Part shown: piece after piece, positions 1-64,000 of the stretch
How positions within the stretch are numbered: the first letter of the stretch is position 1
Layout of the letters: each line of letters opens with the position of its first letter
Source of the DNA: SAR202 cluster bacterium bin87
Lineage (GTDB): Bacteria; Chloroflexota; Dehalococcoidia; Lucifugimonadales; UBA3495
Assembly (NCBI GenBank): GCA_002238825.1
Contig: MPNC01000011.1
Coordinates: forward strand, 1 to 64,000
Direction of reading: 5' to 3'
DNA length: 64,000 nt
Translations under genes and position numbers: made by a program
The notes under the pieces: generated by a model
Seen by the model: only the letters and a program-made list of their open reading frames with translations
What the model was told of the DNA's origin: nothing
Databases searched by the model: none

Positions 1-588
1 CCGTGTTCATGCGCCGCGCCGAAATGTGGAACTCTAGGCAGTAGCCGACTACCGACGGGTCGGTGTCAGATGAAATTCTTGGCGAACCATGAAAAGCTTT
101 CGCCGTAGACCGCGGCTTGCGTTGGGCGGCGTCGATGGCCGTGTGGCCGTCCGGCGGTGTGAAGCCCTGCGGTGTGAAGCCCTGCGGTGGTACCGGCGGT
201 CGCCGGGCCGGCCGCAGCTCGAAAACCCAGGGCATTTGGTGCGGGAAACAAAACCTGCAGCCGTGTCGGCGGCCGACGTGTCTGGTGGTCTGCACTTTGC
301 AGATTGTTTCCAGCGTGCCCGGCTTCGGCCGTAGACGGCCCCGGGTCGAAAGCCATTGGCCCGTAACGAAGATGGCCGCCCCGTTGCCAGGGTGGCCGGT
401 GTCGCCGTTTCCTGTAGCGAAGTACCCGATCCCTTGCTTGTTGCTTACGTTCGCGTCCTCCTGGGGCTCATCCATGCAGCGCCAAACCAAACCGGCCGCC
501 CCTTCGTCGGGAGCGGCCGGTGTGACCGTCTGGTTGCAACCGTGGCGGTGCCTGCCCATTGGCTGGCGCCGCCGCCAGTGGCCCCGCC
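1..588. other. No convincing gene; short tandem repeat
   Basis: GC-rich stretch with overlapping open frames on both strands but no recognisable protein and no frame with a clear ribosome binding site. A 15-bp unit (CGGTGTGAAGCCCTG) is repeated twice in tandem at 155-184. It could be the decayed end of a gene cut by the window edge. Confidence 0.4.
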
Positions 589-849
589 CTACGCGCGCCG
601 ACTGCGGGTGGCGTGTCTGAAGCTCTGGTTGAAGCTCTGTTCCTGTCGCCTTCTCGCACGGTCGAAACGCCTGGCCAGGCCTGCCATGCTCTTCAACTCA
701 TGACGGGTGCTGCCAGTGAGAAGATCGGGGTTCGATCCCATTGCGCGCCGTATCGCCCGTTTCGACGCCCGCCGCCCGTCGGGCAGGTTGACGGGCCTGC
801 CCTGTTGCAGTACTTGATTGAGTACCTTGCGGGCTTGACGTTTTTTCAT
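589..849 (-). CDS. Small basic hypothetical protein (doubtful)
   Basis: Possible 86-residue protein starting MKKRQARKVLNQ. It is very rich in Arg and Gln (repeated RR and KR), without membrane segments or a family I recognise. The start at 849 was preferred over the upstream one at 948 because the extra residues are low-complexity. There is no strong ribosome binding site. The composition could equally arise from a GC-rich non-coding strand, so this is a tentative call. Confidence 0.2.
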   Translation of the reverse strand: MKKRQARKVLNQVLQQGRPVNLPDGRRASKRAIRRAMGSNPDLLTGSTRHELKSMAGLARRFDRARRRQEQSFNQSFRHATRSRRA

Positions 850-1004
850 GGTCAGGCCGTTCCGATTGCGGTTCTGCCGTTGGTCGGCACGGCTATCAGC
901 CAACGCACGCTGCTGAGGCGGCGCGGCGTTGGCGCCGCTTGTTCCCATTCGTCACCAAGGCTGGGCAGCCCGTTGTCTTGGATCATCGACGCAATGCCAC
1001 CCGT

Positions 1005-1694
1005 TTATCGGGTCTCGGCTCCATCGGTGTGGTCTTCCAGCGGGTACCACCAGACAGTACCTCGGTCGATCAGTCCCTGTATGTTGTGGTCGTTGCGCGC
1101 GCTGGCGACAGCGGCGTGAGCCGGCTGTCCCGTGAACCGGGTGATGTAGTCGGCGTTGCGCCGAGCCCGGTCGGTGTCGCGCAAGTCCGCGGTGTACGAT
1201 ATCTCGACGGGGATGAATTCAAGGTTCCCTTCTTGGTCCGAAACCTCGAGTACCAGATCCGCGCGGGTGAAACTGATCAGATCGTTCTGGGCCACGGATC
1301 GAGCGCCGGGGTGTTGGCTCATCTGAACCAGGTCGGAGTTGCTGAGGACGCGGACCAGGGTGAAACCCATTGCCATGGCGATGGTGGCCGCTTCGTCAGC
1401 CACCTGGCTTTCCGAGAACCGGTTCTTGAAGTGGGACAGGTCGCCCTCTATGCGGTCGAAGCGAGAATCGACCCGCTGGTTGAACTGTTCCTGCTGGACG
1501 ATGAACCCGTCGACCCGCTGGTTGAACTGTTCCTGCTGGACGATGAACCCGTCGACGCGCGCGGCGAACGCGGCAAAGCGTTCCGGCAGAGTGATCAGTT
1601 CGTCGGTGAGTATCAGCCGTCGCGCCTGTTCGTAGAAGTGGGCATCTTCCCGGAGCAGGCGCAACAGGTCTTCGGAAGTGTTGATGGTCGTCAT
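1005..1694 (-). CDS. Coiled-coil hypothetical with PD-(D/E)XK-like C-terminal domain
   Basis: 229-residue soluble protein. Residues 1-45 are a helical N-terminus. Residues about 46-75 contain a perfect tandem duplication of a 14-residue unit (VDGFIVQQEQFNQR), followed by a coiled-coil stretch (RFDRIEGDLSHFKNRF). Residues about 95-220 look like the restriction-endonuclease-like fold found in many small Chloroflexota and cyanobacterial hypotheticals: an acidic strand (DLVLEVSDQ), then an E-x-S strand (FIPVEISYTADLRD) and a helical end. The Glu in VEIS would replace the usual E-x-K, so nuclease activity is uncertain. The function is unknown to me and the fold assignment is inference. It is transcribed alone, away from the response regulator gene. 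Confidence 0.65.
   Translation of the reverse strand: MTTINTSEDLLRLLREDAHFYEQARRLILTDELITLPERFAAFAARVDGFIVQQEQFNQRVDGFIVQQEQFNQRVDSRFDRIEGDLSHFKNRFSESQVADEAATIAMAMGFTLVRVLSNSDLVQMSQHPGARSVAQNDLISFTRADLVLEVSDQEGNLEFIPVEISYTADLRDTDRARRNADYITRFTGQPAHAAVASARNDHNIQGLIDRGTVWWYPLEDHTDGAETR
1470..1553. repeat. Perfect 42-bp tandem duplication inside a CDS
   Basis: Two identical 42-bp units (1470-1511 and 1512-1553) encode two copies of a 14-residue heptad-like coiled-coil unit (twice seven residues). Exact identity at the DNA level points to recent slippage. The length is a multiple of three, so the frame is kept. Confidence 0.9.
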
Positions 1695-1855
1695 GGCGGA
1701 TTCCCGATTGTCTTATCTTACTATGCGGATGCCGGGGTGGGAACTGTGGGCGGCGTTCGCGAGTTGACCCGATCATTGCATCCTCAACGGCGGACAGGCA
1801 CCGTGCGCCGCTGGTACTGCCTGGCGCGCCAATCCTTTAACCACGGCGCTGCACT

Positions 1856-1885
1856 CATCCTTTCGGTGGATTGGGGGTAAAGTCG
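1856..1885 (-). repeat. IS-end-like motif AATCCACCGAAAGGATG (copy 1)
   Basis: On the minus strand this reads AATCCACCGAAAGGATG, identical to the motif at 3671-3691 and close to the one at 6181-6200. Together the three look like terminal repeats of one insertion sequence family. Here the inside of the putative element points toward lower coordinates, where no transposase remains. Confidence 0.45.
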
Positions 1886-1928
1886 AGCAAAGTGATGGCA
1901 AAAAGCATAAGCCAGTCTCGATAAGGGA

Positions 1929-1958
1929 GCGATCATGCTCTCTTTCAAGCATGATCGC
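1929..1958. terminator. Perfect 11-bp hairpin
   Basis: GCGATCATGCT and AGCATGATCGC form a perfect 11-bp stem around an 8-nt loop (CTCTTTCA). No T tract follows on either strand, so a factor-independent terminator is not certain. The site lies between two divergent genes and could also be an operator. It is the only strong dyad in the 1695-2036 gap. Confidence 0.4.
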
Positions 1959-2036
1959 CCCGTGCTCGCCGGGGACCGGACGTGACGTCGTCATGGCAAC
2001 GGCAGGCAACCTGCCGGCGCGTCAGCGAGTGGTAAC

Positions 2037-2108
2037 ATGATTGAACGTTTCTGCACGACCAAAGATGACGATGTGCGCACATTGGAACGGCAAGGATTTG
2101 CAGTATGA
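2037..2108 (+). CDS. 23-residue leader ORF coupled to response regulator
   Basis: ATG at 2037 opens a 23-codon frame (MIERFCTTKDDDVRTLERQ...) whose TGA overlaps the ATG of the response regulator in an ATGA arrangement. It could be a leader peptide giving translational coupling. It could instead be the tail of a lost upstream gene: the sequence ERFCTTKD faintly recalls the F-box region of histidine kinases. No family assignment is possible. Confidence 0.3.
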   Translation: MIERFCTTKDDDVRTLERQGFAV

Positions 2109-2506
2109 GTGAAGCCGCGGAGGCCAGGAAGGTGCTGGTGGTGGACGACGAGCCGGACGTGGAGCCGATGTTCCGGCAGCAGATGCGTCGCGAGGTCAGG
2201 GCCGGTCGGTACGAGTTTCTGTTCGCCCGGTCGGGGCGGCACGCCCTTGAGGTGCTGGCAGAGCATCCGGACGTGAGGCTGGTCATCACCGACCTGAACA
2301 TGCCGGAAATGACCGGGTGGGAGTTGCTGGACGCGCTGGGGGAGCAATGGCCCGGGGTGCCGTCGATGGTGGTTTCGGCTTACGGGAATGAGGAGAACGC
2401 CAGGCGTGCCGAGGAGAGCGGCGCCCAGGGGTTCGTGGTGAAGCCGGTGAATTTCAGGGAACTGCGGGAGAAGGTGGCGGCTTCGCTGGAAGGCAGGGCC
2501 GACTGA
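2105..2506 (+). CDS. Single-domain response regulator (CheY-like receiver)
   Basis: 133-residue stand-alone receiver domain with no output domain. It has the acidic pair Asp14-Asp15, the phosphoacceptor Asp63 (VITDLNMPEMTG), the switch Ser91 (VVSAYG) and the conserved Lys113 followed by cis-Pro (VVKPV). It should accept phosphate from a histidine kinase and act by protein contact rather than DNA binding. No intact kinase lies in the window; the nearest trace is a C-terminal kinase fragment at 7733-7872. The ATG overlaps the stop of a 23-codon upstream ORF, suggesting coupled translation. The domain assignment is firm and the partner is unknown. Confidence 0.93.
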   Translation: MSEAAEARKVLVVDDEPDVEPMFRQQMRREVRAGRYEFLFARSGRHALEVLAEHPDVRLVITDLNMPEMTGWELLDALGEQWPGVPSMVVSAYGNEENARRAEESGAQGFVVKPVNFRELREKVAASLEGRAD

Positions 2507-2881
2507 GCGACCTGGTCAGGCCAGGCGCCCCGGTGAGAACCAGCGGGCAGGCGTCATTACCGCAACGCGCGGTCGCGTTCAACGACGAGCACGGCGCGCT
2601 GGGATCCGCAGCCCCGACACATCTCGCGGAACCGGTGGGCGTGCGGGTCAGGCAGGAATGGCGGGCTGCGATGCACGATGCGGATCACCGCATTGCGGCA
2701 CCTGCTGGCATGGTCGTGGACGCCGAAGCCGTTGGCGTTCTGAATGCTGACAAACCCGGTGGCCAGCATCCGGCGCGTTACACTCCGGACGGCTCGCGCA
2801 CGGTGTAAACTTGCGCCGCTGCAACTGATGTTGGGCGCTTATTTCCGTTTGCGTCGGACGGACGCACCGAGAGTTAGCAAG
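2507..2881. other. Gap without a convincing gene
   Basis: The 375 bp after the response regulator hold only short frames with no recognisable similarity and no clear ribosome binding site. I see no strong hairpin or repeat here. Confidence 0.5.
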
Positions 2882-3148
2882 ATGCCATATCTGGTTGGAC
2901 TGGCCATCGTGGTCGCAATCGCGTTGGGGTTCTGGTTCTATGGCAGGAGGAACGCCCGCCGCGCCAGAGGCAGCGACCTGACGGAACTGCGCCAGGCTGA
3001 GAACAAGGTCAAGGTGTCGGACCCAATCATGCGGAGGGACATCGACATCCTGGAGCGGTACGGCTCGGACCTGTTGCAGGACGCCATAGAACTCAGGCGC
3101 GCTCAATTGTTACGGGGCGGGCACCCGGACAGCCCGCCCGCCGAGTGA
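2882..3148 (+). CDS. Small single-pass membrane protein
   Basis: 88 residues from the ATG at 2882. Residues 3-20 (YLVGLAIVVAIALGFWFY) form one transmembrane helix, followed by a basic stop-transfer patch (GRRNARRARG) and a charged helical tail that may be a short coiled coil (ELRQAENKVKVSDPI). The predicted topology has the N-terminus out and the tail in the cytoplasm. The frame is open further upstream, but the added residues are implausible for a protein whose helix would otherwise sit at the extreme N-terminus. I do not recognise the family. Confidence 0.5.
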   Translation: MPYLVGLAIVVAIALGFWFYGRRNARRARGSDLTELRQAENKVKVSDPIMRRDIDILERYGSDLLQDAIELRRAQLLRGGHPDSPPAE

Positions 3149-3202
3149 GAGCGCCGCGACATTTGCCCGTTTAGAGCGCTGATCATCGCATTGCCTCAAC
3201 AA

Positions 3203-3277
3203 AACCGTTACCCAACGGAAATGGTTGCCCCAAATAAAACGTTACCCCCCGTGCAGTGTACCGCTGTGGTAACGTTT
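3203..3277. promoter_or_regulatory. Candidate operator: AAACGTTACC inverted repeat
   Basis: AAACGTTACC (3237-3246) and its exact reverse complement GGTAACGTTT (3268-3277) are spaced by 21 bp, or two helical turns. A third related half-site, AACCGTTACCC, lies at about 3203. The array sits 50-120 bp upstream of the gene starting at 3325 and could bind a dimeric repressor. No cognate regulator is identified. Confidence 0.4.
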
Positions 3278-3324
3278 GCCTGTCCTGAGCGCAACCGCGT
3301 TGCAAAAGAGTTGGAGGCGCACGT

Positions 3325-3657
3325 GTGGCAGAGATCAATTTTCAACAAGCATTCAACCAGATATTCGATGACGCCGACCTAAGCATCGATGAACAACTTG
3401 ACCACCTCATATCGTTGCTCAATGATTTGACACCCGCTTTGCTCGACACAACGTCCCGCTGGTCGGATGTGCAGATAGAAGAGGCGTTCCTGGAATTCGT
3501 TGATCCGGAAACCCACAATCAAGGAAGGCGAGAGACGCGATTTCTCATCGCTCTAGCCGGAGCCGCTGAGCTGAAAAGACGGGCTGACCGCGCGGGAGTG
3601 ACTGTGCTGGAGTACGCCCGTTTGATCAAAGTCGGGAGAGAGATGGACGACATATGA
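3325..3657 (+). CDS. Acidic hypothetical protein
   Basis: 110 residues starting at GTG 3325, preceded by a good Shine-Dalgarno (TTGGAGGCG). The N-terminal half is acidic and helical (DDADLSIDEQLDHLISLLNDL). The C-terminal half is more basic (RRETRFLIALAGAAELKRR) and ends in a helix with VLEYARLIKVG. There is no signal peptide and no membrane segment. The size, the acidic character and the candidate operator upstream would suit an antitoxin or a small regulator, but nothing in the sequence proves it and no partner gene follows. Confidence 0.55.
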   Translation: MAEINFQQAFNQIFDDADLSIDEQLDHLISLLNDLTPALLDTTSRWSDVQIEEAFLEFVDPETHNQGRRETRFLIALAGAAELKRRADRAGVTVLEYARLIKVGREMDDI

Positions 3658-3670
3658 CCCTACCACTTTT

Positions 3671-3691
3671 AGCCCTAATCCACCGAAAGGA
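3671..3691 (+). repeat. IS-end-like motif AATCCACCGAAAGGATG (copy 2)
   Basis: Same 17-mer as at 1856 but in the opposite orientation, with the inside pointing to higher coordinates where the IS1380 transposase remnant starts 250 bp later. It may be the 3'-side terminal repeat of that element. Confidence 0.45.
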
Positions 3692-3935
3692 TGTGGTCAC
3701 CTTGAGGAGGGAAGGGCAGAGACGTGCCGGATAGAGACGAGGTGGTCTTGACCCGCTCCAATCCGGCTGAGCACAGGGCGTGGTGACCACGCCAGGGGAA
3801 GGTGACCGCCGTCAGCGCTGGCGGTTGGGCAGATCGGCCGGTCAGGTTGCCGCCGGCGACACGCCGGTCCCGGCCTGTCGCAGATCCGGTCGGCGATTGG
3901 GTCGTGAGGTGGACCGGCAGACGCGGTGGGCGCGG

Positions 3936-4073
3936 TCAGGAAGGTAGGGGCAGGGCGCGCAGTTTGGCCAGGGCGTTGCTGAACTGGTGTCGCCAGGGCC
4001 AGTCCTGGGGCAAATGCAGGATGAGGCGGCGCGCTTTGCGGGCGAGCCGACCGGCTAGGGTGTCCCGCGTCAA
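3936..4073 (-). pseudogene. IS1380-family transposase, C-terminal remnant
   Basis: About 45 codons ending in TGA at 3936 read LTRDTLAGRLARKARRLILH, then LPQDWPWRHQFSNAL. This matches the typical C-terminus of IS1380 transposases, where a basic helix precedes a W-P-W motif. Nothing upstream in this frame encodes the DDE catalytic core, and the IstB pseudogene begins within 30 bp. The element has therefore lost more than 80 percent of its coding region. Confidence 0.6.
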
Positions 4074-4097
4074 CCATATTTGCCGATTTGGCGTCAA

Positions 4098-4840
4098 TCA
4101 GCTTTGCCGGTTCACCTCCTCGGCCGCAGCAGTCTCGCCGTGTTGCTGTGCTGCGTCAGTCCGGTAGCTGGGGACGTCAAACCCCAGGGTGACGGCGTGG
4201 TGGACGACCCGGTCGATGGCCGCGGCGGTGGCCATGGGGTTGGCGAAGATGCGTTCCCACTCGGAGAAGACCAGGTTGGACGTGATGCCCAGGGACCGGC
4301 GTTCGTAGCGTTCTGCGATGAGGGTGAAGAGGACCTCGGACTCCTCAGCGCCCTGGGGCAGGTAGCCGAGATCGTCCAGGAGCAGAAAGTCGAAGTTGTC
4401 CAGCTTGCGCAGTTGTCTGGGCAGGTCGAAGTCGCGTTTGGCGGCCAGCAGTTCCCCTGCTTCCGCAGGGGCGGGCTCTGCACCAGGCGGTAGGCCGGTG
4501 CGAAGAGGACGGAGTGTCCGGTTTCCACCAGGCGGTGTCCCAGGGCGCAGAGCGCGTGGGTCTTGCCGGTGCCGGAGAGCCCGAAGGCCAGCACGTTGAC
4601 GCCGTGTTCCACGAAGCTGCCCTGGGCCAGATGATCCAGTTGCTGCCGCAGTGCCAGGGGCATCCGGTGATGCTCGAAGGTTTCCCAGGTCTTGCCCGAG
4701 GGTAGCCGGGATGCCTGACGCAGCCGGTTGATGCGCCGGTGGCGGCGATCATCGGCCTCCTGCTCCAGTACCTCGAGGAAGGTGGACAGGGCGTCGCCGT
4801 GGCCAGCCTCGGTGAAACCCGCCACCGACTGGGCTCCCAT
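4098..4840 (-). pseudogene. istB: IS21-type helper ATPase IstB, frameshifted
   Basis: IstB-like ATPase (AAA+ helper of IS21 transposition, DnaC-related). The first part reads in one frame through the Walker A region (FGLSGTGKTHALCALG) and VLFAPAYRLVQ. The rest continues in another frame: LLAAKRDFDLP, the Walker B region LLLDDLGYLPQ, then ITSNLVFSEWERIF and AAAIDRVVHHAVTLGFDVPSYR, ending at 4098. The two frames are separated by a 23-nt insertion (4455-4477) that contains a perfect 7-bp palindrome. Since 23 is not a multiple of three, the gene is broken. No istA transposase partner is present, so this is an orphan remnant. Confidence 0.85.
4454..4471. repeat. Palindromic 23-nt insertion disrupting istB
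   Basis: CCCCTGC-TTCC-GCAGGGG is a perfect 7-bp stem with a 4-nt loop. Removing the 23 nt at 4455-4477 restores the istB reading frame (RLVQ followed by ELLAAKRD), so the hairpin-bearing segment is an insertion rather than part of the gene. Confidence 0.7.
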
Positions 4841-5130
4841 GGTGGGCAGCTCAGCAAGAGACAGCAGCCCCTGCCGAATTTCCCTAAAAATGATCGTGAA
4901 TAAATGGAACGGTCGCCACCGCCGCAATTCCTGTCTACCGCCGTGCCGGTTAACCCATCTCCCCACGGCTAAATATCATCCATTGTGGCCGGGTGAAGGA
5001 TGCAGACAGAAAGGCGCGTCTCCTGCGAAGCCGCGTCCGGCGCATCATCGCCGTTTGACCCCTTGACGCCGAACCAGTACGCTAAATGCGCATCTCCGGC
5101 TGGCATCAACCAGCGCCACAGGACGCCGAC

Positions 5131-5418
5131 ATGAACGAAACCAACCGCACCCTGCAGACCGTCGAGCGACTGATCCGCGCACGGTTCCACAAACAGTTCG
5201 GCGACCGCTACCGCATCGACAGTATCGTCGGCAGTTCCTTTGACCGAAGAGACCGCGAGGTCGGCTACATTACGGTCTACCTCACCCCCGGCGGCCCGCC
5301 ACTGGACCACCAGGAAACCAACAACTTCGACATCCTGCTCAAGGAGGAGCTGATTGGCCACGACATACGAGACTGGCCGGCCATCGCCTTCGTAGCCAAG
5401 GACCACGGCGTTTCGTGA
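5131..5418 (+). CDS. Small protein encoded upstream of HEPN gene, candidate antitoxin
   Basis: 95 residues from the ATG at 5131 (MNETNRTLQTVERL); an upstream ATG at 5086 is possible but adds an unlikely tail. It is an alpha/beta-looking protein with the conserved-looking stretch GYITVYLTPGGPPLDHQETN in its middle. Its stop overlaps the start of the following HEPN gene by 4 bp, so the two are almost certainly co-translated. It lacks the GSxxRG motif of MNT nucleotidyltransferases, so this is not a standard MNT-HEPN pair. The family is unknown to me; an antitoxin role is inferred only from size and coupling. Confidence 0.6.
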   Translation: MNETNRTLQTVERLIRARFHKQFGDRYRIDSIVGSSFDRRDREVGYITVYLTPGGPPLDHQETNNFDILLKEELIGHDIRDWPAIAFVAKDHGVS

Positions 5419-5912
5419 CCGCCTGCCCATTCCAGCCGCCGTCGCCACTGGACCCAACCGTCCTTATCGACAGCGCCGATCACGCCGTCAACAACGCGCC
5501 CGCCGGCGGCCCGTCGCGCGAAGTCATACACCGGGCGATCAGTACCGCCTACTACGCCGTTTTCCACGCCGTCAACGCCAGCAATGCCGACATCCAGCAC
5601 GGCACCCCCACGAACGCCGCCACCGCCAGCGCCTGGACCTCCACCTACCGACGGATGCGCCACGGCTTCGCAACCAGAAGTCTCCGCCGACACCTGTTCC
5701 ACCTGACCCAAGACGCACGGCTCCTAGCCAACCACTTCACTAACCTGAAGACCGCCCGAGAAACCGCAGACTACGACCCCAATCGGTTGCTGACCATCGG
5801 AGACGCTAACTACTGGATCGGAGAAGCCAGGGCCGCTCTGAGTGTCCTGCAGACCATGACTGCGACCGACCGTCAATCCTTTTGCAACATAACTCTGACT
5901 GGAACCCCGTAA
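5415..5912 (+). CDS. HEPN-domain protein, candidate RNase toxin
   Basis: 165 residues. Residues about 30-60 (SREVIHRAISTAYYAVFHAVN) match the hallmark first helix of HEPN domains. A second helix region carries R-S-L-R-R-H, which fits the R-x4-H metal-independent RNase motif of active HEPN toxins, and the C-terminus is a helix with Ala/Leu repeats (GEARAALSVLQ). The gene overlaps the preceding one (ATGA). HEPN proteins in such cassettes usually cleave RNA and are neutralised by their partner; that role here is inference. The flanking IS remnants suit a mobile toxin-antitoxin or defence module. Confidence 0.7.
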   Translation: MTACPFQPPSPLDPTVLIDSADHAVNNAPAGGPSREVIHRAISTAYYAVFHAVNASNADIQHGTPTNAATASAWTSTYRRMRHGFATRSLRRHLFHLTQDARLLANHFTNLKTARETADYDPNRLLTIGDANYWIGEARAALSVLQTMTATDRQSFCNITLTGTP

Positions 5913-6180
5913 TTTCTCCAACGGCGCAAGCCCCGACCACAGGAGAGCACATCGCCATCTTCCATCAAGCCGCTCAACGCCTAGCCCAGCCGCGCCAGGC
6001 TGGGCCCCTGACGGTCTCCGCCGACGCTCTGAGCTGAAAATCACTGCTAACGCCGCTACCACAGGCGGTCAGCATCCCCGTGGCGTGGCAGCCACACCCC
6101 ACATCCGTCCATTCCGTCGCATCAGGTATTCGCTGGCCCGTTTCCTGAACCTCATGTCTCAGCTGACCGCCGCTGCCGTA

Positions 6181-6200
6181 CCCCTTCGGTGGATTCGGGC
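6181..6200 (-). repeat. IS-end-like motif (copy 3)
   Basis: The minus strand reads GCCCGAATCCACCGAAGGGG, a variant of the motif at 1856 and 3671. It faces copy 2 in inverted orientation, so 3671-6200 could be a decayed element or composite carrying the istB remnant and the HEPN cassette. The spacing is 2.5 kb. Confidence 0.4.
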
Positions 6201-6290
6201 TTAGTCGCGGTAGTTGTCGAGTTCGGTCACCGCGTCTTTCTCGAGCAGCTCTTCAAGGACCGTCCGTCCGCGCGTGATGCTACAAACGAA
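6201..6290 (-). pseudogene. Possible C-terminal remnant of an unknown gene
   Basis: The last 27 codons of a minus-strand frame read TRGRTVLEELLEKDAVTELD and end in TAA at 6201. They look coding (acidic amphipathic helix), whereas the rest of the open frame does not. This is probably the tail of a lost gene, and it abuts the IS-end-like motif. No family assignment. Confidence 0.25.
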
Positions 6291-6342
6291 TCGGCCGACG
6301 GTCGCTAACGTCGTTGGTCTTTCGTCCACGGGTTGTTTGTGT

Positions 6343-6369
6343 TGGCAGAGTTTGGGCCGAACTCTGCCA
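6343..6369. repeat. TGGCAGAGTT inverted repeat near recombinase
   Basis: Perfect 10-bp inverted repeat with a 7-bp spacer (TGGGCCG). Further single half-sites occur at about 6426 (CTGGCAGAGTT) and 8017 (AACTCTGCCA). The arm and spacer sizes resemble the core site of a tyrosine recombinase, and a recombinase remnant begins 90 bp downstream; the link is inference. Confidence 0.45.
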
Positions 6370-6458
6370 CTTTCGGCCACCGACGCCGGGCGCCGTTCGG
6401 GGCAATTGGTGACCGCCGGCCCCTTTCTGGCAGAGTTCGTCAGGTCTACTATGCCACC

Positions 6459-6692
6459 ATGGACATGCCCCACTACTGGACCGCCGACCAGGTTCAGCGC
6501 ATCCAGGAGGCGCTGGCCGCCCACAACCGCCACCGGGCCCGCACCGCCGCCCTCATCATGTGGCGCACCGGCCTGCGGGTCTCCGAGGTCCTCGAGCTCG
6601 AGTGGCGGGACCTCTATTACGCCGGCGAGCCGGCGACGCTGCTGGTCCGGCGCTCAAAGACCTGCCGGGCGCGGACGGTGCGGCTGCACCCG
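6459..6692 (+). pseudogene. Tyrosine recombinase (phage integrase), truncated
   Basis: About 78 codons read MDMPHYWTADQVQRIQ, then TAALIMWRTGLRVSEVLELEW, then RSKTCRARTVRLHP. This is the start of a tyrosine recombinase catalytic domain: the TGLRvSEvleLeW block carries the first catalytic Arg, and the K-beta hairpin (VRRSKTCRARTV) carries the Lys. Homology stops at about 6692, where the 3' end of an ISNCY transposase begins on the other strand. The second Arg, the His residues and the nucleophilic Tyr are therefore missing and the gene is dead. Confidence 0.75.
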
Positions 6693-7676
6693 TCCCGTCC
6701 CACCTTGCGGGTGTCCTTGAAGCACAGGATCTCGGAGAGGGTCAGGTCTGGGTCCACCGGACGGTAGGCCGGTTCCGGATGCTCGGGTTGCACGGCGAAC
6801 CGGGCGTTGTAGCGGGGCAGGAAGTCCTGTAGCACCGCCGTGGTCTGATCCATGGTCCTGGCATCAGCCAGGCGTAGTTCGGTTACCAGCCGGTCCTGGA
6901 AGGTCCCCGCCGCCCGTTCCACCCGGCCCTTGGCCTGCGGGCGAGCGAGCGAAGATCTGCCGGATGCCCAACTCCTGCAATGACCTCGTGAACTGGGTGG
7001 CTTCCGCCGCGGTCTCCGGCTTTCGGGCGTTGTGCTTGAACACGGCGTGGCGGTCGCTGTACCGCGCCAATGGAATGCCCCAGCCCTCGATCAGGCTCTC
7101 CAGCAGGGTGAAATAGCCAGCAGTGGTCTCGCTGGTGCAAAACACGGCGTTGACCACGGCGCTGGTGGCATCGTCCACCGCCAGTAGCAGCGCGAATTGG
7201 GGACTCCGATCCTCCAACCAGGCATGATGACTGCCGTCCAGCTGGATCAGCATCCCCGCCTGGGGCATCCGCTGGCGGCGAAAACGGTGCTGCGGAGAGC
7301 GCCGACTGCGGGGACTGCCGATGCCCGCCCTGGTGAGAATGCGCCGCACCGTGGGCCGGCTCAGGTCGATGCCTTCTCGCTCACTGAGCAGCTCGGTGAG
7401 GTGGGTGTGGTTGGCGCCCTCGTAACGCTCCGTCGCCAGTCGCACCACGGCGGCGGCCTCGCCTGGCGCAGTGGCGTTGTGGGGACGGCGGCCCCGGTTG
7501 CCGTGGGCCAGCGCGGCGGTGCCACGCTCTCGGTAGGCGGCCAGCATCCGTCGGGCATGGCGCTGGGTCACGCCCAGCAACTCGGCGGCATCGGCGATGG
7601 GGACCTGGTATTCCAAAACGGAGTTGAGCACGGAGAGTCTGGCTAGTTCTTTTTGGTTCAACGTAACGTCCTTCAT
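6693..7676 (-). pseudogene. ISNCY-family transposase, frameshifted and 3'-truncated
   Basis: The N-terminal helix-turn-helix (VPIADAAELLGVTQRHARRML) is followed by an AHGNRGRRPHNATAP linker and an integrase-core DDE domain: LIQLDGSHHAW with the first Asp and AVDDATSAVV with the second. The frame breaks at about 6952, where one extra C turns the expected SPQAKGRVERAAGTFQD into SPAGQG. The downstream frame (6922 to 6693) carries the catalytic Glu region and LRLADARTMDQTT. The last 50-60 codons after FKDTRKVGRD are missing where it meets the recombinase remnant. The single frameshift could be genuine programmed or mutational loss, but the 3' truncation makes it a pseudogene. Confidence 0.8.
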
Positions 7677-7732
7677 CAGGACATTTTCGCTGACCAGTTA
7701 GCTGATGACAAAATCGTAGAACAGCAACAGAT

Positions 7733-7872
7733 TTACAATGAAGGCGGGTCAGCGGGGGCGCCCTCGACCAGCGGCAGAGTGAAGATGAACCGGGCACCAG
7801 GCCCGGCCCGTCGCTCTCGCCCCGGATGCGGTCCCGTGGGCCTCCACGATCCCCGAACTCAGTCGACCGCCG
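7733..7872 (-). pseudogene. Histidine kinase, extreme C-terminal fragment
   Basis: Reading across two small frame breaks gives LSSGIVEAHG, then RIRGESDGPGL, then GARFIFTLPLVEGAPADPPSL and a stop at 7733. This is the G2 box and last strand of a HATPase_c domain in a hybrid or sensor histidine kinase. Upstream (above 7872) the homology stops, so the dimerisation helix, N box and G1 box are gone. The ISNCY element lies directly beyond its stop codon. The orphan response regulator at 2105 may once have had such a partner, but that is speculation. Confidence 0.6.
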
Positions 7873-8221
7873 GAGAAATGGCGCTGCCGCCGGTCAATCC
7901 AAAGTATTGAGTTTCCCGTAACATTCTCCGGTGAGGCAACAGGAATCGGCAAGAATGGTTGACGCGGGACAAGCGTGCCGGGGTGTAGAATTTCCAGCAA
8001 CGTAAACGCGACCAACGAACTCTGCCACCTCGGTTGCGCGGTTCGACATGAAATTGCGGCGCGAGCCATGGGAGGCCGTATTGGCTCCGCTGTGAAGCAC
8101 TGCTGTCCGTGCATCAACCACTCGCGCCGCTGGTAAGTCTGATCGAGGGCGTGTCCACACTGGTGGTATTCCCGGCCTCTATTGGTTTCACCGGATAGAC
8201 TGACGCTGTATCCTCACCGCC
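7873..8221. other. Gap before channel gene
   Basis: 350 bp without a recognisable gene. It includes an isolated AACTCTGCCA half-site at about 8017 matching the palindrome at 6343. The 5' region of the channel gene has no strong sigma-70 promoter that I can point to. Confidence 0.45.
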
Positions 8222-9055
8222 ATGAAAAATCTGGCTAACTTCGCATCCAAGCCCGTCAACGCCACATGGTTCGAATACTTCATCATCGGCGTCATCATTG
8301 TCAACGGTATCATACTGGGGCTAGAGACTTCATCCGTCATCAGCCGTCTCTACGGCGACTGGCTATACTTGGGCAACGACATTGCCCTGTGGGTGTTCAT
8401 CGTCGAGGCCGCGCTCAAGATGCTGGCCCTGTGGCCCCGGCCACAGCGATACTTCCGCGACGGGTGGAATGTTTTTGACTTTCTGATCATCGTTTTCGCC
8501 TTGGTGCCCGCCACCGGCCAGTTTGCGATGATCGCTCGGCTGGCGCGGCTGCTGCGGGTAGTGCGGCTCATCTCGGCAATCCGGGACCTGCGCCTAATCG
8601 TCGCCGCCCTGGTGCGTTCCATTCCCAGCGTGGGCCACGTCATGATGCTGATGAGCATAGTGGCGTACATCTACGCGATAATGGGACACCAACTATTCCA
8701 CGAGCACGACCCGGAACACTGGGGCACCCTCGGAAGATCTCTGCTGACCCTGTTCAACATCACCACCTTGGACAACTGGACCCAGATCATGAACACCGCT
8801 ATGGAGCATCACCCGTGGTCATGGGTCTATTTCGTCAGTTTCGTAGTGGTCGGAACGTTCGTTGTCATTAATCTGTTTATTGCCATCATAATCAACAGCC
8901 TGGACGAGGCCAAAGCGGAACGCGCCTCCGAGGTGGACGGGCCGGTTTCACAAGCGGAACTGTTGGCAGAAATCCGAGCCACTCAGGAAGCCCTCAAAAG
9001 GCTGGAGGACAAACTTCGGCCAAGCGACGCACAAAGCGACCATCTTGCCGATTGA
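8222..9055 (+). CDS. One-domain voltage-gated cation channel (BacNav/NaChBac type)
   Basis: 277-residue six-helix channel subunit, expected to assemble as a tetramer in the inner membrane. S1 is about 17-36, S2 52-70, S3 82-96. The S4 voltage sensor has Arg106, 109, 112 and 115 at every third residue, with Arg121 and 124 beyond. S5 is about 135-158. The pore helix LLTLFNIT is followed by the selectivity filter Thr182-Leu-Asp184-Asn-Trp186, and S6 is 199-226 (NLFIAIIINSLDE). Residues 243-266 form the C-terminal tetrameric coiled coil typical of the family (ELLAEIRATQEALKRLEDKL). Classic sodium channels have TLESW; Asp at this position and Asn in place of Ser suggest altered or relaxed ion selectivity. 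The family assignment is firm; the selectivity is inference. Confidence 0.93.
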   Translation: MKNLANFASKPVNATWFEYFIIGVIIVNGIILGLETSSVISRLYGDWLYLGNDIALWVFIVEAALKMLALWPRPQRYFRDGWNVFDFLIIVFALVPATGQFAMIARLARLLRVVRLISAIRDLRLIVAALVRSIPSVGHVMMLMSIVAYIYAIMGHQLFHEHDPEHWGTLGRSLLTLFNITTLDNWTQIMNTAMEHHPWSWVYFVSFVVVGTFVVINLFIAIIINSLDEAKAERASEVDGPVSQAELLAEIRATQEALKRLEDKLRPSDAQSDHLAD

Positions 9056-9111
9056 GAAAATGCTCCACAATGGAAATGACCACTGCGGACGGTCGAATTG
9101 TTGTTCGGCGC

Positions 9112-11937
9112 TCAGTTTCGGTTGATAGTGCCGTCGCGCTGGCAAACGGTACGTAAGGCGCATGAATTGCACACCTTTATAGGAGGGCGGGTGCGTACCG
9201 TGAAATCTTCCGCCGTGATGGCTTGGGTGACACCGGCAGCCCACTGGGTGGCTCCCAAGATCCGCTCCGGAGTGGGGATGAAAGATTCGATGGCCTCTGC
9301 TGGATTTGTTTCCGCCGTCCAATAAATGTGGGTGCGCGAAACAGGACGCCCGAATTGTTGTTCAGCCATGTGGGCGTAGAGCATCAACTGCCGCTCATAT
9401 TCCGTTCGGCGCTGCGCAGTCCAGGTTGACCGATTTCCGGTTTTGAAATCAGTGACCTCCAGGGCGCCGTCATTCTCCGTGAGCAGATCGGTCCTGCCCC
9501 GCAGCACAAACGCTCCTTCGTCGGTCCGAAGGTCGACCTCGCTGGCGACGATGGAGGGAAACACGCCTGCGTTCGCCCCTACGTATCGGGACACCTGGCG
9601 ATAAGCCGCCTCAACCGCGTTGCGGCTCTCGGCCGGGCCCAGCAACGACAACGCAGTTCTGCTCTGCTCGGTGACAGTCTGCCTCAGCGGTATCTGGTCC
9701 GGTGAAACGCCTCGGAGCACAGCCCGATTTACAACGTCGATACTGCCGTGAACGATATCGCCCACGAGACCGTGGGAAATAACAGGCTCTACGAACCTGT
9801 GCTTCCGAAAATACTGATACCGCCTCGGGCATGATCCGTATTTGGCCAAGTCCGCAGTCACGGAGTAGACCGGAGGTGGCGGTGGCGACGCCTTTCGGGG
9901 AAATCGCTGTTGCGCCAAAGTCCGGTGCGTGTTGGCTGACCACCGTGGCAGCGATTTCCACAGTTGTTCCAGGGTCGGGGACGGGTTGCGGTTGCCACAT
10001 AAAACCAGCAGTCGCTCAGCCCTGGTGAAAGCCACATACTTGCACCGCGCCGGTTCCATCGCGTCCGGTCCGGCACCGGCGCGCCAACTCTGAGCGGATG
10101 GGGAATCAAATACGTCTGAGCCGCTTTTTCGTGTGACTGGATCGTGATTCAATGAACCCACGGCGACCACAGGGAATTCCCGTCCTTTGCTCTGGTGAAC
10201 GGTCAAGATTTGCGCGTGTCCCCCCGCCGTTCGCTCGGTTTCGGCAACGCGATGCCATCCCCCGTTCTGGTAGAGCAACGGTAGAAATCTCTCAAAGAAG
10301 TCGTACCTCAAGGCCTGTACCCGTTCTCCGCAAATTTGCCGGTGCCCGTAATGCACATGAAAGGCCTCGACGCAGCGAGACCAAAGCGCCAGACTTGCCG
10401 CGGTTTTCGGATCGTCCAGCATCGTCGAAAAAGGCTCGACCGATAGGAGGCTATAGCAGTAGTCGTGCAGGTTGCGCGCCAAGGTGTAGCCCCGTTGGGC
10501 AGCCTCACGAATTTGTTGGGGCCATCGGAGCAACGCACGGCCTAGCACGGATCTATCATCAATGCCGGCCCGAACTCGTTCGGCCGCGTCCTGAAGACAA
10601 CGATGGAACGAACCGTCCACTGCGCGGGAGCCATCGCCCCGATGGGAAAAATCACCGAAAACGATGGCAAGACAACCGATCATGAGCCTGATTTCAGGTC
10701 TATCGAAGAGCCCACCTTGGCGACCCACAACGTGGGGGACCCCGTGCCGTTGGAATGCCTCAGTGTATGGCCGACAAATGTCGCCCTTGGCAGTGTGGAG
10801 CAGCAACGCCACCTGGTCATAGTCTTCGATGACCCCATCCGCTTTCAATCTAACGAACAACCGGGCTAGCTGGTCGGCTTCGTCTTCTGGCGTCCGGCCA
10901 TCCACGGCCAACACGCTGGGGTACTCTGGCTCAACATGTTCACCGGGAGACCGCAATGCCGCGGCGCACCGGCCAACCGAATCGCCGGTCGTTTTCTCGA
11001 TCCACTCCGACGCCGTTTCTGCGATTCCTTTATCCGAGCGGAAATTCTCGGAAAGGCGAAGGGTCCGGCAATCTGGAACGGTGGTGGCGAACGAGGCCAT
11101 GTTGCCCGGCAGGGCGCCGCGGAAACTATAGATGCTCTGGTTGTCGTCGCCGAAAACCACCAAATTTCCGCTGCGTGTGGTCCATCGCCGGAAGATTTTT
11201 TCCTGCAGCGGGCTCGTATCCTGGTACTCGTCCACCATCACCTGAGAATGTTCATTGATGATTTCGTCGGAGTCAGGGTCGGAGAGCAGGTCGTGAGCCC
11301 ACCGCAATAAGTGACAAAAATCCGCGAAGTGCGCCGCCTTCAGAACAGCCTCATATTCAAGGTAAACGCTGGCCAGGACGCTGCGGAAGGGGTCGCGGCT
11401 ACCAACCATGTCGGTTGGGTTCAAACACTGGTCCACCATATGGTCGAAGGCCTGGAGCAACCCATTGGTGGTATGGGGAGTCGATCGCCAACGGCTGGAT
11501 AGAATCTCCCGTTGTCTCTTGGTCGTGATGTTAGTCAAATGGCTGTCCAGAAATGCCGACCTGCCGAGGTCGTCCAACACGCTGAACCGGGGAGAGATAA
11601 TGTGCTGACCATACGCCCGCAGCAGGTTTTGGCAAAAGCCGTGGATCGTATTGATCTGAACCTGCGACCAGTCGGCATGCGGCCGGACGGCCCGCGCCGC
11701 GTCGATGAAACGCTTCTCAAGGTCCAGAGCCGCATCGCGCGAAAAGGTGGTAATGACAAGGTTTTCTGGACGCACGTGTTCTGAGGCGAGGAGGTTGATA
11801 GCCCTGAGAATTACGGTCTGGGTCTTTCCGGAGCCAGGACCTGCTTTCACCGCTAGCGGACCGGAAACGTGCTCGACCACCGCCTGCTGCTCGTTGGTGA
11901 GATGTGCGCAAAGTCGCTCTATTTCTGAAACGGTCAT
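9112..11937 (-). CDS. UvrD/Rep-like helicase with C-terminal Fe-S PD-(D/E)XK nuclease
   Basis: 941-residue SF1A DNA helicase-nuclease. It has a Q motif near 17, Walker A 32-39 (AGPGSGKT), Walker B 233-240 (VMVDEYQD), motif III about 263-275 (GDDNQSIYSFRGA), motif IV LSENFRSD, motif V (TVHQSKGREFPVV) and motif VI (YVAFTRAERLL). The C-terminal third starts with a lone Cys (KYGSCPRRYQYF) and carries a RecB-type nuclease core (RTDLLTENDGALEVTDFKTG). It ends with Cys923-x2-Cys926-x5-Cys932, so four Cys would hold a 4Fe-4S cluster as in AddB and Cas4. It should unwind and resect DNA ends. It is the only gene between the channel gene and a broken second channel copy, in the opposite orientation. A house-keeping repair role or a defence role are both possible. 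Confidence 0.92.
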   Translation of the reverse strand: MTVSEIERLCAHLTNEQQAVVEHVSGPLAVKAGPGSGKTQTVILRAINLLASEHVRPENLVITTFSRDAALDLEKRFIDAARAVRPHADWSQVQINTIHGFCQNLLRAYGQHIISPRFSVLDDLGRSAFLDSHLTNITTKRQREILSSRWRSTPHTTNGLLQAFDHMVDQCLNPTDMVGSRDPFRSVLASVYLEYEAVLKAAHFADFCHLLRWAHDLLSDPDSDEIINEHSQVMVDEYQDTSPLQEKIFRRWTTRSGNLVVFGDDNQSIYSFRGALPGNMASFATTVPDCRTLRLSENFRSDKGIAETASEWIEKTTGDSVGRCAAALRSPGEHVEPEYPSVLAVDGRTPEDEADQLARLFVRLKADGVIEDYDQVALLLHTAKGDICRPYTEAFQRHGVPHVVGRQGGLFDRPEIRLMIGCLAIVFGDFSHRGDGSRAVDGSFHRCLQDAAERVRAGIDDRSVLGRALLRWPQQIREAAQRGYTLARNLHDYCYSLLSVEPFSTMLDDPKTAASLALWSRCVEAFHVHYGHRQICGERVQALRYDFFERFLPLLYQNGGWHRVAETERTAGGHAQILTVHQSKGREFPVVAVGSLNHDPVTRKSGSDVFDSPSAQSWRAGAGPDAMEPARCKYVAFTRAERLLVLCGNRNPSPTLEQLWKSLPRWSANTHRTLAQQRFPRKASPPPPPVYSVTADLAKYGSCPRRYQYFRKHRFVEPVISHGLVGDIVHGSIDVVNRAVLRGVSPDQIPLRQTVTEQSRTALSLLGPAESRNAVEAAYRQVSRYVGANAGVFPSIVASEVDLRTDEGAFVLRGRTDLLTENDGALEVTDFKTGNRSTWTAQRRTEYERQLMLYAHMAEQQFGRPVSRTHIYWTAETNPAEAIESFIPTPERILGATQWAAGVTQAITAEDFTVRTRPPIKVCNSCALRTVCQRDGTINRN

Positions 11938-12531
11938 GTTGTTTTCCTCGCATTGATGCGGTTGTCACGGTCGCGAGAGAATGTTGGCTTCGAGCTGGGC
12001 TCGGGACGAAAAGATGGATAGGTTTACGGGTGCTGACCGGTATCAGGGGATCGGTTTGTCACTCAAGCAGTTGTCACAAGAGGAGGGCGGAAAAATCCCC
12101 TATAATAGTGGTCCTGCGTGAAGTATCACCAGTTGTGATCGGAATGCGCAGTGCTCTGCGAATTCGACCTGAGGGAGTTGGTCCGGTGAAGCGCACATAG
12201 TACGGGTGCCGGTATTGCGTTGTCCGTGACGAGTTTGGAGCGGTATATCGTGGTGCTGTTTCACCGAGGGTTCCCTATTACAGTCGGCGTAAATCGTACC
12301 CGCTGGCGGCCTGTGCAGAGCGTCGCCGGACCCCATCTGCTCAGCGGCGTACTTATCCACTGCCTGACCCTTGATCTGTTTCTGTATCCACGGAGGGTGC
12401 GATCCTTTTGGGCGATTGGGGTTCGTTCCGTCGCCGTCTGTCCGTTGAGGACTGTTGCCGTAGCGAGAGCTGCCGCAGGCCCGGTATCGGCCCGCTCCAG
12501 AGAGCTACGTTCAAAGTATGACGATTTAATA
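11938..12531. other. Gap upstream of helicase and channel remnant
   Basis: No gene recognised. It holds a consensus TATAAT at 12101 on the plus strand. The open frame starting at 12220 resembles a channel only from 12532 onward. Confidence 0.45.
12077..12106 (+). promoter_or_regulatory. Possible sigma-70 promoter (perfect -10)
   Basis: A perfect TATAAT lies at 12101-12106 in an AT-richer patch (AAAAATCCCCTATAATAG). There is no good -35 at 16-18 bp; TTGTCA at 12071-12076 is 24 bp upstream, which is too far. It would read toward the channel remnant. Confidence 0.25.
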
Positions 12532-12714
12532 GCGACATTCATCGCGATCATCATCAACAGCCTGGACGAGACGAAGCGAGGCAACCTGCAGGAAGGGCTC
12601 GAGCCGGTCTCCCGCCAGGACCTGGTGCGCGAGTTGCGGGCTACGCAGGAGACGTTGAAGCGACTGGAAGAGCGGCTGAACGCGGACGACGCCGAGGAAG
12701 AGGACCGTCGCTAG
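12532..12714 (+). pseudogene. Truncated voltage-gated channel copy (S6 end and coiled coil)
   Basis: Sixty codons read TFIAIIINSLDETKRGNLQ and then SRQDLVRELRATQETLKRLEERL, clearly homologous to residues 218-266 of the channel at 8222 (LFIAIIINSLDEAK, ELLAEIRATQEALKRLEDKL). The region upstream in the same frame (12220-12531) bears no resemblance to S1-S5. DNA-level divergence from the first copy is substantial, so this is an old paralog or a separately acquired gene rather than a recent duplication. Without voltage sensor and pore it cannot form a channel. Confidence 0.75.
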
Positions 12715-12753
12715 CGGCGTCGTGCTCGCACGAACCGGGTTTGCGGCGGGGAA

Positions 12754-12867
12754 CGTCAGAATCAGGATTTGCGGGATTTTATGATTGGACAGGACTGCAG
12801 TGCTCTATCACCGTACGGTCCCAATCCTGATAATCCCCAAATCTTGAAAATCCTGATTTTGGCGAAT
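12754..12867. repeat. GAATCAGGATT inverted repeat (copy 1)
   Basis: The arms CGTCAGAATCAGGATT and AATCCTGATTTTGGCG bracket inner arms built from GATTGG and CCAATCCTGATAATCC, giving an approximately 114-bp imperfect palindrome. A shorter relative lies at 39022-39075. It probably forms a long hairpin between genes; widespread repeats of this kind are known from many bacterial genomes. Confidence 0.65.
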
Positions 12868-12943
12868 TACGCATGAGCGACGCCGAGCCGTTTCGCACGG
12901 GTGGTATCATTGGCCCGAACCACCCGGAGATGGAGGGATTGAC

Positions 12944-13960
12944 GTGCCTTTTGGAGACAATGACTGGCTGGCCCTGACCCAGGAAGACCCGATAGAGCCT
13001 GACATCCCGCTGTGCGACCCGCACCATCACTTTTGGGACCGGCGCATGCCGAGCGTGCCCTACCAGCGTTACCTGCTCCACGAACTGATGGCCGACCTTG
13101 ATTCGGGCCACAACGTGCGGTCCACCGTTTTTGTTGAGGCGAGGTCCATGTATCGCGCCGACGGTCCCGCGGAACTGCAACCGGTGGGCGAGGTCGAGTT
13201 CGTGCAGGGGTTGGCGGCAGCCAGCGCCAGCGGCACCTACGGAGAGGCCCGGGCCGCGGCCGCCATCGTCGGCCACGCCGACCTCAAGCTCGGGGATGAC
13301 GTGGCCCGGGTGCTGGAAGCGCTGCAGGCGGCCAGCCCGAACCGGTTCAAGGGCATCCGGCACAACGTGACCTGGAGTCCCGACCCGCTTATAGAGAACC
13401 GGGACACCCAGGGGATCATGTCCAACGAGACCTTCCGCGCCGGAGCCCGGGCGCTGGCCCGAATGGGTCTTTCGTTGGACGTGATGCTGTCGTTTCCCCA
13501 GCTGAACGAACTTGCCGAGTTCGCGCGGGCGGTGCCCGAGGTGTCCATCATCCTGAATCATGTGGGCGGAGTCAGCCGCACGGGTATCTACGCCGGCAAG
13601 GACGACGAGGTCATCCCGGCCTGGCGGGACGGCATCCAAGCCGTGGCCGAGTGTCCCAACGTCACGTGCAAACTGGGCGGATTGGGTATGCCGCGCTGGG
13701 GCTTCCGCTGGCACGCGCGCGCCGAGCCCATCGGCTCTGAGGAGTTGGCGGAGGCCATGACCCCGTGGCTGACCCATTGCATTGAGCAGTTCGGCCCGGA
13801 TCGCTGCATGTTCGAGAGCAACTTCCCGCCGGACAAGGTCTCCTTCTCGTACAACGTGATGTACAACGCCTTCAAGCGGCTATCCCGGAAATACAGCGCG
13901 AGCGAGCGGGCAGATCTGCTCCATGACACGGCGGTTCGGGTGTACCGCATCTCGGCTTAA
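12944..13960 (+). CDS. Amidohydrolase_2 family metal-dependent hydrolase (twin A)
   Basis: 338-residue TIM-barrel hydrolase of the Amidohydro_2 (PF04909-type) family. The N-terminal metal motif is CDPHHHFWD at about 24-32. The barrel strands carry STVFVEAR, FKGIRHNV, SIILNHVGG (His at strand 6) and the final Asp/Glu region CMFESNFPPDK. Members hydrolyse or decarboxylate lactones and aromatic acids. The start is GTG 12944, with GGAGATGGAGG upstream. The GMC oxidoreductase follows after 17 bp, so the two likely form an operon: oxidation of an alcohol to a lactone or acid, then hydrolysis. A close twin of identical length lies at 45108. Confidence 0.88.
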   Translation: MPFGDNDWLALTQEDPIEPDIPLCDPHHHFWDRRMPSVPYQRYLLHELMADLDSGHNVRSTVFVEARSMYRADGPAELQPVGEVEFVQGLAAASASGTYGEARAAAAIVGHADLKLGDDVARVLEALQAASPNRFKGIRHNVTWSPDPLIENRDTQGIMSNETFRAGARALARMGLSLDVMLSFPQLNELAEFARAVPEVSIILNHVGGVSRTGIYAGKDDEVIPAWRDGIQAVAECPNVTCKLGGLGMPRWGFRWHARAEPIGSEELAEAMTPWLTHCIEQFGPDRCMFESNFPPDKVSFSYNVMYNAFKRLSRKYSASERADLLHDTAVRVYRISA

Positions 13961-13977
13961 CTCGAGGGCATGACGGC

Positions 13978-15504
13978 ATGAAATACGACGTGATCATCGT
14001 GGGCGCCGGTTCGGCCGGCTGCGTTCTCGCCAACCGGTTGTCGGAGGATCCCAGCCGGTCGGTGCTGCTCCTGGAGGCCGGGCCGGATTACACCATCGAC
14101 CAGCTGCCTGACGAGTTGAAATATGACATGAACCAGGCCGCGTCCGAGGAGGGCGCGGCGCACAACTGGTCGTTTGTCGGCCAGTCAACGCCACAGAATC
14201 CGCGTCCCATCCACGTCGCGCGGGGCAAGGTCACCGGCGGCAGCAGCGCCATCAACCACCAGATCGTGCTGCGCGGAGCGCCGGAGGATTTCGACGGATG
14301 GGCTGCGTCGGGCAACGACGAGTGGAGTTACCAGAAAACGCTGCCCTACTTCCGCCGTCTGGAAAACGACGCCGACATCCGCGACGATTTCCACGGAACC
14401 GACGGCCCGATACCCGTGTGGCGGCACGCCCGCGAGGACTGGCTGCCCCTGCACGCCGCCTTCTACCAGGCCTGCCGGGACCTCGGCTTCCCGGACGACC
14501 CCGACATGAACCACCCCGACGCCACCGGCGTGGGCCAGGTGCCCCTGAATAACCCCGGCGGCGTCCGGATGAGCACCGCCATCACCTACCTGGACGCCTG
14601 CCGGCACCGCCTCAACCTCACCATCCGGGCCAACGTGACGGTGCGGCGCATCGTGTTTGATGGCAAGCGCGCCACCGGAGTGGAGGTGGAAAGCGGCGGT
14701 GACGCGTTCGTCGTCGAAGGAGACGAGATCATCCTCAGCGCCGGAGCGATTGCCTCGCCGCAACTGCTGCTCCTGTCGGGGGTTGGCGCGGCCGAGCAGT
14801 TGCGCCCGTTGGGCATCGAGACGGTCCACGACCTGCCCGGCGTGGGTCGGAGCATGAAAAACCACCCGTCGGTGTCCATTGTGTACCGTTCGCAGCCCGA
14901 CCACCACCTGGCTCCCGACGCGCCGCGCAACCAGGTGGGGCTGCGGTTCACCGCCGAGGGATCGGCTGACCGCAATGACATCCAGGTCCAGCCCACGACG
15001 TCGTATCCCGAGAGCCGGGAAGCGCCCAATATCCGCGTGGGATGCCGGCTGGAATACCCCTACAGCGAAGGCGTGCTGAAACTGGCGTCTGCGGACGTAT
15101 CGATGCAGCCGGACCTGGACTTCCGTTTCCTGACTGATCCTCGGGACACTGACCGGTTCCGCGACGCGGTGCGCCGCACCGTGGCGATTTTCGAGCATCC
15201 AGCTTTCAACGACCTGCTGGCGGAACGCCTGTCGCCGACTGACGCGGACCTGGCGGACGACGCTTCCCTGGACGCATGGCTGCAGCAGAGCGCCGGCATC
15301 GCCGGTCACACTTCGGTCACCTGCAAGATGGGTCCGGCGGCGGATCCAACGGCCGTGGTGGACCAGTATTGCAAGGTGCACGGCCTGCGGAACCTGCGGG
15401 TGGTTGACGCGTCGGTCATGCCCGACATAGTCCGGGCCAACACCAACGCCACCATCATAATGATGGCCGAGCGCGCGGCCGACTTCATCAAAGAAGGAAG
15501 TTAG
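13978..15504 (+). CDS. GMC-family FAD oxidoreductase (choline/alcohol dehydrogenase-like)
   Basis: 508 residues. The N-terminal FAD-binding Rossmann motif is GAGSAGCVLANRLSE (8-22), with the ELLEAGP-type Glu in LLLEAGPDY. GMC signature 1 is GKVTGGSSAINHQIVLRG and signature 2 is GAIASPQLLLLSGVG. The C-terminal substrate domain has HTSVTCKMG, and the final block NTNATIIMMAERAAD supplies the catalytic His/Asn region. It oxidises a primary or secondary alcohol using FAD; choline is only one of many possible substrates. It lies 17 bp downstream of an amidohydrolase on the same strand. A dispersed repeat begins just after its stop codon. Confidence 0.92.
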   Translation: MKYDVIIVGAGSAGCVLANRLSEDPSRSVLLLEAGPDYTIDQLPDELKYDMNQAASEEGAAHNWSFVGQSTPQNPRPIHVARGKVTGGSSAINHQIVLRGAPEDFDGWAASGNDEWSYQKTLPYFRRLENDADIRDDFHGTDGPIPVWRHAREDWLPLHAAFYQACRDLGFPDDPDMNHPDATGVGQVPLNNPGGVRMSTAITYLDACRHRLNLTIRANVTVRRIVFDGKRATGVEVESGGDAFVVEGDEIILSAGAIASPQLLLLSGVGAAEQLRPLGIETVHDLPGVGRSMKNHPSVSIVYRSQPDHHLAPDAPRNQVGLRFTAEGSADRNDIQVQPTTSYPESREAPNIRVGCRLEYPYSEGVLKLASADVSMQPDLDFRFLTDPRDTDRFRDAVRRTVAIFEHPAFNDLLAERLSPTDADLADDASLDAWLQQSAGIAGHTSVTCKMGPAADPTAVVDQYCKVHGLRNLRVVDASVMPDIVRANTNATIIMMAERAADFIKEGS

Positions 15505-15635
15505 TTACCCACTTCGCCTGGGCTGTCATTGCGAGCGAAGCGCGGCAATCTCGTTGCCGCCAGGAACGCGGTTGCGGCAACGAGATCGCCACGTCGCTGC
15601 GTTCCTCGCGGAGACAGGACGGGTACGAATGAGAG
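15505..15635. repeat. MITE-like inverted repeat, copy A
   Basis: The core GTCATTGCGAGCGAAGCGCGG (15525 on) pairs with the complement of CGAGATCGCCACGTCGCTGC and GTTCCTCGCGGAGAC. The outer arms TTACCCACTT and GGGTACGAATGAGAG extend it to about 130 bp. Four more full copies lie at about 29041, 44889, 51097 and 54953. Confidence 0.8.
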
Positions 15636-15689
15636 ATTGTGCCCGGTTGCACGCGCCGCGCAAGCCGGTGGGACGGAGCGGGCCGCTGG

Positions 15690-17141
15690 TCACTCTATGG
15701 CGTGCAGCATGCCGTCGTCGGTCCTGACGTAGAGCCGTTCGCCGGCGAATACCGGGGATATCTGGATGGGGGCTCCCAACGGGAGACTCCAGACCAACTC
15801 ACCGTTGGAGCGGCGCAGCGCGTAGAGGCTGCCCGCGTCGGTACCGAAGTAGACGCGGTCTCCTGCCACCACCGGAGACCCGAAAATTGCGCCGTCGGCC
15901 TCGAATCGCCACGCCTCCGTGCCGGAGATCGCGTCGGCCGCGTAGAAGCCGCCGTTAAAACTACCCGCATAAAGCGAGTCGGCGGTCACCGATGGCGTTG
16001 ATACCAGGCCCGTCGTAGACCACTGCCCCGTGGCGCGATCGAAGGCGAAATTGGGATCAAACAGCCACATCCTTCCCTTGTGTGCCGGCGGCTTCGGCAC
16101 GCCCGGCAGCTTCCAGTCCCAGAACTGCTTCCAGACCAGCTTGAACTGGTATTCACCGGCGATCTCCCGGGCGTCGGCATCCACCGCGTGCACCTGCCCG
16201 CCGGACGGGAAGTATGCCATCCCGTTGGCGATAGCCGGGGACGCCTTGGTGTTCCCTTCGGTGCGGAAGCGCAACTTGCTTTGCCCGGTCCTGGCATCGA
16301 ACACGTACAGGTTGCCGAGGTTGTCCGCGGCATACACGTGACCGTCGCTGACGGCCGGCGCCGCACGGACCTCACCCACGATGTCCTCCCGCCACAACAC
16401 CTCTCCGCTGGCCGCGTCCAGGGCGTTGAGCGCATTGTCACCCGATCCCACGTAGACGATACCGTCGGCCACGATTGGCGACGAGGCGATGGGCCCTCCG
16501 GTTTTGACCGTCCAGCGGAACTGCTGGGTGTTTCTGTCAACGGCGATCATCCGATGGTCGGTCAGGCCAACGTAGAGCAGGTCGCCGGCCAGGGCGATCG
16601 AATGGTCCAGCGGGCTGGGGACGGTGATTTCCCAGATCTGTTCACCGGTCGATGCGTCCAGGGCGCTGATCTTGAAAAACCCGCCTACGTAAAGCACGCC
16701 TTCGTGCACGATGGGCGCGGCTCGGGTCGGAGCGCCCAGATCGTGGGACCAGACCACCCTTCCCGCCGGCTGGGTGGCCACGGTGGGGATGTGACGAGTG
16801 AGCTGGAGGTCCCGCCCGACCATTGACCATTGGTCCGGCAGGGAAGCCGAGCTGAGCATGGTGCTGGGCGAGTTGAATAGCAGCTTGATCGGGTTCGGGA
16901 AGAAGGGATAGTACAGCCACGCCAGGAAGAACAGGATGACCACTACCACCCCGGTGCGGATCAAGCGCCGCCTGGTGAACCATCGACGTCCACGGGGGTC
17001 ATGCCGCGCCCATTCGGGGATGTTGGTGACCCGAAGGTCGCACTCCCCGCAGGGTTGTCCGAATTCCTGGCCTTCGGCACCGCACGAGCCGCAGACCGCG
17101 GCGCTGTTTGACCCGGCATCGGGTCGGGTGGCTTCGTTCAT
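15690..17141 (-). CDS. Membrane-anchored PQQ-type beta-propeller with N-terminal zinc ribbon
   Basis: 483 residues. Cys17-x2-Cys20 and Cys31-x2-Cys34 form a probable cytoplasmic zinc ribbon (CGSCGAE...CGECD). A single transmembrane helix spans about 61-80, so the rest is extracytoplasmic. From residue 95 there are repeated WD-like blades with the PQQ/BamB signature (AL-DA-TGE-W: SALDASTGEQIWE, NALDAASGEVLWRED, YAADAISGTEAWRFE, YALRRSNGELVWSL), about seven to eight blades. It may act as a sensor or scaffold protein or as an outer-surface binding protein; no catalytic residues are apparent. It lies downstream of the ABC permeases on the same strand with a 186-bp gap. Confidence 0.85.
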   Translation of the reverse strand: MNEATRPDAGSNSAAVCGSCGAEGQEFGQPCGECDLRVTNIPEWARHDPRGRRWFTRRRLIRTGVVVVILFFLAWLYYPFFPNPIKLLFNSPSTMLSSASLPDQWSMVGRDLQLTRHIPTVATQPAGRVVWSHDLGAPTRAAPIVHEGVLYVGGFFKISALDASTGEQIWEITVPSPLDHSIALAGDLLYVGLTDHRMIAVDRNTQQFRWTVKTGGPIASSPIVADGIVYVGSGDNALNALDAASGEVLWREDIVGEVRAAPAVSDGHVYAADNLGNLYVFDARTGQSKLRFRTEGNTKASPAIANGMAYFPSGGQVHAVDADAREIAGEYQFKLVWKQFWDWKLPGVPKPPAHKGRMWLFDPNFAFDRATGQWSTTGLVSTPSVTADSLYAGSFNGGFYAADAISGTEAWRFEADGAIFGSPVVAGDRVYFGTDAGSLYALRRSNGELVWSLPLGAPIQISPVFAGERLYVRTDDGMLHAIE

Positions 17142-17327
17142 CGGGGACAGATTAGCGCGTCAAAGGGCTTCGCGGCAACAGTGTCGTTTCCCACCCGGTT
17201 GTCGGCCCGGCCGGTGCGGTGGAGTGCAAGGCAAGCGACGGCGCGGATGCGCATACCGCACCCGCGCCGGTCGATGGTCTGGCTGCCTCGATAGATTGTG
17301 GGCTCACTGATGACTGCGCCGCAACGG

Positions 17328-18206
17328 CTACAGGTTCCGCTGCTTGGGGTCCAACTTGTCGCGCAGCCAGTCTCCCAGCAGGTTCATGGACAGGACCGTG
17401 AGCAGGATGGCCAGCCCGGGGAAGAAGGACAGCCACCAGGCGTCGGTCACGAACGACCGTCCGTCGGCCACCATCACGCCCCATGCCGGTGTGGGCCGGG
17501 AGATGCCGGCTCCCAGGAAGCTGAGGGTCGCTTCCAGCACGATGACGAAACCCACCTGGAGCGTGGCCAACACCACTATGGTGTTCACGATGTTCGGGAA
17601 GATGTACCGGAGCATGATCCGCCCATTGGACGCTCCGGACACCCGGGCCCGGGAGATGTAGTCCTGCGCCCGTATGGTCAGCGCTTCGCCGCGAACCAGC
17701 CGGGCATAACGCGACCATTGGCTCAACACCAGCACCGCGATCAGTATCTTCATGCTGGGTCCCGCCATCGCGGCGACCACGATTGCCACCACGATGATGG
17801 GTAGGGACAGCGAGATATCCACGAGGCGCATCATGAGGTTGTCCGCCCAGCCGCCGTAGAAAGCGGACACAATGCCGAAAGTGGTGCCGATTATTCCTGA
17901 TATCAGTATCGCCACGCTGGCCACCAACATCGACACGCGGGCTCCATGCATGACCCGACTGAGCACGTCCCGCCCGATGTCATCCGTGCCGAACCAGTGC
18001 TGCGCCGAGGGTTCAGCGAAGCGATTCTTCATGTCGCCTTTCAGTGGGTCGTACGGAGCAATCCAATTGGCGCCGAGGGCAGGGATGAGCAGGACTATCA
18101 CCAGGACAGCCACTGGAAGGATCGGGTAGCGGAACGCTTCCCTCGCGTAACGGCCGATTCGTGATGGCGGACGGGGGCTGCTGAGTTCCGGCAGTGCTAT
18201 GGCCAT
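17328..18206 (-). CDS. Peptide/opine-type ABC transporter permease (DppC-like)
   Basis: 292 residues with six membrane helices. A cytoplasmic N-terminus is followed by helix 1 (ILPVAVLVIVLLIPALGANW) and the loop GTDDIGRDVLSRVMHGAR, diagnostic of DppC/OppC proteins. The EAA loop contains GASNGRIMLRYIFPN. It forms the inner-membrane channel with the DppB-like partner encoded just upstream (30-bp gap). No ATPase genes are present in the cluster, so the transporter must borrow ATPases encoded elsewhere. Confidence 0.92.
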   Translation of the reverse strand: MAIALPELSSPRPPSRIGRYAREAFRYPILPVAVLVIVLLIPALGANWIAPYDPLKGDMKNRFAEPSAQHWFGTDDIGRDVLSRVMHGARVSMLVASVAILISGIIGTTFGIVSAFYGGWADNLMMRLVDISLSLPIIVVAIVVAAMAGPSMKILIAVLVLSQWSRYARLVRGEALTIRAQDYISRARVSGASNGRIMLRYIFPNIVNTIVVLATLQVGFVIVLEATLSFLGAGISRPTPAWGVMVADGRSFVTDAWWLSFFPGLAILLTVLSMNLLGDWLRDKLDPKQRNL

Positions 18207-18236
18207 AGCTGTTGTCCTCGCTTAGACCGGGTGGCG

Positions 18237-19157
18237 TCAGTTGTACCGTATGCGTGGGTCGAGGTAGGCATAGGCTATGTCCACCAACAGATTTGCGGTG
18301 ATGTAGATGGTGGTGAAGGTGAGCATTATGCCCTGCAACAGAGCGTAATCGCTGGACCGCGCCGCGTTGAACAGCAGGAACCCCAAACCGGGCCACTGGA
18401 AGACCGTTTCAATGGAAACGGAGCCCACCATCAGCGATCCCAACGTGATCGCGAAGTAGGTCAGGGGGGCGATGGCCGCGTTCCGCAAGCAGTGCTTCCA
18501 GATGATCTTGCGCTCGGGAAGACCCTTGATGCGGGCCAGCTTCACGTACTCGCTGTCCAGCACGTCCAGCATGGACGAACGGACCAGCCGAAGCATGGCG
18601 GCCACCTGGAACCATCCGATGGCGACGGCCGGCAGGATCAGGTGCTTGATGCCGCCCTTGCCTGACGTTGGGAACCAGTCCAACTGCACTGCAAAGATCC
18701 ACATGAGGACGATGCCCAGCCAGAACACGGGCAGAGATTGGCCCAGCAGGGCCACCACCTTGCCCGTCCAGTCGAAGACGGTGTCACGGTAGGTTGCCGT
18801 GAGGACGCCGATGGGCAAACCGATGGCCACGGCCACCAGGATGCCGGCTCCGGCAAGCTGGATCGTGGCCATGAAACGGTCCGCGATGAGTTGGGACACG
18901 GTGAACCTGGGGTACTTGAACGAGTGGCCGAAGTCTCCCCGGACGGCGTTACCAACGTAGGTGAAATACTGGACGTGCAACGGTTCGTTGATGCCCCAGA
19001 ATTCCTCCAGGTCGGCCCTGACCTCGGCATCGGCATCGTCAGGCAATATGGCATCCAGGGGATTGCCGCCGGCGTGCCCCAGGGCGAAGGCAATCACGCT
19101 CACCACCACCAGGACCAGGATCGCCTGGAGGAGGCGCATAATGATGTACCGTTGCAT
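18237..19157 (-). CDS. Peptide/opine-type ABC transporter permease (DppB-like)
   Basis: 306 residues, starting MQRYIIMRLLQAILVLVVVS as typical DppB proteins do. It contains the large periplasmic loop with GDFGHSFKYPRFTVSQLIADR, six helices, an EAA-type loop (RIKGLPERKIIWKHCLRNA) and the C-terminal DPRIRY motif. It pairs with the DppC-like protein at 17328. It is transcribed after the binding-protein gene, with a 113-bp gap that contains a strong hairpin. Confidence 0.93.
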   Translation of the reverse strand: MQRYIIMRLLQAILVLVVVSVIAFALGHAGGNPLDAILPDDADAEVRADLEEFWGINEPLHVQYFTYVGNAVRGDFGHSFKYPRFTVSQLIADRFMATIQLAGAGILVAVAIGLPIGVLTATYRDTVFDWTGKVVALLGQSLPVFWLGIVLMWIFAVQLDWFPTSGKGGIKHLILPAVAIGWFQVAAMLRLVRSSMLDVLDSEYVKLARIKGLPERKIIWKHCLRNAAIAPLTYFAITLGSLMVGSVSIETVFQWPGLGFLLFNAARSSDYALLQGIMLTFTTIYITANLLVDIAYAYLDPRIRYN

Positions 19158-19199
19158 CCTTAACTCCTAGCCGAGTTCACGCGGGTGGGATTGGCAGTG

Positions 19200-19237
19200 C
19201 GCATCGCGATTGTTGGTTGCCCAGCAATCGCGATGCG
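19200..19237 (-). terminator. 13-bp perfect hairpin between binding protein and permease genes
   Basis: CGCATCGCGATTG and CAATCGCGATGCG form a perfect 13-bp stem with a 12-nt loop and no T tract. Placed after the lipoprotein gene in an ABC operon, it fits the usual arrangement where a 3' hairpin stabilises the upstream mRNA so that binding protein outnumbers permease. Confidence 0.65.
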
Positions 19238-19270
19238 TTGAGACCGGACTATGTAGCGGTTGGGCGAGGA

Positions 19271-21079
19271 TCAGCAGGGGGGAGCTTCGATCAACTCGTT
19301 GCTGCCCAGGTCACCGCCCTCCCAACCTGGGAAGGGCCAGGCGCAGATGATCTTCGGGTCCACGATGGTCTCGATGGGCACCCAGAACAGTGGTATCCAC
19401 TCGTGCTGGTAGAACTTGATGTCCCCGATCTGGGCCAGGACCTTTTCGCGCGGCACCGGGTCCACGGTGACCTGCAACTGGTGGTACAGGTCCTGCAGTT
19501 CGGCGGTCTCGTACATAAAGACCGTGCCGCCATCTTCCTTGGGGGTGTTGAACAGCATGATCTGGGCTTCCACGGCCTTGAAGGAAGGTGTGGTCGCCAG
19601 CGCTGTTTCGTGGTTCTCCTTGTTTCTGCGGCGGGCAACGACGGCTGCGCGGTCTTCGTCGCGGAGTTCCAATTCCACTCCGATCTCCGCCCAGGCCAGC
19701 TGCATGAACTGGGCAATCTGGGGAAGCTCAGGCGCGCCGGGGAAGGGGTACATCGGAACCGTGATCTTGAACCCCTCGGGGTAGCCGGCTTCGATCAGGA
19801 GCTGCTTGGAGGCCTCGAGGTCGAAGCCGTACTCCTCTTCCCAGTCCTCGTCCCACTTGGGGTTCCAGAAGGTGAGGGTGGGATGGAAGGCGTGGACCTT
19901 GGAGTCCCACACGCGGCCCTTGTACAGCTCTGACTTGAAGGTCTCGCGGTCCACGGCCTTGTTGAGGGCTTTGCGTACCTTGATTCCGATCTCACCCGGA
20001 GCGGTTACCGGGAAATCGGGGTCATAGTTCTCGGCATCACCGTAGAACATGCCGCCGAACCGGAAAGCCGTCTGCTGGGCCGGGCCGTTGCTCGGGATGA
20101 TCTTGAAACCTTCCTCGGTCAGTTTGTCGCCCAGGTCGCGGTTGACTTCCGTCATGTGCGTCTCGCCGGCGCGGAACTGCGCCAAGCGGGTGGACTCTTC
20201 CAGCACCCAGGTGTTCCGCATTTCGGGGTACACCGGGTCATGACGCCAGTGTCCGTCCGGGAAGGCGAGGGAGTAGTCCACATGGACTTCCTCTTCCCGA
20301 CCGTCATACTGGTAGGGACCGGTGCCGGCCAGGCGCTCGTAATACTCGGTGGTGCAGCCTTCGCTGGCAACGTTCTCAGCAACGTCGAACCCGCCGGCCG
20401 CGTCACACTGGGCCTTGCTGTAGATCATGTTCCCTGCGGATTCAGCAGCGTAGAACAGGTACTCGGCAGAGGGCTTCTTCATGTGGACCCGGATGTTGTA
20501 GGGATCCAGGATTTCCACAGATTCGTAGTTGCAGATTCCGCCACGGTAGCTGGCGCGGGAGCCTTTCTGGCAGGTGAGCTGGAAGCTATGCGCCACGTCA
20601 TCAGCGGTGAACTCGCCAACGTCCCGGTGGAACTGAACGCCCTGCTCCAGCTCGAAGGTCCAAACATCGCCGGTGGCGTTCATCTCCCAGCTCTTCGCCA
20701 GCATGGGCTGCCAGGTGCTGTCATAGGGGTCCAACTGCACCAGGTACTCCATGAACGGGCTGTGCTGGTACACGAAGTCAACACCGCCCAACCACGGCAC
20801 TACAGTGTCGTCGATAGGCGTGATAAGGCCCAGGATGACCTTCTGGACGGGCAACTGGTCCTCTTCCACGACATTGGCGGCGGGCTGGTCCTGGGACGCG
20901 GGCATTGCGGTGGGCTGCGCCGCGGCGGCCGGGGCGCCCCCGGATGCCGGCTGGGCTGCAGCGGGCTGAGCGGTTTCAGCCGGCGCTTCGGCGCCTCCGC
21001 ATGCTGCGACGAATGTCAGGAGCAGCAGCGCTGGTAAAAGCATCAACGCCGATTTGATCTTGATTCCGTTGCGGTTCAT
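19271..21079 (-). CDS. ABC transporter substrate-binding lipoprotein (SBP_bac_5)
   Basis: 602 residues. The lipoprotein signal peptide ends in LTFVAAC with Cys27, followed by a low-complexity Ala/Pro/Gln linker (30-72) that tethers the protein to the membrane. The mature domain is of the DppA/OppA type: WTFELEQGVQFHRDVGEFTADDV, then YNIRVHMKKPSAEYLF, and GIKVRKALNKAVDRETF near the hinge. Substrates of this family include peptides, opines, nickel chelates and sugars; the ligand cannot be told here. It heads the operon followed by two permeases. A candidate promoter lies 300 bp upstream, leaving a long leader. Confidence 0.93.
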   Translation of the reverse strand: MNRNGIKIKSALMLLPALLLLTFVAACGGAEAPAETAQPAAAQPASGGAPAAAAQPTAMPASQDQPAANVVEEDQLPVQKVILGLITPIDDTVVPWLGGVDFVYQHSPFMEYLVQLDPYDSTWQPMLAKSWEMNATGDVWTFELEQGVQFHRDVGEFTADDVAHSFQLTCQKGSRASYRGGICNYESVEILDPYNIRVHMKKPSAEYLFYAAESAGNMIYSKAQCDAAGGFDVAENVASEGCTTEYYERLAGTGPYQYDGREEEVHVDYSLAFPDGHWRHDPVYPEMRNTWVLEESTRLAQFRAGETHMTEVNRDLGDKLTEEGFKIIPSNGPAQQTAFRFGGMFYGDAENYDPDFPVTAPGEIGIKVRKALNKAVDRETFKSELYKGRVWDSKVHAFHPTLTFWNPKWDEDWEEEYGFDLEASKQLLIEAGYPEGFKITVPMYPFPGAPELPQIAQFMQLAWAEIGVELELRDEDRAAVVARRRNKENHETALATTPSFKAVEAQIMLFNTPKEDGGTVFMYETAELQDLYHQLQVTVDPVPREKVLAQIGDIKFYQHEWIPLFWVPIETIVDPKIICAWPFPGWEGGDLGSNELIEAPPC

Positions 21080-21507
21080 TACCAGACCTCCAGGCTGTGA
21101 TTGTCACGTCCACGAACGTCCGCTGGGACGCTTGCCATCCGTGGTTTTCTGAGCCGGAAGTCGACGATCGACTGGGCTCATTTATCTGGTTGCGAATTCA
21201 GTTTGCGATTCTGAAATACCCGTCAGGGCTCGTCGCGTAATACACGGAATCGCATAACTTTTTCGTTTGACTAGGCAGGGATCCGTTAGAGACTTTACGA
21301 AATCCGAACATATCTATGCGATTGATCTTCGGGTGACGTAACGTGTTGTGATCAATCCGCAGGCATTCGTAAAGTAGGCGGAATGTATACCAGCTACATT
21401 GCTATGTCAATAGCGGACACATGCGCACACTTGGTACACCGCGCTGCGCTGCTTCTCGACGCGTGTGACCCCTGATGCGACGGAAACCACCGGAGAAAGG
21501 ACCCGGC
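21080..21507. other. AT-rich intergenic region
   Basis: 428 bp between two minus-strand genes. Apart from the candidate promoter at 21382-21410, it holds no gene. The imperfect pair TTTACGAAATCCG and CATTCGTAAAG is visible at about 21294 and 21364, which might be an operator. I do not recognise a riboswitch in the 300-nt leader. Confidence 0.45.
21382..21410 (-). promoter_or_regulatory. Candidate sigma-70 promoter for the ABC operon
   Basis: On the minus strand TTGACA (21410-21405) is followed after 17 bp by TACATT (21387-21382), with an overlapping TATACA. It sits in an AT-rich patch within an otherwise GC-rich region. Transcription would start about 295 bp before the binding-protein start codon. 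Confidence 0.4.
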
Positions 21508-24500
21508 CTACGGAGCCTCGATTACGGTTAACGATTGATTGGCCGGCACATCGTGGAGCGTCTGGACGATCCCGCTGGGCCAACGGACCTGAACGGTGTC
21601 GGCCCGGGTTGCCCCGCCGAGTCCGAAATGCGCCGGCAGCATGCTCTGGCTCTTGTTGCTGGAGCCGGCCGTGATTTCCCGGATTTGTGTGCGGCCATCG
21701 GCCAGCACGGTGATCCGGGCCCCGATGCCGTCCCGGTTGCTCACCGTTCCCACGGTTCGGATTTGGAGCCAGTTGGCGTCCCCAAGGCAACTGTTCTCGA
21801 ATAACCGGGCGCTCTGGGATTGATCGCCCGATAAACCCAGATTGGCCACGTAGAGGTCCAGGCAACCGTCGTTGTTGAAGTCGGCATAGGCAACGCCCCG
21901 GCCGACGCCCGGGTCGTCCGCGCCGCTGATGGACGATACGTCCTCGAAGGTTTCCTGCCCGGTGTTGCGCAGCAGCAGGTTGGGTTGCCGCCGGTGATTG
22001 GTCAACGCGTCGCTGTCCAGGTGACCGCTGGCTACGTAGAGATCCTCCCGGCCATCGTTGTTATAGTCGAAAAACACCGTGCCCCAGCTGACTCGTTGCC
22101 GCCTTTGGAACGCGCCCATTCCCACCTTGGCATCAGCGGCCATCTCCGTGAAGGTGAGCCCGTCGCCGTTGTTTTTGAGCAGAACGTTGTCTTCGATGTT
22201 GGTGACGTAGAGGTCAAAGTGCCCGTCGAGATCGTAGTCACCCACCGCGAGACCCATCCCAAACATCGCGACGTCGGCCCGGGAATCGCGGGAAATATCT
22301 TCAAATTGCCAGATTCCGTCGGCTGCGGAACCATCGTTGCGCCACAGGACGTTGGGCTGGGCGTCGTGCCCGAAGTCGTTCACCACGTACAGGTCGGGGT
22401 CGCCGTCGTTGTCGAAGTCGAGCCAGCCCGGCTGGAACCCGGCGCCCCACAGGTTGCCGTACTCTCCGGGGATTTTGCCTGGAGATCCGGTGTCGCCGAG
22501 CAGGTGCGAGACCTCCGTGAAGGTGCCGTCGCCGTTGTTGTGGAAAAGGCCCAGCGGTCGCACGGCAAGGTAAAAGGCCCGGAGATCCAGTGCTTCCATG
22601 TCCGATTCTTCCAGGTGCCGTACGACAACGAAGTCCAGATGGCCGTCCCGGTCATAGTCGCCCCAGGCGCAGCCCATGGACCGGTAGCTCGGATCGGGGT
22701 CGCCCAATCCGGCGCCGTCGGTCACGTCATCGAAGGTTCCCGATCCGTTGTTGCGAAAGAGCTTGCTGGAGCCCCAGTTGGTTACATAGAGGTCCTGGTC
22801 GCCGTCGTTGTCGTAGTCGGCGGCGCACCCCCCGTTGGAGAGGCCCATCAACTCGTCGACCCCGGCCTCCTCGGCGACATTGGTGAACGCGCCGTTTCCG
22901 TCGTTCCGGTACAGCGCGTTGGCTCCGTCGATCTGGTCCGGCGATTCGCTCCATGATGGTTTGGACGCGACATAGATGTCCTGCCGGCCGTCGTTGTTGA
23001 AATCAAAGACCACCACGCCAGCGCCCAACGGTATACGGTCCACCGGATCGCGGAAGTGCTGGAAAGCGACTCCGGCCTCCTGGGCGACGTCGGTGAAGAT
23101 CGGTTGGTGATAGCTGAACCCCCGGGGCAACGTTCCGGTACGGCCGTCAGGATCGGAGATTACAACGTCGACGACACCACCAGGATGCGGAGGCGCCGCA
23201 ACGGTCAACGTGTGGGAGTCCAGGAACTCGACGACCGGCACTTCAATCCCTCCGATGGTGACGCGGCTGCCGTCTTCCAGGCCGGCGCCGGACATGGTCA
23301 CCAGGCTGCCTCCGGAGGTGGCGGCAGCGGAAGGGTCCAGCGAGGCAATTTGCGGTCCCCCGGAGTTGGCCGGCGGTAACTCACCGGGCCCCCACGCCGG
23401 TCCACCGTCGGCGCCGGAACTCCGGGTGAGGGCGGTCTGGTGCGAGCCGTCGGCGTTCATCACCATGATCTCCGGAGCGCCGTACCGGTCGCTGGTGAAC
23501 GTGATCCGGGCGCCGTCTGGAGACCAGGAGGGCCAGTAATCGTTGAAGGCGTCCCCAGTGATCTGCACCGGGTTAGCGCCGTCGGCGTTCATGACGTACA
23601 CGGAGCGGCGGCCGGTCCGGCTGGAGGAAAATGCGATCCTGGAGCCGTCCGGCGACCAGGCGGGAAATTCGTCGGAGGTCGCGTTCCTGGTGAGCCGGAC
23701 CTGGTTGGAGCCGTGGGCGTCCATCACGTAGATTTCGAGGTTGCCGTCGCGGCGGGAGTTGAACAGGATGCGTTGCCCGTCGGGAGACCAGGCGGGAGAC
23801 GAGTCGTAACCCGGGTCGTTGGTCAGATTGACCGGGTTGGATCCGTCGGCGTCCATAACGTAGATCTCGCGGTTGCCGTCGCGCTCCGAGGAATAGGCGA
23901 TCCGGCTGCCATCGGGCGACCAGGTGGGGAGCGCGTTGTCCGGCCCATTGTCCTCGGTGAGGCGACGCGCTCGGGAGCCGTCGGCGTTCATCACGTATAT
24001 TTCGGGGCTGCCGTGACGGTCGGACACGAACGCGATCTTCTTGCCGTCGGGTGACCAGGCCGGCATGTCGTCGTACCCGGAGTTGTTGGTGAGCCGTTTC
24101 AGGTCGGAGCCGTCGGGCAGCATCGAGTAAATCTCAAAGTCGCCGCCCCGATCCGAACTGAAAACGATGCGGGAGTCGGAGGTATCCAGGAAGAAAGGAC
24201 CGACGAACAGCAGGCCCACGCCGCCGACCATGCTCAGGCTCCAGGTGCCGGCGGCAAAGGCGGCGACCGCCCTCTTGGGCATCACCCGCGCCAGTCCCCA
24301 GAGGGTGAAAGGGCCGGCCGCCGCCGCCCCGAACAGGAGCGCTGCCGCCGGGGCGGCCCCCATGCCCACCAGCATCAGGACGGCTACCAGCGGAATCTCA
24401 AACAGCAGCGGCACGTTGATGAGGATGCCCAGGGTGGCCGCGACCGCGATGCCCGACACATCATCGCCCAGGTAGGCGGCGACGGTCTCAGGGGTAATCC

Positions 24501-25281
24501 ACTGGATCACCAGGCCGCCGGCTATCCCCGCCAGGATCATGGCCGGCCCCAACCGCCACAGGTACCGCAGGCTGGATTTCAGCCAGTCCTTCATGCCCGT
24601 GCGGATGGTTTCCCGCCACGTGACAAGCTCCGGGAGCGGTCCTTCCGCACGACCGAACCTGAAGGCGTCGCTGAAACTGAGTTGCCGCCGCAGCAGGAGG
24701 GCTACCAGCGGCCCCAGCAACAGGACGCCGACCACGCTCACCGCGATGCGCGTGCTGGCGAGCATGGGCGTGAAAACCAGCGCGGCCATGACCAGCGCCG
24801 GCAGGTTCAACGTCGAGGAGCCCTGGGTGATGGCGATGGCGGTTTCCACCGGGGCCCCGCGGTTCCGGAAGGCGGAGGCTATGGGGACGATGCATGCGGA
24901 ACACAGGTTCATGGAGGAGCCGACGGCGAACCCGCGCAGGACCCCCTTGATGCCGCCGCCCGTAAGACCCGAACCCCCGCTTCTAGGAAACAGGAACACT
25001 TCCGTGATGCCGGCGGCGAGGAATGCGAAAATCATTCCCACCGTCACCAGCTTGAGGTAGCTGGTGGAGAAGTCCCACCACCGTTCGAAGAAGCCGGTCT
25101 CCGGTTCCCGGTTGATGCAAAACCCCTGGAAGCACTCGGCCTGTGGTGCGGTGACGCCCGCAAGGTCGGCCTCAACCGTGTCCAGCTTGGGGATCCGGTT
25201 GAAGGCCAGGAACAGAGCCAGAATAACGGCCAGCAGCACAATGCCGATGACCCGCTTCTTTTTCAGCGCCGTATCGAACAT
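21508..25281 (-). CDS. Permease-TolB propeller-IPT-VCBS-ASPIC fusion protein
   Basis: 1257 residues in one open frame. Residues 1-365 are a multi-helix permease of the ArsP_1/DUF318 type, with the core NLCSACIVPIASAFRNRGAP near 125-144 and a second internal-repeat half around 250-360. Residues 368-632 are six PD40/TolB repeats (pattern AWSPDGxxIAFxS, EIYVMNADG). Residues 643-723 form an IPT/TIG immunoglobulin-like domain. Residues 728-1165 contain seven FG-GAP/VCBS repeats with Ca-binding-like loops (DFNNDGRQDIYV, DYDNDGDQDLYV, DYDRDGHLDFVV, DFDNDGDPDLYV and others), expected to close a seven-bladed propeller. Residues 1166-1257 are an ASPIC/UnbV domain (GIGARITVLADG...VRWPSG). The N-terminal half sits in the membrane and the rest should be extracytoplasmic. 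I know the modules separately but not this combination. The function is unknown. Confidence 0.9.
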   Translation of the reverse strand: MFDTALKKKRVIGIVLLAVILALFLAFNRIPKLDTVEADLAGVTAPQAECFQGFCINREPETGFFERWWDFSTSYLKLVTVGMIFAFLAAGITEVFLFPRSGGSGLTGGGIKGVLRGFAVGSSMNLCSACIVPIASAFRNRGAPVETAIAITQGSSTLNLPALVMAALVFTPMLASTRIAVSVVGVLLLGPLVALLLRRQLSFSDAFRFGRAEGPLPELVTWRETIRTGMKDWLKSSLRYLWRLGPAMILAGIAGGLVIQWITPETVAAYLGDDVSGIAVAATLGILINVPLLFEIPLVAVLMLVGMGAAPAAALLFGAAAAGPFTLWGLARVMPKRAVAAFAAGTWSLSMVGGVGLLFVGPFFLDTSDSRIVFSSDRGGDFEIYSMLPDGSDLKRLTNNSGYDDMPAWSPDGKKIAFVSDRHGSPEIYVMNADGSRARRLTEDNGPDNALPTWSPDGSRIAYSSERDGNREIYVMDADGSNPVNLTNDPGYDSSPAWSPDGQRILFNSRRDGNLEIYVMDAHGSNQVRLTRNATSDEFPAWSPDGSRIAFSSSRTGRRSVYVMNADGANPVQITGDAFNDYWPSWSPDGARITFTSDRYGAPEIMVMNADGSHQTALTRSSGADGGPAWGPGELPPANSGGPQIASLDPSAAATSGGSLVTMSGAGLEDGSRVTIGGIEVPVVEFLDSHTLTVAAPPHPGGVVDVVISDPDGRTGTLPRGFSYHQPIFTDVAQEAGVAFQHFRDPVDRIPLGAGVVVFDFNNDGRQDIYVASKPSWSESPDQIDGANALYRNDGNGAFTNVAEEAGVDELMGLSNGGCAADYDNDGDQDLYVTNWGSSKLFRNNGSGTFDDVTDGAGLGDPDPSYRSMGCAWGDYDRDGHLDFVVVRHLEESDMEALDLRAFYLAVRPLGLFHNNGDGTFTEVSHLLGDTGSPGKIPGEYGNLWGAGFQPGWLDFDNDGDPDLYVVNDFGHDAQPNVLWRNDGSAADGIWQFEDISRDSRADVAMFGMGLAVGDYDLDGHFDLYVTNIEDNVLLKNNGDGLTFTEMAADAKVGMGAFQRRQRVSWGTVFFDYNNDGREDLYVASGHLDSDALTNHRRQPNLLLRNTGQETFEDVSSISGADDPGVGRGVAYADFNNDGCLDLYVANLGLSGDQSQSARLFENSCLGDANWLQIRTVGTVSNRDGIGARITVLADGRTQIREITAGSSNKSQSMLPAHFGLGGATRADTVQVRWPSGIVQTLHDVPANQSLTVIEAP

Positions 25282-25659
25282 TCGCAGTCGCTCTTCGACG
25301 ATGTTCCGTCAACCCTTGGGCCGGCGGGTTAGGCAAGTCGGAGGATGGCGGGAGATTTGCTCCGGGTTTCGCCGGAATGCGCGGATGTTATGCGCGCCGC
25401 AATATGCCGTCAATGGCCGGGAGACATCCCGCGCCAGGGCTTGTGCAAAGTAATGGACTTCTTTAGTTCCCGCTCTTCCTGAGCCTGTCGAAGGGTGCCG
25501 CCGTTGCCGGAGTCGTGGTTCGACAAGCTCACCATGAGTGGGAGGAGGGACTTTGAGTGGGAGGAGGGGCTTTGCACAGGCCCTGATCCCGCGCGCCGTT
25601 CGTTGACTCCCGCAAAACGGCGGTGCTACGGTGGGTCACCCTGACCAACCGGAGCCGTG
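25282..25659. other. Gap with TTCGACA-type inverted repeat
   Basis: No gene. At 25478-25540, CCTGAGCCTGTCGAAGG and TTCGACAAGCTCACCATGAG form an imperfect inverted repeat of a kind known to be scattered through many bacterial genomes. A short direct repeat, GTGGGAGGAGG, follows at about 25539 and 25556. Confidence 0.55.
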
Positions 25660-26898
25660 ATGCGCCGGATTGACTACCGCTGGATCATCCTGGGCACGGG
25701 GTTCGCGATCCTCTTTTTCAACGGCGGGTCGCGCTCGGCCCTGGGGCTCATGCTGAAGCCCATGGTCGACGACCTCACGTGGTCGCGCTCGGTGCTGTCG
25801 CTTGGGGTCACCGCGTACATGCTGGTTTCCGCCGCGGCCATGCCCTTTGTAGGCCGCCTGGCGGATCGCTACGACCTGCGCTGGATCATGGGTGTCGGGG
25901 CCATCGTGGGCGCGATCGGCCTTGCCCTGATGAGCGTCATATCATCGCCGTGGCAGCTGTTCCTGGTGTACGGGGTGGTCTTCGCGCTGGGGAACGCCGG
26001 CATGTCCAATCCCGTCGTGAGCGTCATGATCGTCCGGTGGTTCCCGAACCGGCGTGGCGTTGCCAACAGCGTGGCCGTCTCCGGCAACGCCATCGGCCAA
26101 CTGGTGATCGTCGGGCTGCTGGCTCAGTCGCTGGTGCGGTTCGGCTGGCGCCTTTCCTACGCGGCGCTGGGTCTGGCCAATCTGGTGATCCTGGCGCCGA
26201 TTGTGATGGCGGCGGTGCGATCCGCCCGACCACCGCCCGTAACCTCGGGAGCGCCGGACGCGAGCGCGTCAGCGGGACAGGTAGTTGAACAGGCGAAGGA
26301 AGGCCCGCTTCTGACGTCGGTTCAGCTCTGGCTGCTCCTGGTGGTGTACGCCATCTGCGGCTTCCAGGACTTCTTCGTGCAGACTCACGTGGTGGCGTTC
26401 GCCCTGGACACGGGGATCGGCACGGTGGTCTCGGGGTACCTGCTGGCGCTCATGGGCGTGATGGGCCTGCTGGGCGTCATCGCCTCCGGCTATCTCGCAG
26501 ACCGGCTGGGGCCCGGACGGCCGACGCTGCTCTGCTTCGTAATGCGCATCGGGATTTTCGCTCTGGTCATCCTGAACCAGGACACACCGTCGGTAATTGT
26601 CTTTGCGCTGCTGTATGGCTTCACCTTCCTGATGACGGCCCCGCTGACGGTCATGTTCTCCGGCAACATTTTCGGCACCACCCGATTGGGAAGGGTCAGC
26701 GGAACCATCTCCGGCGTGCACCAGGTCAGTGGCGGGCTCGGCGCCCTGGCCGGCGCCCTGTCGTTCGACATCTGGGGCAGCTACGACCGGGCATTCGCGC
26801 TGATGCTGGCCCTGTCGGTAGTGGCAACGGTGGGGACCCTGCTGGTTCGGGACAAGGAAGCCAGGGGCGCGCCGCAGCACGGGATGATCTGCTGCTAG
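25660..26898 (+). CDS. MFS transporter (oxalate/formate-antiporter-like)
   Basis: About 412 residues with twelve membrane helices in two six-helix halves, separated by a hydrophilic loop near 190-215 (RPPPVTSGAPDASAS). Motif A between helices 2 and 3 is GRLADRYDLRWI, and its counterpart in the second half is GYLADRLGPGRP. The overall pattern resembles MCT/OFA-type organic anion carriers, but substrate and direction are unknown. The ATG at 25660 was chosen because GGAG lies 5 bp upstream; the GTG at 25657 is too close to it. It faces an LLM oxidoreductase gene convergently. Confidence 0.88.
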   Translation: MRRIDYRWIILGTGFAILFFNGGSRSALGLMLKPMVDDLTWSRSVLSLGVTAYMLVSAAAMPFVGRLADRYDLRWIMGVGAIVGAIGLALMSVISSPWQLFLVYGVVFALGNAGMSNPVVSVMIVRWFPNRRGVANSVAVSGNAIGQLVIVGLLAQSLVRFGWRLSYAALGLANLVILAPIVMAAVRSARPPPVTSGAPDASASAGQVVEQAKEGPLLTSVQLWLLLVVYAICGFQDFFVQTHVVAFALDTGIGTVVSGYLLALMGVMGLLGVIASGYLADRLGPGRPTLLCFVMRIGIFALVILNQDTPSVIVFALLYGFTFLMTAPLTVMFSGNIFGTTRLGRVSGTISGVHQVSGGLGALAGALSFDIWGSYDRAFALMLALSVVATVGTLLVRDKEARGAPQHGMICC

Positions 26899-26928
26899 GC
26901 GCGTACGGCGTGCTGCTGCCTGGGCTGC

Positions 26929-28056
26929 CTAATCGGTGAAACGCGGCATGACCTTCGTGGCAAAGTTCTCCAGGTTGCGCAGGATCTTGGCCTGCGGCAG
27001 TCCGGAGTGGGCGAACTCCACGAGCAGGTAGTCCAGGTTGCACACCTCCCGCAGCTCGTGGATCTTCTCGGCGACGTTGTCCGGCGAGCCCACCAGTAAC
27101 GTGCGGGGTTCCAGGAAGTCCCAGTCCAGCTTGACCTCTGGGTCGAGTTCCTCATCCGGGTTGGTGAACACCTGCCGCCCGCGGAAGGGGTCGTTGAAGA
27201 TGAAGGCGGACATGATGCCGGCCTCGGCATCCCGGCGTGCTTCTTCCATGGACGCGGCGACGTAGGTGGACCGCATCACCGCCTGGTCCTCGCCCAATGC
27301 GTACGAGCGGCCCTCCCGTTTGGTGCGCGCCTCGGCGTAGATTTCCATGCGTTGCCGGATCCGTAGCGGAGGCGGTTGCCAGTAGCACGCCTTCAGCCCC
27401 ATCTGGGCGGCGGTGGACACCGAACGGTCGGTGGATACCGTCATCCACAGCGGCGGGTGCGGCTTCTGGTAGGTGCGCGGAGTCACGCGCAGACTGGTGA
27501 CGCGATCTCCATCGTGCCATGCCGGATCCGGAGCGACCGACGGATGGGAGAAGACGGTGTCCGGAACGGGGAATGTGTAATTGGCCCCGTGGTGGTCGAA
27601 ATACTCGTTGCTCCAGATCTTGCGGACTATCTCGACCGTTTCCTGGAAAAGCTCTCGGTTTTCGGCGTCCTTGCGGGGGTCGGCGTTGGGATGGAACTGT
27701 GGTCCCTCGTAGGGCCAGATGCCCCGGCCGAACCCAACCTCGAGGCGGCCTTCGCTCATGTTGTCCAGCATGGCCAGGTCCTCGGCCAGCCGGATGGGAT
27801 GCCACCAGGTGGCGATGTTTGCCATCTGGCCGATGCGAATCCGGGAAGTGCGGGCGGCGAGGTCCGCGCCCAGCAGTATCGGATTGGGCAAATCGCCCAC
27901 GCCGAACGGAGTGAAATGGTGCTCGCCCAGCCAGATGGCCTCGAAGCCGAGTTCCTCCGCGAGGACGGTTTGCTGGCGCAGGTTGTCCAGGAAGCCGGCG
28001 GCATGGTTGGCCTCGCCGGTGGACGCCGCCACCGTGGTGAATGCTGCGAATCGCAT
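26929..28056 (-). CDS. LLM-class flavin-dependent oxidoreductase (copy 1)
   Basis: 375 residues, TIM-barrel bacterial-luciferase-like monooxygenase. The start MRFAAFTTV leads into the first strand; AEELGFEAIWLGEHHF carries the family signature, and RIRIGQMANIATWWHPIRLAEDLAMLDNMSEGRLEVGFGRG holds the flavin-contact strands. The C-terminus has VGSPDNVAEKIHEL. It uses reduced FMN or F420; the substrate is unknown. It is followed downstream by the MFS transporter in convergent orientation and preceded by the NHL propeller gene on the same strand (48-bp gap). Confidence 0.9.
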   Translation of the reverse strand: MRFAAFTTVAASTGEANHAAGFLDNLRQQTVLAEELGFEAIWLGEHHFTPFGVGDLPNPILLGADLAARTSRIRIGQMANIATWWHPIRLAEDLAMLDNMSEGRLEVGFGRGIWPYEGPQFHPNADPRKDAENRELFQETVEIVRKIWSNEYFDHHGANYTFPVPDTVFSHPSVAPDPAWHDGDRVTSLRVTPRTYQKPHPPLWMTVSTDRSVSTAAQMGLKACYWQPPPLRIRQRMEIYAEARTKREGRSYALGEDQAVMRSTYVAASMEEARRDAEAGIMSAFIFNDPFRGRQVFTNPDEELDPEVKLDWDFLEPRTLLVGSPDNVAEKIHELREVCNLDYLLVEFAHSGLPQAKILRNLENFATKVMPRFTD

Positions 28057-28104
28057 GGCAGGCCTCCTGTTGTGGGTTCGTATGCCGGGGTCTGCGGCTG
28101 CCGG

Positions 28105-28941
28105 TCACGTGACGCGGGCCAGTTTCTGAACGCGCTGGTTGGAAGTGTCGGCGCCGTAAATGTTGCCTTGCGAGTCGGTGTACACCTGGTGGGCGTATTC
28201 AAAGGTCCTGCCCCGGGCCAACATCTCGCCGTCCAGGGTCAGAATGGTCAGGCGCGGTACCTGGTCGGTAACGTAGACCCGTTGCTGCGTGTCAATATGC
28301 ACACCCATGGGGCACTTGAAGTCGGTCCACTGGTCGACGAATTCGCCGTCCACGGTGAACACCTGCACCCGGTTGTTCTCCCGGTCAGCCACGTAAACGC
28401 GCCCGTCGGCGGAGACGCGGATGCTGTGCGGCACGATGAACTCGCCCGGGCCGCGGCCGGGACTGCCGAAGGACTTGATGAGGGAACCGTCGGCGGCGAG
28501 GCGATGCACAGATGAATTGCCGTAGCCGTCCGCGACGAACAACTCCCCGGAGGGAGCCACGCACACGTCGGCCGGATGGTTGAACGGCGCCTGGAGCGCC
28601 GGACGGTTGCGGTCTCCGATGGACGACAGTAACTCCCCGTCCGAAGAGTATCTCAGGATCTGATGGGCGTCGCGGTCCACGAGGTAAACGGTGTCGTCCG
28701 GTCCGATGTGAATGTGGTGTGCGTCCGCCGGCACGCCGTCCGGGCGGGACCATGCCGCCACCGGGTTGCCGTCCGGATCGAATACCAGGACAGGCGGACC
28801 CTGCCGCTGAAACACGTAGACCCGGTCCTTGCTGTCCACGGCGACACCGCTGATCCCCCGGAAACCCTGGCCCACCGGGAGGCGGGGCCATTCCGGTTGG
28901 TATTCGTACACGTACTCGCCCATGCCGATGGTTATGGCCAT
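28105..28941 (-). CDS. NHL-repeat beta-propeller protein
   Basis: 278 residues made of six NHL blades (ISGVAVDSKDRVYVFQR, HHIHIGPDDTVYLVDRDAHQI, ADVCVAPSGELFVADGYGN, HSIRVSADGRVYVADRENNRVQVF, MGVHIDTQQRVYVTDQ and a final YGADTSNQRVQKL). There is no signal peptide, so it is probably cytoplasmic unless exported otherwise. Similar proteins act as peptidylglycine lyase-like or lactonase-like enzymes or as scaffolds; no catalytic assignment is possible. It sits in a likely operon with the LLM oxidoreductase downstream. Confidence 0.85.
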   Translation of the reverse strand: MAITIGMGEYVYEYQPEWPRLPVGQGFRGISGVAVDSKDRVYVFQRQGPPVLVFDPDGNPVAAWSRPDGVPADAHHIHIGPDDTVYLVDRDAHQILRYSSDGELLSSIGDRNRPALQAPFNHPADVCVAPSGELFVADGYGNSSVHRLAADGSLIKSFGSPGRGPGEFIVPHSIRVSADGRVYVADRENNRVQVFTVDGEFVDQWTDFKCPMGVHIDTQQRVYVTDQVPRLTILTLDGEMLARGRTFEYAHQVYTDSQGNIYGADTSNQRVQKLARVT

Positions 28942-29040
28942 TCGTCACCTCCGCCGACCGTCATCTTCCGGTTGCGTGGATTTTAGCACCGCTCGGGTCG
29001 GCGCCGGCACGGTTTTTGATGAGCGGCGCCCGGCGGTCGG

Positions 29041-29170
29041 CACGCGTACCCGTTTCGCTGGAACCGTCATTGCGAGCGAAGCGCGGCAATCTCGTTGGGG
29101 CAAGGGAGGCTACTACGGGAGCGAGATCGCCGCGTCGCTGTGCTCCTCGCGATGACAAGATGGGCACGCA
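29041..29170. repeat. MITE-like inverted repeat, copy B
   Basis: Outer arms CACGCGTACCCG and TGGGCACGCATGG. The inner core GTCATTGCGAGCGAAGCGCGG (29066 on) faces CGCTGTGCTCCTCGCGATGAC. The middle is variable. It lies between divergently transcribed genes. Confidence 0.8.
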
Positions 29171-29271
29171 TGGACCGGCGCTCGCCTTGACCCGTTCACG
29201 CCGCGCTGTTAGCGTCCGGTATCTGCCGTAGCAACTGTTTAATCCGAGCGACCGTAACACAGGAGGTCGTC

Positions 29272-31218
29272 ATGGCCATCTCCACCAAGGCAACACCGCA
29301 GGCCGCGCCACGCTCGACGGTCTCGCATCCGCTAGACCCGCTGACAGCAGAGGAGATATCCGAGGCGTCGGCAATCCTGAAATCCCAGCGCAATCTGGGT
29401 CGGCGAACCCGGTTCGAGACCCTTGTGCTGCGGGAACCCGACAAGGATTCGGTACTTGGGCATCAGCCGGGCGATCCCATCCGGCGCGAGGCCTTCCTGG
29501 TCGTGCTGGACAACGACGCCGCGGCCACCTACGAGGCGGTGGTGTCGCTGAATGAACGGCGGGTGGTTTCGTGGGAACATATCCCCGGCGTGCAGCCACG
29601 GGTGATGTTCGACGAGTTCGTGGAGTGCGAGGCGATGGTGCGCTCCGATGCCAAGTTCCTGGCGGCCATCAAGAAACGCGGAGTCACCGACCCCAGCCTG
29701 GTGATGGTGGACCCGTGGTCTGCCGGCAACTATGGATACGAGGACGAGGCAGGTCGCCGGCTGGTGCTGTGCCGCCCCTTCGCCCGGACCAGCCCCACGG
29801 ACAACGGCTACGCCCGGCCCATCGAGGGCGTCACCGCCGTGGTGGACCTGAACAGCATGGAGGTGGTGCGCGTCGACGACTACGGATTTGTGCCGCTGCC
29901 TCCGGAGCCCGGCAACTACGGCGCCGAGTTCGTCGGCAAGTTCCGCGATGACCTGAAGCCGCTGGACATCACCCAGCCCGAAGGGCCCAGCTTCCAGGTG
30001 GATGGCTGGCAGGTGGCGTGGCAGAAGTGGCACCTGCGGGTCGGGTTCACGCCTCGGGAGGGGCTGGTGATCCACACCGTGGGGTACGAGGATCAGGGCC
30101 GGGTCCGGCCGATCCTGTACCGGGCGGCGCTGTCCGATATGGTGGTGCCCTACGGCGACCCCGGCAAGGACCACTACCGCAAGAACGCCTTTGACGCCGG
30201 CGAATACGGCATCGGCTCCCTGACCAACTCGCTCACCCTGGGGTGCGACTGCCTGGGAGAGATTTACTACTTCGACGCGGTGTTGAACAGCGGGCAGGGC
30301 GAGGCGTTCACCATTCCCAACGCGGTGTGCATGCACGAGGAGGACTACGGCATCCTGTGGAAGCACACCGACTGGCGCACCGGGCAAACCGAGGTGCGCC
30401 GCTCCCGGCGATTGGTGATCTCCAGCGTCGCCACGGTGGGCAACTACGAGTACGGCTTCTTCTGGTACTTCTACCAGGACGGCACGATCCAGATGGAGAT
30501 CAAGCTGACCGGCATCATCAACACCGCCGGCATCGCCGAGGGGGAGACGCCCAAGTACGGCACCATCGTGGCGCCCCAACTGAACGCGCACATTCACCAG
30601 CATTTCTTCAACTTCCGCATGGACATGAGCGTGGACGGTGAGGCGAACTCGGTGTTCGAGGTGAACACCGTGGCCGTGCCGCCGGGTCCCGACAACCCCC
30701 ACGGCAACGCCTTCTACGCCGAGAAGACGCTGCTGGGCACGGAGCACGAGGCGCAGCGAGTTATTGACCCGATGAGCGGGCGGTATTGGATGGTGTCCAA
30801 CACCTCGGCGAGGAACGCGCTGGATCAGCCCGTCAGTTACAAGCTGATGCCGGGCGAAAACATCCTGCCCTTCGCGCATCCGGACGCCAGCATCATCAAG
30901 CGTGCGGGGTTCATGACCAAGCACCTGTGGGTGACGCCCTACCACCGGGATGAGATCGCCGCCACTGGCCCGTATCCCAACCAGCATCCGGGCGGCGCGG
31001 GTCTGCCCGAGTACACCAAGAACAACCGGAGCGTGGAGGACGCGGACGTGGTCCTCTGGTACACGCTGGGCTACCACCATGTGCCGCGACCCGAGGACTG
31101 GCCGATTTCACCCGTGGCCTACTGCGGGTTCAGCCTCAAGCCGGTGGGGTTCTTCGACACCAACCCGGTGCTGGACGTGCCGCCCAGCGACCACTGCGAG
31201 GAGGCGTGTCACCCCTAA
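29272..31218 (+). CDS. Copper amine oxidase (primary-amine oxidase)
   Basis: 648 residues, the usual bacterial length. It oxidatively deaminates primary amines to aldehydes with release of ammonia and hydrogen peroxide. The topaquinone precursor is Tyr392 in N-Y-E-Y (VGNYEYGFFW). The proposed catalytic base is Asp308 in KNAFDAGEYG. The copper ligands are His442 and His444 (HIHQHFF) and His572 (NQHPGG). N2/N3 domains precede the catalytic beta-sandwich. There is no signal peptide, so it is probably cytoplasmic. The ATG at 29272 has GGAGG 6 bp upstream (ACAGGAGGTCGTC). All catalytic residues are present, so it should be active. Confidence 0.95.
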   Translation: MAISTKATPQAAPRSTVSHPLDPLTAEEISEASAILKSQRNLGRRTRFETLVLREPDKDSVLGHQPGDPIRREAFLVVLDNDAAATYEAVVSLNERRVVSWEHIPGVQPRVMFDEFVECEAMVRSDAKFLAAIKKRGVTDPSLVMVDPWSAGNYGYEDEAGRRLVLCRPFARTSPTDNGYARPIEGVTAVVDLNSMEVVRVDDYGFVPLPPEPGNYGAEFVGKFRDDLKPLDITQPEGPSFQVDGWQVAWQKWHLRVGFTPREGLVIHTVGYEDQGRVRPILYRAALSDMVVPYGDPGKDHYRKNAFDAGEYGIGSLTNSLTLGCDCLGEIYYFDAVLNSGQGEAFTIPNAVCMHEEDYGILWKHTDWRTGQTEVRRSRRLVISSVATVGNYEYGFFWYFYQDGTIQMEIKLTGIINTAGIAEGETPKYGTIVAPQLNAHIHQHFFNFRMDMSVDGEANSVFEVNTVAVPPGPDNPHGNAFYAEKTLLGTEHEAQRVIDPMSGRYWMVSNTSARNALDQPVSYKLMPGENILPFAHPDASIIKRAGFMTKHLWVTPYHRDEIAATGPYPNQHPGGAGLPEYTKNNRSVEDADVVLWYTLGYHHVPRPEDWPISPVAYCGFSLKPVGFFDTNPVLDVPPSDHCEEACHP

Positions 31219-31402
31219 ACCAATAACAAGGTGGGATGTGCGCTTCGAGGGTCTTGAAGACTATCGAAAGGACCCTAATGCTACAGCCGCAGATCAGTAG
31301 CAGGTCTCTTCTTGATCCTCGGCTCTACCTTACCATTCCAGTTTTGGGGCTGTTACAATTCGCACCGTAACCCCAAATTGACGAAGCTTTTGGAGAGTAA
31401 TC

Positions 31403-31930
31403 ATGGCTATGTCGGCCGGGATATCAAATGCGCTGGAACGTAACTGGGGTATGGTGGACCGCGCCATAGACGGGCTGAGTGATGAGACACTGGCGCGCCG
31501 GATATCCGACAGCGACAATTCCATCGGTTGGCTCCTCTTCCACATGAGCCGGGTGGTGGACGTTTTCATGAACACCAGGTTCCAGGGCAAGCCTCAGATA
31601 TGGATAGCGGACGGTTGGTGCGAGAAATTCGGCCTGAGCGACGACCCGGAGACGACTGGCCAAGGCTGGGACGCAGCGCGCGTGGCCGCGTGGCCGCTTC
31701 CCTCCAAAGACGTCCTGGTGGGGTACTACGAGGCCATGAAGACCTGCTGCCGGGAGTACATGTCCTCCGTGACCGACGAGGAGTTGAGCGCCACCATGAG
31801 CCCGAGGCCCGGCGCGGACCCCGAGCCGAAAGAGACCATCATGGGTGTCCTGGTCTATGACAACATCGTCCACGGAGGCCAGATAGCCTTTCTGCGCGGC
31901 CATTTGGAAGGCATGGGCTGGTTCGGGTAG
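31403..31930 (+). CDS. DinB-family (DUF664-like) protein
   Basis: 175-residue helical bundle of the DinB/YfiT type. The metal-binding His pattern is visible: His in IGWLLFHMSRVVDVF at about 48, and His in VHGGQIAFLRGHLEGMG near the C-terminus. The long insertion 65-100 holds WIADGWCEKFG. Many members are uncharacterised, and some are thiol S-transferases (bacillithiol or mycothiol-dependent). An in-frame ATG two codons downstream is also possible; the upstream AGAG supports the given start region. Confidence 0.8.
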   Translation: MAMSAGISNALERNWGMVDRAIDGLSDETLARRISDSDNSIGWLLFHMSRVVDVFMNTRFQGKPQIWIADGWCEKFGLSDDPETTGQGWDAARVAAWPLPSKDVLVGYYEAMKTCCREYMSSVTDEELSATMSPRPGADPEPKETIMGVLVYDNIVHGGQIAFLRGHLEGMGWFG

Positions 31931-31986
31931 CCCGAACGCCGGCTTCCCGGACAATTTCTTCAGGTTTACCGAAGAGCATGGCGAAC

Positions 31987-33270
31987 TCAAGCCGTGCTCT
32001 TCCTTACCCGCACCGGGTGGGCGACGGGCTGGTTGAAGAGGTATCCCTTCTCGTTGAACGGCACACGATCCGGCTGGGAGTTGCCGGCCGCGTCGGTGGC
32101 CCGTGTCATGATGGTGTGTTCTCCCGGCTCCGCATCCCATTCGAACTCGAACCGAGCCCATGCGTGGTCCGGCTGGGATCCGGAGAGCGCGGCCTGGTTC
32201 CAGGTTCGTCCCGAGTCGACGCTCCATTCGACCTGTGAGATCGGTCCAGAGGGAGAATGCGCGTAGCCGTGGATGCGCTGGCGACCCGCCGGCAGTTCGG
32301 CCGGCCAGGGCAGGGCCAGGGCGCTCTTGATAACCTGCTCGGTGACCGGCCGGCCCAATGATTCGCCCCGTGGCGGGTACTCATCGCCGATGAGCGTATA
32401 GGACGTGGTGTTATTCCGCGTCCACAACTGTTCTGAAGAAACGACGATGCGCCCCAGCCACTTGACGTTGGCGCTGCCTACCCATCCGGGGACCAGAGCT
32501 CGCACGGGAAAGCCGTGGTCTTTGGGCAGGGTCTCTCCGTTGAGCGTGTAGGCCAGCAGGGTGTCCGGGTGCATGGCCTTCTCCACCGGCAGGACGTAGC
32601 GAAAGCCCTCCTCGGGGGACTCCACGTCCAGCCCGACCAGCAGCACGGACGCGGCGTCGGGTTGGATGCCTGCCAGCGTCAGCACGTCGCGGAGTTGCGC
32701 CCCGACCCATTCGCCGTTGCCAACGGCGCCGGTCATCCACTGGGTGCCCGACGTTTCCTGCCCGTTCATCACGTTGAACATGGCGCGGTGATTGCCGGCG
32801 CATTCCAGGTACGAGGTGAGGGTGCGGCAGGGCATGCTGCGGATTTCCGAGTAGGTCAGCTTCAGCGGGTCGGATACCGCGTCGCCTCCTACGGTGAGAC
32901 GCCAGTTGGTAGCGTCGAGGTTGAGGCTGACCGAATTGTTGCGCACGAAGAACAGCCGGTTGGGCGTGATGCTGCCCTGCATGTATTCCAGCCGCGCTTC
33001 CAGGCCCTTGTCGCCGCGAAGGATGAACGGCGCCGGGTCCTTGAACCAGGGCGCAACCTGCGCCGGATCGGTGTCGACGGGCGGCGACAGTGGCCTCACC
33101 ATGGCATCGGATGGGGTCATTTCGGCGCAGGCGGCCAGAACTGCGGTGGCGCCGCCGGCCGCCAACAGGCGCAGGAAGTGGCGGCGGCCCAGCCCCCGGG
33201 AGTTGGCGAACTCCCAGAGCCAGGAACCGCTCGGCGGCGACGCGCCAGATTCCTGCTCACGCTCGGTCAA
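31987..33270 (-). CDS. Sulfite-oxidase-family molybdopterin oxidoreductase, Tat-exported
   Basis: 427 residues. The Tat signal RRHFLRLL starts at Arg29-Arg30 with an LAAC motif at Cys48, so it may be exported and lipidated. The Mo-cofactor domain contains the ligand Cys157 (SYLECAGNHRAMF), and the C-terminal Mo-co dimerisation domain (about 320-410) has GYAHSPSGPISQVEWSVD and WARFEFEWDAEPGEHTI. It resembles SorA/SoxC-type sulfite dehydrogenases. No cytochrome partner gene is adjacent, so the electron acceptor is unknown. Substrates other than sulfite are possible. Confidence 0.88.
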   Translation of the reverse strand: MTEREQESGASPPSGSWLWEFANSRGLGRRHFLRLLAAGGATAVLAACAEMTPSDAMVRPLSPPVDTDPAQVAPWFKDPAPFILRGDKGLEARLEYMQGSITPNRLFFVRNNSVSLNLDATNWRLTVGGDAVSDPLKLTYSEIRSMPCRTLTSYLECAGNHRAMFNVMNGQETSGTQWMTGAVGNGEWVGAQLRDVLTLAGIQPDAASVLLVGLDVESPEEGFRYVLPVEKAMHPDTLLAYTLNGETLPKDHGFPVRALVPGWVGSANVKWLGRIVVSSEQLWTRNNTTSYTLIGDEYPPRGESLGRPVTEQVIKSALALPWPAELPAGRQRIHGYAHSPSGPISQVEWSVDSGRTWNQAALSGSQPDHAWARFEFEWDAEPGEHTIMTRATDAAGNSQPDRVPFNEKGYLFNQPVAHPVRVRKSTA

Positions 33271-33316
33271 GGTTCCGCTCTCTATCCGGCGCCAGATAGT
33301 GGTTCGGCTGGACCAC

Positions 33317-34141
33317 CTACGGCGCTTGCAGCATGGGCCAGAAGGTGGCGGCGGCTCCGCCCATCATCCAGTCGAGGTCTTCAGCGGAGACCCAGGGCAG
33401 GGCAGTCTTGCCCAGCTCGACCTGGCCGATGAAGCCGCCGGCGCGGGACGACGGGAAGTTGGAGCCCCACATCATGCGCCGAGGCGTGAACGCCTCGATG
33501 ACGCGGCGGAACAGGTCCTTCTCGTCGTCGGACAGGTCGGCGTAGGGCCCCAGGCTGGTGCTGGAGTAGCGCAGGTGGGCGTTGGGCAGACTGGCCAGTT
33601 CCTCCAGGGCCGCGGTCATGCCCGCCTTGTCGGCGGAGTTGCTCCAGCCGGCGAAGTGGTCAGGGGCGAACTGGACGTTGGGGTGTCGCGCGCCGATGTT
33701 GCGCATGCGATTGACCCGGTCTGCGGTTCCGCCGCCGCCGATGGAGATGGGGATGCCCAGCGATTCGGCGCGGTCCCACAGGGCGTCGCAACGGGGGTCG
33801 TCGGGTTCGGCCTGGCTCTGCAGGCGGACGCCCCACATGCCGCGCTCGTTGGTCCAGTAGGAGAGTTTGTCGGCGGCATCGTCCGCCGCCGGGTCGAGGA
33901 TGCCGACGGCTACGGTGCGGGGAGCGTACAGCAGGGCGCTGTCGCACTGGTAGGCGTTGTCGAGGCCGTAGGTGCCATTGGGCTGGACCAGGGTGGCGCA
34001 TTCCACGCCGGCAGAGTCCATCTCCTTGATCAGGTCCTCAACGTTGTTGCTGACCTCCAGGGACCAGCCGCTGGCGTCGGGGTGCAGGGGGTGTGCGTTC
34101 CGGTCGCTGCTGACCACGTGGGTGTGGGTGTCGATGATCAT
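33317..34141 (-). CDS. Amidohydrolase_2 family hydrolase
   Basis: 274 residues from the ATG at 34141 (MIIDTHTHVVSSD); a longer start at 34171 adds ten unlikely residues. The TIM barrel has the N-terminal metal motif DTHTH, then GVECATLVQPNGTYG, GIPISIGGGG, VQFAPDHFAG with the metal His, and MMWGSNFPSSR near the end, where the Asp usually seen after WGS is replaced by Asn. It is likely related to 2-pyrone-4,6-dicarboxylate lactonase-type hydrolases. It lies between the Mo-oxidoreductase and the MetE-like gene, all on the minus strand and possibly co-transcribed. Confidence 0.85.
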   Translation of the reverse strand: MIIDTHTHVVSSDRNAHPLHPDASGWSLEVSNNVEDLIKEMDSAGVECATLVQPNGTYGLDNAYQCDSALLYAPRTVAVGILDPAADDAADKLSYWTNERGMWGVRLQSQAEPDDPRCDALWDRAESLGIPISIGGGGTADRVNRMRNIGARHPNVQFAPDHFAGWSNSADKAGMTAALEELASLPNAHLRYSSTSLGPYADLSDDEKDLFRRVIEAFTPRRMMWGSNFPSSRAGGFIGQVELGKTALPWVSAEDLDWMMGGAAATFWPMLQAP

Positions 34142-34217
34142 GGGTGCCACTCCTTGAGGGATTGTCCGCAACGGGACGATGCCAATCTTACGGCATCATG
34201 CGCGCGATGGGCGGCCT

Positions 34218-35375
34218 TCAGAAAAGTTCCCGGCTGGCGATGTCCGCGCCCTCGCGCATGGCCCGCAGCTTGAGCCAGACGATGCCGGCCTCCACGCGGT
34301 TGGAACCGGCGCTGGTGTCGAACCCGCAGTCGGTTCCGGCCAGAACCCGCGTAGGGTCGCCTCCGGCGGCGGCCACGGCCTGGTACAGGCGGTCGGCCAC
34401 CAGCCGGGGATGTTCCACATAATTGGTCTTGGTGTCGATGACGCCGGCGACAAGCAGCATCCCCTCGGGCAGCGGCAGGTCGCGGTACACGCGATGCTCG
34501 TGGGCATGCCGCGGGTTGGCCATCTCCATCACCAGGGCGCCGACGTTGGCCTCGTAGAGCAGGTCTACGATGTCCTCCAGTGGCACGTCGTACTGGTGCG
34601 GACCCTCGCTGTTCCCCCAGCACACGTGCAGGCGCACCCGGTCCCGGGGGATGTTGGCCAGCGCGTGGTTGATCGCGCGGATGTGCAGCGCCACGACGTC
34701 CCGGAAGGCCGACAGCGGTTGGTCCTGGTAGGAGATGTGCCGCTCCATGGCCAGGTCGGGGCAGTCCAGTTGCAGGGTCAGGCCACTGGCGACGATGATC
34801 TCGTATTCCTTCCGCAGTTCCTCGGCCAGGGCGAAGACGTAATCCTCATGACTGTCGTAGTAGCGATTGGCCAGGGTCAGGGCGACGATGCCCGGCGACG
34901 CGGCGGTCATGAAAAGGTCTTCGGGCTGGCCGTCGGCGGAACCCACCGCATCGAGGAATTCCCGGCACTCCCGTTCGACAAGGTCCAGCCGCTCGTAGGA
35001 CAGCGGGCCCACGCAGGTGGGAACGTCGCGCATCAGTTGCACCACGCGAGGTCGCGCCAACCCGGGGAATTCGTTCTGGTCCCGGTGGCCGCGACGGGTC
35101 CAGGAACCGCCGAATCCGGACATCCGCTGGGTGACGTAGGTGGAGAAGCTGACGCGGGACTGCTCGCCGTTGTTGATGACATCGACGCCGGCGTCCATCT
35201 GCGCGGCAACTACTCCGGCGGTGGCGTCGCGGGAAGCGGCATACAGAGCCTCCTCGTCCGCTGCCTCGCCCTGCGACAAGGAGCCAAGCATTGCCACCAG
35301 CCCTTCCGGGCGGGGCAGGCTGCCAGTGTGGGTGGTCAGGATGCGAGTTTCACTGCGTTTCATGGGCGGTTGCAC
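34218..35375 (-). CDS. Cobalamin-independent methionine-synthase-like (MetE C-domain) protein
   Basis: About 380-385 residues, matching the C-terminal catalytic barrel of MetE without the N-terminal domain. It opens ILTTHTGSLPRPEGL. The zinc site is formed by His and Cys in LHVCWGN, Glu in LVMEMANPRH and Cys in AGTDCGFDTS. Single-domain relatives include archaeal core methionine synthases and the epoxyalkane:coenzyme M transferase group. The alkyl acceptor is a thiol; the donor is unknown. It starts at MKRSETRIL (an alternative upstream ATG adds five residues). Confidence 0.85.
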   Translation of the reverse strand: MQPPMKRSETRILTTHTGSLPRPEGLVAMLGSLSQGEAADEEALYAASRDATAGVVAAQMDAGVDVINNGEQSRVSFSTYVTQRMSGFGGSWTRRGHRDQNEFPGLARPRVVQLMRDVPTCVGPLSYERLDLVERECREFLDAVGSADGQPEDLFMTAASPGIVALTLANRYYDSHEDYVFALAEELRKEYEIIVASGLTLQLDCPDLAMERHISYQDQPLSAFRDVVALHIRAINHALANIPRDRVRLHVCWGNSEGPHQYDVPLEDIVDLLYEANVGALVMEMANPRHAHEHRVYRDLPLPEGMLLVAGVIDTKTNYVEHPRLVADRLYQAVAAAGGDPTRVLAGTDCGFDTSAGSNRVEAGIVWLKLRAMREGADIASRELF

Positions 35376-35546
35376 CTCGGGTGGACGGATCCCTTGATGG
35401 CGTTCCCGACCACACGATGGGCCAGTCGGGACGATGACCGGGGCGGGTATGCGCGCCGAAACCCGGTCCGGATTCAGTTCCCGGATTCAGTTCATAGAAA
35501 TGGGCGCCGGGAACTGATTTGCCGCGAAACCGGCCCATTGCCCTTG

Positions 35547-35575
35547 TTGCTCAATCGGGCCACGGCGAATATTAT
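35547..35575 (+). promoter_or_regulatory. Candidate sigma-70 promoter for dodecin
   Basis: TTGCTC (35547-35552) and TATTAT (35570-35575) are separated by 17 bp in a short AT-rich patch, 62 bp before the dodecin start codon. The dodecin ATG has GGAGTGAG just upstream. Confidence 0.45.
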
Positions 35576-35637
35576 ACTTTGGCGCGATTACTGAAAGCGC
35601 GAAAACTACAAAACCCTCAAACATAACGGAGTGAGAA

Positions 35638-35871
35638 ATGGCAGTCGGAAGTACTTACAAAGTAGTCGAGCTGGTGGGATCCTCCAGCGCCAACATCCAG
35701 GAGGCCGTGGACGGCGCGATCGCTCGGGCGGCCCAAACGATCCGCAACCTGGACTGGTTCGAGGTGAAGGAAATCCGCGGCACCATCGCCGACGGAAAGG
35801 CCAACTGGTACCAGGTCAAGGTGGGCGTTGGGTTCCGCGTCGATGGCGGTGAAGACATCCGCGAAGACTAG
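35638..35871 (+). CDS. Dodecin, flavin-storage protein
   Basis: 77 residues, the typical dodecin size. The sequence VYKVVELVGSSS-type N-terminal strand, the single helix IQEAVDGAIARAAQTIRNLDW and two long strands (VKEIRGTIAD, YQVKVGVGFRV) match the family. The Trp in LDWFEV and the Q in WYQVKV correspond to the flavin-stacking and flavin-contact positions. It forms a hollow dodecamer that stores FMN, FAD or riboflavin. Monocistronic, with a promoter upstream and a hairpin downstream. It is plausible support for the many flavoenzymes in this genome. Confidence 0.93.
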   Translation: MAVGSTYKVVELVGSSSANIQEAVDGAIARAAQTIRNLDWFEVKEIRGTIADGKANWYQVKVGVGFRVDGGEDIRED

Positions 35872-35899
35872 GTTCACCCTGTTTCCCTTGTTGGATACG

Positions 35900-35926
35900 G
35901 CGCCCGTCACCATCAGTGGCGGGCGC
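35900..35926 (+). terminator. GC-rich hairpin after dodecin
   Basis: GCGCCCGTCAC and GTGGCGGGCGC pair with one G-T mismatch around a 5-nt loop, 29 bp after the dodecin stop. No T tract follows (GCATTAGG), so termination efficiency is uncertain. Confidence 0.5.
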
Positions 35927-36086
35927 GCATTAGGCTTGCGGGTGACGCCCAGCCCGGGAGCGCTGACGGCCGGGTTCAAAGCGTTACCCGATCCGACCAG
36001 CGATTCGTCCCATCGGTCAGAAACCACGCTGATGGATAAACTGCCCTGCCGCGGGTAATATCGCGAGCCACCGTTGCCACCGGACC

Positions 36087-38069
36087 ATGCTCTACGCATC
36101 CGACATCAGCAAGGCCTATTCCGAACGAACCCTGTTCGGCGGGCTGAACCTCTCCATGGCGGCCGGCGACCGGATCGCGCTGATTGGCGCCAACGGTTCG
36201 GGGAAGACGACGCTCCTCGACATTCTCGCCGGCGAGACCCTGCCGGATTCCGGCTCCATCTCCGGGCGTCGCAGCACTACGGTGGGATACCTCAAGCAGG
36301 AGCCGGGCTCATTCGCGGGCCGGTCGTTGCTCGAGGAGGTACTGAACGCCGACTGGGAAGTGGTCGATCTGTCCGGCCGGATTGCCGACGCCCGGGATGC
36401 CTTGTCCTCGACCACCGATCCGGCGGAGCAGCGCGAACTGATGGATCGCCTCGCTCGGCTGGACGAGGAACTGGAAGCCGCCGGCGGCGCCGACCGCGAC
36501 CACGAGGCGAAGGCAATCCTGTCCGGCCTGGGCTTCAAGGATAGCGACTTCTCGCGCGGCATGCTGGAGTTCAGCGGCGGCTGGATCATGCGGGCCGAGC
36601 TCGCTCGCCTGCTGTTCCGGAACCCGGACGTTCTCCTGCTGGACGAGCCCACGAACCACCTGGACCTTGAAGCCAACCTGTGGTTCGAGAAATACCTCTC
36701 TTCTTTTACCGGCGGGGTCGTCATAACGTCCCACGACCGTGCCTTCCTGAACCAGGTTGCCACCCGGATACTCGCCATCGAGCCGGGGGAAGTGGTGCAT
36801 CATCACGGCAACTATGACGATTACCTGCTCGCCCGGGAACGCGCGCTGGAAGTCAAGCAGGCCGCCGCAGCCCGCCAGGAGCGCGAGATACAGCGGCAGA
36901 TGCGCTTCGTCGAGCGGTTCCGCTACAAGGCGACCAAGGCGCGGCAGGTGCAAAGCCGCCTGAAGCAGCTGGAAAAGATAGACATCATCGAACTGCCGCG
37001 GGCGACCCGCAAGGTCAACTACTCGTTCCCGGAACCTCCGCGCAGCGGCTCCGACATCATCCGGCTGGACCGCGTGGACAAGTCCTACGGCGACAACGTG
37101 GTGTATAGCGGTCTGAACCTGACGCTGGAGCGCGGGGATCGTGTTGCACTGGTCGGCCCGAACGGCGCCGGCAAGTCGACGCTGCTGAAGATTCTTGCCG
37201 GCGTGCTGCCCATTGAGAAGGGGGAACGCAGGCTCGGCCACAACGTGGTCACCGCCTACTACGCCCAGCACGTCCTGGACCTGCTGCACCCGGATAACAC
37301 CGCGCTGGAAGAATTGCAGGAGGCCGCGCCGTCAGAATCTGAGCAGAGCCTGCGCACCATCCTGGGCGGTTTTTTGTTCAGCGGTGACGACATTCTCAAG
37401 CCGATCTCCGTGCTGTCCGGCGGTGAAAAGGCCCGGATGGCGCTGGCCAAGTTGCTCCTGCAGCCCAGCAATTTCCTGCTGATGGACGAGCCGACCAACC
37501 ACCTGGACATCACCTCCCGTGAGATCCTGGCCGACGCGCTCGGCGACTACCAGGGCTCCATCTGCCTGGTGACCCATGACCGCACCCTGATCCGGCAGGT
37601 GGCCAACAAGATCATCGAGATCGACGGGGGACTGCCCCGGGTGTATCCCGGCGACTACGACGGGTATCTGTATCGCAAGCAGCAGGAGGCGGAGGCGAAA
37701 CCCGCGTCCCCGGCTGACGACTCAAACCCTGGCAGCACTCCAGAAAAAGCCTCAACCAGGGGCAGGTCGCGACGACCCCTCAGCGCGAGAGAAGAAGAGG
37801 AGCGTGCCCTGAGCCGAAAGGCCCGTCAATTGGCGTCCCGCATCGACGAGATTGGCGCGGCCATCACCGAGCGCGAAGCCGTTACGTCGGAGCTGGAAGC
37901 GATGTTCGCCAACCCCGAGCAATTCGACGACCGGAGCCAGTTGGAAGATACCGGTCAGCGGTACCAGATGCTCAAGGAAGAGGAGCAGTCGCTGTGGGAC
38001 GAATGGGAGCGACTGTCCCTGGAAGCTGAGGACGTGGACCGGACGCTGGTGGCCCTCAAAGGCAGCTGA
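36087..38069 (+). CDS. ABC-F family ATPase (Uup-like)
   Basis: 660 residues with two ABC domains and no membrane segments. The first Walker A is GANGSGKTT (34-42), with signature FSGGW and Walker [15 protein letters not shown] linker rich in Arg/Lys ([27 protein letters not shown]) interacts with the ribosome in known family members. The second Walker A is GPNGAGKST, with signature [16 protein letters not shown] and [12 protein letters not shown]. Residues about 540-660 form a C-terminal charged coiled coil as in Uup. It is probably a translation or ribosome-rescue factor, or a Uup-like factor acting at DNA junctions. The start ATG at 36087 follows CACCGGACC without a strong Shine-Dalgarno. 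Confidence 0.93.
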
Positions 38070-38157
38070 CGGCAGGGCTATCGTCGAGAGCCAAACCGTC
38101 CGTGCACGGCCCGGTGTGTCCTTGACCGCGGGCGTGACTTGACCGGCAGAGGCAGGA

Positions 38158-38979
38158 CTACGCGTCCCCTGGAGACCAGATCCAGTACCGGGAGACCGCG
38201 CCGGCGTCCACGCGCAGGTCGAAACCGGTGATCATTTCCGCGTCGTCCGACGCCAGGAATACCGCAGCCTTGCCGTAGTGCGAGGGGCTGGGGAGCCTGA
38301 GCAGGGGCGCGCCTCGGCTGGCGTCGGGCAGGAGTCCCGCCGCGCGCTGTCCCAGGCGGGGACCCGGCCAGTCCACATCCCATCTTTGGGCCCGCTCCCG
38401 TCCTTCCGACGAGTCGGTGGCGGTTGGGGTCAGGCTGTTGACCCGGATGCCGTATGCGGACAACTCCATGGCCACCGAGCGGGTGAAGTTGAGCATTCCG
38501 CCCTTGGCCGTGCCATAGCCCACGTTGCCCGGCTCGCCCTGGTGCCCGGCGGTGGAAATGATGTTAATGATGTTGCCCTTGCGTTCCTGCTGGATCATCT
38601 GGTGGGCGACGTGTTTGGTGAACAGGAACGCGCCGGTGAGGATGATGTCGGTCTGGCGTCGCCACTCGTCCAGCGGCATGTTCAGCACGCCCTTGAAGTT
38701 GAACTGGGCCGCGCCGTTCACCAGGATGTCGATACCGCCGAACTGCTCGGTTGCCCGGGCAATGGCGGCGAGCGCCTGCTCCTCGTTGGTCACGTCGCAG
38801 GCCACGCCGATGGCTTCGTGGCCCTCGGCGACGATGGCTGCGGCGCACTTCTGAGCCATCTCCTCGCGGATATCGACGCAGACGAGGTTGGCACCCTCGC
38901 GAGCCAACTCCTCGGCGATGCCGCCCATGATGTTGGGACTGGTACCGGTCACCAGCGCCGTTTTGCCTTCGAGTTTCAA
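38158..38979 (-). CDS. SDR-family oxidoreductase (1)
   Basis: About 273 residues from TTG 38979 (LKLEGKTALVTGT), chosen because AGAGG lies 7 bp upstream; the ATG at 39021 would add 14 residues and starts right at a dispersed repeat. It has the Rossmann motif VTGTSPNIMGG (a variant of TGxxxGxG with an insertion), NNAG replaced by NGAA (VNGAAQF), the catalytic Ser in IINIISTAG and Y-G-T-A-K with Tyr and Lys. The C-terminus is unusual: an Arg/Gly/Pro-rich stretch (RERAQRWDVDWPGPRLGQRA) lies between the active site and the last helices. It is probably an NAD(P)-dependent dehydrogenase in the adjacent ring-hydroxylation cluster. Confidence 0.85.
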   Translation of the reverse strand: MKLEGKTALVTGTSPNIMGGIAEELAREGANLVCVDIREEMAQKCAAAIVAEGHEAIGVACDVTNEEQALAAIARATEQFGGIDILVNGAAQFNFKGVLNMPLDEWRRQTDIILTGAFLFTKHVAHQMIQQERKGNIINIISTAGHQGEPGNVGYGTAKGGMLNFTRSVAMELSAYGIRVNSLTPTATDSSEGRERAQRWDVDWPGPRLGQRAAGLLPDASRGAPLLRLPSPSHYGKAAVFLASDDAEMITGFDLRVDAGAVSRYWIWSPGDA

Positions 38980-39021
38980 ACGTCGACCTCTACCGCGTGG
39001 AATGAAGATGGCTACGGCCAT

Positions 39022-39075
39022 CTGTCGGAATCAGGATTACGTTTCCCCAATCTTGGCAATCCTGATTCTGACGAA
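39022..39075. repeat. GAATCAGGATT inverted repeat (copy 2)
   Basis: TCGGAATCAGGATT and AATCCTGATTCTGA are near-perfect arms around 19 bp. Shorter relative of the element at 12754. Confidence 0.7.
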
Positions 39076-39088
39076 ATCGCCCGCAGGC

Positions 39089-39583
39089 TCAGAAGATTAT
39101 GCTGACCGCGCCGTGCCAGGACAGGGCTTCCATATCCAGCACCGCCCGGCGGTGCGCGATTTTGAAATCTTTGCCATCGCGCCGCAGGACGTAATCGACG
39201 CTGCCGACGTAGGGCGCGCCCTCGCCGGCGCGGAACCGGTACACCAGCACGTTGGAGTTCACTGATAGCTCGCCATTGCCGGTTTCCCTCACGCGCACGT
39301 TGGAGATGAACCGGCGGGTGCGCGACCACGGGTACTCGCGGTGAGCATGGCGGCTGTTCAACCGCACCGCGCGGGCGCGCAGACGCGTGATGTCGTCGTC
39401 GATGAAAACCAGATCGCGCTTGGGGTCTCCATCCGGCAGGTCGGTTGTGGGCACCACGTAGCGGGCGTCCTCGGTGAACAGGTCCACCCAGTCATCCAGG
39501 AGCCAGTCGTCCAGGAGAGCCGCTTCGCGGAACAGGAAATCCTCCACCTGCTCGCGCAAAGTGGGTTGGTTGGTGGTGGTCAT
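39089..39583 (-). CDS. Ring-hydroxylating dioxygenase beta (small) subunit
   Basis: 164 residues with the SnoaL/NTF2-like fold of dioxygenase beta subunits: EQVEDFLFREAALLDDWLLDDWVDLFTEDARYVVP at the N-terminus (quoted here only as the region 9-43), then RRFISNVRVRETG and a final KIAHRRAVLDM. Structural rather than catalytic, it supports the alpha subunit trimer. It lies 22 bp downstream of the alpha gene on the same strand, so co-expression is near certain. Confidence 0.9.
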   Translation of the reverse strand: MTTTNQPTLREQVEDFLFREAALLDDWLLDDWVDLFTEDARYVVPTTDLPDGDPKRDLVFIDDDITRLRARAVRLNSRHAHREYPWSRTRRFISNVRVRETGNGELSVNSNVLVYRFRAGEGAPYVGSVDYVLRRDGKDFKIAHRRAVLDMEALSWHGAVSIIF

Positions 39584-39605
39584 GGTTCACCTGATGGCGC
39601 GAAGG

Positions 39606-40928
39606 TCAGTCATCTGCCAGGACCAGCGCGGCTTCGGTTTCCTCGACGGGAGCGTCCTGCACGTTGGTGTGGCTCAGGCCCTGCATGTTGGCGTGCCATT
39701 GCCGCCAGAACCCGCGCATCTGGAGTTCGTCGGTGGATTTTGCCGGGCGGAGCATGCCCCGAGAGATGTCGGACCACTGGGTTTCGGTGGCGCGGAATCC
39801 GATCTGGCAGGACTCCAGGGCTTCCACGTCGTCGGGCGTGGCGAAGCCGCCGGGGCCCAGGAAGGTCAGGAAACTGTCCAGGCGGGTGGCCAGCATCGAC
39901 TCCGATTCCTCGCGCGGCGCCAGGTGCCAGGCGGTGACCTCCATGTTGTCAGGGGCCAGGGGTTCGAAGTACCGGACGGTGATGGCCATGATGTCGTTGA
40001 TCACCAGGTTGGGATAGATGATCAGGTTGCGGGAGGTATCGGCCATGCGGAAGGTGCGCTCTTCGCCGTACTTGTCCACCAGCCGCTGGCGGACCCGCGC
40101 GATGGGCTCCCTGGCCTCCTCGCCGAACAGCGGGTGCCAGTGGGCGATGGGCCGGCCGCTGCGCACCGGCGACTCGATCACGCAGTGGCCGTTGCCCAGG
40201 GCTCTCGCCTTGCCGACGATGCGCGATGACGCCGTTTGGCCGCTGTCGTCGGAGCCCAGGCCGCTGATGTAGTCCAGGTAGGTCTGGTGCGTGGGGACGA
40301 GGTGGTAGCCGTCGAGGCTGTTTTCGACCAAGAGCTTCCAGTTGGCCTTCATGGTGTACTTGTTGGAGCCGGCGACCATCCGCATTCCTTCCTCGGCTTG
40401 ATCCACGATCAGGTCGAGGTACTCGCGGGCGCCGGCCAGATAGGTCACCAGGTCTTCGGCGTAGGGGTTGAAGTTGACGAAGTAGAAGCCGCGGTAACTT
40501 TCCACCCGCGGCGGCTCCTTCAGGCCAAGCTCGTCCCGGTCGAAGTTGGGACCGTAGGCTTCCTGGTCGGGCACGCCGATCAGCTCGCCGTTGGTGTTGA
40601 AGGACCACGCGTGGTAGAAGCACTGCAGCACATCGGTGTTCCCGGCGTCGCGTCGGCAGATCAGCGCGCCCCGATGCGGACAGGAGTTGAGGAACACGCG
40701 TACCTGACCGTCCCGGCCTCGGGCGAAGAACAGCGGTCGTCCCGCCACCGTGCGGCGCCGGTAGTCTCCGGGGTTCTCAACCTCCGACTCGTGGCCCAGG
40801 TAAATCCAGCAACGGCTGAAGATCTGCTCGCGTTCCCGCTGGAACAGGTCGTCGGAGGTCATGGATGACCGGTGCACCCGGAAGATGCCGCGCTGCCGGT
40901 CGTCGATGATCAGGTCTTTGATCTCCAT
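39606..40928 (-). CDS. Rieske ring-hydroxylating dioxygenase alpha subunit
   Basis: 440 residues from the ATG at 40928 (MEIKDLIIDD), which has GGGGTGAAC upstream. The Rieske 2Fe-2S site is C-P-H (NSCPHRGAL) and C-x2-H (CFYHAW). The mononuclear iron site has DGYHLVPTHQTYLDYI, with two His and a distal Asp. The family includes benzoate, salicylate, biphenyl and carnitine-type oxygenases. The substrate is unknown but should be an aromatic or N-methyl compound. No ferredoxin or reductase gene is adjacent. Flanking genes are an SDR downstream of the beta gene and, upstream, another SDR and an HpaB-type hydroxylase. Confidence 0.93.
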   Translation of the reverse strand: MEIKDLIIDDRQRGIFRVHRSSMTSDDLFQREREQIFSRCWIYLGHESEVENPGDYRRRTVAGRPLFFARGRDGQVRVFLNSCPHRGALICRRDAGNTDVLQCFYHAWSFNTNGELIGVPDQEAYGPNFDRDELGLKEPPRVESYRGFYFVNFNPYAEDLVTYLAGAREYLDLIVDQAEEGMRMVAGSNKYTMKANWKLLVENSLDGYHLVPTHQTYLDYISGLGSDDSGQTASSRIVGKARALGNGHCVIESPVRSGRPIAHWHPLFGEEAREPIARVRQRLVDKYGEERTFRMADTSRNLIIYPNLVINDIMAITVRYFEPLAPDNMEVTAWHLAPREESESMLATRLDSFLTFLGPGGFATPDDVEALESCQIGFRATETQWSDISRGMLRPAKSTDELQMRGFWRQWHANMQGLSHTNVQDAPVEETEAALVLADD

Positions 40929-41045
40929 AAGTTCACCCCTATCCCCAGCGTTGCTTCGAAGGTGGTGCAAGCCTAGAGTCGTAGCACCAGCCTGTCAACA
41001 AGCGGTTCAGGCTCGCGCGTGCACATTTTACCGAAGAGGGACAAC

Positions 41046-41218
41046 TTGCATGGATACACAGGATGAATGGGATGGAATAGGGCCGATGAGAGGGACTCGT
41101 TAGCTAATTGAGCATCCCATTTGACCCTATTGTTCGCTCCTTCTATTCACTTTCGTTCCGGGCTGATGTAGAGCATCTCATCAATTCGATCATGTCCATC
41201 CTGTGCATCCATGCAAAC
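41046..41218. repeat. GCATGGATACACAGGATG inverted repeat (copy 1)
   Basis: The left arm TTGCATGGATACACAGGATG and right arm CATCCTGTGCATCCATGCAA bracket a variable middle; total about 173 bp. A second copy of about 100 bp lies at 44205, and a lone left arm at 42047. Similar GGATACACAGGAT repeats are widespread in bacterial genomes. Confidence 0.7.
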
Positions 41219-41222
41219 TTCC

Positions 41223-41984
41223 CTAAACGCCTGGCCCCCAGGTTGTGCCGAAGTCGAACCGCGATGCCAACTGGCCGGTGAAGGTGCTCGCGTCCTGCAG
41301 GGCCAGGTAGACGGCGAGCGGGCCAATCGCGCTGGGGTCGACGCGTTCGTGCCAGTCGCGCTGCGTCCACGGGATTGCCGCCGAGCCTTCGCTGCGCAGG
41401 CCGCCGGGGCTCAGGATGTTGACGGCGATGTTGTAATCGCGCACCTCGTCGGCCAGGCAGTAGCTGAACATGTGCACCGCCGCCTTGCTGGCGCTGTAGA
41501 GGACGCCGCCGCCCTGGTTGGGGTCGGTGGCCATCCGGGAACCGATGTTGATGATGCTGCCCCGCCGCTGCTCCATCATGGTCGGGAGCGCCGCCCGGCT
41601 GCACAGGTACGGGCCGTTCACGTTGACCCGCATCAACTGTTCCCAGCGCGGGACGTCGATATCCATGATCGTCTCGCCCAGCACCATGGCGCCGGCGTTG
41701 TTGAACAGCGCGTCGATCCTGCCGTAGCGCTCCACCGCCTGCCGTACCATCTCGTTGACCTGCGCCGCGTCGGTTACGTCGCAGTCCACGGCCAGCACGT
41801 CGCCGCCCGCAGTCTGGATGTCGTTGGCGGTCTCCTCCAGCGTGCCGGCCAGACCTGTGGGTGATTGGCCGCGGGCCGAGATGACCACGCTGGCGCCTTC
41901 CTCGGCGTACGCTTTGGCTATGGCCCGTCCCAGGCCCCGGCTGGCGCCGGTGACGATCGCGACCATTCCGTCCATCTGACCCAT
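41223..41984 (-). CDS. SDR-family oxidoreductase (2)
   Basis: 253 residues, classical SDR. The cofactor motif is VTGASRGLGRAIA (TGxxxGxG) at about 12-24, followed by NNAGAM, the catalytic Ser in IINIGSR and YSASK with Tyr and Lys. The Arg after the first helix could favour NADPH. The start MGQMDGMVAI has an alternative at the second Met. It probably oxidises a diol or alcohol intermediate of the neighbouring ring-hydroxylation pathway (inference from context). Confidence 0.92.
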   Translation of the reverse strand: MGQMDGMVAIVTGASRGLGRAIAKAYAEEGASVVISARGQSPTGLAGTLEETANDIQTAGGDVLAVDCDVTDAAQVNEMVRQAVERYGRIDALFNNAGAMVLGETIMDIDVPRWEQLMRVNVNGPYLCSRAALPTMMEQRRGSIINIGSRMATDPNQGGGVLYSASKAAVHMFSYCLADEVRDYNIAVNILSPGGLRSEGSAAIPWTQRDWHERVDPSAIGPLAVYLALQDASTFTGQLASRFDFGTTWGPGV

Positions 41985-42046
41985 AGTTGACCTGCCTGTA
42001 CGATTTCGACGACGCGTAACTGCTGATCCGGTCGCCGCGCTAACTC

Positions 42047-42076
42047 CGCATGGATCAACAGGATGAATGAGATTAG
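42047..42076 (+). repeat. Lone GCATGGAT...CAGGATG arm
   Basis: GCATGGATCAACAGGATGAATGAGATTAG is a single arm of the repeat seen at 41046 and 44205, without an opposing arm. It overlaps the last codons of the HpaB-like gene. Confidence 0.45.
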
Positions 42077-43578
42077 GGATTCGATGCTTCCGGGTTCACC
42101 TGAGGCATGCGCCGGGGCACGGCCGGCACGCCCTGGAGGCTGGACAGGTCCATTGATGGCAGGTCCACCTGGACCAGATCGTGCACGCCGTTGGCCAGCT
42201 CGTTGTAGCCGTCGAACCAGGCCGCCAATTGGCGGCGCCACGACTCCAGACCGCCGCTGGCGTGGAGTTCGAAGGCTGCCTCGCGTCCGTCCAGACCGGA
42301 GGACACCTGGTCCCAGGCCAGCTGCAGCAGCGCCGCCCGTTGCATGGCAGTGTAGCCGCCGCCTCCGAAGGCGTCCTCCAGCTCGGCGGCCATCGCGGTG
42401 TCGGCGAAGTCGGTGTCGGCGGGCGCGTTGATCAGTGACGAGCCGGGCAGGCCGCGCAGGATTTCGCCCATGCGCTGGCGGACCTTGAGGGTGTTGACAC
42501 CGGCGGCGGCCACGTGGATCTGGTTTGCCAGGGGATGCCCGCTCACGGACGTTTCCTGATCCAGTTCGGCCGCCCTCATGCAGGTGCGGGAGGTCTGGAC
42601 GTTGACGGCCATCTCGACCAACTGCTCGATGGTCTGCGGGTTGTCCTTGAGGCCCATGATTTCGGCCAGGGCCAGGCCGAGGCCGAGGCTCAGTTCCGCC
42701 TTGGCCAGCCAGCCGTAGCTGTGGTGCCAGAGCATCCAGCACACCAGCGACTGTTTCCGGTTGCGGTCCGGGGCCTCGCCGGTGAAAACGCGATTTCGGG
42801 GGATGAAAACGTCTTCCATCCAGACCATGGAGTCCAGCTCGTCAAACCGCCCGCTGAGCGGCGACATGAACAGATTCTTGTGCCGCGCGGCGGCTCGGCG
42901 CGAGACCACCCGCAGGCCGGGCGCGTTCACCGGCACGATGAACCAGAGGTGCCGGCCGCTGCCCGCCGGCATGTCGTTTCGGGTGGATACCAGCAGGTCC
43001 TCCGCGAAGGGCGTGCTGGTGTGCATCTGGATCTTGCCGCTTACGACGATGCCGTCGGCGGTTTCGCTGACCAGCTTGAGCGCCGCGCGTTCGCTCTCAT
43101 CAGGACGGAGGCGGGTGCCGATCAGCGGCCCGCCGCCGGCGTAGGTGACAAACCGGCCGGTGTCGGACACATACGCCAGGTACTCCTCCGCCTTGGCAAC
43201 GTCCTCGGAGGAATTGTCCAGCCGCTTCATCACGTTCTGCAAGCCGAGGGAGATGAGCTCGCCGTAGCCCGGCGTATGGGTCATGTTCCCGCCGGTGATG
43301 AAATGGACGGCGCTGATTTCCTTTCCGAGGCGCATCAGATCGTCGGGCGTATTTGGCGGAGTCATCGCGACCGAACGCCGCTGGCCGTTGCCGTCGGGCG
43401 GGGTCAGCAGGATATCCTGCCAGTCGGGGTCGAAGTGGCGGTCGTACCAGGCCACGTACTCGTCCACCATGGCGGCCGTGGCCGGGTGGGTCGTGACGTC
43501 CTCAACGCGACCCTCGCCCAGGACCCAGACGTCGCGCCCGTCGCGCAGGCTCTCTTTGTAGTCAGCCCCTGTCCGCAT
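42073..43578 (-). CDS. 4-hydroxyphenylacetate 3-monooxygenase (HpaB) family protein
   Basis: 501 residues of the HpaB/PvcC family of FADH2-dependent aromatic hydroxylases. Recognisable blocks are the N-terminal MRTGADYKESLRDGRDVWVLGEGR, AVHFITGGNMTHTPGYGE, LIGTRLRPDESERAALKLV, VSGKIQMHTSTPFAEDLLVS, MVWMEDVFIPRNRVF and FGGGGYTAMQR. It needs reduced flavin supplied by a separate reductase (HpaC), which is not in this window. Related members are also 4-hydroxybutyryl-CoA dehydratases, but the Fe-S Cys/His ligands of that group are not evident. It probably hydroxylates a phenolic substrate in the surrounding catabolic cluster. Confidence 0.9.
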   Translation of the reverse strand: MRTGADYKESLRDGRDVWVLGEGRVEDVTTHPATAAMVDEYVAWYDRHFDPDWQDILLTPPDGNGQRRSVAMTPPNTPDDLMRLGKEISAVHFITGGNMTHTPGYGELISLGLQNVMKRLDNSSEDVAKAEEYLAYVSDTGRFVTYAGGGPLIGTRLRPDESERAALKLVSETADGIVVSGKIQMHTSTPFAEDLLVSTRNDMPAGSGRHLWFIVPVNAPGLRVVSRRAAARHKNLFMSPLSGRFDELDSMVWMEDVFIPRNRVFTGEAPDRNRKQSLVCWMLWHHSYGWLAKAELSLGLGLALAEIMGLKDNPQTIEQLVEMAVNVQTSRTCMRAAELDQETSVSGHPLANQIHVAAAGVNTLKVRQRMGEILRGLPGSSLINAPADTDFADTAMAAELEDAFGGGGYTAMQRAALLQLAWDQVSSGLDGREAAFELHASGGLESWRRQLAAWFDGYNELANGVHDLVQVDLPSMDLSSLQGVPAVPRRMPQVNPEASNP

Positions 43579-43671
43579 GTCTCACCTTCTCCCGATGGCG
43601 CAAATCCGATCGGCGACTTTTGCCCTGGATCGTTGCAACTGCTCTATGTTTGCGTCCGGCTGTGGATCTGC

Positions 43672-44136
43672 CTACACGAATTGCGCTTCGACCCATCCCT
43701 GATCGAAGGGCGTCCAGAAGTTTGACGTCAGTTTCAGGTGTTTGAACATCCAGACGCCGCCGACCCGGACGTACTCCTCGTCGTACCTGGCCGAGCCCCA
43801 GACTGCCCGATTGCCGTCCGCGTAGGTACACGGCTGGAACAGGTACCAGATGCCGGTGGCGGTGTCCCCATTCACCTCGATGATGGGGTTCATCACCATG
43901 TGGACGGCGAAGGGCAGCCGGTTTGGGGCATTGACGAAGAACTCACGGATGCCATCGCGCCCTTCGGCCTTGCCCCGGATACCGCCGTCCCAGACCGCGT
44001 CCTCAACGAACAGGCTGGCGATTGCGTCGGCGTCGTAGTTGTCGTCGCAGTAGGCGCAGTAGCGGGCCTTGAGGCGCTTGATCTCTTCAACGTCCTCCAG
44101 GGCGCGCAGCCGGCGTTCAATGTCTTCCAGGCTCAT
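43672..44136 (-). CDS. SnoaL-like (NTF2 fold) protein
   Basis: 154 residues from the ATG at 44136 (MSLEDIERRLRALED), supported by GGAGGAACG upstream; the longer frame to 44220 is not needed. It is a SnoaL_4-type polyketide cyclase/dehydratase-like fold: EEIKRLKARYCAYCDD, VEDAVWDGG and RDGIREFF, followed by a YADGNRAVW strand. Members are dehydratases, isomerases or stand-alone dioxygenase-like small subunits. It lies 94 bp upstream of the HpaB-like gene on the same strand and is probably part of the pathway. Confidence 0.85.
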   Translation of the reverse strand: MSLEDIERRLRALEDVEEIKRLKARYCAYCDDNYDADAIASLFVEDAVWDGGIRGKAEGRDGIREFFVNAPNRLPFAVHMVMNPIIEVNGDTATGIWYLFQPCTYADGNRAVWGSARYDEEYVRVGGVWMFKHLKLTSNFWTPFDQGWVEAQFV

Positions 44137-44204
44137 GGCCCACGTTCCTCCGTCAATGTGCGGATCGGACTCATACGTACCTACTGGCACACCTAAGTCA
44201 AGCA

Positions 44205-44303
44205 ATTTGCATGGATACACAGGATAGACGGGATGAGGCGATATACGTCATGGCGGTCACAATCAATCAACTCAATCCCGATCATCCTGTCCATCCATGC
44301 GAG
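44205..44303. repeat. GCATGGATACACAGGAT inverted repeat (copy 2)
   Basis: TTTGCATGGATACACAGGAT faces ATCATCCTGTCCATCCATGC. Same family as 41046-41218. Confidence 0.7.
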
Positions 44304-44312
44304 TTGCATCAC

Positions 44313-44750
44313 CTAATCGCTGGCGAGCTCTTCAAAGGACGGCTCGGGCATTCCCGCCGTCCAGGTGGGGTCGCGCAGTTCCAGCCGGTTGCCGCTGGGG
44401 TCGAAGAAATAGAGCTCGCGGCCGGTGAAGAAGCCCTGGGCCCGGTAGGTCAGGTGGTCGATCCGGATGCTCCTCCGGCGGAACTCCTGGCACGCCGCGT
44501 CGAAAGTTTCGGGCGACACGGTGAACGAGTGGTGCGCGCCGCCGTTATCGGCCAGCGACCCGTCCACAGCGCTGGAGCGCTCGCACAGCAGGATGTTGTG
44601 GTCGCCGACGTTGAAACACGACATAACGCTGTTGCCCAGCCGGCCCTTGGGCTCGAGACCCAGCAACTCTCCGTAAAACTCCTCGGCTTCGTTCAGGTCA
44701 TTGACCGGGATGGACCAGTGGGTCACGCCTTCAATTTTCAGGACTGCCAT
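44313..44750 (-). CDS. VOC-family (glyoxalase/extradiol-type) protein
   Basis: 145 residues from the ATG at 44750 (MAVLKIEGVTHWSIPVND), with CAGGAGGCGAC directly upstream. It has two beta-alpha-beta-beta-beta modules. The metal-ligand candidates are His in VTHWSI, His in GAHHSFTV and Glu in ELYFFDPSGNRLEL, the classic VOC 2-His-1-Glu pattern. It could be an extradiol dioxygenase-like, glyoxalase-like or fosfomycin-resistance-like enzyme. Its context next to ring-hydroxylating and HpaB-type enzymes favours a ring-cleavage or isomerase role (inference). Confidence 0.87.
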   Translation of the reverse strand: MAVLKIEGVTHWSIPVNDLNEAEEFYGELLGLEPKGRLGNSVMSCFNVGDHNILLCERSSAVDGSLADNGGAHHSFTVSPETFDAACQEFRRRSIRIDHLTYRAQGFFTGRELYFFDPSGNRLELRDPTWTAGMPEPSFEELASD

Positions 44751-44888
44751 GTCGCCTCCTGTAGCACGTGCAACGCGCGGCTCGACGTCCGGCTCAGTTT
44801 GGCCGCCATTATAGGCGCAACGGCGGCGGCGGCTACCCCTTTTGCATGGGCAGAATGGGGATGCGCTCTGGCAACCCGCCAAACGTCC

Positions 44889-45024
44889 TCACGCGTACGC
44901 ATTTTGTCATCGAGAGGAGCGGAGCGACGTGGCGATCTCGTTCCCGCGGTAGCATTCCTTGCCCCAACGAGATTGCCGCGCTTCGCTGGCAATGACAGTC
45001 CCAGTGAAACTGGGTACGCGTGAG
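44889..45024. repeat. MITE-like inverted repeat, copy C
   Basis: Arms TCACGCGTACGC and TGGGTACGCGTGAG; the core GTCATCGAGAGGAGCGGAGC faces GCGCTTCGCTGGCAATGAC. It fills most of the gap between the VOC gene and the amidohydrolase gene (both transcribed away from it). Confidence 0.8.
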
Positions 45025-45107
45025 GGCAAACGTCCTTCCCCGCCGGGCCAACCCGCAAATCGCCCGTGTTAGTATCGGGCGCATCGACAACACCGAGGGG
45101 GAACGAC

Positions 45108-46124
45108 ATGGCACTAACAGGCGAAGACTGGCTGGCGCAAACCGTCGAGGAGACGCTGGAGCCGGACCTGCCGATCTGCGACACGCACCACCACTTCTGG
45201 GTATCGCGCCCGGAGCCGCCGGCGTACCAGCGATACCTCCTGCCCGAGTTGGCCGCCGATGTGGGCAGCGGGCACAACGTCCGCTCCACGGTTTTCATCG
45301 AGGTGCGCTGCGAGTACCGCCAGGATGGGCCGGAAGCGATGCGGCCGGTGGGTGAGGTGGAATATATCGAGACCATCGCTGACGAGGCGGCCACCGGCAG
45401 CCACGGCCCCACGAAGGCCGCCGCCGCCATCATGGGGCACGCCGACCTGAAGCTGGGTGACGCCGTACGTCCGGTGCTGGAGGCGATGGTGGCCGCCAGC
45501 CCGGGCCGGTTCCGGGGCGTACGGCACTCGACGGGATGGGATGCCAGCCCGGAGTTGGTGCAGCGAGATATTCAGGGCGCCCTGTCCACGGGGGGCTACC
45601 GGGCCGGCGCCCGGGTGATGGCCGATCTGGGCCTGGTCCTGGAGAACTCCCTGTACCACCCGCAACTGCCCGAGTTGGCGGAGTTCGCCCGGGCCGTGCC
45701 CGACCTGACCATCGTGCTGAACCACATCGGCGGGTTGGTGCGTGTCGGCCCCTACGCCAACCGCGATGACGAAGTGCTGCCGGCGTGGCGGCAGGGTGTG
45801 TCCGAGGTGGCCCAGTGTCCCAATGTGGTCATCAAGTTGGGCGGCGTCGGGCAGGTCCGGTACGGGTACAACTGGGACGGCCGGGAGACGCCCATCGGCT
45901 CCGAGGAGCTGGCCGGGACGCTGGGCCCGCTGATGAACTATTGCATCGAGCAGTTCGGCCCGGACCGCTGCATGTTCGAGAGCAACTTCCCGGTGGACAA
46001 ACCGTCATACTCCTACAACGTGCTGTTCAACGCCTTCAAGCGGCTGTCAGCCGGCTATTCGGCAACGGAGCGCGCTGCGCTGTTCCACGACACTGCCATG
46101 CGGGTGTACCGGATCAGCGACTGA
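45108..46124 (+). CDS. Amidohydrolase_2 family metal-dependent hydrolase (twin B)
   Basis: 338 residues from the ATG at 45108 (MALTGEDWLAQTVEET), with GAGGGGGAACGAC upstream. It is collinear and identical in length with the protein at 12944. Shared blocks include DTHHHFW/DPHHHFW, YQRYLL-EL-AD-SGHNVRSTVFIE, AAAIMGHADLKLGD, FRGVRH, IVLNHIGG and HCIEQFGPDRCMFESNFP (here NYCIEQFGPDRCMFESNFP). The metal-binding His pair at the N-terminus, the strand-6 His and the terminal region are conserved. It probably hydrolyses a lactone or decarboxylates an acid in the catabolic cluster. Confidence 0.9.
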   Translation: MALTGEDWLAQTVEETLEPDLPICDTHHHFWVSRPEPPAYQRYLLPELAADVGSGHNVRSTVFIEVRCEYRQDGPEAMRPVGEVEYIETIADEAATGSHGPTKAAAAIMGHADLKLGDAVRPVLEAMVAASPGRFRGVRHSTGWDASPELVQRDIQGALSTGGYRAGARVMADLGLVLENSLYHPQLPELAEFARAVPDLTIVLNHIGGLVRVGPYANRDDEVLPAWRQGVSEVAQCPNVVIKLGGVGQVRYGYNWDGRETPIGSEELAGTLGPLMNYCIEQFGPDRCMFESNFPVDKPSYSYNVLFNAFKRLSAGYSATERAALFHDTAMRVYRISD

Positions 46125-46139
46125 CCGCGCCGTTCCGGC

Positions 46140-47000
46140 CTACAGCGTAATCCGCATCAGCTCCTCGGAGAACACGATCTCCCCGTCGTAGATGCGGCTG
46201 ATGTCGCCGATGCCCTGTTCCATGGGGCCGTGGCCGGACAGGTGCGGGCCGATGTGCACCAGCACCAGTTTCTTGACGCCGGCCGCCTGCGCCATGCGCG
46301 CCGCGCCGGTGGTGCCGCACTGACCGCCGGCCTCGCCGTTGCTGTCCATCACCGCCTGGTCGTCCCAGCACATGCAGAGCATCATGTCGGCGTCCCGGGC
46401 GAGTTCGGTCACCGTGTCGCAGGGCTGGGTGTCGCCGGTGAAGATCACGCTACCATCGGGCGTGTCGACACGGTAGGCCAGGGAGTCCAGGTAGGGCTGG
46501 ACATGCTCGGCCGGCGCGGCCGTCACCTCCCAGTCCGGCCCGCTGAACACCTTGCCCGGGCCCACGTCCGTTGCCGACACTGACGGGGCCGGTCTGGGCA
46601 GGGTGCCGCCGCGATTGACGAACACCGCCTGGCTCAGCGGGTGGTTCACCCGGGCCTTCCAGTCGTGGGAGAACAGGCCGTTTTCGCCGATGATGCCCTC
46701 GGTGATCTTCTCCGTGAGGTCGGGGCCGAAGACCTTGAGCTGGTTCTCCTTGCCGATGCTCTGGTCCCAGCGGCACAGCAGGAAGCAGGGGTAATCGATG
46801 TCGTGGTCGAAGTGGTGATGCGTGAAGAAGAGGTGGTCCACCTGGGTGGGGAACAGCCCCGCCTTGACCAGCTTGTGCGTGGTGGCCGGCCCGCAGTCGA
46901 ACATGATGTGCTGGTCGCCCAGCTTGAGCACGTGGGAACTGCCGAAGCGCGTCGGCGTGGGCGTGGGCGTTCCGGCGCCCAGGGTGTAGATTTCTGCCAT
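46140..47000 (-). CDS. MBL-fold metallo-hydrolase (RNase Z-like)
   Basis: 286 residues. The zinc motif H-x-H-x-D-H is His61, His63, Asp65 and His66 (FFTHHHFDHD). The remaining ligands are His in PAEHVQPY, Asp in FTGDTQPCD and His in VHIGPHLSG. The N-terminus LGAGTPTPTPTRFGSS resembles the RNase Z/arylsulfatase AtsA group. The extended middle region (70-150) is longer than in tRNase Z, and no exosite arm is obvious. It is probably a small-molecule esterase or lactonase. It is convergent with the amidohydrolase gene, 15 bp away. Confidence 0.88.
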   Translation of the reverse strand: MAEIYTLGAGTPTPTPTRFGSSHVLKLGDQHIMFDCGPATTHKLVKAGLFPTQVDHLFFTHHHFDHDIDYPCFLLCRWDQSIGKENQLKVFGPDLTEKITEGIIGENGLFSHDWKARVNHPLSQAVFVNRGGTLPRPAPSVSATDVGPGKVFSGPDWEVTAAPAEHVQPYLDSLAYRVDTPDGSVIFTGDTQPCDTVTELARDADMMLCMCWDDQAVMDSNGEAGGQCGTTGAARMAQAAGVKKLVLVHIGPHLSGHGPMEQGIGDISRIYDGEIVFSEELMRITL

Positions 47001-47190
47001 TTGTTGTCCTCACTGATTGCGTGCTGGTTGACCCGTCCATCCGATGCCGTTGCCAGGGTCGTTCGCGCGTTGTGATGTCCGGCCTGACGCCGGCGGGGCC
47101 GTCCGTTGATCCTACCACCGTGGGCGGAGGCCGGCCCTTGTATAATCCGGCCAGATATGTCCCCGAGATTGCCCCGAACGGAGTTGCATC

Positions 47191-48312
47191 ATGACGCCAG
47201 GACGGTTCCATTTCGTCAGCCAGGTGGGGCGCGTGCCCTCCATGACCGTGCCGCTGGACGCGCAGCAGGAACTCCGGTTCCAACGGATCACGGAGGAGTC
47301 GGTCATGATCGACCTCCACCAACATCCCATGGTCCTGCCCGAGGACTTCAGCCAGTACTGGGAGTACCTGCGCAGTGACCGCTACCTCTGGGGATACGAG
47401 GCGGTGCGGGCCGGCGGGTTCACCGCCGTCGGCACGGCCAACGTCTTTCGCGGGATGCTGAATACCAACGAGATGTCCTTCATCCGCTTCTCCGACCTGC
47501 TGGAGGAGGTCAGCATGATGATCTCGGACATCTCGCAAAACGACGACGTGCTGCAGGTCAGCACTGCGGACGAGATCGAGGCGGCCAAGGCGCAAGGCAA
47601 GGTGGGATTCTTCCCCACGGTGGAGCACCTGGCCATCGGCAACGAGCTGAACCTGGTGGACGTGCTCTACAACGCGGGGGTGCGCCTGGCCGGCCTGACC
47701 TACAGCCGCAAGGCCTACATCGGCGACGGCATCTTCGAGCGCAACGACGGCGGCCTCAGCGACTTCGGGCTGGAGGTGGTCCAGCGCATGAACGAGTTGG
47801 GCATGGTCGTCGACGTGTCCCACGCCTCATTCCGCACCGCCATGGATGCCATCGAGGCGTCGGAAGCGCCGGTCACCTTCAGCCACGACGGTTCCTACAC
47901 CCTGGCCAGCCACAGCTTCCAGGCCCGCCGGCTGCGCCGGGACGAGGAACTGCTGGCCTGCGCGCGCAAGGGCGGCGTCATCGGCATAACCGCCGTGGCC
48001 AACCGCCTCAGCAACGACCCGGAGCAGAGCATCGAGTGCGTGCTGGACCACTACGACTACATGGTCAACCTGGTGGGCATCGACCACGTGGCCATCGGCA
48101 CCGACACCAGCATCGGCGACTCGGTGGGCGTCGGCGAGGCGGTGATGGGTCGCCCCGGCCCCACGCCGGCGCGCTACGTGGACGGCCTCGAATCCCCCGC
48201 CGACGGCAAGAACATCATCCGCGGCCTGATCGCGCGCGGCTATTCGGACGAGGACGTGAGGAAGGTTGCAGGGGGGAATGCGCTGGCGCTGTTCCGGCGG
48301 GTGATGGGGTGA
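47191..48312 (+). CDS. Membrane dipeptidase (renal dipeptidase, peptidase M19) family
   Basis: 373 residues. The dinuclear zinc TIM barrel is marked by MIDLHQHP (HxH pair replacing the usual HxD), the bridging Glu in GFFPTVEHL, His in GMVVDVSHASF and TFSHDGSYTL, and the Asp in VAIGTDTSIGD. The family cleaves dipeptides, including those with a D-residue, or beta-lactams. A shorter start at MTVPLDAQQEL is also possible; the given ATG is preceded by GAACGGAGTTG. No signal peptide. Confidence 0.88.
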   Translation: MTPGRFHFVSQVGRVPSMTVPLDAQQELRFQRITEESVMIDLHQHPMVLPEDFSQYWEYLRSDRYLWGYEAVRAGGFTAVGTANVFRGMLNTNEMSFIRFSDLLEEVSMMISDISQNDDVLQVSTADEIEAAKAQGKVGFFPTVEHLAIGNELNLVDVLYNAGVRLAGLTYSRKAYIGDGIFERNDGGLSDFGLEVVQRMNELGMVVDVSHASFRTAMDAIEASEAPVTFSHDGSYTLASHSFQARRLRRDEELLACARKGGVIGITAVANRLSNDPEQSIECVLDHYDYMVNLVGIDHVAIGTDTSIGDSVGVGEAVMGRPGPTPARYVDGLESPADGKNIIRGLIARGYSDEDVRKVAGGNALALFRRVMG

Positions 48313-48713
48313 GGCGAGGCGTTTGGTTTATCCTTGCGGCACCGCTATGTCCCTTGCCATGATCATATGCTCGGTGGCTCATGACCTCATCGGCAGCCGC
48401 ACTTTGGTGATGCTCTTTTTGGCATCGGCGCAGTGGAGCCGATTGGGAAACCGGAGGCACAGCGCCCAGAACGTCAGGATTCAGGGGTGGCGCAAAGGGA
48501 TTTTCCAGCCGGAGCGATGTCGCAGCGATTATTGAGGGGTTATCGTGGGTTTCACCTCGTTAATCCTTCGGCTAATGACAAATTGCTCCTAGGAATAGTT
48601 TCTGCCTCGGCGCCGATTCCCCTCAATGTATAGAGATCTTCACAGGCAAAACAATGGCAGGATCCCGCAACCATTCTGTTCTCGGCATCCGGCGCGCACT
48701 GGTTGGATTTAAA
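48313..48713. other. Gap without a recognised gene
   Basis: 400 bp, becoming AT-rich toward the AbiTii gene's 3' end. Short frames only; I see no repeat of the families found elsewhere and no strong hairpin. Confidence 0.5.
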
Positions 48714-49613
48714 TTACCCGCCGTAAAAATGGTTCAATCCAGTTTGCAGTGCGATTGGAGCTGCCTCCAGTCCCATATTCCATATCCCGGAAGCGGCCTT
48801 CATTAGCATGCGTCCAACCCATGCGTGCACCACAGGACCAAACGTTCCGTTTGATGCGGACGGCTCAGCTTCGACCGCCACTTTCAGTTCGGCAAGGTCT
48901 GTATCGTCTATACCGAGCTGACGGAAATGGTCGATCAGCGATCCGACGTCGCCCGGTACAATCTCTGAAACCTCCTGGTGGACATTCTCACCGCTCGCTA
49001 CGATATTGTGGTCTCCATTGATGTTGATTTGAAAAAGATTCCGGACAGTACCAATCGGAACGTTATGCGTTCCATCCCCATCCGTCTGGGCGTTTAACTC
49101 TTGAAGACTAAGGATAAAATCCAAAAGCTTGTTTTTCACATTGTCCAACACGCCGGCGATGAGTGATCGAGGTATTGGCTGGTGAGCAGCGACCAAAATT
49201 GCTCCGTTGGTCAGCGCCGTTGCTTGTTGTGAAAGCATCACGAATTCCTGGGGCCAATGTTTTTGAAATTGCTCCGATTCGGTATTTAACATCCCTTCCA
49301 GCTCACCAACTCCTTGGTGCACTAGTAGGTTTGCGGCGTAGTCTTTCACAGCATCAGGGAGACCATACGTCGGAAGGACGACATTCCGCACCACGGCGGC
49401 TGCGCCAGCAAACGTGCCTATGTTGGTAGCGAGAAACTTCCTATAAGTCGGCAGCTTGGTCAAGTCAGGGTAGCCGGCGAGTTCAGCATCCACCCACTCC
49501 CTAAATTCAGACACGCCCAAGTCACTGGCCAAGATTTTTGCCTTACGGAGAGTGTTGGCAAGCGTAGCGGAATCGTTTACCAGATCGTCTCGGACGTCCA
49601 TCAATATGCTCAT
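48714..49613 (-). CDS. AbiTii-domain protein, putative phage defence
   Basis: 299 residues from the ATG at 49613 (MSILMDVRDDLVNDSATL). Residues 1 to about 180 match the AbiTii domain of abortive-infection proteins: a helical start with ATLANTLRKAKILAS, then EFREWVDAELAGYP, YRKFLATNIGTFAG and a helical C-half ending in LLDFILSLQELN. After a linker, residues about 195-225 contain FQININGDHNIVASGENVHQ, a pattern seen next to many conflict-system domains. The C-terminal 70 residues end in MLMKAASGIWNMGLEAAP and may be membrane-active. Base composition is visibly more AT-rich than the neighbours, which suggests transfer. The domain call comes from memory of the family; the defence function is inference. 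Confidence 0.7.
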   Translation of the reverse strand: MSILMDVRDDLVNDSATLANTLRKAKILASDLGVSEFREWVDAELAGYPDLTKLPTYRKFLATNIGTFAGAAAVVRNVVLPTYGLPDAVKDYAANLLVHQGVGELEGMLNTESEQFQKHWPQEFVMLSQQATALTNGAILVAAHQPIPRSLIAGVLDNVKNKLLDFILSLQELNAQTDGDGTHNVPIGTVRNLFQININGDHNIVASGENVHQEVSEIVPGDVGSLIDHFRQLGIDDTDLAELKVAVEAEPSASNGTFGPVVHAWVGRMLMKAASGIWNMGLEAAPIALQTGLNHFYGG

Positions 49614-49784
49614 TTGTCGAGTCCTCCGTACCATTAACGTTTCGGAATATCGGTAATTGAAGACGCGTCTGACGTTTGTCGCCTAGACAGGGTGGCGATT
49701 TCCCAGGAGTCGGGTAAATCGCGTACCTGAAAACGGTCGGATACAAAGCAGCGGAGCCTGTTTTGGGTTAGGCGACGGCCTCAG

Positions 49785-50999
49785 TCAGGCGTTCATCTCC
49801 AAAATATACAGCCCGCCCTGCAGGCGGTCCACCACGTACATGATGCCGTTTTCGTCCACGTGGACGTCGTTGATGCCGTTGGCGTCGGCGCCCTCGGGGA
49901 TCTGGGGGATGTAGTAGGCGACCTCCTGGGGCTGGAAAGGGTTGGTGGTGTCGAAGACGCGGATGCCGCCGTTGAAGAAGGTGGCGTACACCAGGGTGTC
50001 CGACCGCAGGGACAGCGCGCCGGGGCGGTTCTCGTGGATGTTGTGCGCGCCGTAGCGGCCCGGGCGGTTGAAGAAGTCGTCGGTGTCCTGCATGGGCAGC
50101 GTGCTGATGATCACCGGGTTGGTCTCCAGCCGGTTGTCCATCAGCCACACCAGCTTGGGATAGTCCGCGCCGCCCAGGGCGGTGGCCTCCTGGGTCACCA
50201 CCAGCAGGTCGCGGCTGAACAGCGGCAGCACCGTGTGGGTGAACCCGGGGAACGGCGGCGCGTAGTTCAGCTGGGCAATGACCGAGGGACGCGACACGTC
50301 GGAGATGTCCAGCGTGATGACGCCGGAGTCCTTCCAGCCGCAGTAGGCCCGGTCCGGCCGGTTGGGGTAAACGTTGGTGTTGTGGACGCTGTGGCCCACG
50401 TCCAGATAGGGATGGCGGTCCGGCGGCGGCGCGTCGTCGCCCTCCTGGGTGCCGGGCAGCCACCAGCGGCCGGCCTCGCTCGGATTCGACGGATTGCTGA
50501 CGTCCATGATCACGTAGAACTGGTCGTCCTTGGGATCCGTGGGCCGTGAGTCGGGCGTGCCGGTGGCGAGATGCGCGTAGTCACCATCGACCCACCACAG
50601 GCAGTGGCACCCGCGGGAGCCGGGTCCCTGGGCGTCCCAGAAGGAAATGCGCCTCGGTGCCTCGGGATCGCTGATGTCGAAAACGCCCATGCCGGTTCCA
50701 GGCTGGCCGTGCTGCAGGGACTGGTAGGCCACCAGCATGGTGTCGCCGAAGATGGACAGGGAATTGGAGCGCAGGTGGCCGTGGTCCAGATCGGTCTGGG
50801 CCACCACTTTGGGGTTGGCCAGGTCGGTGACGTCGACGCTGATGAAGTCCTTGGGCGCGGACTCGTGGGCCATGTAGAGGATGCGGCGGCCGTTGGCGGT
50901 CTGATGCAGGTCCACGCCCTCGCCGATGTTGTTGTGCCCTTGCAGATCGACGTGGGCAATGAGCTTCATGTTCTTCGTTTCAGCAGCTTGGGTCGCCAT
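49785..50999 (-). CDS. LVIVD-repeat beta-propeller protein
   Basis: 404 residues from the ATG at 50999 (MATQAAETKNMKLIAH); GTTGGAGGGACTTC precedes it, whereas the frame's longer extension runs into a dispersed repeat. Repeated blades with a xxVxDVSDPxxP pattern are seen: ISVDVTDLANPKVVAQ, MGVFDISDPEAPRRISF, YVIMDVSNPSNPSEAG, ITLDISDVSRPSVIAQ, IRVFDTTNPFQPQEVAYY. The region with GHCLWWVDGDYAH-like and GHSVHNTNVYPN motifs has several His that could bind metal, as in some LVIVD proteins. There is no signal peptide in the chosen form. Function unknown; it may be a binding or scaffold protein. Confidence 0.85.
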   Translation of the reverse strand: MATQAAETKNMKLIAHVDLQGHNNIGEGVDLHQTANGRRILYMAHESAPKDFISVDVTDLANPKVVAQTDLDHGHLRSNSLSIFGDTMLVAYQSLQHGQPGTGMGVFDISDPEAPRRISFWDAQGPGSRGCHCLWWVDGDYAHLATGTPDSRPTDPKDDQFYVIMDVSNPSNPSEAGRWWLPGTQEGDDAPPPDRHPYLDVGHSVHNTNVYPNRPDRAYCGWKDSGVITLDISDVSRPSVIAQLNYAPPFPGFTHTVLPLFSRDLLVVTQEATALGGADYPKLVWLMDNRLETNPVIISTLPMQDTDDFFNRPGRYGAHNIHENRPGALSLRSDTLVYATFFNGGIRVFDTTNPFQPQEVAYYIPQIPEGADANGINDVHVDENGIMYVVDRLQGGLYILEMNA

Positions 51000-51096
51000 G
51001 AAGTCCCTCCAACGCCGCGTGAGCGCAGCCTTCAAAGTTTCGTATTCGGGGTTTGGGCGAAGTGTACCATCGCGTGTGCCTGGAGATGGATGCAAA

Positions 51097-51233
51097 CTCA
51101 GGCGTACCCAGTTAGTCATCGCGAGGAGCGCGACGACGCGGCGATCCCGTTGCTTCAAGAGCAGCCGATGTCCCGACGAGATTGCCGCGCTTCGCTCGCA
51201 ATGACGGCCTGGCAGAAACGGAGTGCGCGTGAG
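51097..51233. repeat. MITE-like inverted repeat, copy D
   Basis: Arms CTCAGGCGTACCCAGTTAG and GGAGTGCGCGTGAGG; the core TCATCGCGAGGAGCGCGACG faces GCGCTTCGCTCGCAATGAC. It lies between the divergent LVIVD and LLM genes and supplies false coding extensions to both. Confidence 0.8.
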
Positions 51234-51316
51234 GGATGCAAGAGTTCCGAGCCCGCACACCCTCGCGAATGGCTGTACAATCCCAGCCAGTCAGCTTGAA
51301 GGAGGCGCGGTCGATC

Positions 51317-52369
51317 ATGAAGTTTGCCCTGTTTTTGCTGGGTTCCTGGACGGAACCGGAGGCCGACGCCCAGAGCCGCATCTTCGGCGAGATGCTGGAG
51401 CAGGTGGAGTACGCCGAGGAGTTGGGGTTCGATTCGATCTGGATCGCGGAGCACCACTCCAGCCGGTACGGCATCTGCCCGTCGCTGATGCCGCTGTTGA
51501 CGCACATCGCCGCGCGCACGAAGAAAATACGCATCGGGGCTGGCGTCAGCGTCCTCCCCTTCTACAACCCCATTTTCCTGGCCGAGGAGAGCGCCATGCT
51601 GGACGTTCTGAGCCACGGCAGGCTGGATTTCGGGGTTGGTCGGGGCTCGGCCGATTACGAGTACGGCAACTTCAACATCGATATCGACACGCGCGACGTG
51701 CGCACCCAGGAGGTGCTGGACATCATCCTGGGCCTGTGGACGCAGCAAGATTTCTCCTATCAGGGCGAGTTCTACCAGGTGAAAGACCTGACCATCGCTC
51801 CCTCGCCCGTGCAGAAGCCCCATCCACCGGTGTACATGGCGGTGTCGCGGACGCCGGCCAGCGTGGACGTCGCCGTGGAGCGGGACCTGCCCATCCTGAC
51901 CAGCTTCTCAACGCCCGAGGCCGACAACCTCGGCCTGTTCTCCCTGTACGCCGAGCGCTGCGCCGCCGCCGGCAAGAACCTGCCCGTGGGCGAGATGCCA
52001 TACTTCCGATACGTGCATGTGGATGAGGACGAGCACGCGGCTCGGGAATACCCCCGCGAGTCCATCAGGTGGGTGCGTGACCTGGCAACCTACCGGCGCA
52101 CCCTGACCCGCGGCGACGAGATCAACGTGGACCTGGACCACTGGCGGACGATCCGCACTACCGAACCGCCCAGCTACGAGTCGGAACTGGAGGGTACCGT
52201 GTACTTCGGTACTCCGGACCAATGCGCCCAGCGCATCACCACGCTGCGGGACGACCACGGCATCGGCTACTTCGGCGCGTGTATGTCCTTCGGCAGCATG
52301 GAACACGCGAAGGTGATGCGGTCGATGGAGCTATTTGCGAAGGAAGTGATGCCACGGTTCCGCGATTAG
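51317..52369 (+). CDS. LLM-class flavin-dependent oxidoreductase (copy 2)
   Basis: 350 residues from the ATG at 51317 (MKFALFLLGSWTEPEAD), with GAAGGAGGCGC 12 bp upstream. It is a bacterial-luciferase-like TIM barrel with YAEELGFDSIWIAEHHSSRYG, IRIGAGVSVLPFYNPIFLAEE, MLDVLSHGRLDFGVGRG and YMAVSRTPASVDVA. It differs from the copy at 26929 in the C-terminal half (VYFGTPDQCAQRITTL). It uses FMNH2 or F420H2; the substrate is unknown. A gluconolactonase remnant follows. Confidence 0.9.
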   Translation: MKFALFLLGSWTEPEADAQSRIFGEMLEQVEYAEELGFDSIWIAEHHSSRYGICPSLMPLLTHIAARTKKIRIGAGVSVLPFYNPIFLAEESAMLDVLSHGRLDFGVGRGSADYEYGNFNIDIDTRDVRTQEVLDIILGLWTQQDFSYQGEFYQVKDLTIAPSPVQKPHPPVYMAVSRTPASVDVAVERDLPILTSFSTPEADNLGLFSLYAERCAAAGKNLPVGEMPYFRYVHVDEDEHAAREYPRESIRWVRDLATYRRTLTRGDEINVDLDHWRTIRTTEPPSYESELEGTVYFGTPDQCAQRITTLRDDHGIGYFGACMSFGSMEHAKVMRSMELFAKEVMPRFRD

Positions 52370-52549
52370 GGGATATCTGCTGGCGCCGAACGATTCGTGC
52401 TCTCGCCACTGGCCGCGGTGATCACGTCGGATCGGTGGCGGTTACAATCGCGTCGAACGGGCGGGAGCGCGGCGAGCATCAGTCGATCCACATATTGCGA
52501 CCTGTCCGTTGAACACACCAAGCCGACACAGCGAGATCAGGCGGGGATC

Positions 52550-52794
52550 ATGCCGGATAGCTTGGACAACATCGTTGAATCCCCCGAAGCCGAACGCCTG
52601 GCCACCGGGTTCGGGTTTACCGAAGGGCCGCTGTGGCATCCGGACGGCTATCTGCTGTTCGTGAACAACCGCAGATTCCGGCCAACTGCGCCTGGGGCGA
52701 CGCCGACTACCGCACCATGTACTTCACCGCCCGCAGTTCCGTCTACCGCATGCGCATGAAGACAACCGGGATCAACCCGTGGAGGGGTGGCTAA
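52550..52794 (+). pseudogene. SMP-30/gluconolactonase remnant with internal deletion
   Basis: The first 35 or so codons read ATGFGFTEGPLWHPDGYLLF, the N-terminal blade of SMP-30/gluconolactonase with the metal Glu. They then jump at about 52675-52685 into another frame reading ANCAWGDADYRTMYFTARSS and YRMRMKTTGINPW, the family C-terminus, with a stop at 52792. The roughly 200 central codons are missing. A complete family member is about 300 residues, so the gene has collapsed by one internal deletion and cannot form a propeller. Confidence 0.8.
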
Positions 52795-52817
52795 GCGGCC
52801 CCTGAGGAGGCTAACTG

Positions 52818-53711
52818 ATGCAAGAGCGCGACCTGGTCGGCTACGGCTCCAGCCCGCCGGCCGTGGAATGGCCCAACGGCGCGCGGATCGCCGTGTCCTT
52901 TGTCGTCAACTACGAGGAAGGGTCGGAGAACTCCATCCTGGACGGCGACCCCCAAGGCGAGACGGTCGGCGAGTCGCCGTCGCCGGTGGCTCGCGGCGAG
53001 CGGGACCTGGCCAACGAGTCCTTCTTCGAGTACGGCAGCCGGGTTGGCGTCTGGCGCATCCTTGATATGTTCGACGAATATGGGGTGGACGGCACGATCT
53101 TCGCCTGCGCCCTGGCCCTGGAGCGCAATCCCGAAGTGGGACGGGAGGTCGTGCGCCGGGGACACGAGGTCATGGGCCACGGCAATCGGTGGGAAGAGTA
53201 TTACAACATGGACCGGGAGACCGAGCGGCAGGCCATCAACGAGGCCGTCGCATCCATCACGCGCGCGTGCGGCGAGCGGCCGCTGGGGTGGTACACCCGC
53301 TACGGGCCCAGCGTGAACACGCGGGAACTGGTGGTGGAAGAAGGCGGGTTCGTCTACGACTGCAACGCCTACAACGACGACCTGCCCTACTACACGCAGG
53401 TCCACGACAACCCGTGGCTGGTGGTGCCCTACTCGCTGGAGGTCAACGACTACGGGTTCTGGCGCGGCCAGCTGTCAACGCCCATGGACTTCTTCGAGTC
53501 GGCGCGCAACTGTTTCGACACCCTGTACCGGGAAGGAGCGACCCACCCCAAGATGATGTCGGTGGGGCTGCACTGCCGCATCATCGGCAAGCCGGCCCGG
53601 GCGGCGGCGCTGCGCCGGTTCATCGAGTACGTGCGGAGCAAGCCCGACGTGTGGCTGGCCCGCCGCATCGACATCGCCCGCTGGTGGCTGGAGCACTACC
53701 CGGCGCAGTAG
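52818..53711 (+). CDS. puuE: Polysaccharide-deacetylase-fold hydrolase, PuuE allantoinase-like
   Basis: 297 residues. NodB-homology fold of the PuuE/allantoinase-like branch: ARIAVSFVVNYEEGSENSIL at the first strand, FFEYGSRVGVWRILDMF, VDGTIFACALALERNP, RRGHEVMGHGNRWEEYYNM with the His used in place of the usual HxxxH pair, and RPLGWYTRYGPS near the catalytic loop. It would open the hydantoin ring of allantoin or deacetylate a related amide. No other purine genes are adjacent except a DAO-type oxidase. The start ATG follows TGAGGAGGC. It overlaps nothing and starts 23 bp after the gluconolactonase remnant. Confidence 0.78.
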   Translation: MQERDLVGYGSSPPAVEWPNGARIAVSFVVNYEEGSENSILDGDPQGETVGESPSPVARGERDLANESFFEYGSRVGVWRILDMFDEYGVDGTIFACALALERNPEVGREVVRRGHEVMGHGNRWEEYYNMDRETERQAINEAVASITRACGERPLGWYTRYGPSVNTRELVVEEGGFVYDCNAYNDDLPYYTQVHDNPWLVVPYSLEVNDYGFWRGQLSTPMDFFESARNCFDTLYREGATHPKMMSVGLHCRIIGKPARAAALRRFIEYVRSKPDVWLARRIDIARWWLEHYPAQ

Positions 53712-53714
53712 GAG

Positions 53715-54908
53715 CTATTCGTCCACGGTTTGGGCCGCAGCCAGAAAGTCGGCATCGGCGAAATCCGCGAAGCGGTCGGGCAGGAATTCGCTCATGTCGG
53801 ACACGACCTGGGTCGAGCCACGGTCGATATAGTCGGCGATGATGCGGCCGGTGATCGGCCCCAGGTGGATGCCCTTGGTGGTGTGACCCGTTGCCAGGTA
53901 GATGTCGTCCCAGCCGGGGACCGGGCCGATGATGGGATTGCTGTCGGGGCTCAGAGGGCGGGAGCCGGCGAGTTGCTGCACCAGTTCGGCGCGCTCCAGG
54001 TCGGGGAAGACATCGATGGCGCGCTGTAGCAGTTCCAGGCGGGCGCTCTCGGTGGGCTGGCGGTCGAACTCCTCCCCGGCGAAGAGACTTCTCTGATCAT
54101 AGTCCCGGCCGCCGGTGCTGCCGACGCTGGTGAGGCCGTCCCGCCGGCTGATCATGTGGCCGCGCTTGGGCGAGCTGATCAGCACCGGGAGAGGCTCGCC
54201 CGGGTAGTTGAGCAACAGCCGCTCTCCCTTCATTGGCCGGACCGGAACCGGGAAGCCCAGCCAGGGGGTGAAGGCCCGGCTCCAGGTGCCAGCGGCCACC
54301 ACCACCGCGCCGCAGTGCATGTCCCCGGACGCGGTCTTGACGCCGGTGATTGCTGATGCGTTGGCGATGAGGCCGGTTACCTCCCGGTGCAGGATTTCGG
54401 CGCCCTTGAGCTCGGCGCCACGGGCCAGGGCCAGGTTGAAGCGGTAGCTGTCCAGCTGGGCCGACTCGTCCTCGTAAACAGCCCCGATGATGGAGGGCGA
54501 GAGGCGCGGTTCGATTGAGTGGACTTCCCCGGCGTCGATCCAGCGCATCTTGACGTGCGGCTGCTGCCAGACCATCAACTCTTTGATCAGGTCGGCCTCG
54601 TCGTCGTCCAGTGCCAACCGGAGCGACGGGCGTCGCTGGTAGAGCAGGTCCATGCCGGTGGCCGCCTCGAGCTCGGGGACGATCTGCGGGAACTCGGCGT
54701 AGGAGGCCCGGGCCAGCTCGAAGGACGCACCGGGGGAGAACTCGGCGCCCAGCAGGCTGAGAGAGCCCGTGGCGTGAGCCGATGCTCCGCTGCCGATGGC
54801 TTCGCGCTCCAGGAGGGTCACCCTGACGCCTTCCCTTGCCAGGTAGTAGGCGACCGAGCAGCCGACCACGCCGGCGCCGATGACGATTACGTCCGCAGTT
54901 TCAGGCAA
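53715..54908 (-). CDS. DAO-family FAD oxidoreductase (glycine/D-amino-acid oxidase type)
   Basis: 397 residues. The N-terminal dinucleotide motif is VIVIGAGVVGCSVAYYLARE (6-25) with Glu in LLEREAIGSGAS. The substrate domain contains YQRRPSLRLALDDDEAD. The second FAD contact is VVAAGTWSRAF, and the C-terminal block is GHTTKGIHLGPITGRIIADYI. It oxidises a secondary amine or amino acid (sarcosine, glycine, D-amino acid or similar) with release of H2O2 or transfer to a quinone. It is convergent with the PuuE-like gene, 3 bp apart. Confidence 0.92.
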   Translation of the reverse strand: MPETADVIVIGAGVVGCSVAYYLAREGVRVTLLEREAIGSGASAHATGSLSLLGAEFSPGASFELARASYAEFPQIVPELEAATGMDLLYQRRPSLRLALDDDEADLIKELMVWQQPHVKMRWIDAGEVHSIEPRLSPSIIGAVYEDESAQLDSYRFNLALARGAELKGAEILHREVTGLIANASAITGVKTASGDMHCGAVVVAAGTWSRAFTPWLGFPVPVRPMKGERLLLNYPGEPLPVLISSPKRGHMISRRDGLTSVGSTGGRDYDQRSLFAGEEFDRQPTESARLELLQRAIDVFPDLERAELVQQLAGSRPLSPDSNPIIGPVPGWDDIYLATGHTTKGIHLGPITGRIIADYIDRGSTQVVSDMSEFLPDRFADFADADFLAAAQTVDE

Positions 54909-54952
54909 TCTCTGGTACTCCTTTGAAGATGTTCGACAATATCGTTGCGGGC

Positions 54953-55090
54953 CTCATGCGTATCCAGCTTCACACGAGCTGTCATTGCGAGCGAAGCGCG
55001 GCAATCTCGCTGGGGCAAGGAACGCCTGCTGCGAGAACGAGATCGCCACGTCGCTGCGCTCCTCGCGATGACGAACTGGGTACGCGTGAG
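54953..55090. repeat. MITE-like inverted repeat, copy E
   Basis: Arms CTCATGCGTATCCAGCTT and AACTGGGTACGCGTGAG; the core GTCATTGCGAGCGAAGCGCGG faces CGCTGCGCTCCTCGCGATGAC. The best-preserved copy in the window. Confidence 0.85.
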
Positions 55091-55249
55091 CTTTGCGGGC
55101 TTCGAAAGTGTCGCGCTTCTCCCCATGATTTGCCGGACGCACTCCAAACCAGCTCCGCAGCAGAAATGAGCCGCCCCGCCGTTCCTGTCGGTCACCGGGC
55201 GAAGACAGGAGGGCGGCGGGGCGTCGACGGCTTCAGCGGTCTGGAGCCG

Positions 55250-56008
55250 TCAGGCCGGGGTGACCGCTGGCTGGTGGGCCTTCATGAAGCGACGGGCGTG
55301 CTCCACGACCTCGTCGATGTGCTCCTGGCTGTCCTTCCACGGATAGATGGTCATCTCGGAGTTCGGGGCCAGGTCAGCGACTTCCTTGGCGACCGCATAC
55401 GGGTGCGCCGGCACGTCCTCGGGCGCGACCAGGATCGGCGTCTGCAGGTTGCGCACGAAATCGCGGTCAACGGTGAACACGAAGTCCGCGCGGTTGGTGT
55501 ACATGTTCGTTAAGAAGTCATGCACCATGTCCATGGTTATATCCGGACGCTTCTCGCAGAGGGGCGGCCCCCAGCCCGCGATGTTGTTCTGATAGAAGAG
55601 GTCCGGCAACTCGGGCCGGAACCCGCTGGGCTGCATGAACGCGACGGCAACGATGCGGTCCGAGGCCAGCCGGAGCAGGTTGTGCATCATCGGCCCGCCG
55701 ATGCAGAACCCCATGACCATGAACTCGCCGATGCCGAGAAAGTCCATCAGGCCAAGCTGGTCTTCGGAGTAAGCGTCCCAGGGACGGTCGATCTCCAGCG
55801 GGCCGGTGGACTGGCCCGGGGGCGCGTTGCGCAGGTCGGCCGCGATGACGCGGAAGTCGTTCTTGAAGGCCTCCATGGGGTTGAAGGGATGCGTCTGCAG
55901 GCCGGCCACGGTGGAGTTGAGCCCACCGCCCGGGACGATCAGCAGGGGAAATCCCGAACCGACCTCTTCGTAATAGATGCGGGTGTCGCCTCTTTCGTAG
56001 AACGGCAT
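55250..56008 (-). CDS. Alpha/beta hydrolase with Cys at the nucleophile position
   Basis: 252 residues. The oxyanion region PLLIVPGGGLN precedes the nucleophile elbow MGFCIGGPM, where Cys102 takes the place of the usual Ser. The acid is probably Asp in VPAHPYAVAKEVAD or nearby, and the base is His in DSQEHIDEVV. Cys nucleophiles occur in dienelactone hydrolases, but the rest of this protein resembles ordinary epoxide-hydrolase/esterase folds. Not exported. The gene starts at ATG 56008 with GGAGGACC upstream. The substrate may be a lactone or thioester (inference). Confidence 0.87.
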   Translation of the reverse strand: MPFYERGDTRIYYEEVGSGFPLLIVPGGGLNSTVAGLQTHPFNPMEAFKNDFRVIAADLRNAPPGQSTGPLEIDRPWDAYSEDQLGLMDFLGIGEFMVMGFCIGGPMMHNLLRLASDRIVAVAFMQPSGFRPELPDLFYQNNIAGWGPPLCEKRPDITMDMVHDFLTNMYTNRADFVFTVDRDFVRNLQTPILVAPEDVPAHPYAVAKEVADLAPNSEMTIYPWKDSQEHIDEVVEHARRFMKAHQPAVTPA

Positions 56009-56166
56009 GGCAGTGGTCCTCCGTGGGGGATGTGTGAATCTAACCGGACAAACCGTTAGCTTGGTGGTTCGAGATGACGGAACAACAGGTCAACCTGGCA
56101 CGGCGCCAGTGACTGCGCTCCAGCGGTTCGATGTGACGCTGAATCTATGCCAGGTTGCGCCGAAGG

Positions 56167-56742
56167 TCAATTCTGCACTTCGTCCTCCTGGAACCTGGTC
56201 CACTTGTCGAAAACCGGGAACGGCCGGGGCAGCACTCCATGCGGGTCTTCGATGCGAAAGGAGATCTTTTCAGGATCCTGGACATTCCTGACCGCGATCG
56301 TAACGCCGGTTACATCGATGCAGTTTTCACACTCACTGGGGAGCGTTTGGCGAGTGCGTGGCGATATCGGAAAGAGCCTGACTTCCTGAGCGGTCGCCGT
56401 GCGGTCGACCCGGTAATCGTCCGCAATGATCTCCCATTCGTTGAGGGTGTGGCCACCCTCGGCATATTGGGCCCACAACGATAAGGGCCCGAAGAAGTCG
56501 AGGACTACACCCTTCCTGGGACTGCCATCAATGTGGGGATCGAATTGTCGGAACGAGCGGTCCGCCAGTTCGCCTTTGGCTCTCGCCACCTCATACTCGG
56601 TTGACAGGTTTACGGAAGTCGAGCCGCCGCACGACACAGCCACCAACAACAGGAGACCGCACGCCGCGACTGCGCCGCGAGTCGTCAACACGATGATGCC
56701 GTCGTTTACCCGTCGCGTGAGCGACGACCACGCTGGTGTCAC
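56167..56742 (-). CDS. Putative lipoprotein (intact copy of duplicated gene)
   Basis: 191 residues starting at GTG 56742 behind a strong GGAGGTGAAAT. The N-terminal signal ends in LLLLVAVSCGG, a lipobox with Cys about 38. The mature part opens STSVNLSTEYEVARAKGELADRSFRQFDP and continues into a beta-rich domain with two Cys (LPSECENCIDVTG) that may pair. The family is not recognised. The first 68 or so codons and the 20-30 bp upstream are nearly identical to the chimeric gene at 59182. The upstream DNA here still encodes the last six residues of the epimerase at 59653 (RHDWR and stop), which shows that this copy was derived from that locus. Confidence 0.7.
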   Translation of the reverse strand: MTPAWSSLTRRVNDGIIVLTTRGAVAACGLLLLVAVSCGGSTSVNLSTEYEVARAKGELADRSFRQFDPHIDGSPRKGVVLDFFGPLSLWAQYAEGGHTLNEWEIIADDYRVDRTATAQEVRLFPISPRTRQTLPSECENCIDVTGVTIAVRNVQDPEKISFRIEDPHGVLPRPFPVFDKWTRFQEDEVQN

Positions 56743-56755
56743 ATTTCACCTCCAA

Positions 56756-57190
56756 TCATGGCGTGGACACCCAACTCAGCAGGGGCAGCCCCCGACCTCG
56801 GAAACATACCGCGGCGAACAGGCCGTTGCGCCTCTGTCCCAGATCAGACCAGTCAATCATGATCGGGGTCAGCCCCCGCAGCTTGGCCGCCCGGCAGATG
56901 AGAGCTAGCAGCGCCGTCTGCAACGCCACGGTGTCAAAGCCGGTGTTGGACAGAAAGCGAAAGAGCCGCTTCTTACGCTGATGGTGGGAATAGGGCAGTT
57001 GAACCTGCCAGGCCCGCACCAACACCGAGATGGACAGCGAACGACGCTCCAGAATGGCCACGGTGAGTAATGCCAGGTTAGTGCGACGGGTCGCCCGCAG
57101 CTGAGGCAGAGCATAGTCCAGAAACGTGGCGATGCGGTGATACCATGGCCTGGTCGACCTCCTCAGGCGGGAATGTGGCGGGTAACCCAT
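56756..57190 (-). pseudogene. Transposase N-terminal fragment (IS4-like)
   Basis: About 144 codons: the N-terminal helical region (RIATFLDYALPQLRATRRTN, then RSLSISVLVRAWQVQLPYSH and RKKRLFRFLSNTGFDT) leads to the first catalytic Asp (IMIDWSDLGQRRNGLFAAV). The frame stops just after LPLLSWVSTP at 56756, where the duplicated lipoprotein segment begins. All of the remaining DDE domain is missing. The family resembles transposases common in Chloroflexota; the IS4 assignment is tentative. Confidence 0.7.
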
Positions 57191-57225
57191 TCCTTACCCG
57201 GAGAGGCCAACCTTTTTCAACCCTT

Positions 57226-57250
57226 TATCTCAAAGTGGGTACGCGTGAGG
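57226..57250. repeat. Solo arm of the MITE-like repeat
   Basis: CAAAGTGGGTACGCGTGAGG matches the right outer arm of the five larger elements (TGGGTACGCGTGAG) but has no core or opposing arm. It sits immediately after the PhoX-like stop codon and is likely a deletion remnant. Confidence 0.5.
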
Positions 57251-58936
57251 TTACCTGGTTTGTTGCAGTAGCAGCAATTGGCCACCTTCCGCCAGACCGA
57301 GATCCACGGCGTCTCCGCCGTAAAGGTCGCCCTTGACGCTGTGGCCCTGCACGTTGAACAGCAGAGTAGTTCCGGTGGCGTCGGAGAAGAAGTCGGAGAC
57401 ATCTATTACGCCGCTGGATTCCCAGTCGCCGAGGTCGTCCGGGTCGGCGTCGTACGTGCCCACGGGCAGGCGGGCGAGCCGGTCCATTTCGGTCAGCCGG
57501 GACAGCTGGCTGGTATCCGGGTCAATCTGCCAGATGCTGGCTTCTCGGGAGCTGGTCTTGCCGAAATTGCCAGTGGAGCGGTCTTCCTGGATGTAGGCGA
57601 AACCGTCATTGGCCCACACCAGGTTGTCCGGGCTGCGCATACCGAAGTCCGGTCCTCCGGGGAACTGGCCGGCGCCGGCATCATCCCCGTCGTAGAGGAT
57701 TTTCAGGTTGGCGGTCAGGTTGGCGGCGTCAGCGTCAACGATGTAGGTGGTTCCCCAGTCGTCGGAAGGATACGCGCTGCCCCGACCGGTGCTAGCGAAA
57801 ACCACCTGATTGCCGTCGTCGGGATTGGTGGACAGGTCTTCGGGCCGGGAGAACTCGAAGTGCCTCACCCGATCGGCGAAACCGTCCTGGATGTCCTGGT
57901 CAGCGTAGCCGCTGGCGTCGTACCCGGTGGCATTGGCAAGGTGGGGCAGGTAAATCCTGAGTTCCCTGAACTGGCCCGTTGTGGTGGCGCCGGTGCCATT
58001 CCAGTCTTCGGGAGAGCCGTAACCGCGGTCGGACCTCCAGACGTAAACCTCGCCGTTGGCCAGGCCATTGCGCTCCAGGAATCCGGCGCCTTCCGACGTG
58101 TCTTTGTCGCCCACGTAGAGCAGCAGAGGAGCGCCCTGCCGGTCGTCGCCGATGAGTATGGCGATTTTGTTGGGGTCGCCAGAGTCGATGAGCGCAACGC
58201 TTTCATAGCCGGCCCGGCCGGCGGCGGGCACAGCGTAGAGCGTGCGGTTGGCGATGTCCAGGGCGAAGAGCTGACCGCCGTTGGTTTCCTCTCCGGTGAA
58301 GAAGATGTCGTCTTCCAGCCCGTACTCGCCGGCGCGGCCCAGGTAGGCGGAGCACAGGCGGCGTAGGTCGTAGTCGGTGCCGGCGTCGTCCACGTCGCTG
58401 GCCGTCGCATCGGCGGTGGCCATCTCCGCGGTCACCGGGTTGCCGTGGCGGTCGATGATAGTGTGGTAGGCCAGACCGGCCTCTTTCACCGCCAGCGTTT
58501 CCGGGTCGATGACGAAGCGCGAAACCCGCGCACCCCGCAACGTGGCCCCGGAGTTCAATGCGTAAATTTCACCGTAGCCGGGACGGAGCTCGTGGTTGGA
58601 GAGAACCACCATGTTGCCATCCTCATCGGCCAGGGCACCCATGCCGTCCAGTATGCCCGGAGGCCGGTAGCCTTCGGCGCCGCCGACGCGGCTCCCGATG
58701 TCGAACAGCACGGTAACGTCCCAACCGGAGTTGGTGCTTTGCATCATCGGCTCGGTGCCGATGTGGTTGTCGGCCTGCGCCGGATGCAGCAACTGCGTTC
58801 CGGCGATGCCTAGGGCGAGGATGCCCAACAGGCCAAAAAAAACGACGGGCAAAACCCGTCGTGAAAGGGAACTCTGTGCTCCAAGTGGTGCGAGCGGCAT
58901 TTTCAGATGCCCCCGCATTTTGAAGAGTGCGGACAT
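57251..58936 (-). CDS. PhoX-like (DUF839) secreted phosphatase-type protein
   Basis: 561 residues. The signal peptide has a charged start, a hydrophobic core (VLPVVFFGLLGILALGIAGTQLL) and a likely cleavage near HPAQA-DN, so the protein is exported. The mature part is a large propeller-like domain of the PhoX/DUF839 type: VVLSNHELRPG, EDDIFFTGEETNGG, SRPEDLSTNPDDGNQVVFASTG and SPDNLVWANDGFAYIQEDRS carry the Glu/Asp/Asn residues used for calcium and iron in PhoX. The substrate (phosphomonoesters) is known for PhoX and only inferred here. Shine-Dalgarno AAGGAGGCGAT. A good promoter lies 120 bp upstream, and a terminator-like hairpin lies inside the signal-peptide codons. Confidence 0.88.
   Translation of the reverse strand: MSALFKMRGHLKMPLAPLGAQSSLSRRVLPVVFFGLLGILALGIAGTQLLHPAQADNHIGTEPMMQSTNSGWDVTVLFDIGSRVGGAEGYRPPGILDGMGALADEDGNMVVLSNHELRPGYGEIYALNSGATLRGARVSRFVIDPETLAVKEAGLAYHTIIDRHGNPVTAEMATADATASDVDDAGTDYDLRRLCSAYLGRAGEYGLEDDIFFTGEETNGGQLFALDIANRTLYAVPAAGRAGYESVALIDSGDPNKIAILIGDDRQGAPLLLYVGDKDTSEGAGFLERNGLANGEVYVWRSDRGYGSPEDWNGTGATTTGQFRELRIYLPHLANATGYDASGYADQDIQDGFADRVRHFEFSRPEDLSTNPDDGNQVVFASTGRGSAYPSDDWGTTYIVDADAANLTANLKILYDGDDAGAGQFPGGPDFGMRSPDNLVWANDGFAYIQEDRSTGNFGKTSSREASIWQIDPDTSQLSRLTEMDRLARLPVGTYDADPDDLGDWESSGVIDVSDFFSDATGTTLLFNVQGHSVKGDLYGGDAVDLGLAEGGQLLLLQQTR
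58835..58862 (-). terminator. Intrinsic-terminator-like hairpin inside phoX-like signal peptide codons
   Basis: On the coding strand ACGACGGG-TTTTG-CCCGTCGT is followed directly by a run of eight Ts (two shared with the stem end). It lies 75-100 nt after the start codon, in the codons for RRVLPVVFFG. It has every feature of a factor-independent terminator, so it may attenuate transcription when early translation is slow. It could also be coincidental codon choice. Confidence 0.55.
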
Positions 58937-59052
58937 AATCGGATCGCCTCCTTTCGGTCGTTGGCGTCGCTTTCCGGGCCGCCCCTCCCTGTGGGGAATG
59001 CCTGCTACATTTCAGGCAACCGTACCGGCCTCACTAAGGACGTCGGTAATAT

Positions 59053-59081
59053 TTGATAGCACACAGTATGCCACAAGTCAA
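59053..59081 (-). promoter_or_regulatory. Candidate sigma-70 promoter for phoX-like gene
   Basis: The minus strand reads TTGACT (59081-59076), 17 bp, then TATCAA (59058-59053). It is placed 117 bp upstream of the start codon in an AT-rich patch. No obvious Pho-box repeats flank it. Confidence 0.5.
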
Positions 59082-59181
59082 TACCGAGTCGGTGTTTGCG
59101 GTATCGCCACGCTGGCATCGCTCTCCTGATTGTAGGCATCATCAATAAACCACCTGCGCGTCTGCCAGCCAGGCCAGTTCA

Positions 59182-59649
59182 TCATAGTTTATACCTAGTA
59201 ATTCGCCGAGAATATATACGTTGTGCTGGCCCAGGAGGGGCGCCGGCGTCCAGGATGCGCGTGACGATGGTGGCGTCCACGTCCGGGACGTAGCCTTCCG
59301 GGACGCTGGTGCCGTTCATAATGGGAATACCGGCGACGCAGACGTTGGCCATCAAGGCCAACGTCTTGCCGGAGAGGATCCCTCCCTGAGGTCCGGCAAT
59401 GTCGGAGCGCCAGTACCAGGCTCCCAGCGGGTTGTCTTCCGGGGGATCGAATTGGCGGAACGAGCGGTCCGCCAGCTCGCCTTTGGCTCTCGCGACTTCG
59501 TACTCGGTCGACAGGTTTACGGAAGTCGAGCCGCCGCACGACACAGCCACCAATGACAGGAGACCGCACGCGGCAATCGCGCCGCCGGTCTTCAATGGTG
59601 CGTTACCGCTGATCGCGCGTCGCGTGAGCGACGACCACCCTGGTGTCAC
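59182..59649 (-). pseudogene. Chimera: lipoprotein N-terminus fused to amidase fragment
   Basis: 155 codons, GTG start behind GGAGGTGAAAT. Residues 1-68 (signal peptide, LVAVSCGG lipobox, STEYEVARAKGELADRSFRQFDP) are those of the lipoprotein at 56167. From PEDNPLGAWYWRSD onward the sequence is that of residues 66-133 of the amidase at 60507, ending with an unrelated RIYSRRITRYKL tail. The DNA match to the amidase runs about 59241-59446 against 61616-61821 with roughly 20 differences by eye. The catalytic Lys-Asp of the amidase (AIKDNV) is replaced by Met-Ala (ALMANV). The open frame is intact, so a short exported protein could be made, but it is not an amidase. Confidence 0.8.
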
Positions 59650-59652
59650 ATT

Positions 59653-60483
59653 TCACCTCCAGTCATGGCGAGGTTTCCAACCCAGCATGCGCTGCGCCTT
59701 TACCGTGCTGATCACGCTGGCGGTGCCCTGCAACCCGTCGCGTATCTCCACGCGGTCTCCGAAGTTGCGCTTTACCAGGTCGATGGTGGGCTCGGCAAAC
59801 CGGCTGGAGGGCTGCGCGAGCATGAAGGCTTCGTACTCTTCGATGTCCGCATCCAGCGCGAGCACGTGCGCCTCGGCCACGTCCCGGGCGTCGGCGTAGG
59901 CCCACATGACCAGCGTCAGCGGCTCCTCCGGCGTGGGCGCCGGCCAGGGGAACTCTGCTTGCACTTCGGGCAGCGCGACGTTGGTGAAGCGGAGGCTGAC
60001 CACCGTGGTGTCCGAGTTGCGCGCGATCATACGGCCGATGTCCTCGCCGACCTGCTTGGTCAGGCCGTAGGGCTCGAATGGCATCATGGGATGTTCCTCG
60101 TCCAGGGGCAGGTAAAGCGGCACGAAGGCGTTGCCGTCGTGGGCCCACCCCATGCCGAACGCGCTGGACGAGAACACCACGCGCCGCAGCCCCAACTCCG
60201 CCGCTGACATCATGACGTTGAAGTCGGCTGCCACGTTGTTTTCGAAAATGACCCTGGGTTCGGCTCGCTGCGGCCCGGGGATGGCTCCCATGTGAATTAC
60301 GCCTTCCGCGCCGTTGAGGATTTCTGCCACCGCCCCGGCGTTTCCGAGGTCGCAGCGCACGAACTCTGTCGGAAGGTCGTCGGCAGCCAGTTGGTCCGTT
60401 GCCAGGACTTCCCGGCCCTGGTCCACCAGCAGTTGCACGACGCGGCGTCCCAGCCTTCCGGCTGCTCCCGTTACTACTATCAT
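59653..60483 (-). CDS. NAD(P)-dependent epimerase/dehydratase (extended SDR)
   Basis: 276 residues. Rossmann motif VVTGAAGRLGRRVVQ (3-17); Asp in LATDQ suggests NAD(H). The catalytic region is FSSSAFGMG (Ser), with the YxxxK motif as YGLTKQ (FEPYGLTKQVGEDI). Compact length, about 270 residues, like uronate dehydrogenase or aldose-sugar epimerases. The stop codon overlaps the Shine-Dalgarno of the chimeric gene that follows. It lies 23 bp downstream of the amidase gene, probably in an operon with it. Confidence 0.9.
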   Translation of the reverse strand: MIVVTGAAGRLGRRVVQLLVDQGREVLATDQLAADDLPTEFVRCDLGNAGAVAEILNGAEGVIHMGAIPGPQRAEPRVIFENNVAADFNVMMSAAELGLRRVVFSSSAFGMGWAHDGNAFVPLYLPLDEEHPMMPFEPYGLTKQVGEDIGRMIARNSDTTVVSLRFTNVALPEVQAEFPWPAPTPEEPLTLVMWAYADARDVAEAHVLALDADIEEYEAFMLAQPSSRFAEPTIDLVKRNFGDRVEIRDGLQGTASVISTVKAQRMLGWKPRHDWR

Positions 60484-60506
60484 CTTCGCCTCCGGCAGGC
60501 TCTGCT

Positions 60507-62012
60507 CTAATTGTTGCGGTCATACGCGTCGGCTGCCCGAAGGACCGTTGCGTCGTCTCCCGTGCGGCCGATCAGCATCATGCCGATGGGCAGGCCGTCG
60601 GATGTTCCACAGGGCACCGAGATGGCCGGATGTCCGGTCACGTCGAAGGGGCAGGTGTTGGGTATCATTTCCAGCGCGCGGTCGGTGTACTCCTGGCGGC
60701 TGCAATCGGCCGGTGGAATTACCGTGGCCTTCATGGGCAGGGTGGGCATCACCAGCAGGTCGTACTCGCTGAGCGCCTGGTCGTATGCGGCCGTGAGCGA
60801 CCGGGCCAGGTTCTGGGCCTTGGCGTAGTAGCGGCCGTGGTACCGGTCCTGCATGTACTGCCCCATCAGCACTACCAGCTTGGTGGTTTCCGAAAGGTCG
60901 TCGGCCCGGGTCTGCCAGCCGCGGGCGTACACGTCCAGCAAACCGGTGGTGTAGTGGCCCTTCCAATTGGTGCCCATGCTGTTGCCGGCAACCATCAGCA
61001 TGGTTGCCCCCTCCACGGCGATGGCCCGCCAGACATGGATGCCGTCGTGGTGCCACGGTATTGACACTCTGTCCACCTGCGCTCCCATACCGTCGAACGA
61101 GCGGGCCGCGTTTTCTACCGCTTGGTCCACATCCGCTTCCGATTCCGGCAGACCGAAGCCTTCTGACACGATGCCGATGCGCAAACCCGACACGTCTCCG
61201 GTCAGCGCCTGGGTGTAGGCCTGCCCGTTCAGACCGCCGCGCTGCCTGGGATCCAGGCCGTCGGGTCCGGCGATGGCCTCCAGCAGCAGGGCTACGTCGG
61301 CGGCGGTGCGCGCCATGGGCCCGGTGTGGTCCAGGGTCAACTCGATGGGAAAGACGCCGGTGTAGGGCACCAGTCCGTAGGTTGGCTTGAGCCCGTAGAT
61401 GCCGCACCAGCTGGCCGGTATGCGGATCGAACCGCCCTGGTCGCCGCCGATGGCCATGTCCACCTCGCCCGAGGCTACCAGCGCCGCGCTGCCGCTGGAC
61501 GAGCCGCCGGCGGTGCGTGCGTGGTCGTGAGGATTGCGGACCGGCCCGGTGTCCGAGGTGTGACTGCCGCCGGAGAAGCACAGGCTTTCGCAGACCGCCT
61601 TGCCTCTGATGGCTCCGCCGGCGTCCAGAATGCGCGTGACGATGGTGGCGTCCACGTCGGGAACGTAGCCCTCAAGCACACTGGTGCCATTCATCATGGG
61701 AACGCCGGCCACGCAGACGTTGTCCTTGATGGCCAACGTCTTGCCGGAGAGGATTCCTCCCTGGGGTCCCGAAATGTCGGAGCGCCAGTACCAGGCTCCC
61801 AGCGGGTTGTCTTCCGGCTGCGGTCGCGCTCCCGGGGAGCGCGGGTGTTTGACCGGCAGGCTCGGCGCGGTGAGCTGGTCCAACCGCGCGTACGAGTCGA
61901 GGATAGGCTGGCTCAGCTCGATGTAGGAATCGACGTCGGCCGGTGAGGGGTTCAGGTTGTAGGCGTCGGCGATGCGGAAAATCTCTTCGACAGTGGGTTG
62001 CCTTACCGCCAT
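60507..62012 (-). CDS. Amidase (amidase-signature family)
   Basis: 501 residues from the ATG at 62012 (MAVRQPTVEEIFRIAD), with CCGGAGGTTACAAC upstream. The Ser-cisSer-Lys triad is complete: Lys96 (AIKDNV), the Ser171-173 cluster (TAGGSSSGSAALVASG) and nucleophile Ser195 (GGDQGGSIRIP). An N-terminal helical extension of 60 residues precedes the signature domain. It hydrolyses amides, nitrile-derived amides or ureido compounds; a role as GatA is unlikely because gatB and gatC are absent. A duplicated piece of this gene is embedded in the chimera at 59182. Confidence 0.92.
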   Translation of the reverse strand: MAVRQPTVEEIFRIADAYNLNPSPADVDSYIELSQPILDSYARLDQLTAPSLPVKHPRSPGARPQPEDNPLGAWYWRSDISGPQGGILSGKTLAIKDNVCVAGVPMMNGTSVLEGYVPDVDATIVTRILDAGGAIRGKAVCESLCFSGGSHTSDTGPVRNPHDHARTAGGSSSGSAALVASGEVDMAIGGDQGGSIRIPASWCGIYGLKPTYGLVPYTGVFPIELTLDHTGPMARTAADVALLLEAIAGPDGLDPRQRGGLNGQAYTQALTGDVSGLRIGIVSEGFGLPESEADVDQAVENAARSFDGMGAQVDRVSIPWHHDGIHVWRAIAVEGATMLMVAGNSMGTNWKGHYTTGLLDVYARGWQTRADDLSETTKLVVLMGQYMQDRYHGRYYAKAQNLARSLTAAYDQALSEYDLLVMPTLPMKATVIPPADCSRQEYTDRALEMIPNTCPFDVTGHPAISVPCGTSDGLPIGMMLIGRTGDDATVLRAADAYDRNN

Positions 62013-62166
62013 GTTGTAACCTCCGGTTTGGGTTGCACGACTTCCAGCGACTATACTACGCACTGGGAAATCTGACCCAAACACCGTCACCAGTTCAGCA
62101 AAACCTCCATCAACCGCATGGAACGGAGCCAGGCGAGACTGACAGCACAGCCGGGAGACGAACCAG

Positions 62167-62958
62167 ATGCGACGTCACGACCCCAAAGCGCTGCGCATAG
62201 CGAAAGCAGTGCAGCAGCGTGAGCAGCCCGAGCTCGTCATCCTCTTCGGCTCCCGCGCTCGCGGTGACCACGAAGAACTGCTATCCGATATCGACGTCAT
62301 GCTGGTACAGGCCACCGAACCTGATGACGCCATCCAAAAGGCCGCCACCGCCGCCGCCGCCAGGGTCGCCCGGGAGACCTACGGACGGGAAGTGCCGGTG
62401 GAACTGGTGTGGAGGACCATCGAAGAGTTCCGGCACAACCGCCGGTACGTCAACAGCGTCGAGACTCACGCCGTAAAGGACGGAATAGTCATGCCCAGGG
62501 ATCCGAACCAGTACGGCTCGACACAATACGAAGACGACGACACCGAATACTCCTACGACTGGGAGAGCTACGAAATACTCATCGAAAGAGCAGAGGCGCA
62601 CCTGTCCGCATTCCAGTCGTTAGCAAGCAACGGCCAGCCGGACTTCCCGGTAGGCCAGCAGGCCCACTTCGCCCTGGAGTGCGGATTGAAGGCCCTTTTG
62701 GAAGCCCGCAAGATTCCCTATGGCTACAACCACAGCATGGCGGACCTGCTGGGCACGCTTCGCCACTTCCACCCCGAAATGCGGGACTTCCGCTTATCCA
62801 TAGCCCCCGACATCTACGCGGAGTATGCGGGACGACTCGGTTACCGAGCGCGACGGCAACCGCGTCTGACCGACCAGCCGGACTACCTGGAAAAGACCGT
62901 CGCCGACGCCCAGTTCCTGATTGAGCGGGCCAAAACCGCGAGGGCAGAAGCCGTCTGA
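62167..62958 (+). CDS. Fused MNT nucleotidyltransferase-HEPN protein
   Basis: 263 residues. Residues 1-110 are a minimal nucleotidyltransferase with the signature LFGSRARGD (27-34) and the metal Asp pair SDIDVML (Asp41, Asp43). Residues about 112-135 form an acidic linker (YGSTQYEDDDTEYSYDWES). Residues 135-263 are a HEPN helical bundle with the hallmark HFALECGLKALLEARKIPYGYNHSMADLL. In type VII toxin-antitoxin systems these two domains are separate proteins, with the MNT part adenylylating and silencing the HEPN RNase. Here one open frame without a break carries both. A canonical R-x4-6-H is not clear in the HEPN part, so toxicity is doubtful. It may be a solitary modifying enzyme or a self-regulated toxin. 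Confidence 0.85.
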   Translation: MRRHDPKALRIAKAVQQREQPELVILFGSRARGDHEELLSDIDVMLVQATEPDDAIQKAATAAAARVARETYGREVPVELVWRTIEEFRHNRRYVNSVETHAVKDGIVMPRDPNQYGSTQYEDDDTEYSYDWESYEILIERAEAHLSAFQSLASNGQPDFPVGQQAHFALECGLKALLEARKIPYGYNHSMADLLGTLRHFHPEMRDFRLSIAPDIYAEYAGRLGYRARRQPRLTDQPDYLEKTVADAQFLIERAKTARAEAV

Positions 62959-63009
62959 AACCTATCTGCCCCAACCAGGGAACAAACACCCCAAACACGG
63001 AGGCCGAAC

Positions 63010-64000
63010 ATGCCAGTCAAAGGGACCTCGATGAAGAGTTATCGTCCGCTGATGCAGGGTGTCAACGGAATGGTCGCCGCCAGTCACCCCAGCGCCGCCA
63101 TGGCCGGCCTGGAAGTCCTGAAAAGGGGCGGCAACGCCATCGACGCCGGCGTGGCGGTTGGCTTGGCGCTGAACGTCGTGCACGTCGATGATTGCAGTTT
63201 CCTGGGCGTGGCGCCCACGGTGATTTACCTGGCCGACCGCAATGAGGTCGTGACCGTTGACGGTCTCGGGGTCTGGCCCCAGGCCGCCTCAGTAGAGTAC
63301 TTCCACAAGCACCACGGGGGCAGGATGCCGGCCGGCGTTCTATCGTCGCTCACGCCCGCCGCCGCTGATTCCTGGATCACTTCGCTGTCCAAATTCGGCA
63401 CGATGACCTTCGGGCAGGTGGCGAGCGCGGCCATCGACCTGGCCGGGAACGGCTTCCCCATGTTCCGCTACCTGGCCGGCCGGTTCAAGACCGCCTTCGA
63501 CCAGTATAACGCCTACCCGTCAACTGCGGAAGTTTATCTGCCCAACGGCCACGCTCCGAAGCAGGGCGAGATGTTCTACCAGAAGGACCTGGCCTCCACC
63601 CTGTCCCGGCTCGCCGACATTGAGGCATCCAACGCGGGTAAGGGCCGCGAGTCGGCGCTCAAGGCGGCAAGGGACTACATCTACACCGGCGAGTTGGCCC
63701 ACAAGATCGTCGCGTTCAACCAGGAGATGGGCGGGCTTCTCACCGAGGATGACCTGGCGCGTTATCACGTACAGGTGACGCCGCCCGTGACGGTGAACTA
63801 CAAGGGCTACGACGTCTACAGCACCGGGCCTTGGGGCCAGGGGCCGACGTTCCCTCAAGCCCTGAAGATACTGGAAGGGTTCGACCTGGCCTCCATGGGC
63901 CACAACTCCGCCCAGTACATCCACACGGTTAGCCAGGCCCTTAACCTGGCCTTTGCCGACCGCGAGCAATACGTTGGCGACCCTGATTTCGTGGATGTTC
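63010..64000 (+). CDS. Gamma-glutamyltransferase family protein, cut by window edge
   Basis: At least 330 residues from the ATG at 63010 (MPVKGTSMKSYRPLMQG); it runs off the right edge. The N-terminal (large-subunit) part is clear: GMVAASHPSAAMAGLEVLKRGGNAIDAGVA (region 20-50), LGVAPTVIYL, PAAADSWITSLSKFGTMTF and GLLTEDDLARYHVQ, plus FPQALKILEGFDL and SQALNLAFADREQYVGDP. The autoprocessing Thr and the small subunit lie outside the window. There is no signal peptide in the chosen form. The family cleaves gamma-glutamyl bonds or acylases; some act on cephalosporins. Confidence 0.9.
   Translation, partial: MPVKGTSMKSYRPLMQGVNGMVAASHPSAAMAGLEVLKRGGNAIDAGVAVGLALNVVHVDDCSFLGVAPTVIYLADRNEVVTVDGLGVWPQAASVEYFHKHHGGRMPAGVLSSLTPAAADSWITSLSKFGTMTFGQVASAAIDLAGNGFPMFRYLAGRFKTAFDQYNAYPSTAEVYLPNGHAPKQGEMFYQKDLASTLSRLADIEASNAGKGRESALKAARDYIYTGELAHKIVAFNQEMGGLLTEDDLARYHVQVTPPVTVNYKGYDVYSTGPWGQGPTFPQALKILEGFDLASMGHNSAQYIHTVSQALNLAFADREQYVGDPDFVDV

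Follow-up and report, generated by a model that had tools for sequence, protein, structure and literature searches.

The locus described here raises a double question: which ions pass through a one-domain voltage-gated cation channel with the selectivity filter TLDNWTQ, and how such a channel comes to lie on mobile DNA that ends inside another channel gene. The channel, P0001, is encoded in the window, that is, the whole stretch of DNA analysed, 64,000 nucleotides of contig C19 of a SAR202 cluster bacterium. The explanation that we favour, and consider probable, is that P0001 is a weakly selective channel of the lineage with NavPp-type and CavMr-type filters, sitting on a recombinase-integrated island that split the resident channel gene.

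The reading frame of P0001 runs exactly from 8222 to 9055 (+), from an ATG start through 277 codons to a stop, and its product matches Pfam Ion_trans with an E-value of 7.2e-51. The features of a one-domain prokaryotic voltage-gated channel can be recognized throughout: a six-helix Ion_trans region, S4 arginines R106, R109, R112 and R115, spaced three apart (codons at 8537-8566, +) and followed by R121 and R124, and a P1-filter-P2 arrangement around T182-L-D-N-W-T-Q188 (8765-8785, +), which contains Asp184, Asn185 and W186. Since the four S4 arginines are invariant across the 45 rows of the channel alignment, and dN/dS against the nearest relative, in genome G008, is 0.10 (a value showing constraint over the pair, not over the island branch alone), P0001 is not a chance reading frame. 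In the AlphaFold model (mean pLDDT 78, pTM 0.56; an earlier one, with 22 rows and pLDDT 64, was set aside) helices 170-181 and 186-196 flank the filter, and a C-terminal helix spans residues 244-268. The top Foldseek match is CavAb 5klb (E 9.8e-14, TM 0.62, rmsd 6.1, 35% identity); CavAb (TLDDWSD) and NavAb (TLESWSM), the top matches, share the fold of P0001 at about 35% identity. An earlier note on this DNA had claimed a prokaryotic voltage-gated channel with four regularly spaced S4 arginines and an aspartate at filter position 3, and all of this is borne out by the exact frame, the Ion_trans and fold matches, the arginines listed above and D184. Its intact C-terminal coiled coil is plausible only, as a putative assignment of the modelled helix (8951-9025, +) from heptad a/d positions L247, I251, T254, L258, L261 and L265. 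NCBIfam and PADLOC assigned P0001 to no family, and promoter and terminator scans around the channel were uninformative.

Channel matches were found in 21 of 49 other genomes of the family and in 10 of the 13 others of the genus, each with a single copy. The genome under study holds three: P0001, a match of 221 residues on contig C43 and, at 12529-12702 of the window, a tail of 58 residues. The scan of named genomes was confined to the best 80 of 423 candidates, and the filter counts therefore describe near relatives; these 80 belong to Chloroflexota (Dehalococcoidia, SAR202), Nitrospirota, Nitrospinota and some Pseudomonadota, and all are MAGs except Mariprofundus micogutta. At filter positions 3 and 4, 83 distinct channels carry ED (42), EG (27), DG (9), DN (4) or DD (1), and both TLEDWTD and TLEGWVD, the exact filters of NavPp and CavMr (PMC7041947), occur among them. 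TLDNW is found in P0001 and in genomes G008, G015 and G007. It requires two changes on the 83-row tree, a figure unchanged with starred branches and over the bootstrap 5-95% range, and may have arisen by two gains, or by one gain with a loss. That tree omits 19 duplicates, L024 and L025 (both parts of a single G035 frame) and L003 (a tail only), and keeps the truncated resident copy L002, whose foreign residues at the end lengthen its branch. An amide (Q or N) occupies filter position 7 in 4/4 DN rows versus 3/9 DG rows. The filter charge per tetramer is 12 for TLEDWTD, 8 for TLEGWTE and TLDGWTE, and 4 for TLDNWTQ and TLDNWTN.

The TLESW channels of Leisingera, NavMs and NavAb are split from the P0001 side by a branch with 100/99 support in a 36-row tree with long outgroup branches, made of 32 rows hand-picked from the 83 and four others, CavMr, NavPp and Bacillus-group sequences being left out; among the added rows, the branch of Pseudoalteromonas TFEDWTD is very long. 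Neither channel tree includes the plasmid channels of Streptomyces and Microvirga. P0001 thus fails as a canonical BacNav channel of the NavAb/NavMs kind on two counts, a filter that reads TLDNW, not TLESW, and its separate side of the tree; the same split, with the shared filters, places it, by sequence, in the lineage with NavPp-type and CavMr-type filters. The earlier note had taken it for an altered TLESW sodium channel, with Glu changed to Asp and Ser to Asn. This reading is contradicted by the tree and by the filters of the closest relatives, TLDGW in the genus, then TLEGW and TLEDW: the informative substitutions are Glu3 to Asp, in the genus, and Gly4 to Asn, in some of its members, rather than Ser to Asn. 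No paper in the literature searched mentions TLDNW, and hence none describes such a channel as an ordinary sodium channel; a search linking Chloroflexi with prokaryotic sodium channels and filters found no paper.

Some distant sequences deserve mention. Other Asp3 filters occur in Chloroflexota outside the genus clade, TLDDWAK (L064), which resembles the engineered CavAb filter, and TFDGWTD (L113). In a Streptomyces fungicidicus plasmid ion transporter (L186 97-1068), TLDGIG replaces the Trp-containing filter. The viral-classed contig IMGVR_UViG_2693429859_000001 (39,736 bp) carries a 39% channel relative at 8001-8750, near one contig end. A phage origin of P0001 was rejected, with no match among 50,697 phage records, and so was a plasmid origin: 39 plasmid records match, all below 60% identity, with 31.1-37.6% among the 30 matches listed.

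P0001 would function as a homotetrameric channel opened by depolarisation: movement of the S4 arginines would open the S6 gate, and ions would cross a ring formed by four Asp184 residues, over which lie four Asn185. From published filter rules, Na+, K+ and Ca2+ are predicted to pass with weak discrimination, as expected since the filter is without Gly4 and without an acid at position 7, so that the ring carries four charges. A review sorts one-domain filters with Asp3 by the residue above it: a neutral non-Gly residue puts them in the non-selective class, and Gly in the Ca2+-selective one (PMC10120453). A comparable experimental case is NsvBa of Bacillus alcalophilus (TLDSWGS), which shows no discrimination among Na+, Ca2+ and K+ and which the single change D186E renders Na+-selective (PMC4225499). 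NsvBa and P0001 are alike in having Asp3 (D184) and a neutral non-Gly residue 4 (N185); they differ in that NsvBa belongs to the Bacillus Nav group, with GxG after the Trp, where P0001 has W186-T-Q-I.

Two other ion preferences have to be weighed. P0001 might be Na+-selective, since it resembles TLESW channels in having four charges with a neutral polar residue at position 4: NavAb (TLESWSM) likewise has four filter charges, and the same review describes one-domain channels as sodium-permeable where residue 4 is neither Gly nor Asp (PMC10120453). We think this unlikely, as Asp3 is tied to lost Na+ selectivity both in NsvBa and in NaChBac E192D (PMC4225499). Alternatively, Asp184 and the backbone might suffice for calcium selectivity, Asn185 simply replacing Gly, and the island copy would then repeat the resident function. 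CavAb as top Foldseek match speaks for this, as do the best phmmer whole-sequence scores, to four-domain human CaV3 channels (sums over domains), and the finding that TLDDW(S/A)D filters turned NavAb and NaChBac Ca2+-selective (PMC7041947). Those filters, however, carry 12 charges per tetramer against 4 in P0001. In CavMr, moreover, replacing Gly4 lowers Ca2+ selectivity (PCa/PNa 11.9 for G4S and 7.73 for G4D), V6T lowers it too, and all these variants are K+ and Cs+ permeable (PMC7041947); high Ca2+ selectivity of P0001 is therefore unlikely, and we regard a calcium-selective P0001 as rather improbable.

A weakly discriminating P0001, the preferred reading, shares with CavMr and NavPp the one-domain plan, and their exact filters in its near relatives, but differs in having Asp3, Asn4 and no acid at position 7. 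A CavMr-type calcium channel needs Gly at position 4, where P0001 has Asn185, and CavMr is described with an extra-loop disulfide (PMC10120453), whereas P0001 is without any cysteine. The TLDGW channels of the genus, including the resident gene considered below, are predicted by the same filter rules to be of the calcium type; they resemble the CatSper3 (TVDGWTD) and CatSper4 (TQDGWVD) filters (PMC7041947). The label is uncertain because their position-6 Thr should lower Ca2+ selectivity, as V6T does. Filter rules are, in addition, not always transferable between backbones, since NavPp given TLEDWSD or TLEDWAD was still no calcium channel (PMC7041947). The unusual ion preference proposed in the earlier note is accordingly a reasonable prediction from the Asp3 filter rules, and its idea of calcium permeability is possible, provided that it is not taken to mean high Ca2+ selectivity.

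A second copy of the channel gene, which the earlier note overlooked, lies in the window in broken form. The resident orthologue, with filter TLDGWTE, is cut within S6: its first part is on contig C43 and its C-terminal part, recognized by synteny with G016, at 12538-12714 (+) of the window. C43:62654-81973 and C19:12538-48312 are broadly collinear with one region of G016, running in opposite directions from a single point, and the two flanks overlap at the G016 break point by 11 bp, corresponding to 12538-12548 of the window. The break falls in the S6 codons for INLFIAIII, where the C43 part continues into foreign codons. Joining the flanks gives a frame of 276 residues with no stop, kept wherever the join is placed within the 11 bp, and identical to the G010, G012, G014 and G016 genes at 254-258 of 276 positions (92.0-93.5%). 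Over the 221 codons of the broken part, dN/dS against three orthologues is 0.066-0.10, versus 0.071-0.090 among those three; the gene looks freshly broken. On the inner side of the break, positions 1-12537 up to the contig end are not collinear with G016, unlike 12538-48312, and P0001 lies on this side, 3.5 kb from the break.

The assembly is a draft of 67 contigs with a contamination estimate of 4.83%, and the resident halves sit on two contigs; the split could thus be an assembly artefact or a mixture of strains, P0001 being an ordinary second copy. This we consider very improbable, because the break falls at identical codons in the two halves, which overlap by 11 bp, and recombinase genes lead up to and into it; both contigs align on their outer sides with a single G016 region, and a search of the assembly yielded no intact TLDGW gene.

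The recombinases in question are on C43, where gene calls from a custom script give two full-length large serine recombinases, C43:59452-61002, leading into the break, and C43:61125-62672, running 19 bases past it, with a truncated third gene (C43:58191-59102) adjoining them. The two full-length proteins are 34-36% identical over their full length, and the second has Resolvase, Recombinase and zinc-ribbon domains. The layout of the three tandem genes (C43:58191-62672) presumably resembles that of ccrA/ccrB pairs. The C43:61125-62672 product resembles CcrB and XisF far below cut-offs, with a best score of 97 bits (CcrB); as the NCBIfam cut-off is 700-900, it is a similar enzyme and not a member of SCC CcrA/B/C. 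For C43:59452-61002 the NCBIfam comparison covered the first 183 residues only. Recombinase relatives with 32-39% identity were found in 10 of 392 other genomes of the class (E 1e-60, scoring no more than three candidates in each) and, at E 1e-30, in 4 of 48 others of the family. No recurrent targeting of channel genes was seen among the class and family genomes, a weak test, and no serine recombinase relative was confirmed among the viral contigs searched.

Recombinase domains at the edge, an 11-bp shared core and a target frame restored on joining are the marks of an integrated element, and the IS-rich island would have entered by large-serine-recombinase integration, probably catalysed by the C43 enzymes, into the S6 codons of the resident TLDGWTE gene. 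This would have cut the gene in two and left P0001 as the sole intact copy. The sigK element is reportedly a known serine-recombinase insertion disrupting a gene. Like large-serine-recombinase elements in coding genes, the island has the recombinase at its edge, lies within a gene and allows the frame to be restored; what sets it apart is an ion channel gene as target and the presence, on the element side, of an intact homologue of that gene. It is well known that serine-recombinase insertions can disrupt genes (PMC10083194); a narrow literature search found no report of an element that contains a homologue of its own target gene.

Excision of the skin element restores sigK, and by analogy the insertion might be a reversible switch, excision of which restores the resident channel. 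The joined flanks do give an intact frame, a C43 recombinase resembles XisF and CcrB, if far below cut-offs, and the broken part looks fresh, with its dN/dS of 0.066-0.10. Any precise integration, however, restores an intact frame on joining; neither an empty site nor an excised form was found in the assembly, and no other genome with this element was found among 392 of the class and 48 of the family. A switch is thus, in our opinion, improbable.

The cargo of the island is mixed. Between P0001 and the island edge, domain search identified a fusion of a UvrD-type helicase with a PD-(D/E)XK nuclease (9112-11937, -; 941 aa). Among the 48 other genomes of the family, three have matches to it, all of them partial (34-36% identity, covering roughly the first 400 residues), and no relatives were found elsewhere at E 1e-60; since it also matches PADLOC GajB-type helicase models, the gene may serve in defence or repair. 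On the other side of P0001 are an ORF of 270 aa (6864-7676, -) matching helix-turn-helix families only, which we take to be transposase-like, a fragment with a tyrosine recombinase (Phage_integrase) match (6333-6767, +; E 7.9e-10), two overlapping small ORFs of 110 and 165 aa (5086-5912, +) whose coding signal is good but which fall in no Pfam or NCBIfam family, and an IstB_IS21 ATPase-like ORF (4112-4966, -), an IS21 remnant by its domain match. The C43 island side, including 191-16148, contains IS elements and an AbiEi/AbiEii pair, NYN, NurA and AAA proteins; this toxin-antitoxin pair and its companions resemble defence cargo. None of 59 other relatives has the sequence of the island edge (12400-12537). 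The assembly does not contain the middle part of the island, and window 1-157 and C43:1-500 are repeated elsewhere in the genome; if contiguous, the island would exceed 75 kb.

As for where the island channel came from, P0001 shares 84% identity with the single channel of G008, and the pair has 100/99 support in the 83-row tree. In the rpoB tree the genome under study falls inside clade A (G010, G012, G014, G016) with 99/97 support, adjoining G016 (92/88). The closest kin of P0001 is thus the gene of another species. G008 itself is placed by rpoB as the sister of clade A (94/92), whereas its channel goes with clade B (98/90); since G008 is discordant too, the trees fit either a transfer or an old duplication followed by losses. 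No shared cassette accompanies the pair, only the channel gene itself matching. At the equivalent of the insertion site, P0001 differs from the resident site at 5 of 24 bases, all synonymous, compared with 1-3 of 24 in ten other genus genomes and 2-7 of 24 in four outside; protective recoding was considered and rejected, general divergence explaining the five differences.

Taken at face value, the island apparently put out of action a channel predicted to be of the calcium type, and itself carries one tuned differently, which may functionally replace the lost one. A stronger version holds that the island rewrites the ion selectivity of its host, breaking a calcium-type channel and supplying a weakly selective homologue with a synonymously different site, so that selectivity is swapped horizontally and perhaps reversibly; this we put forward only tentatively, as a doubtful possibility.

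Which filter residues set the preference for Na+ or Ca2+ is an old question, and the clade offers a natural filter series on related backbones, TLEDWTD, TLEGWTE, TLDGWTE and TLDNWTQ/N, with charges of 12, 8, 8 and 4. Within it, P0001 and the intact TLDGWTE orthologue of G016 form a pair for patch-clamp comparison, differing at filter positions 4 and 7 and elsewhere. The ordinary part of the finding is a natural filter variant in a known kind of channel; the unusual part is an island that apparently breaks a resident homologue while carrying its own. If a true swap has taken place, mobile DNA would carry and exchange bacterial ion preference, and this could throw light on the role of such channels in their hosts.
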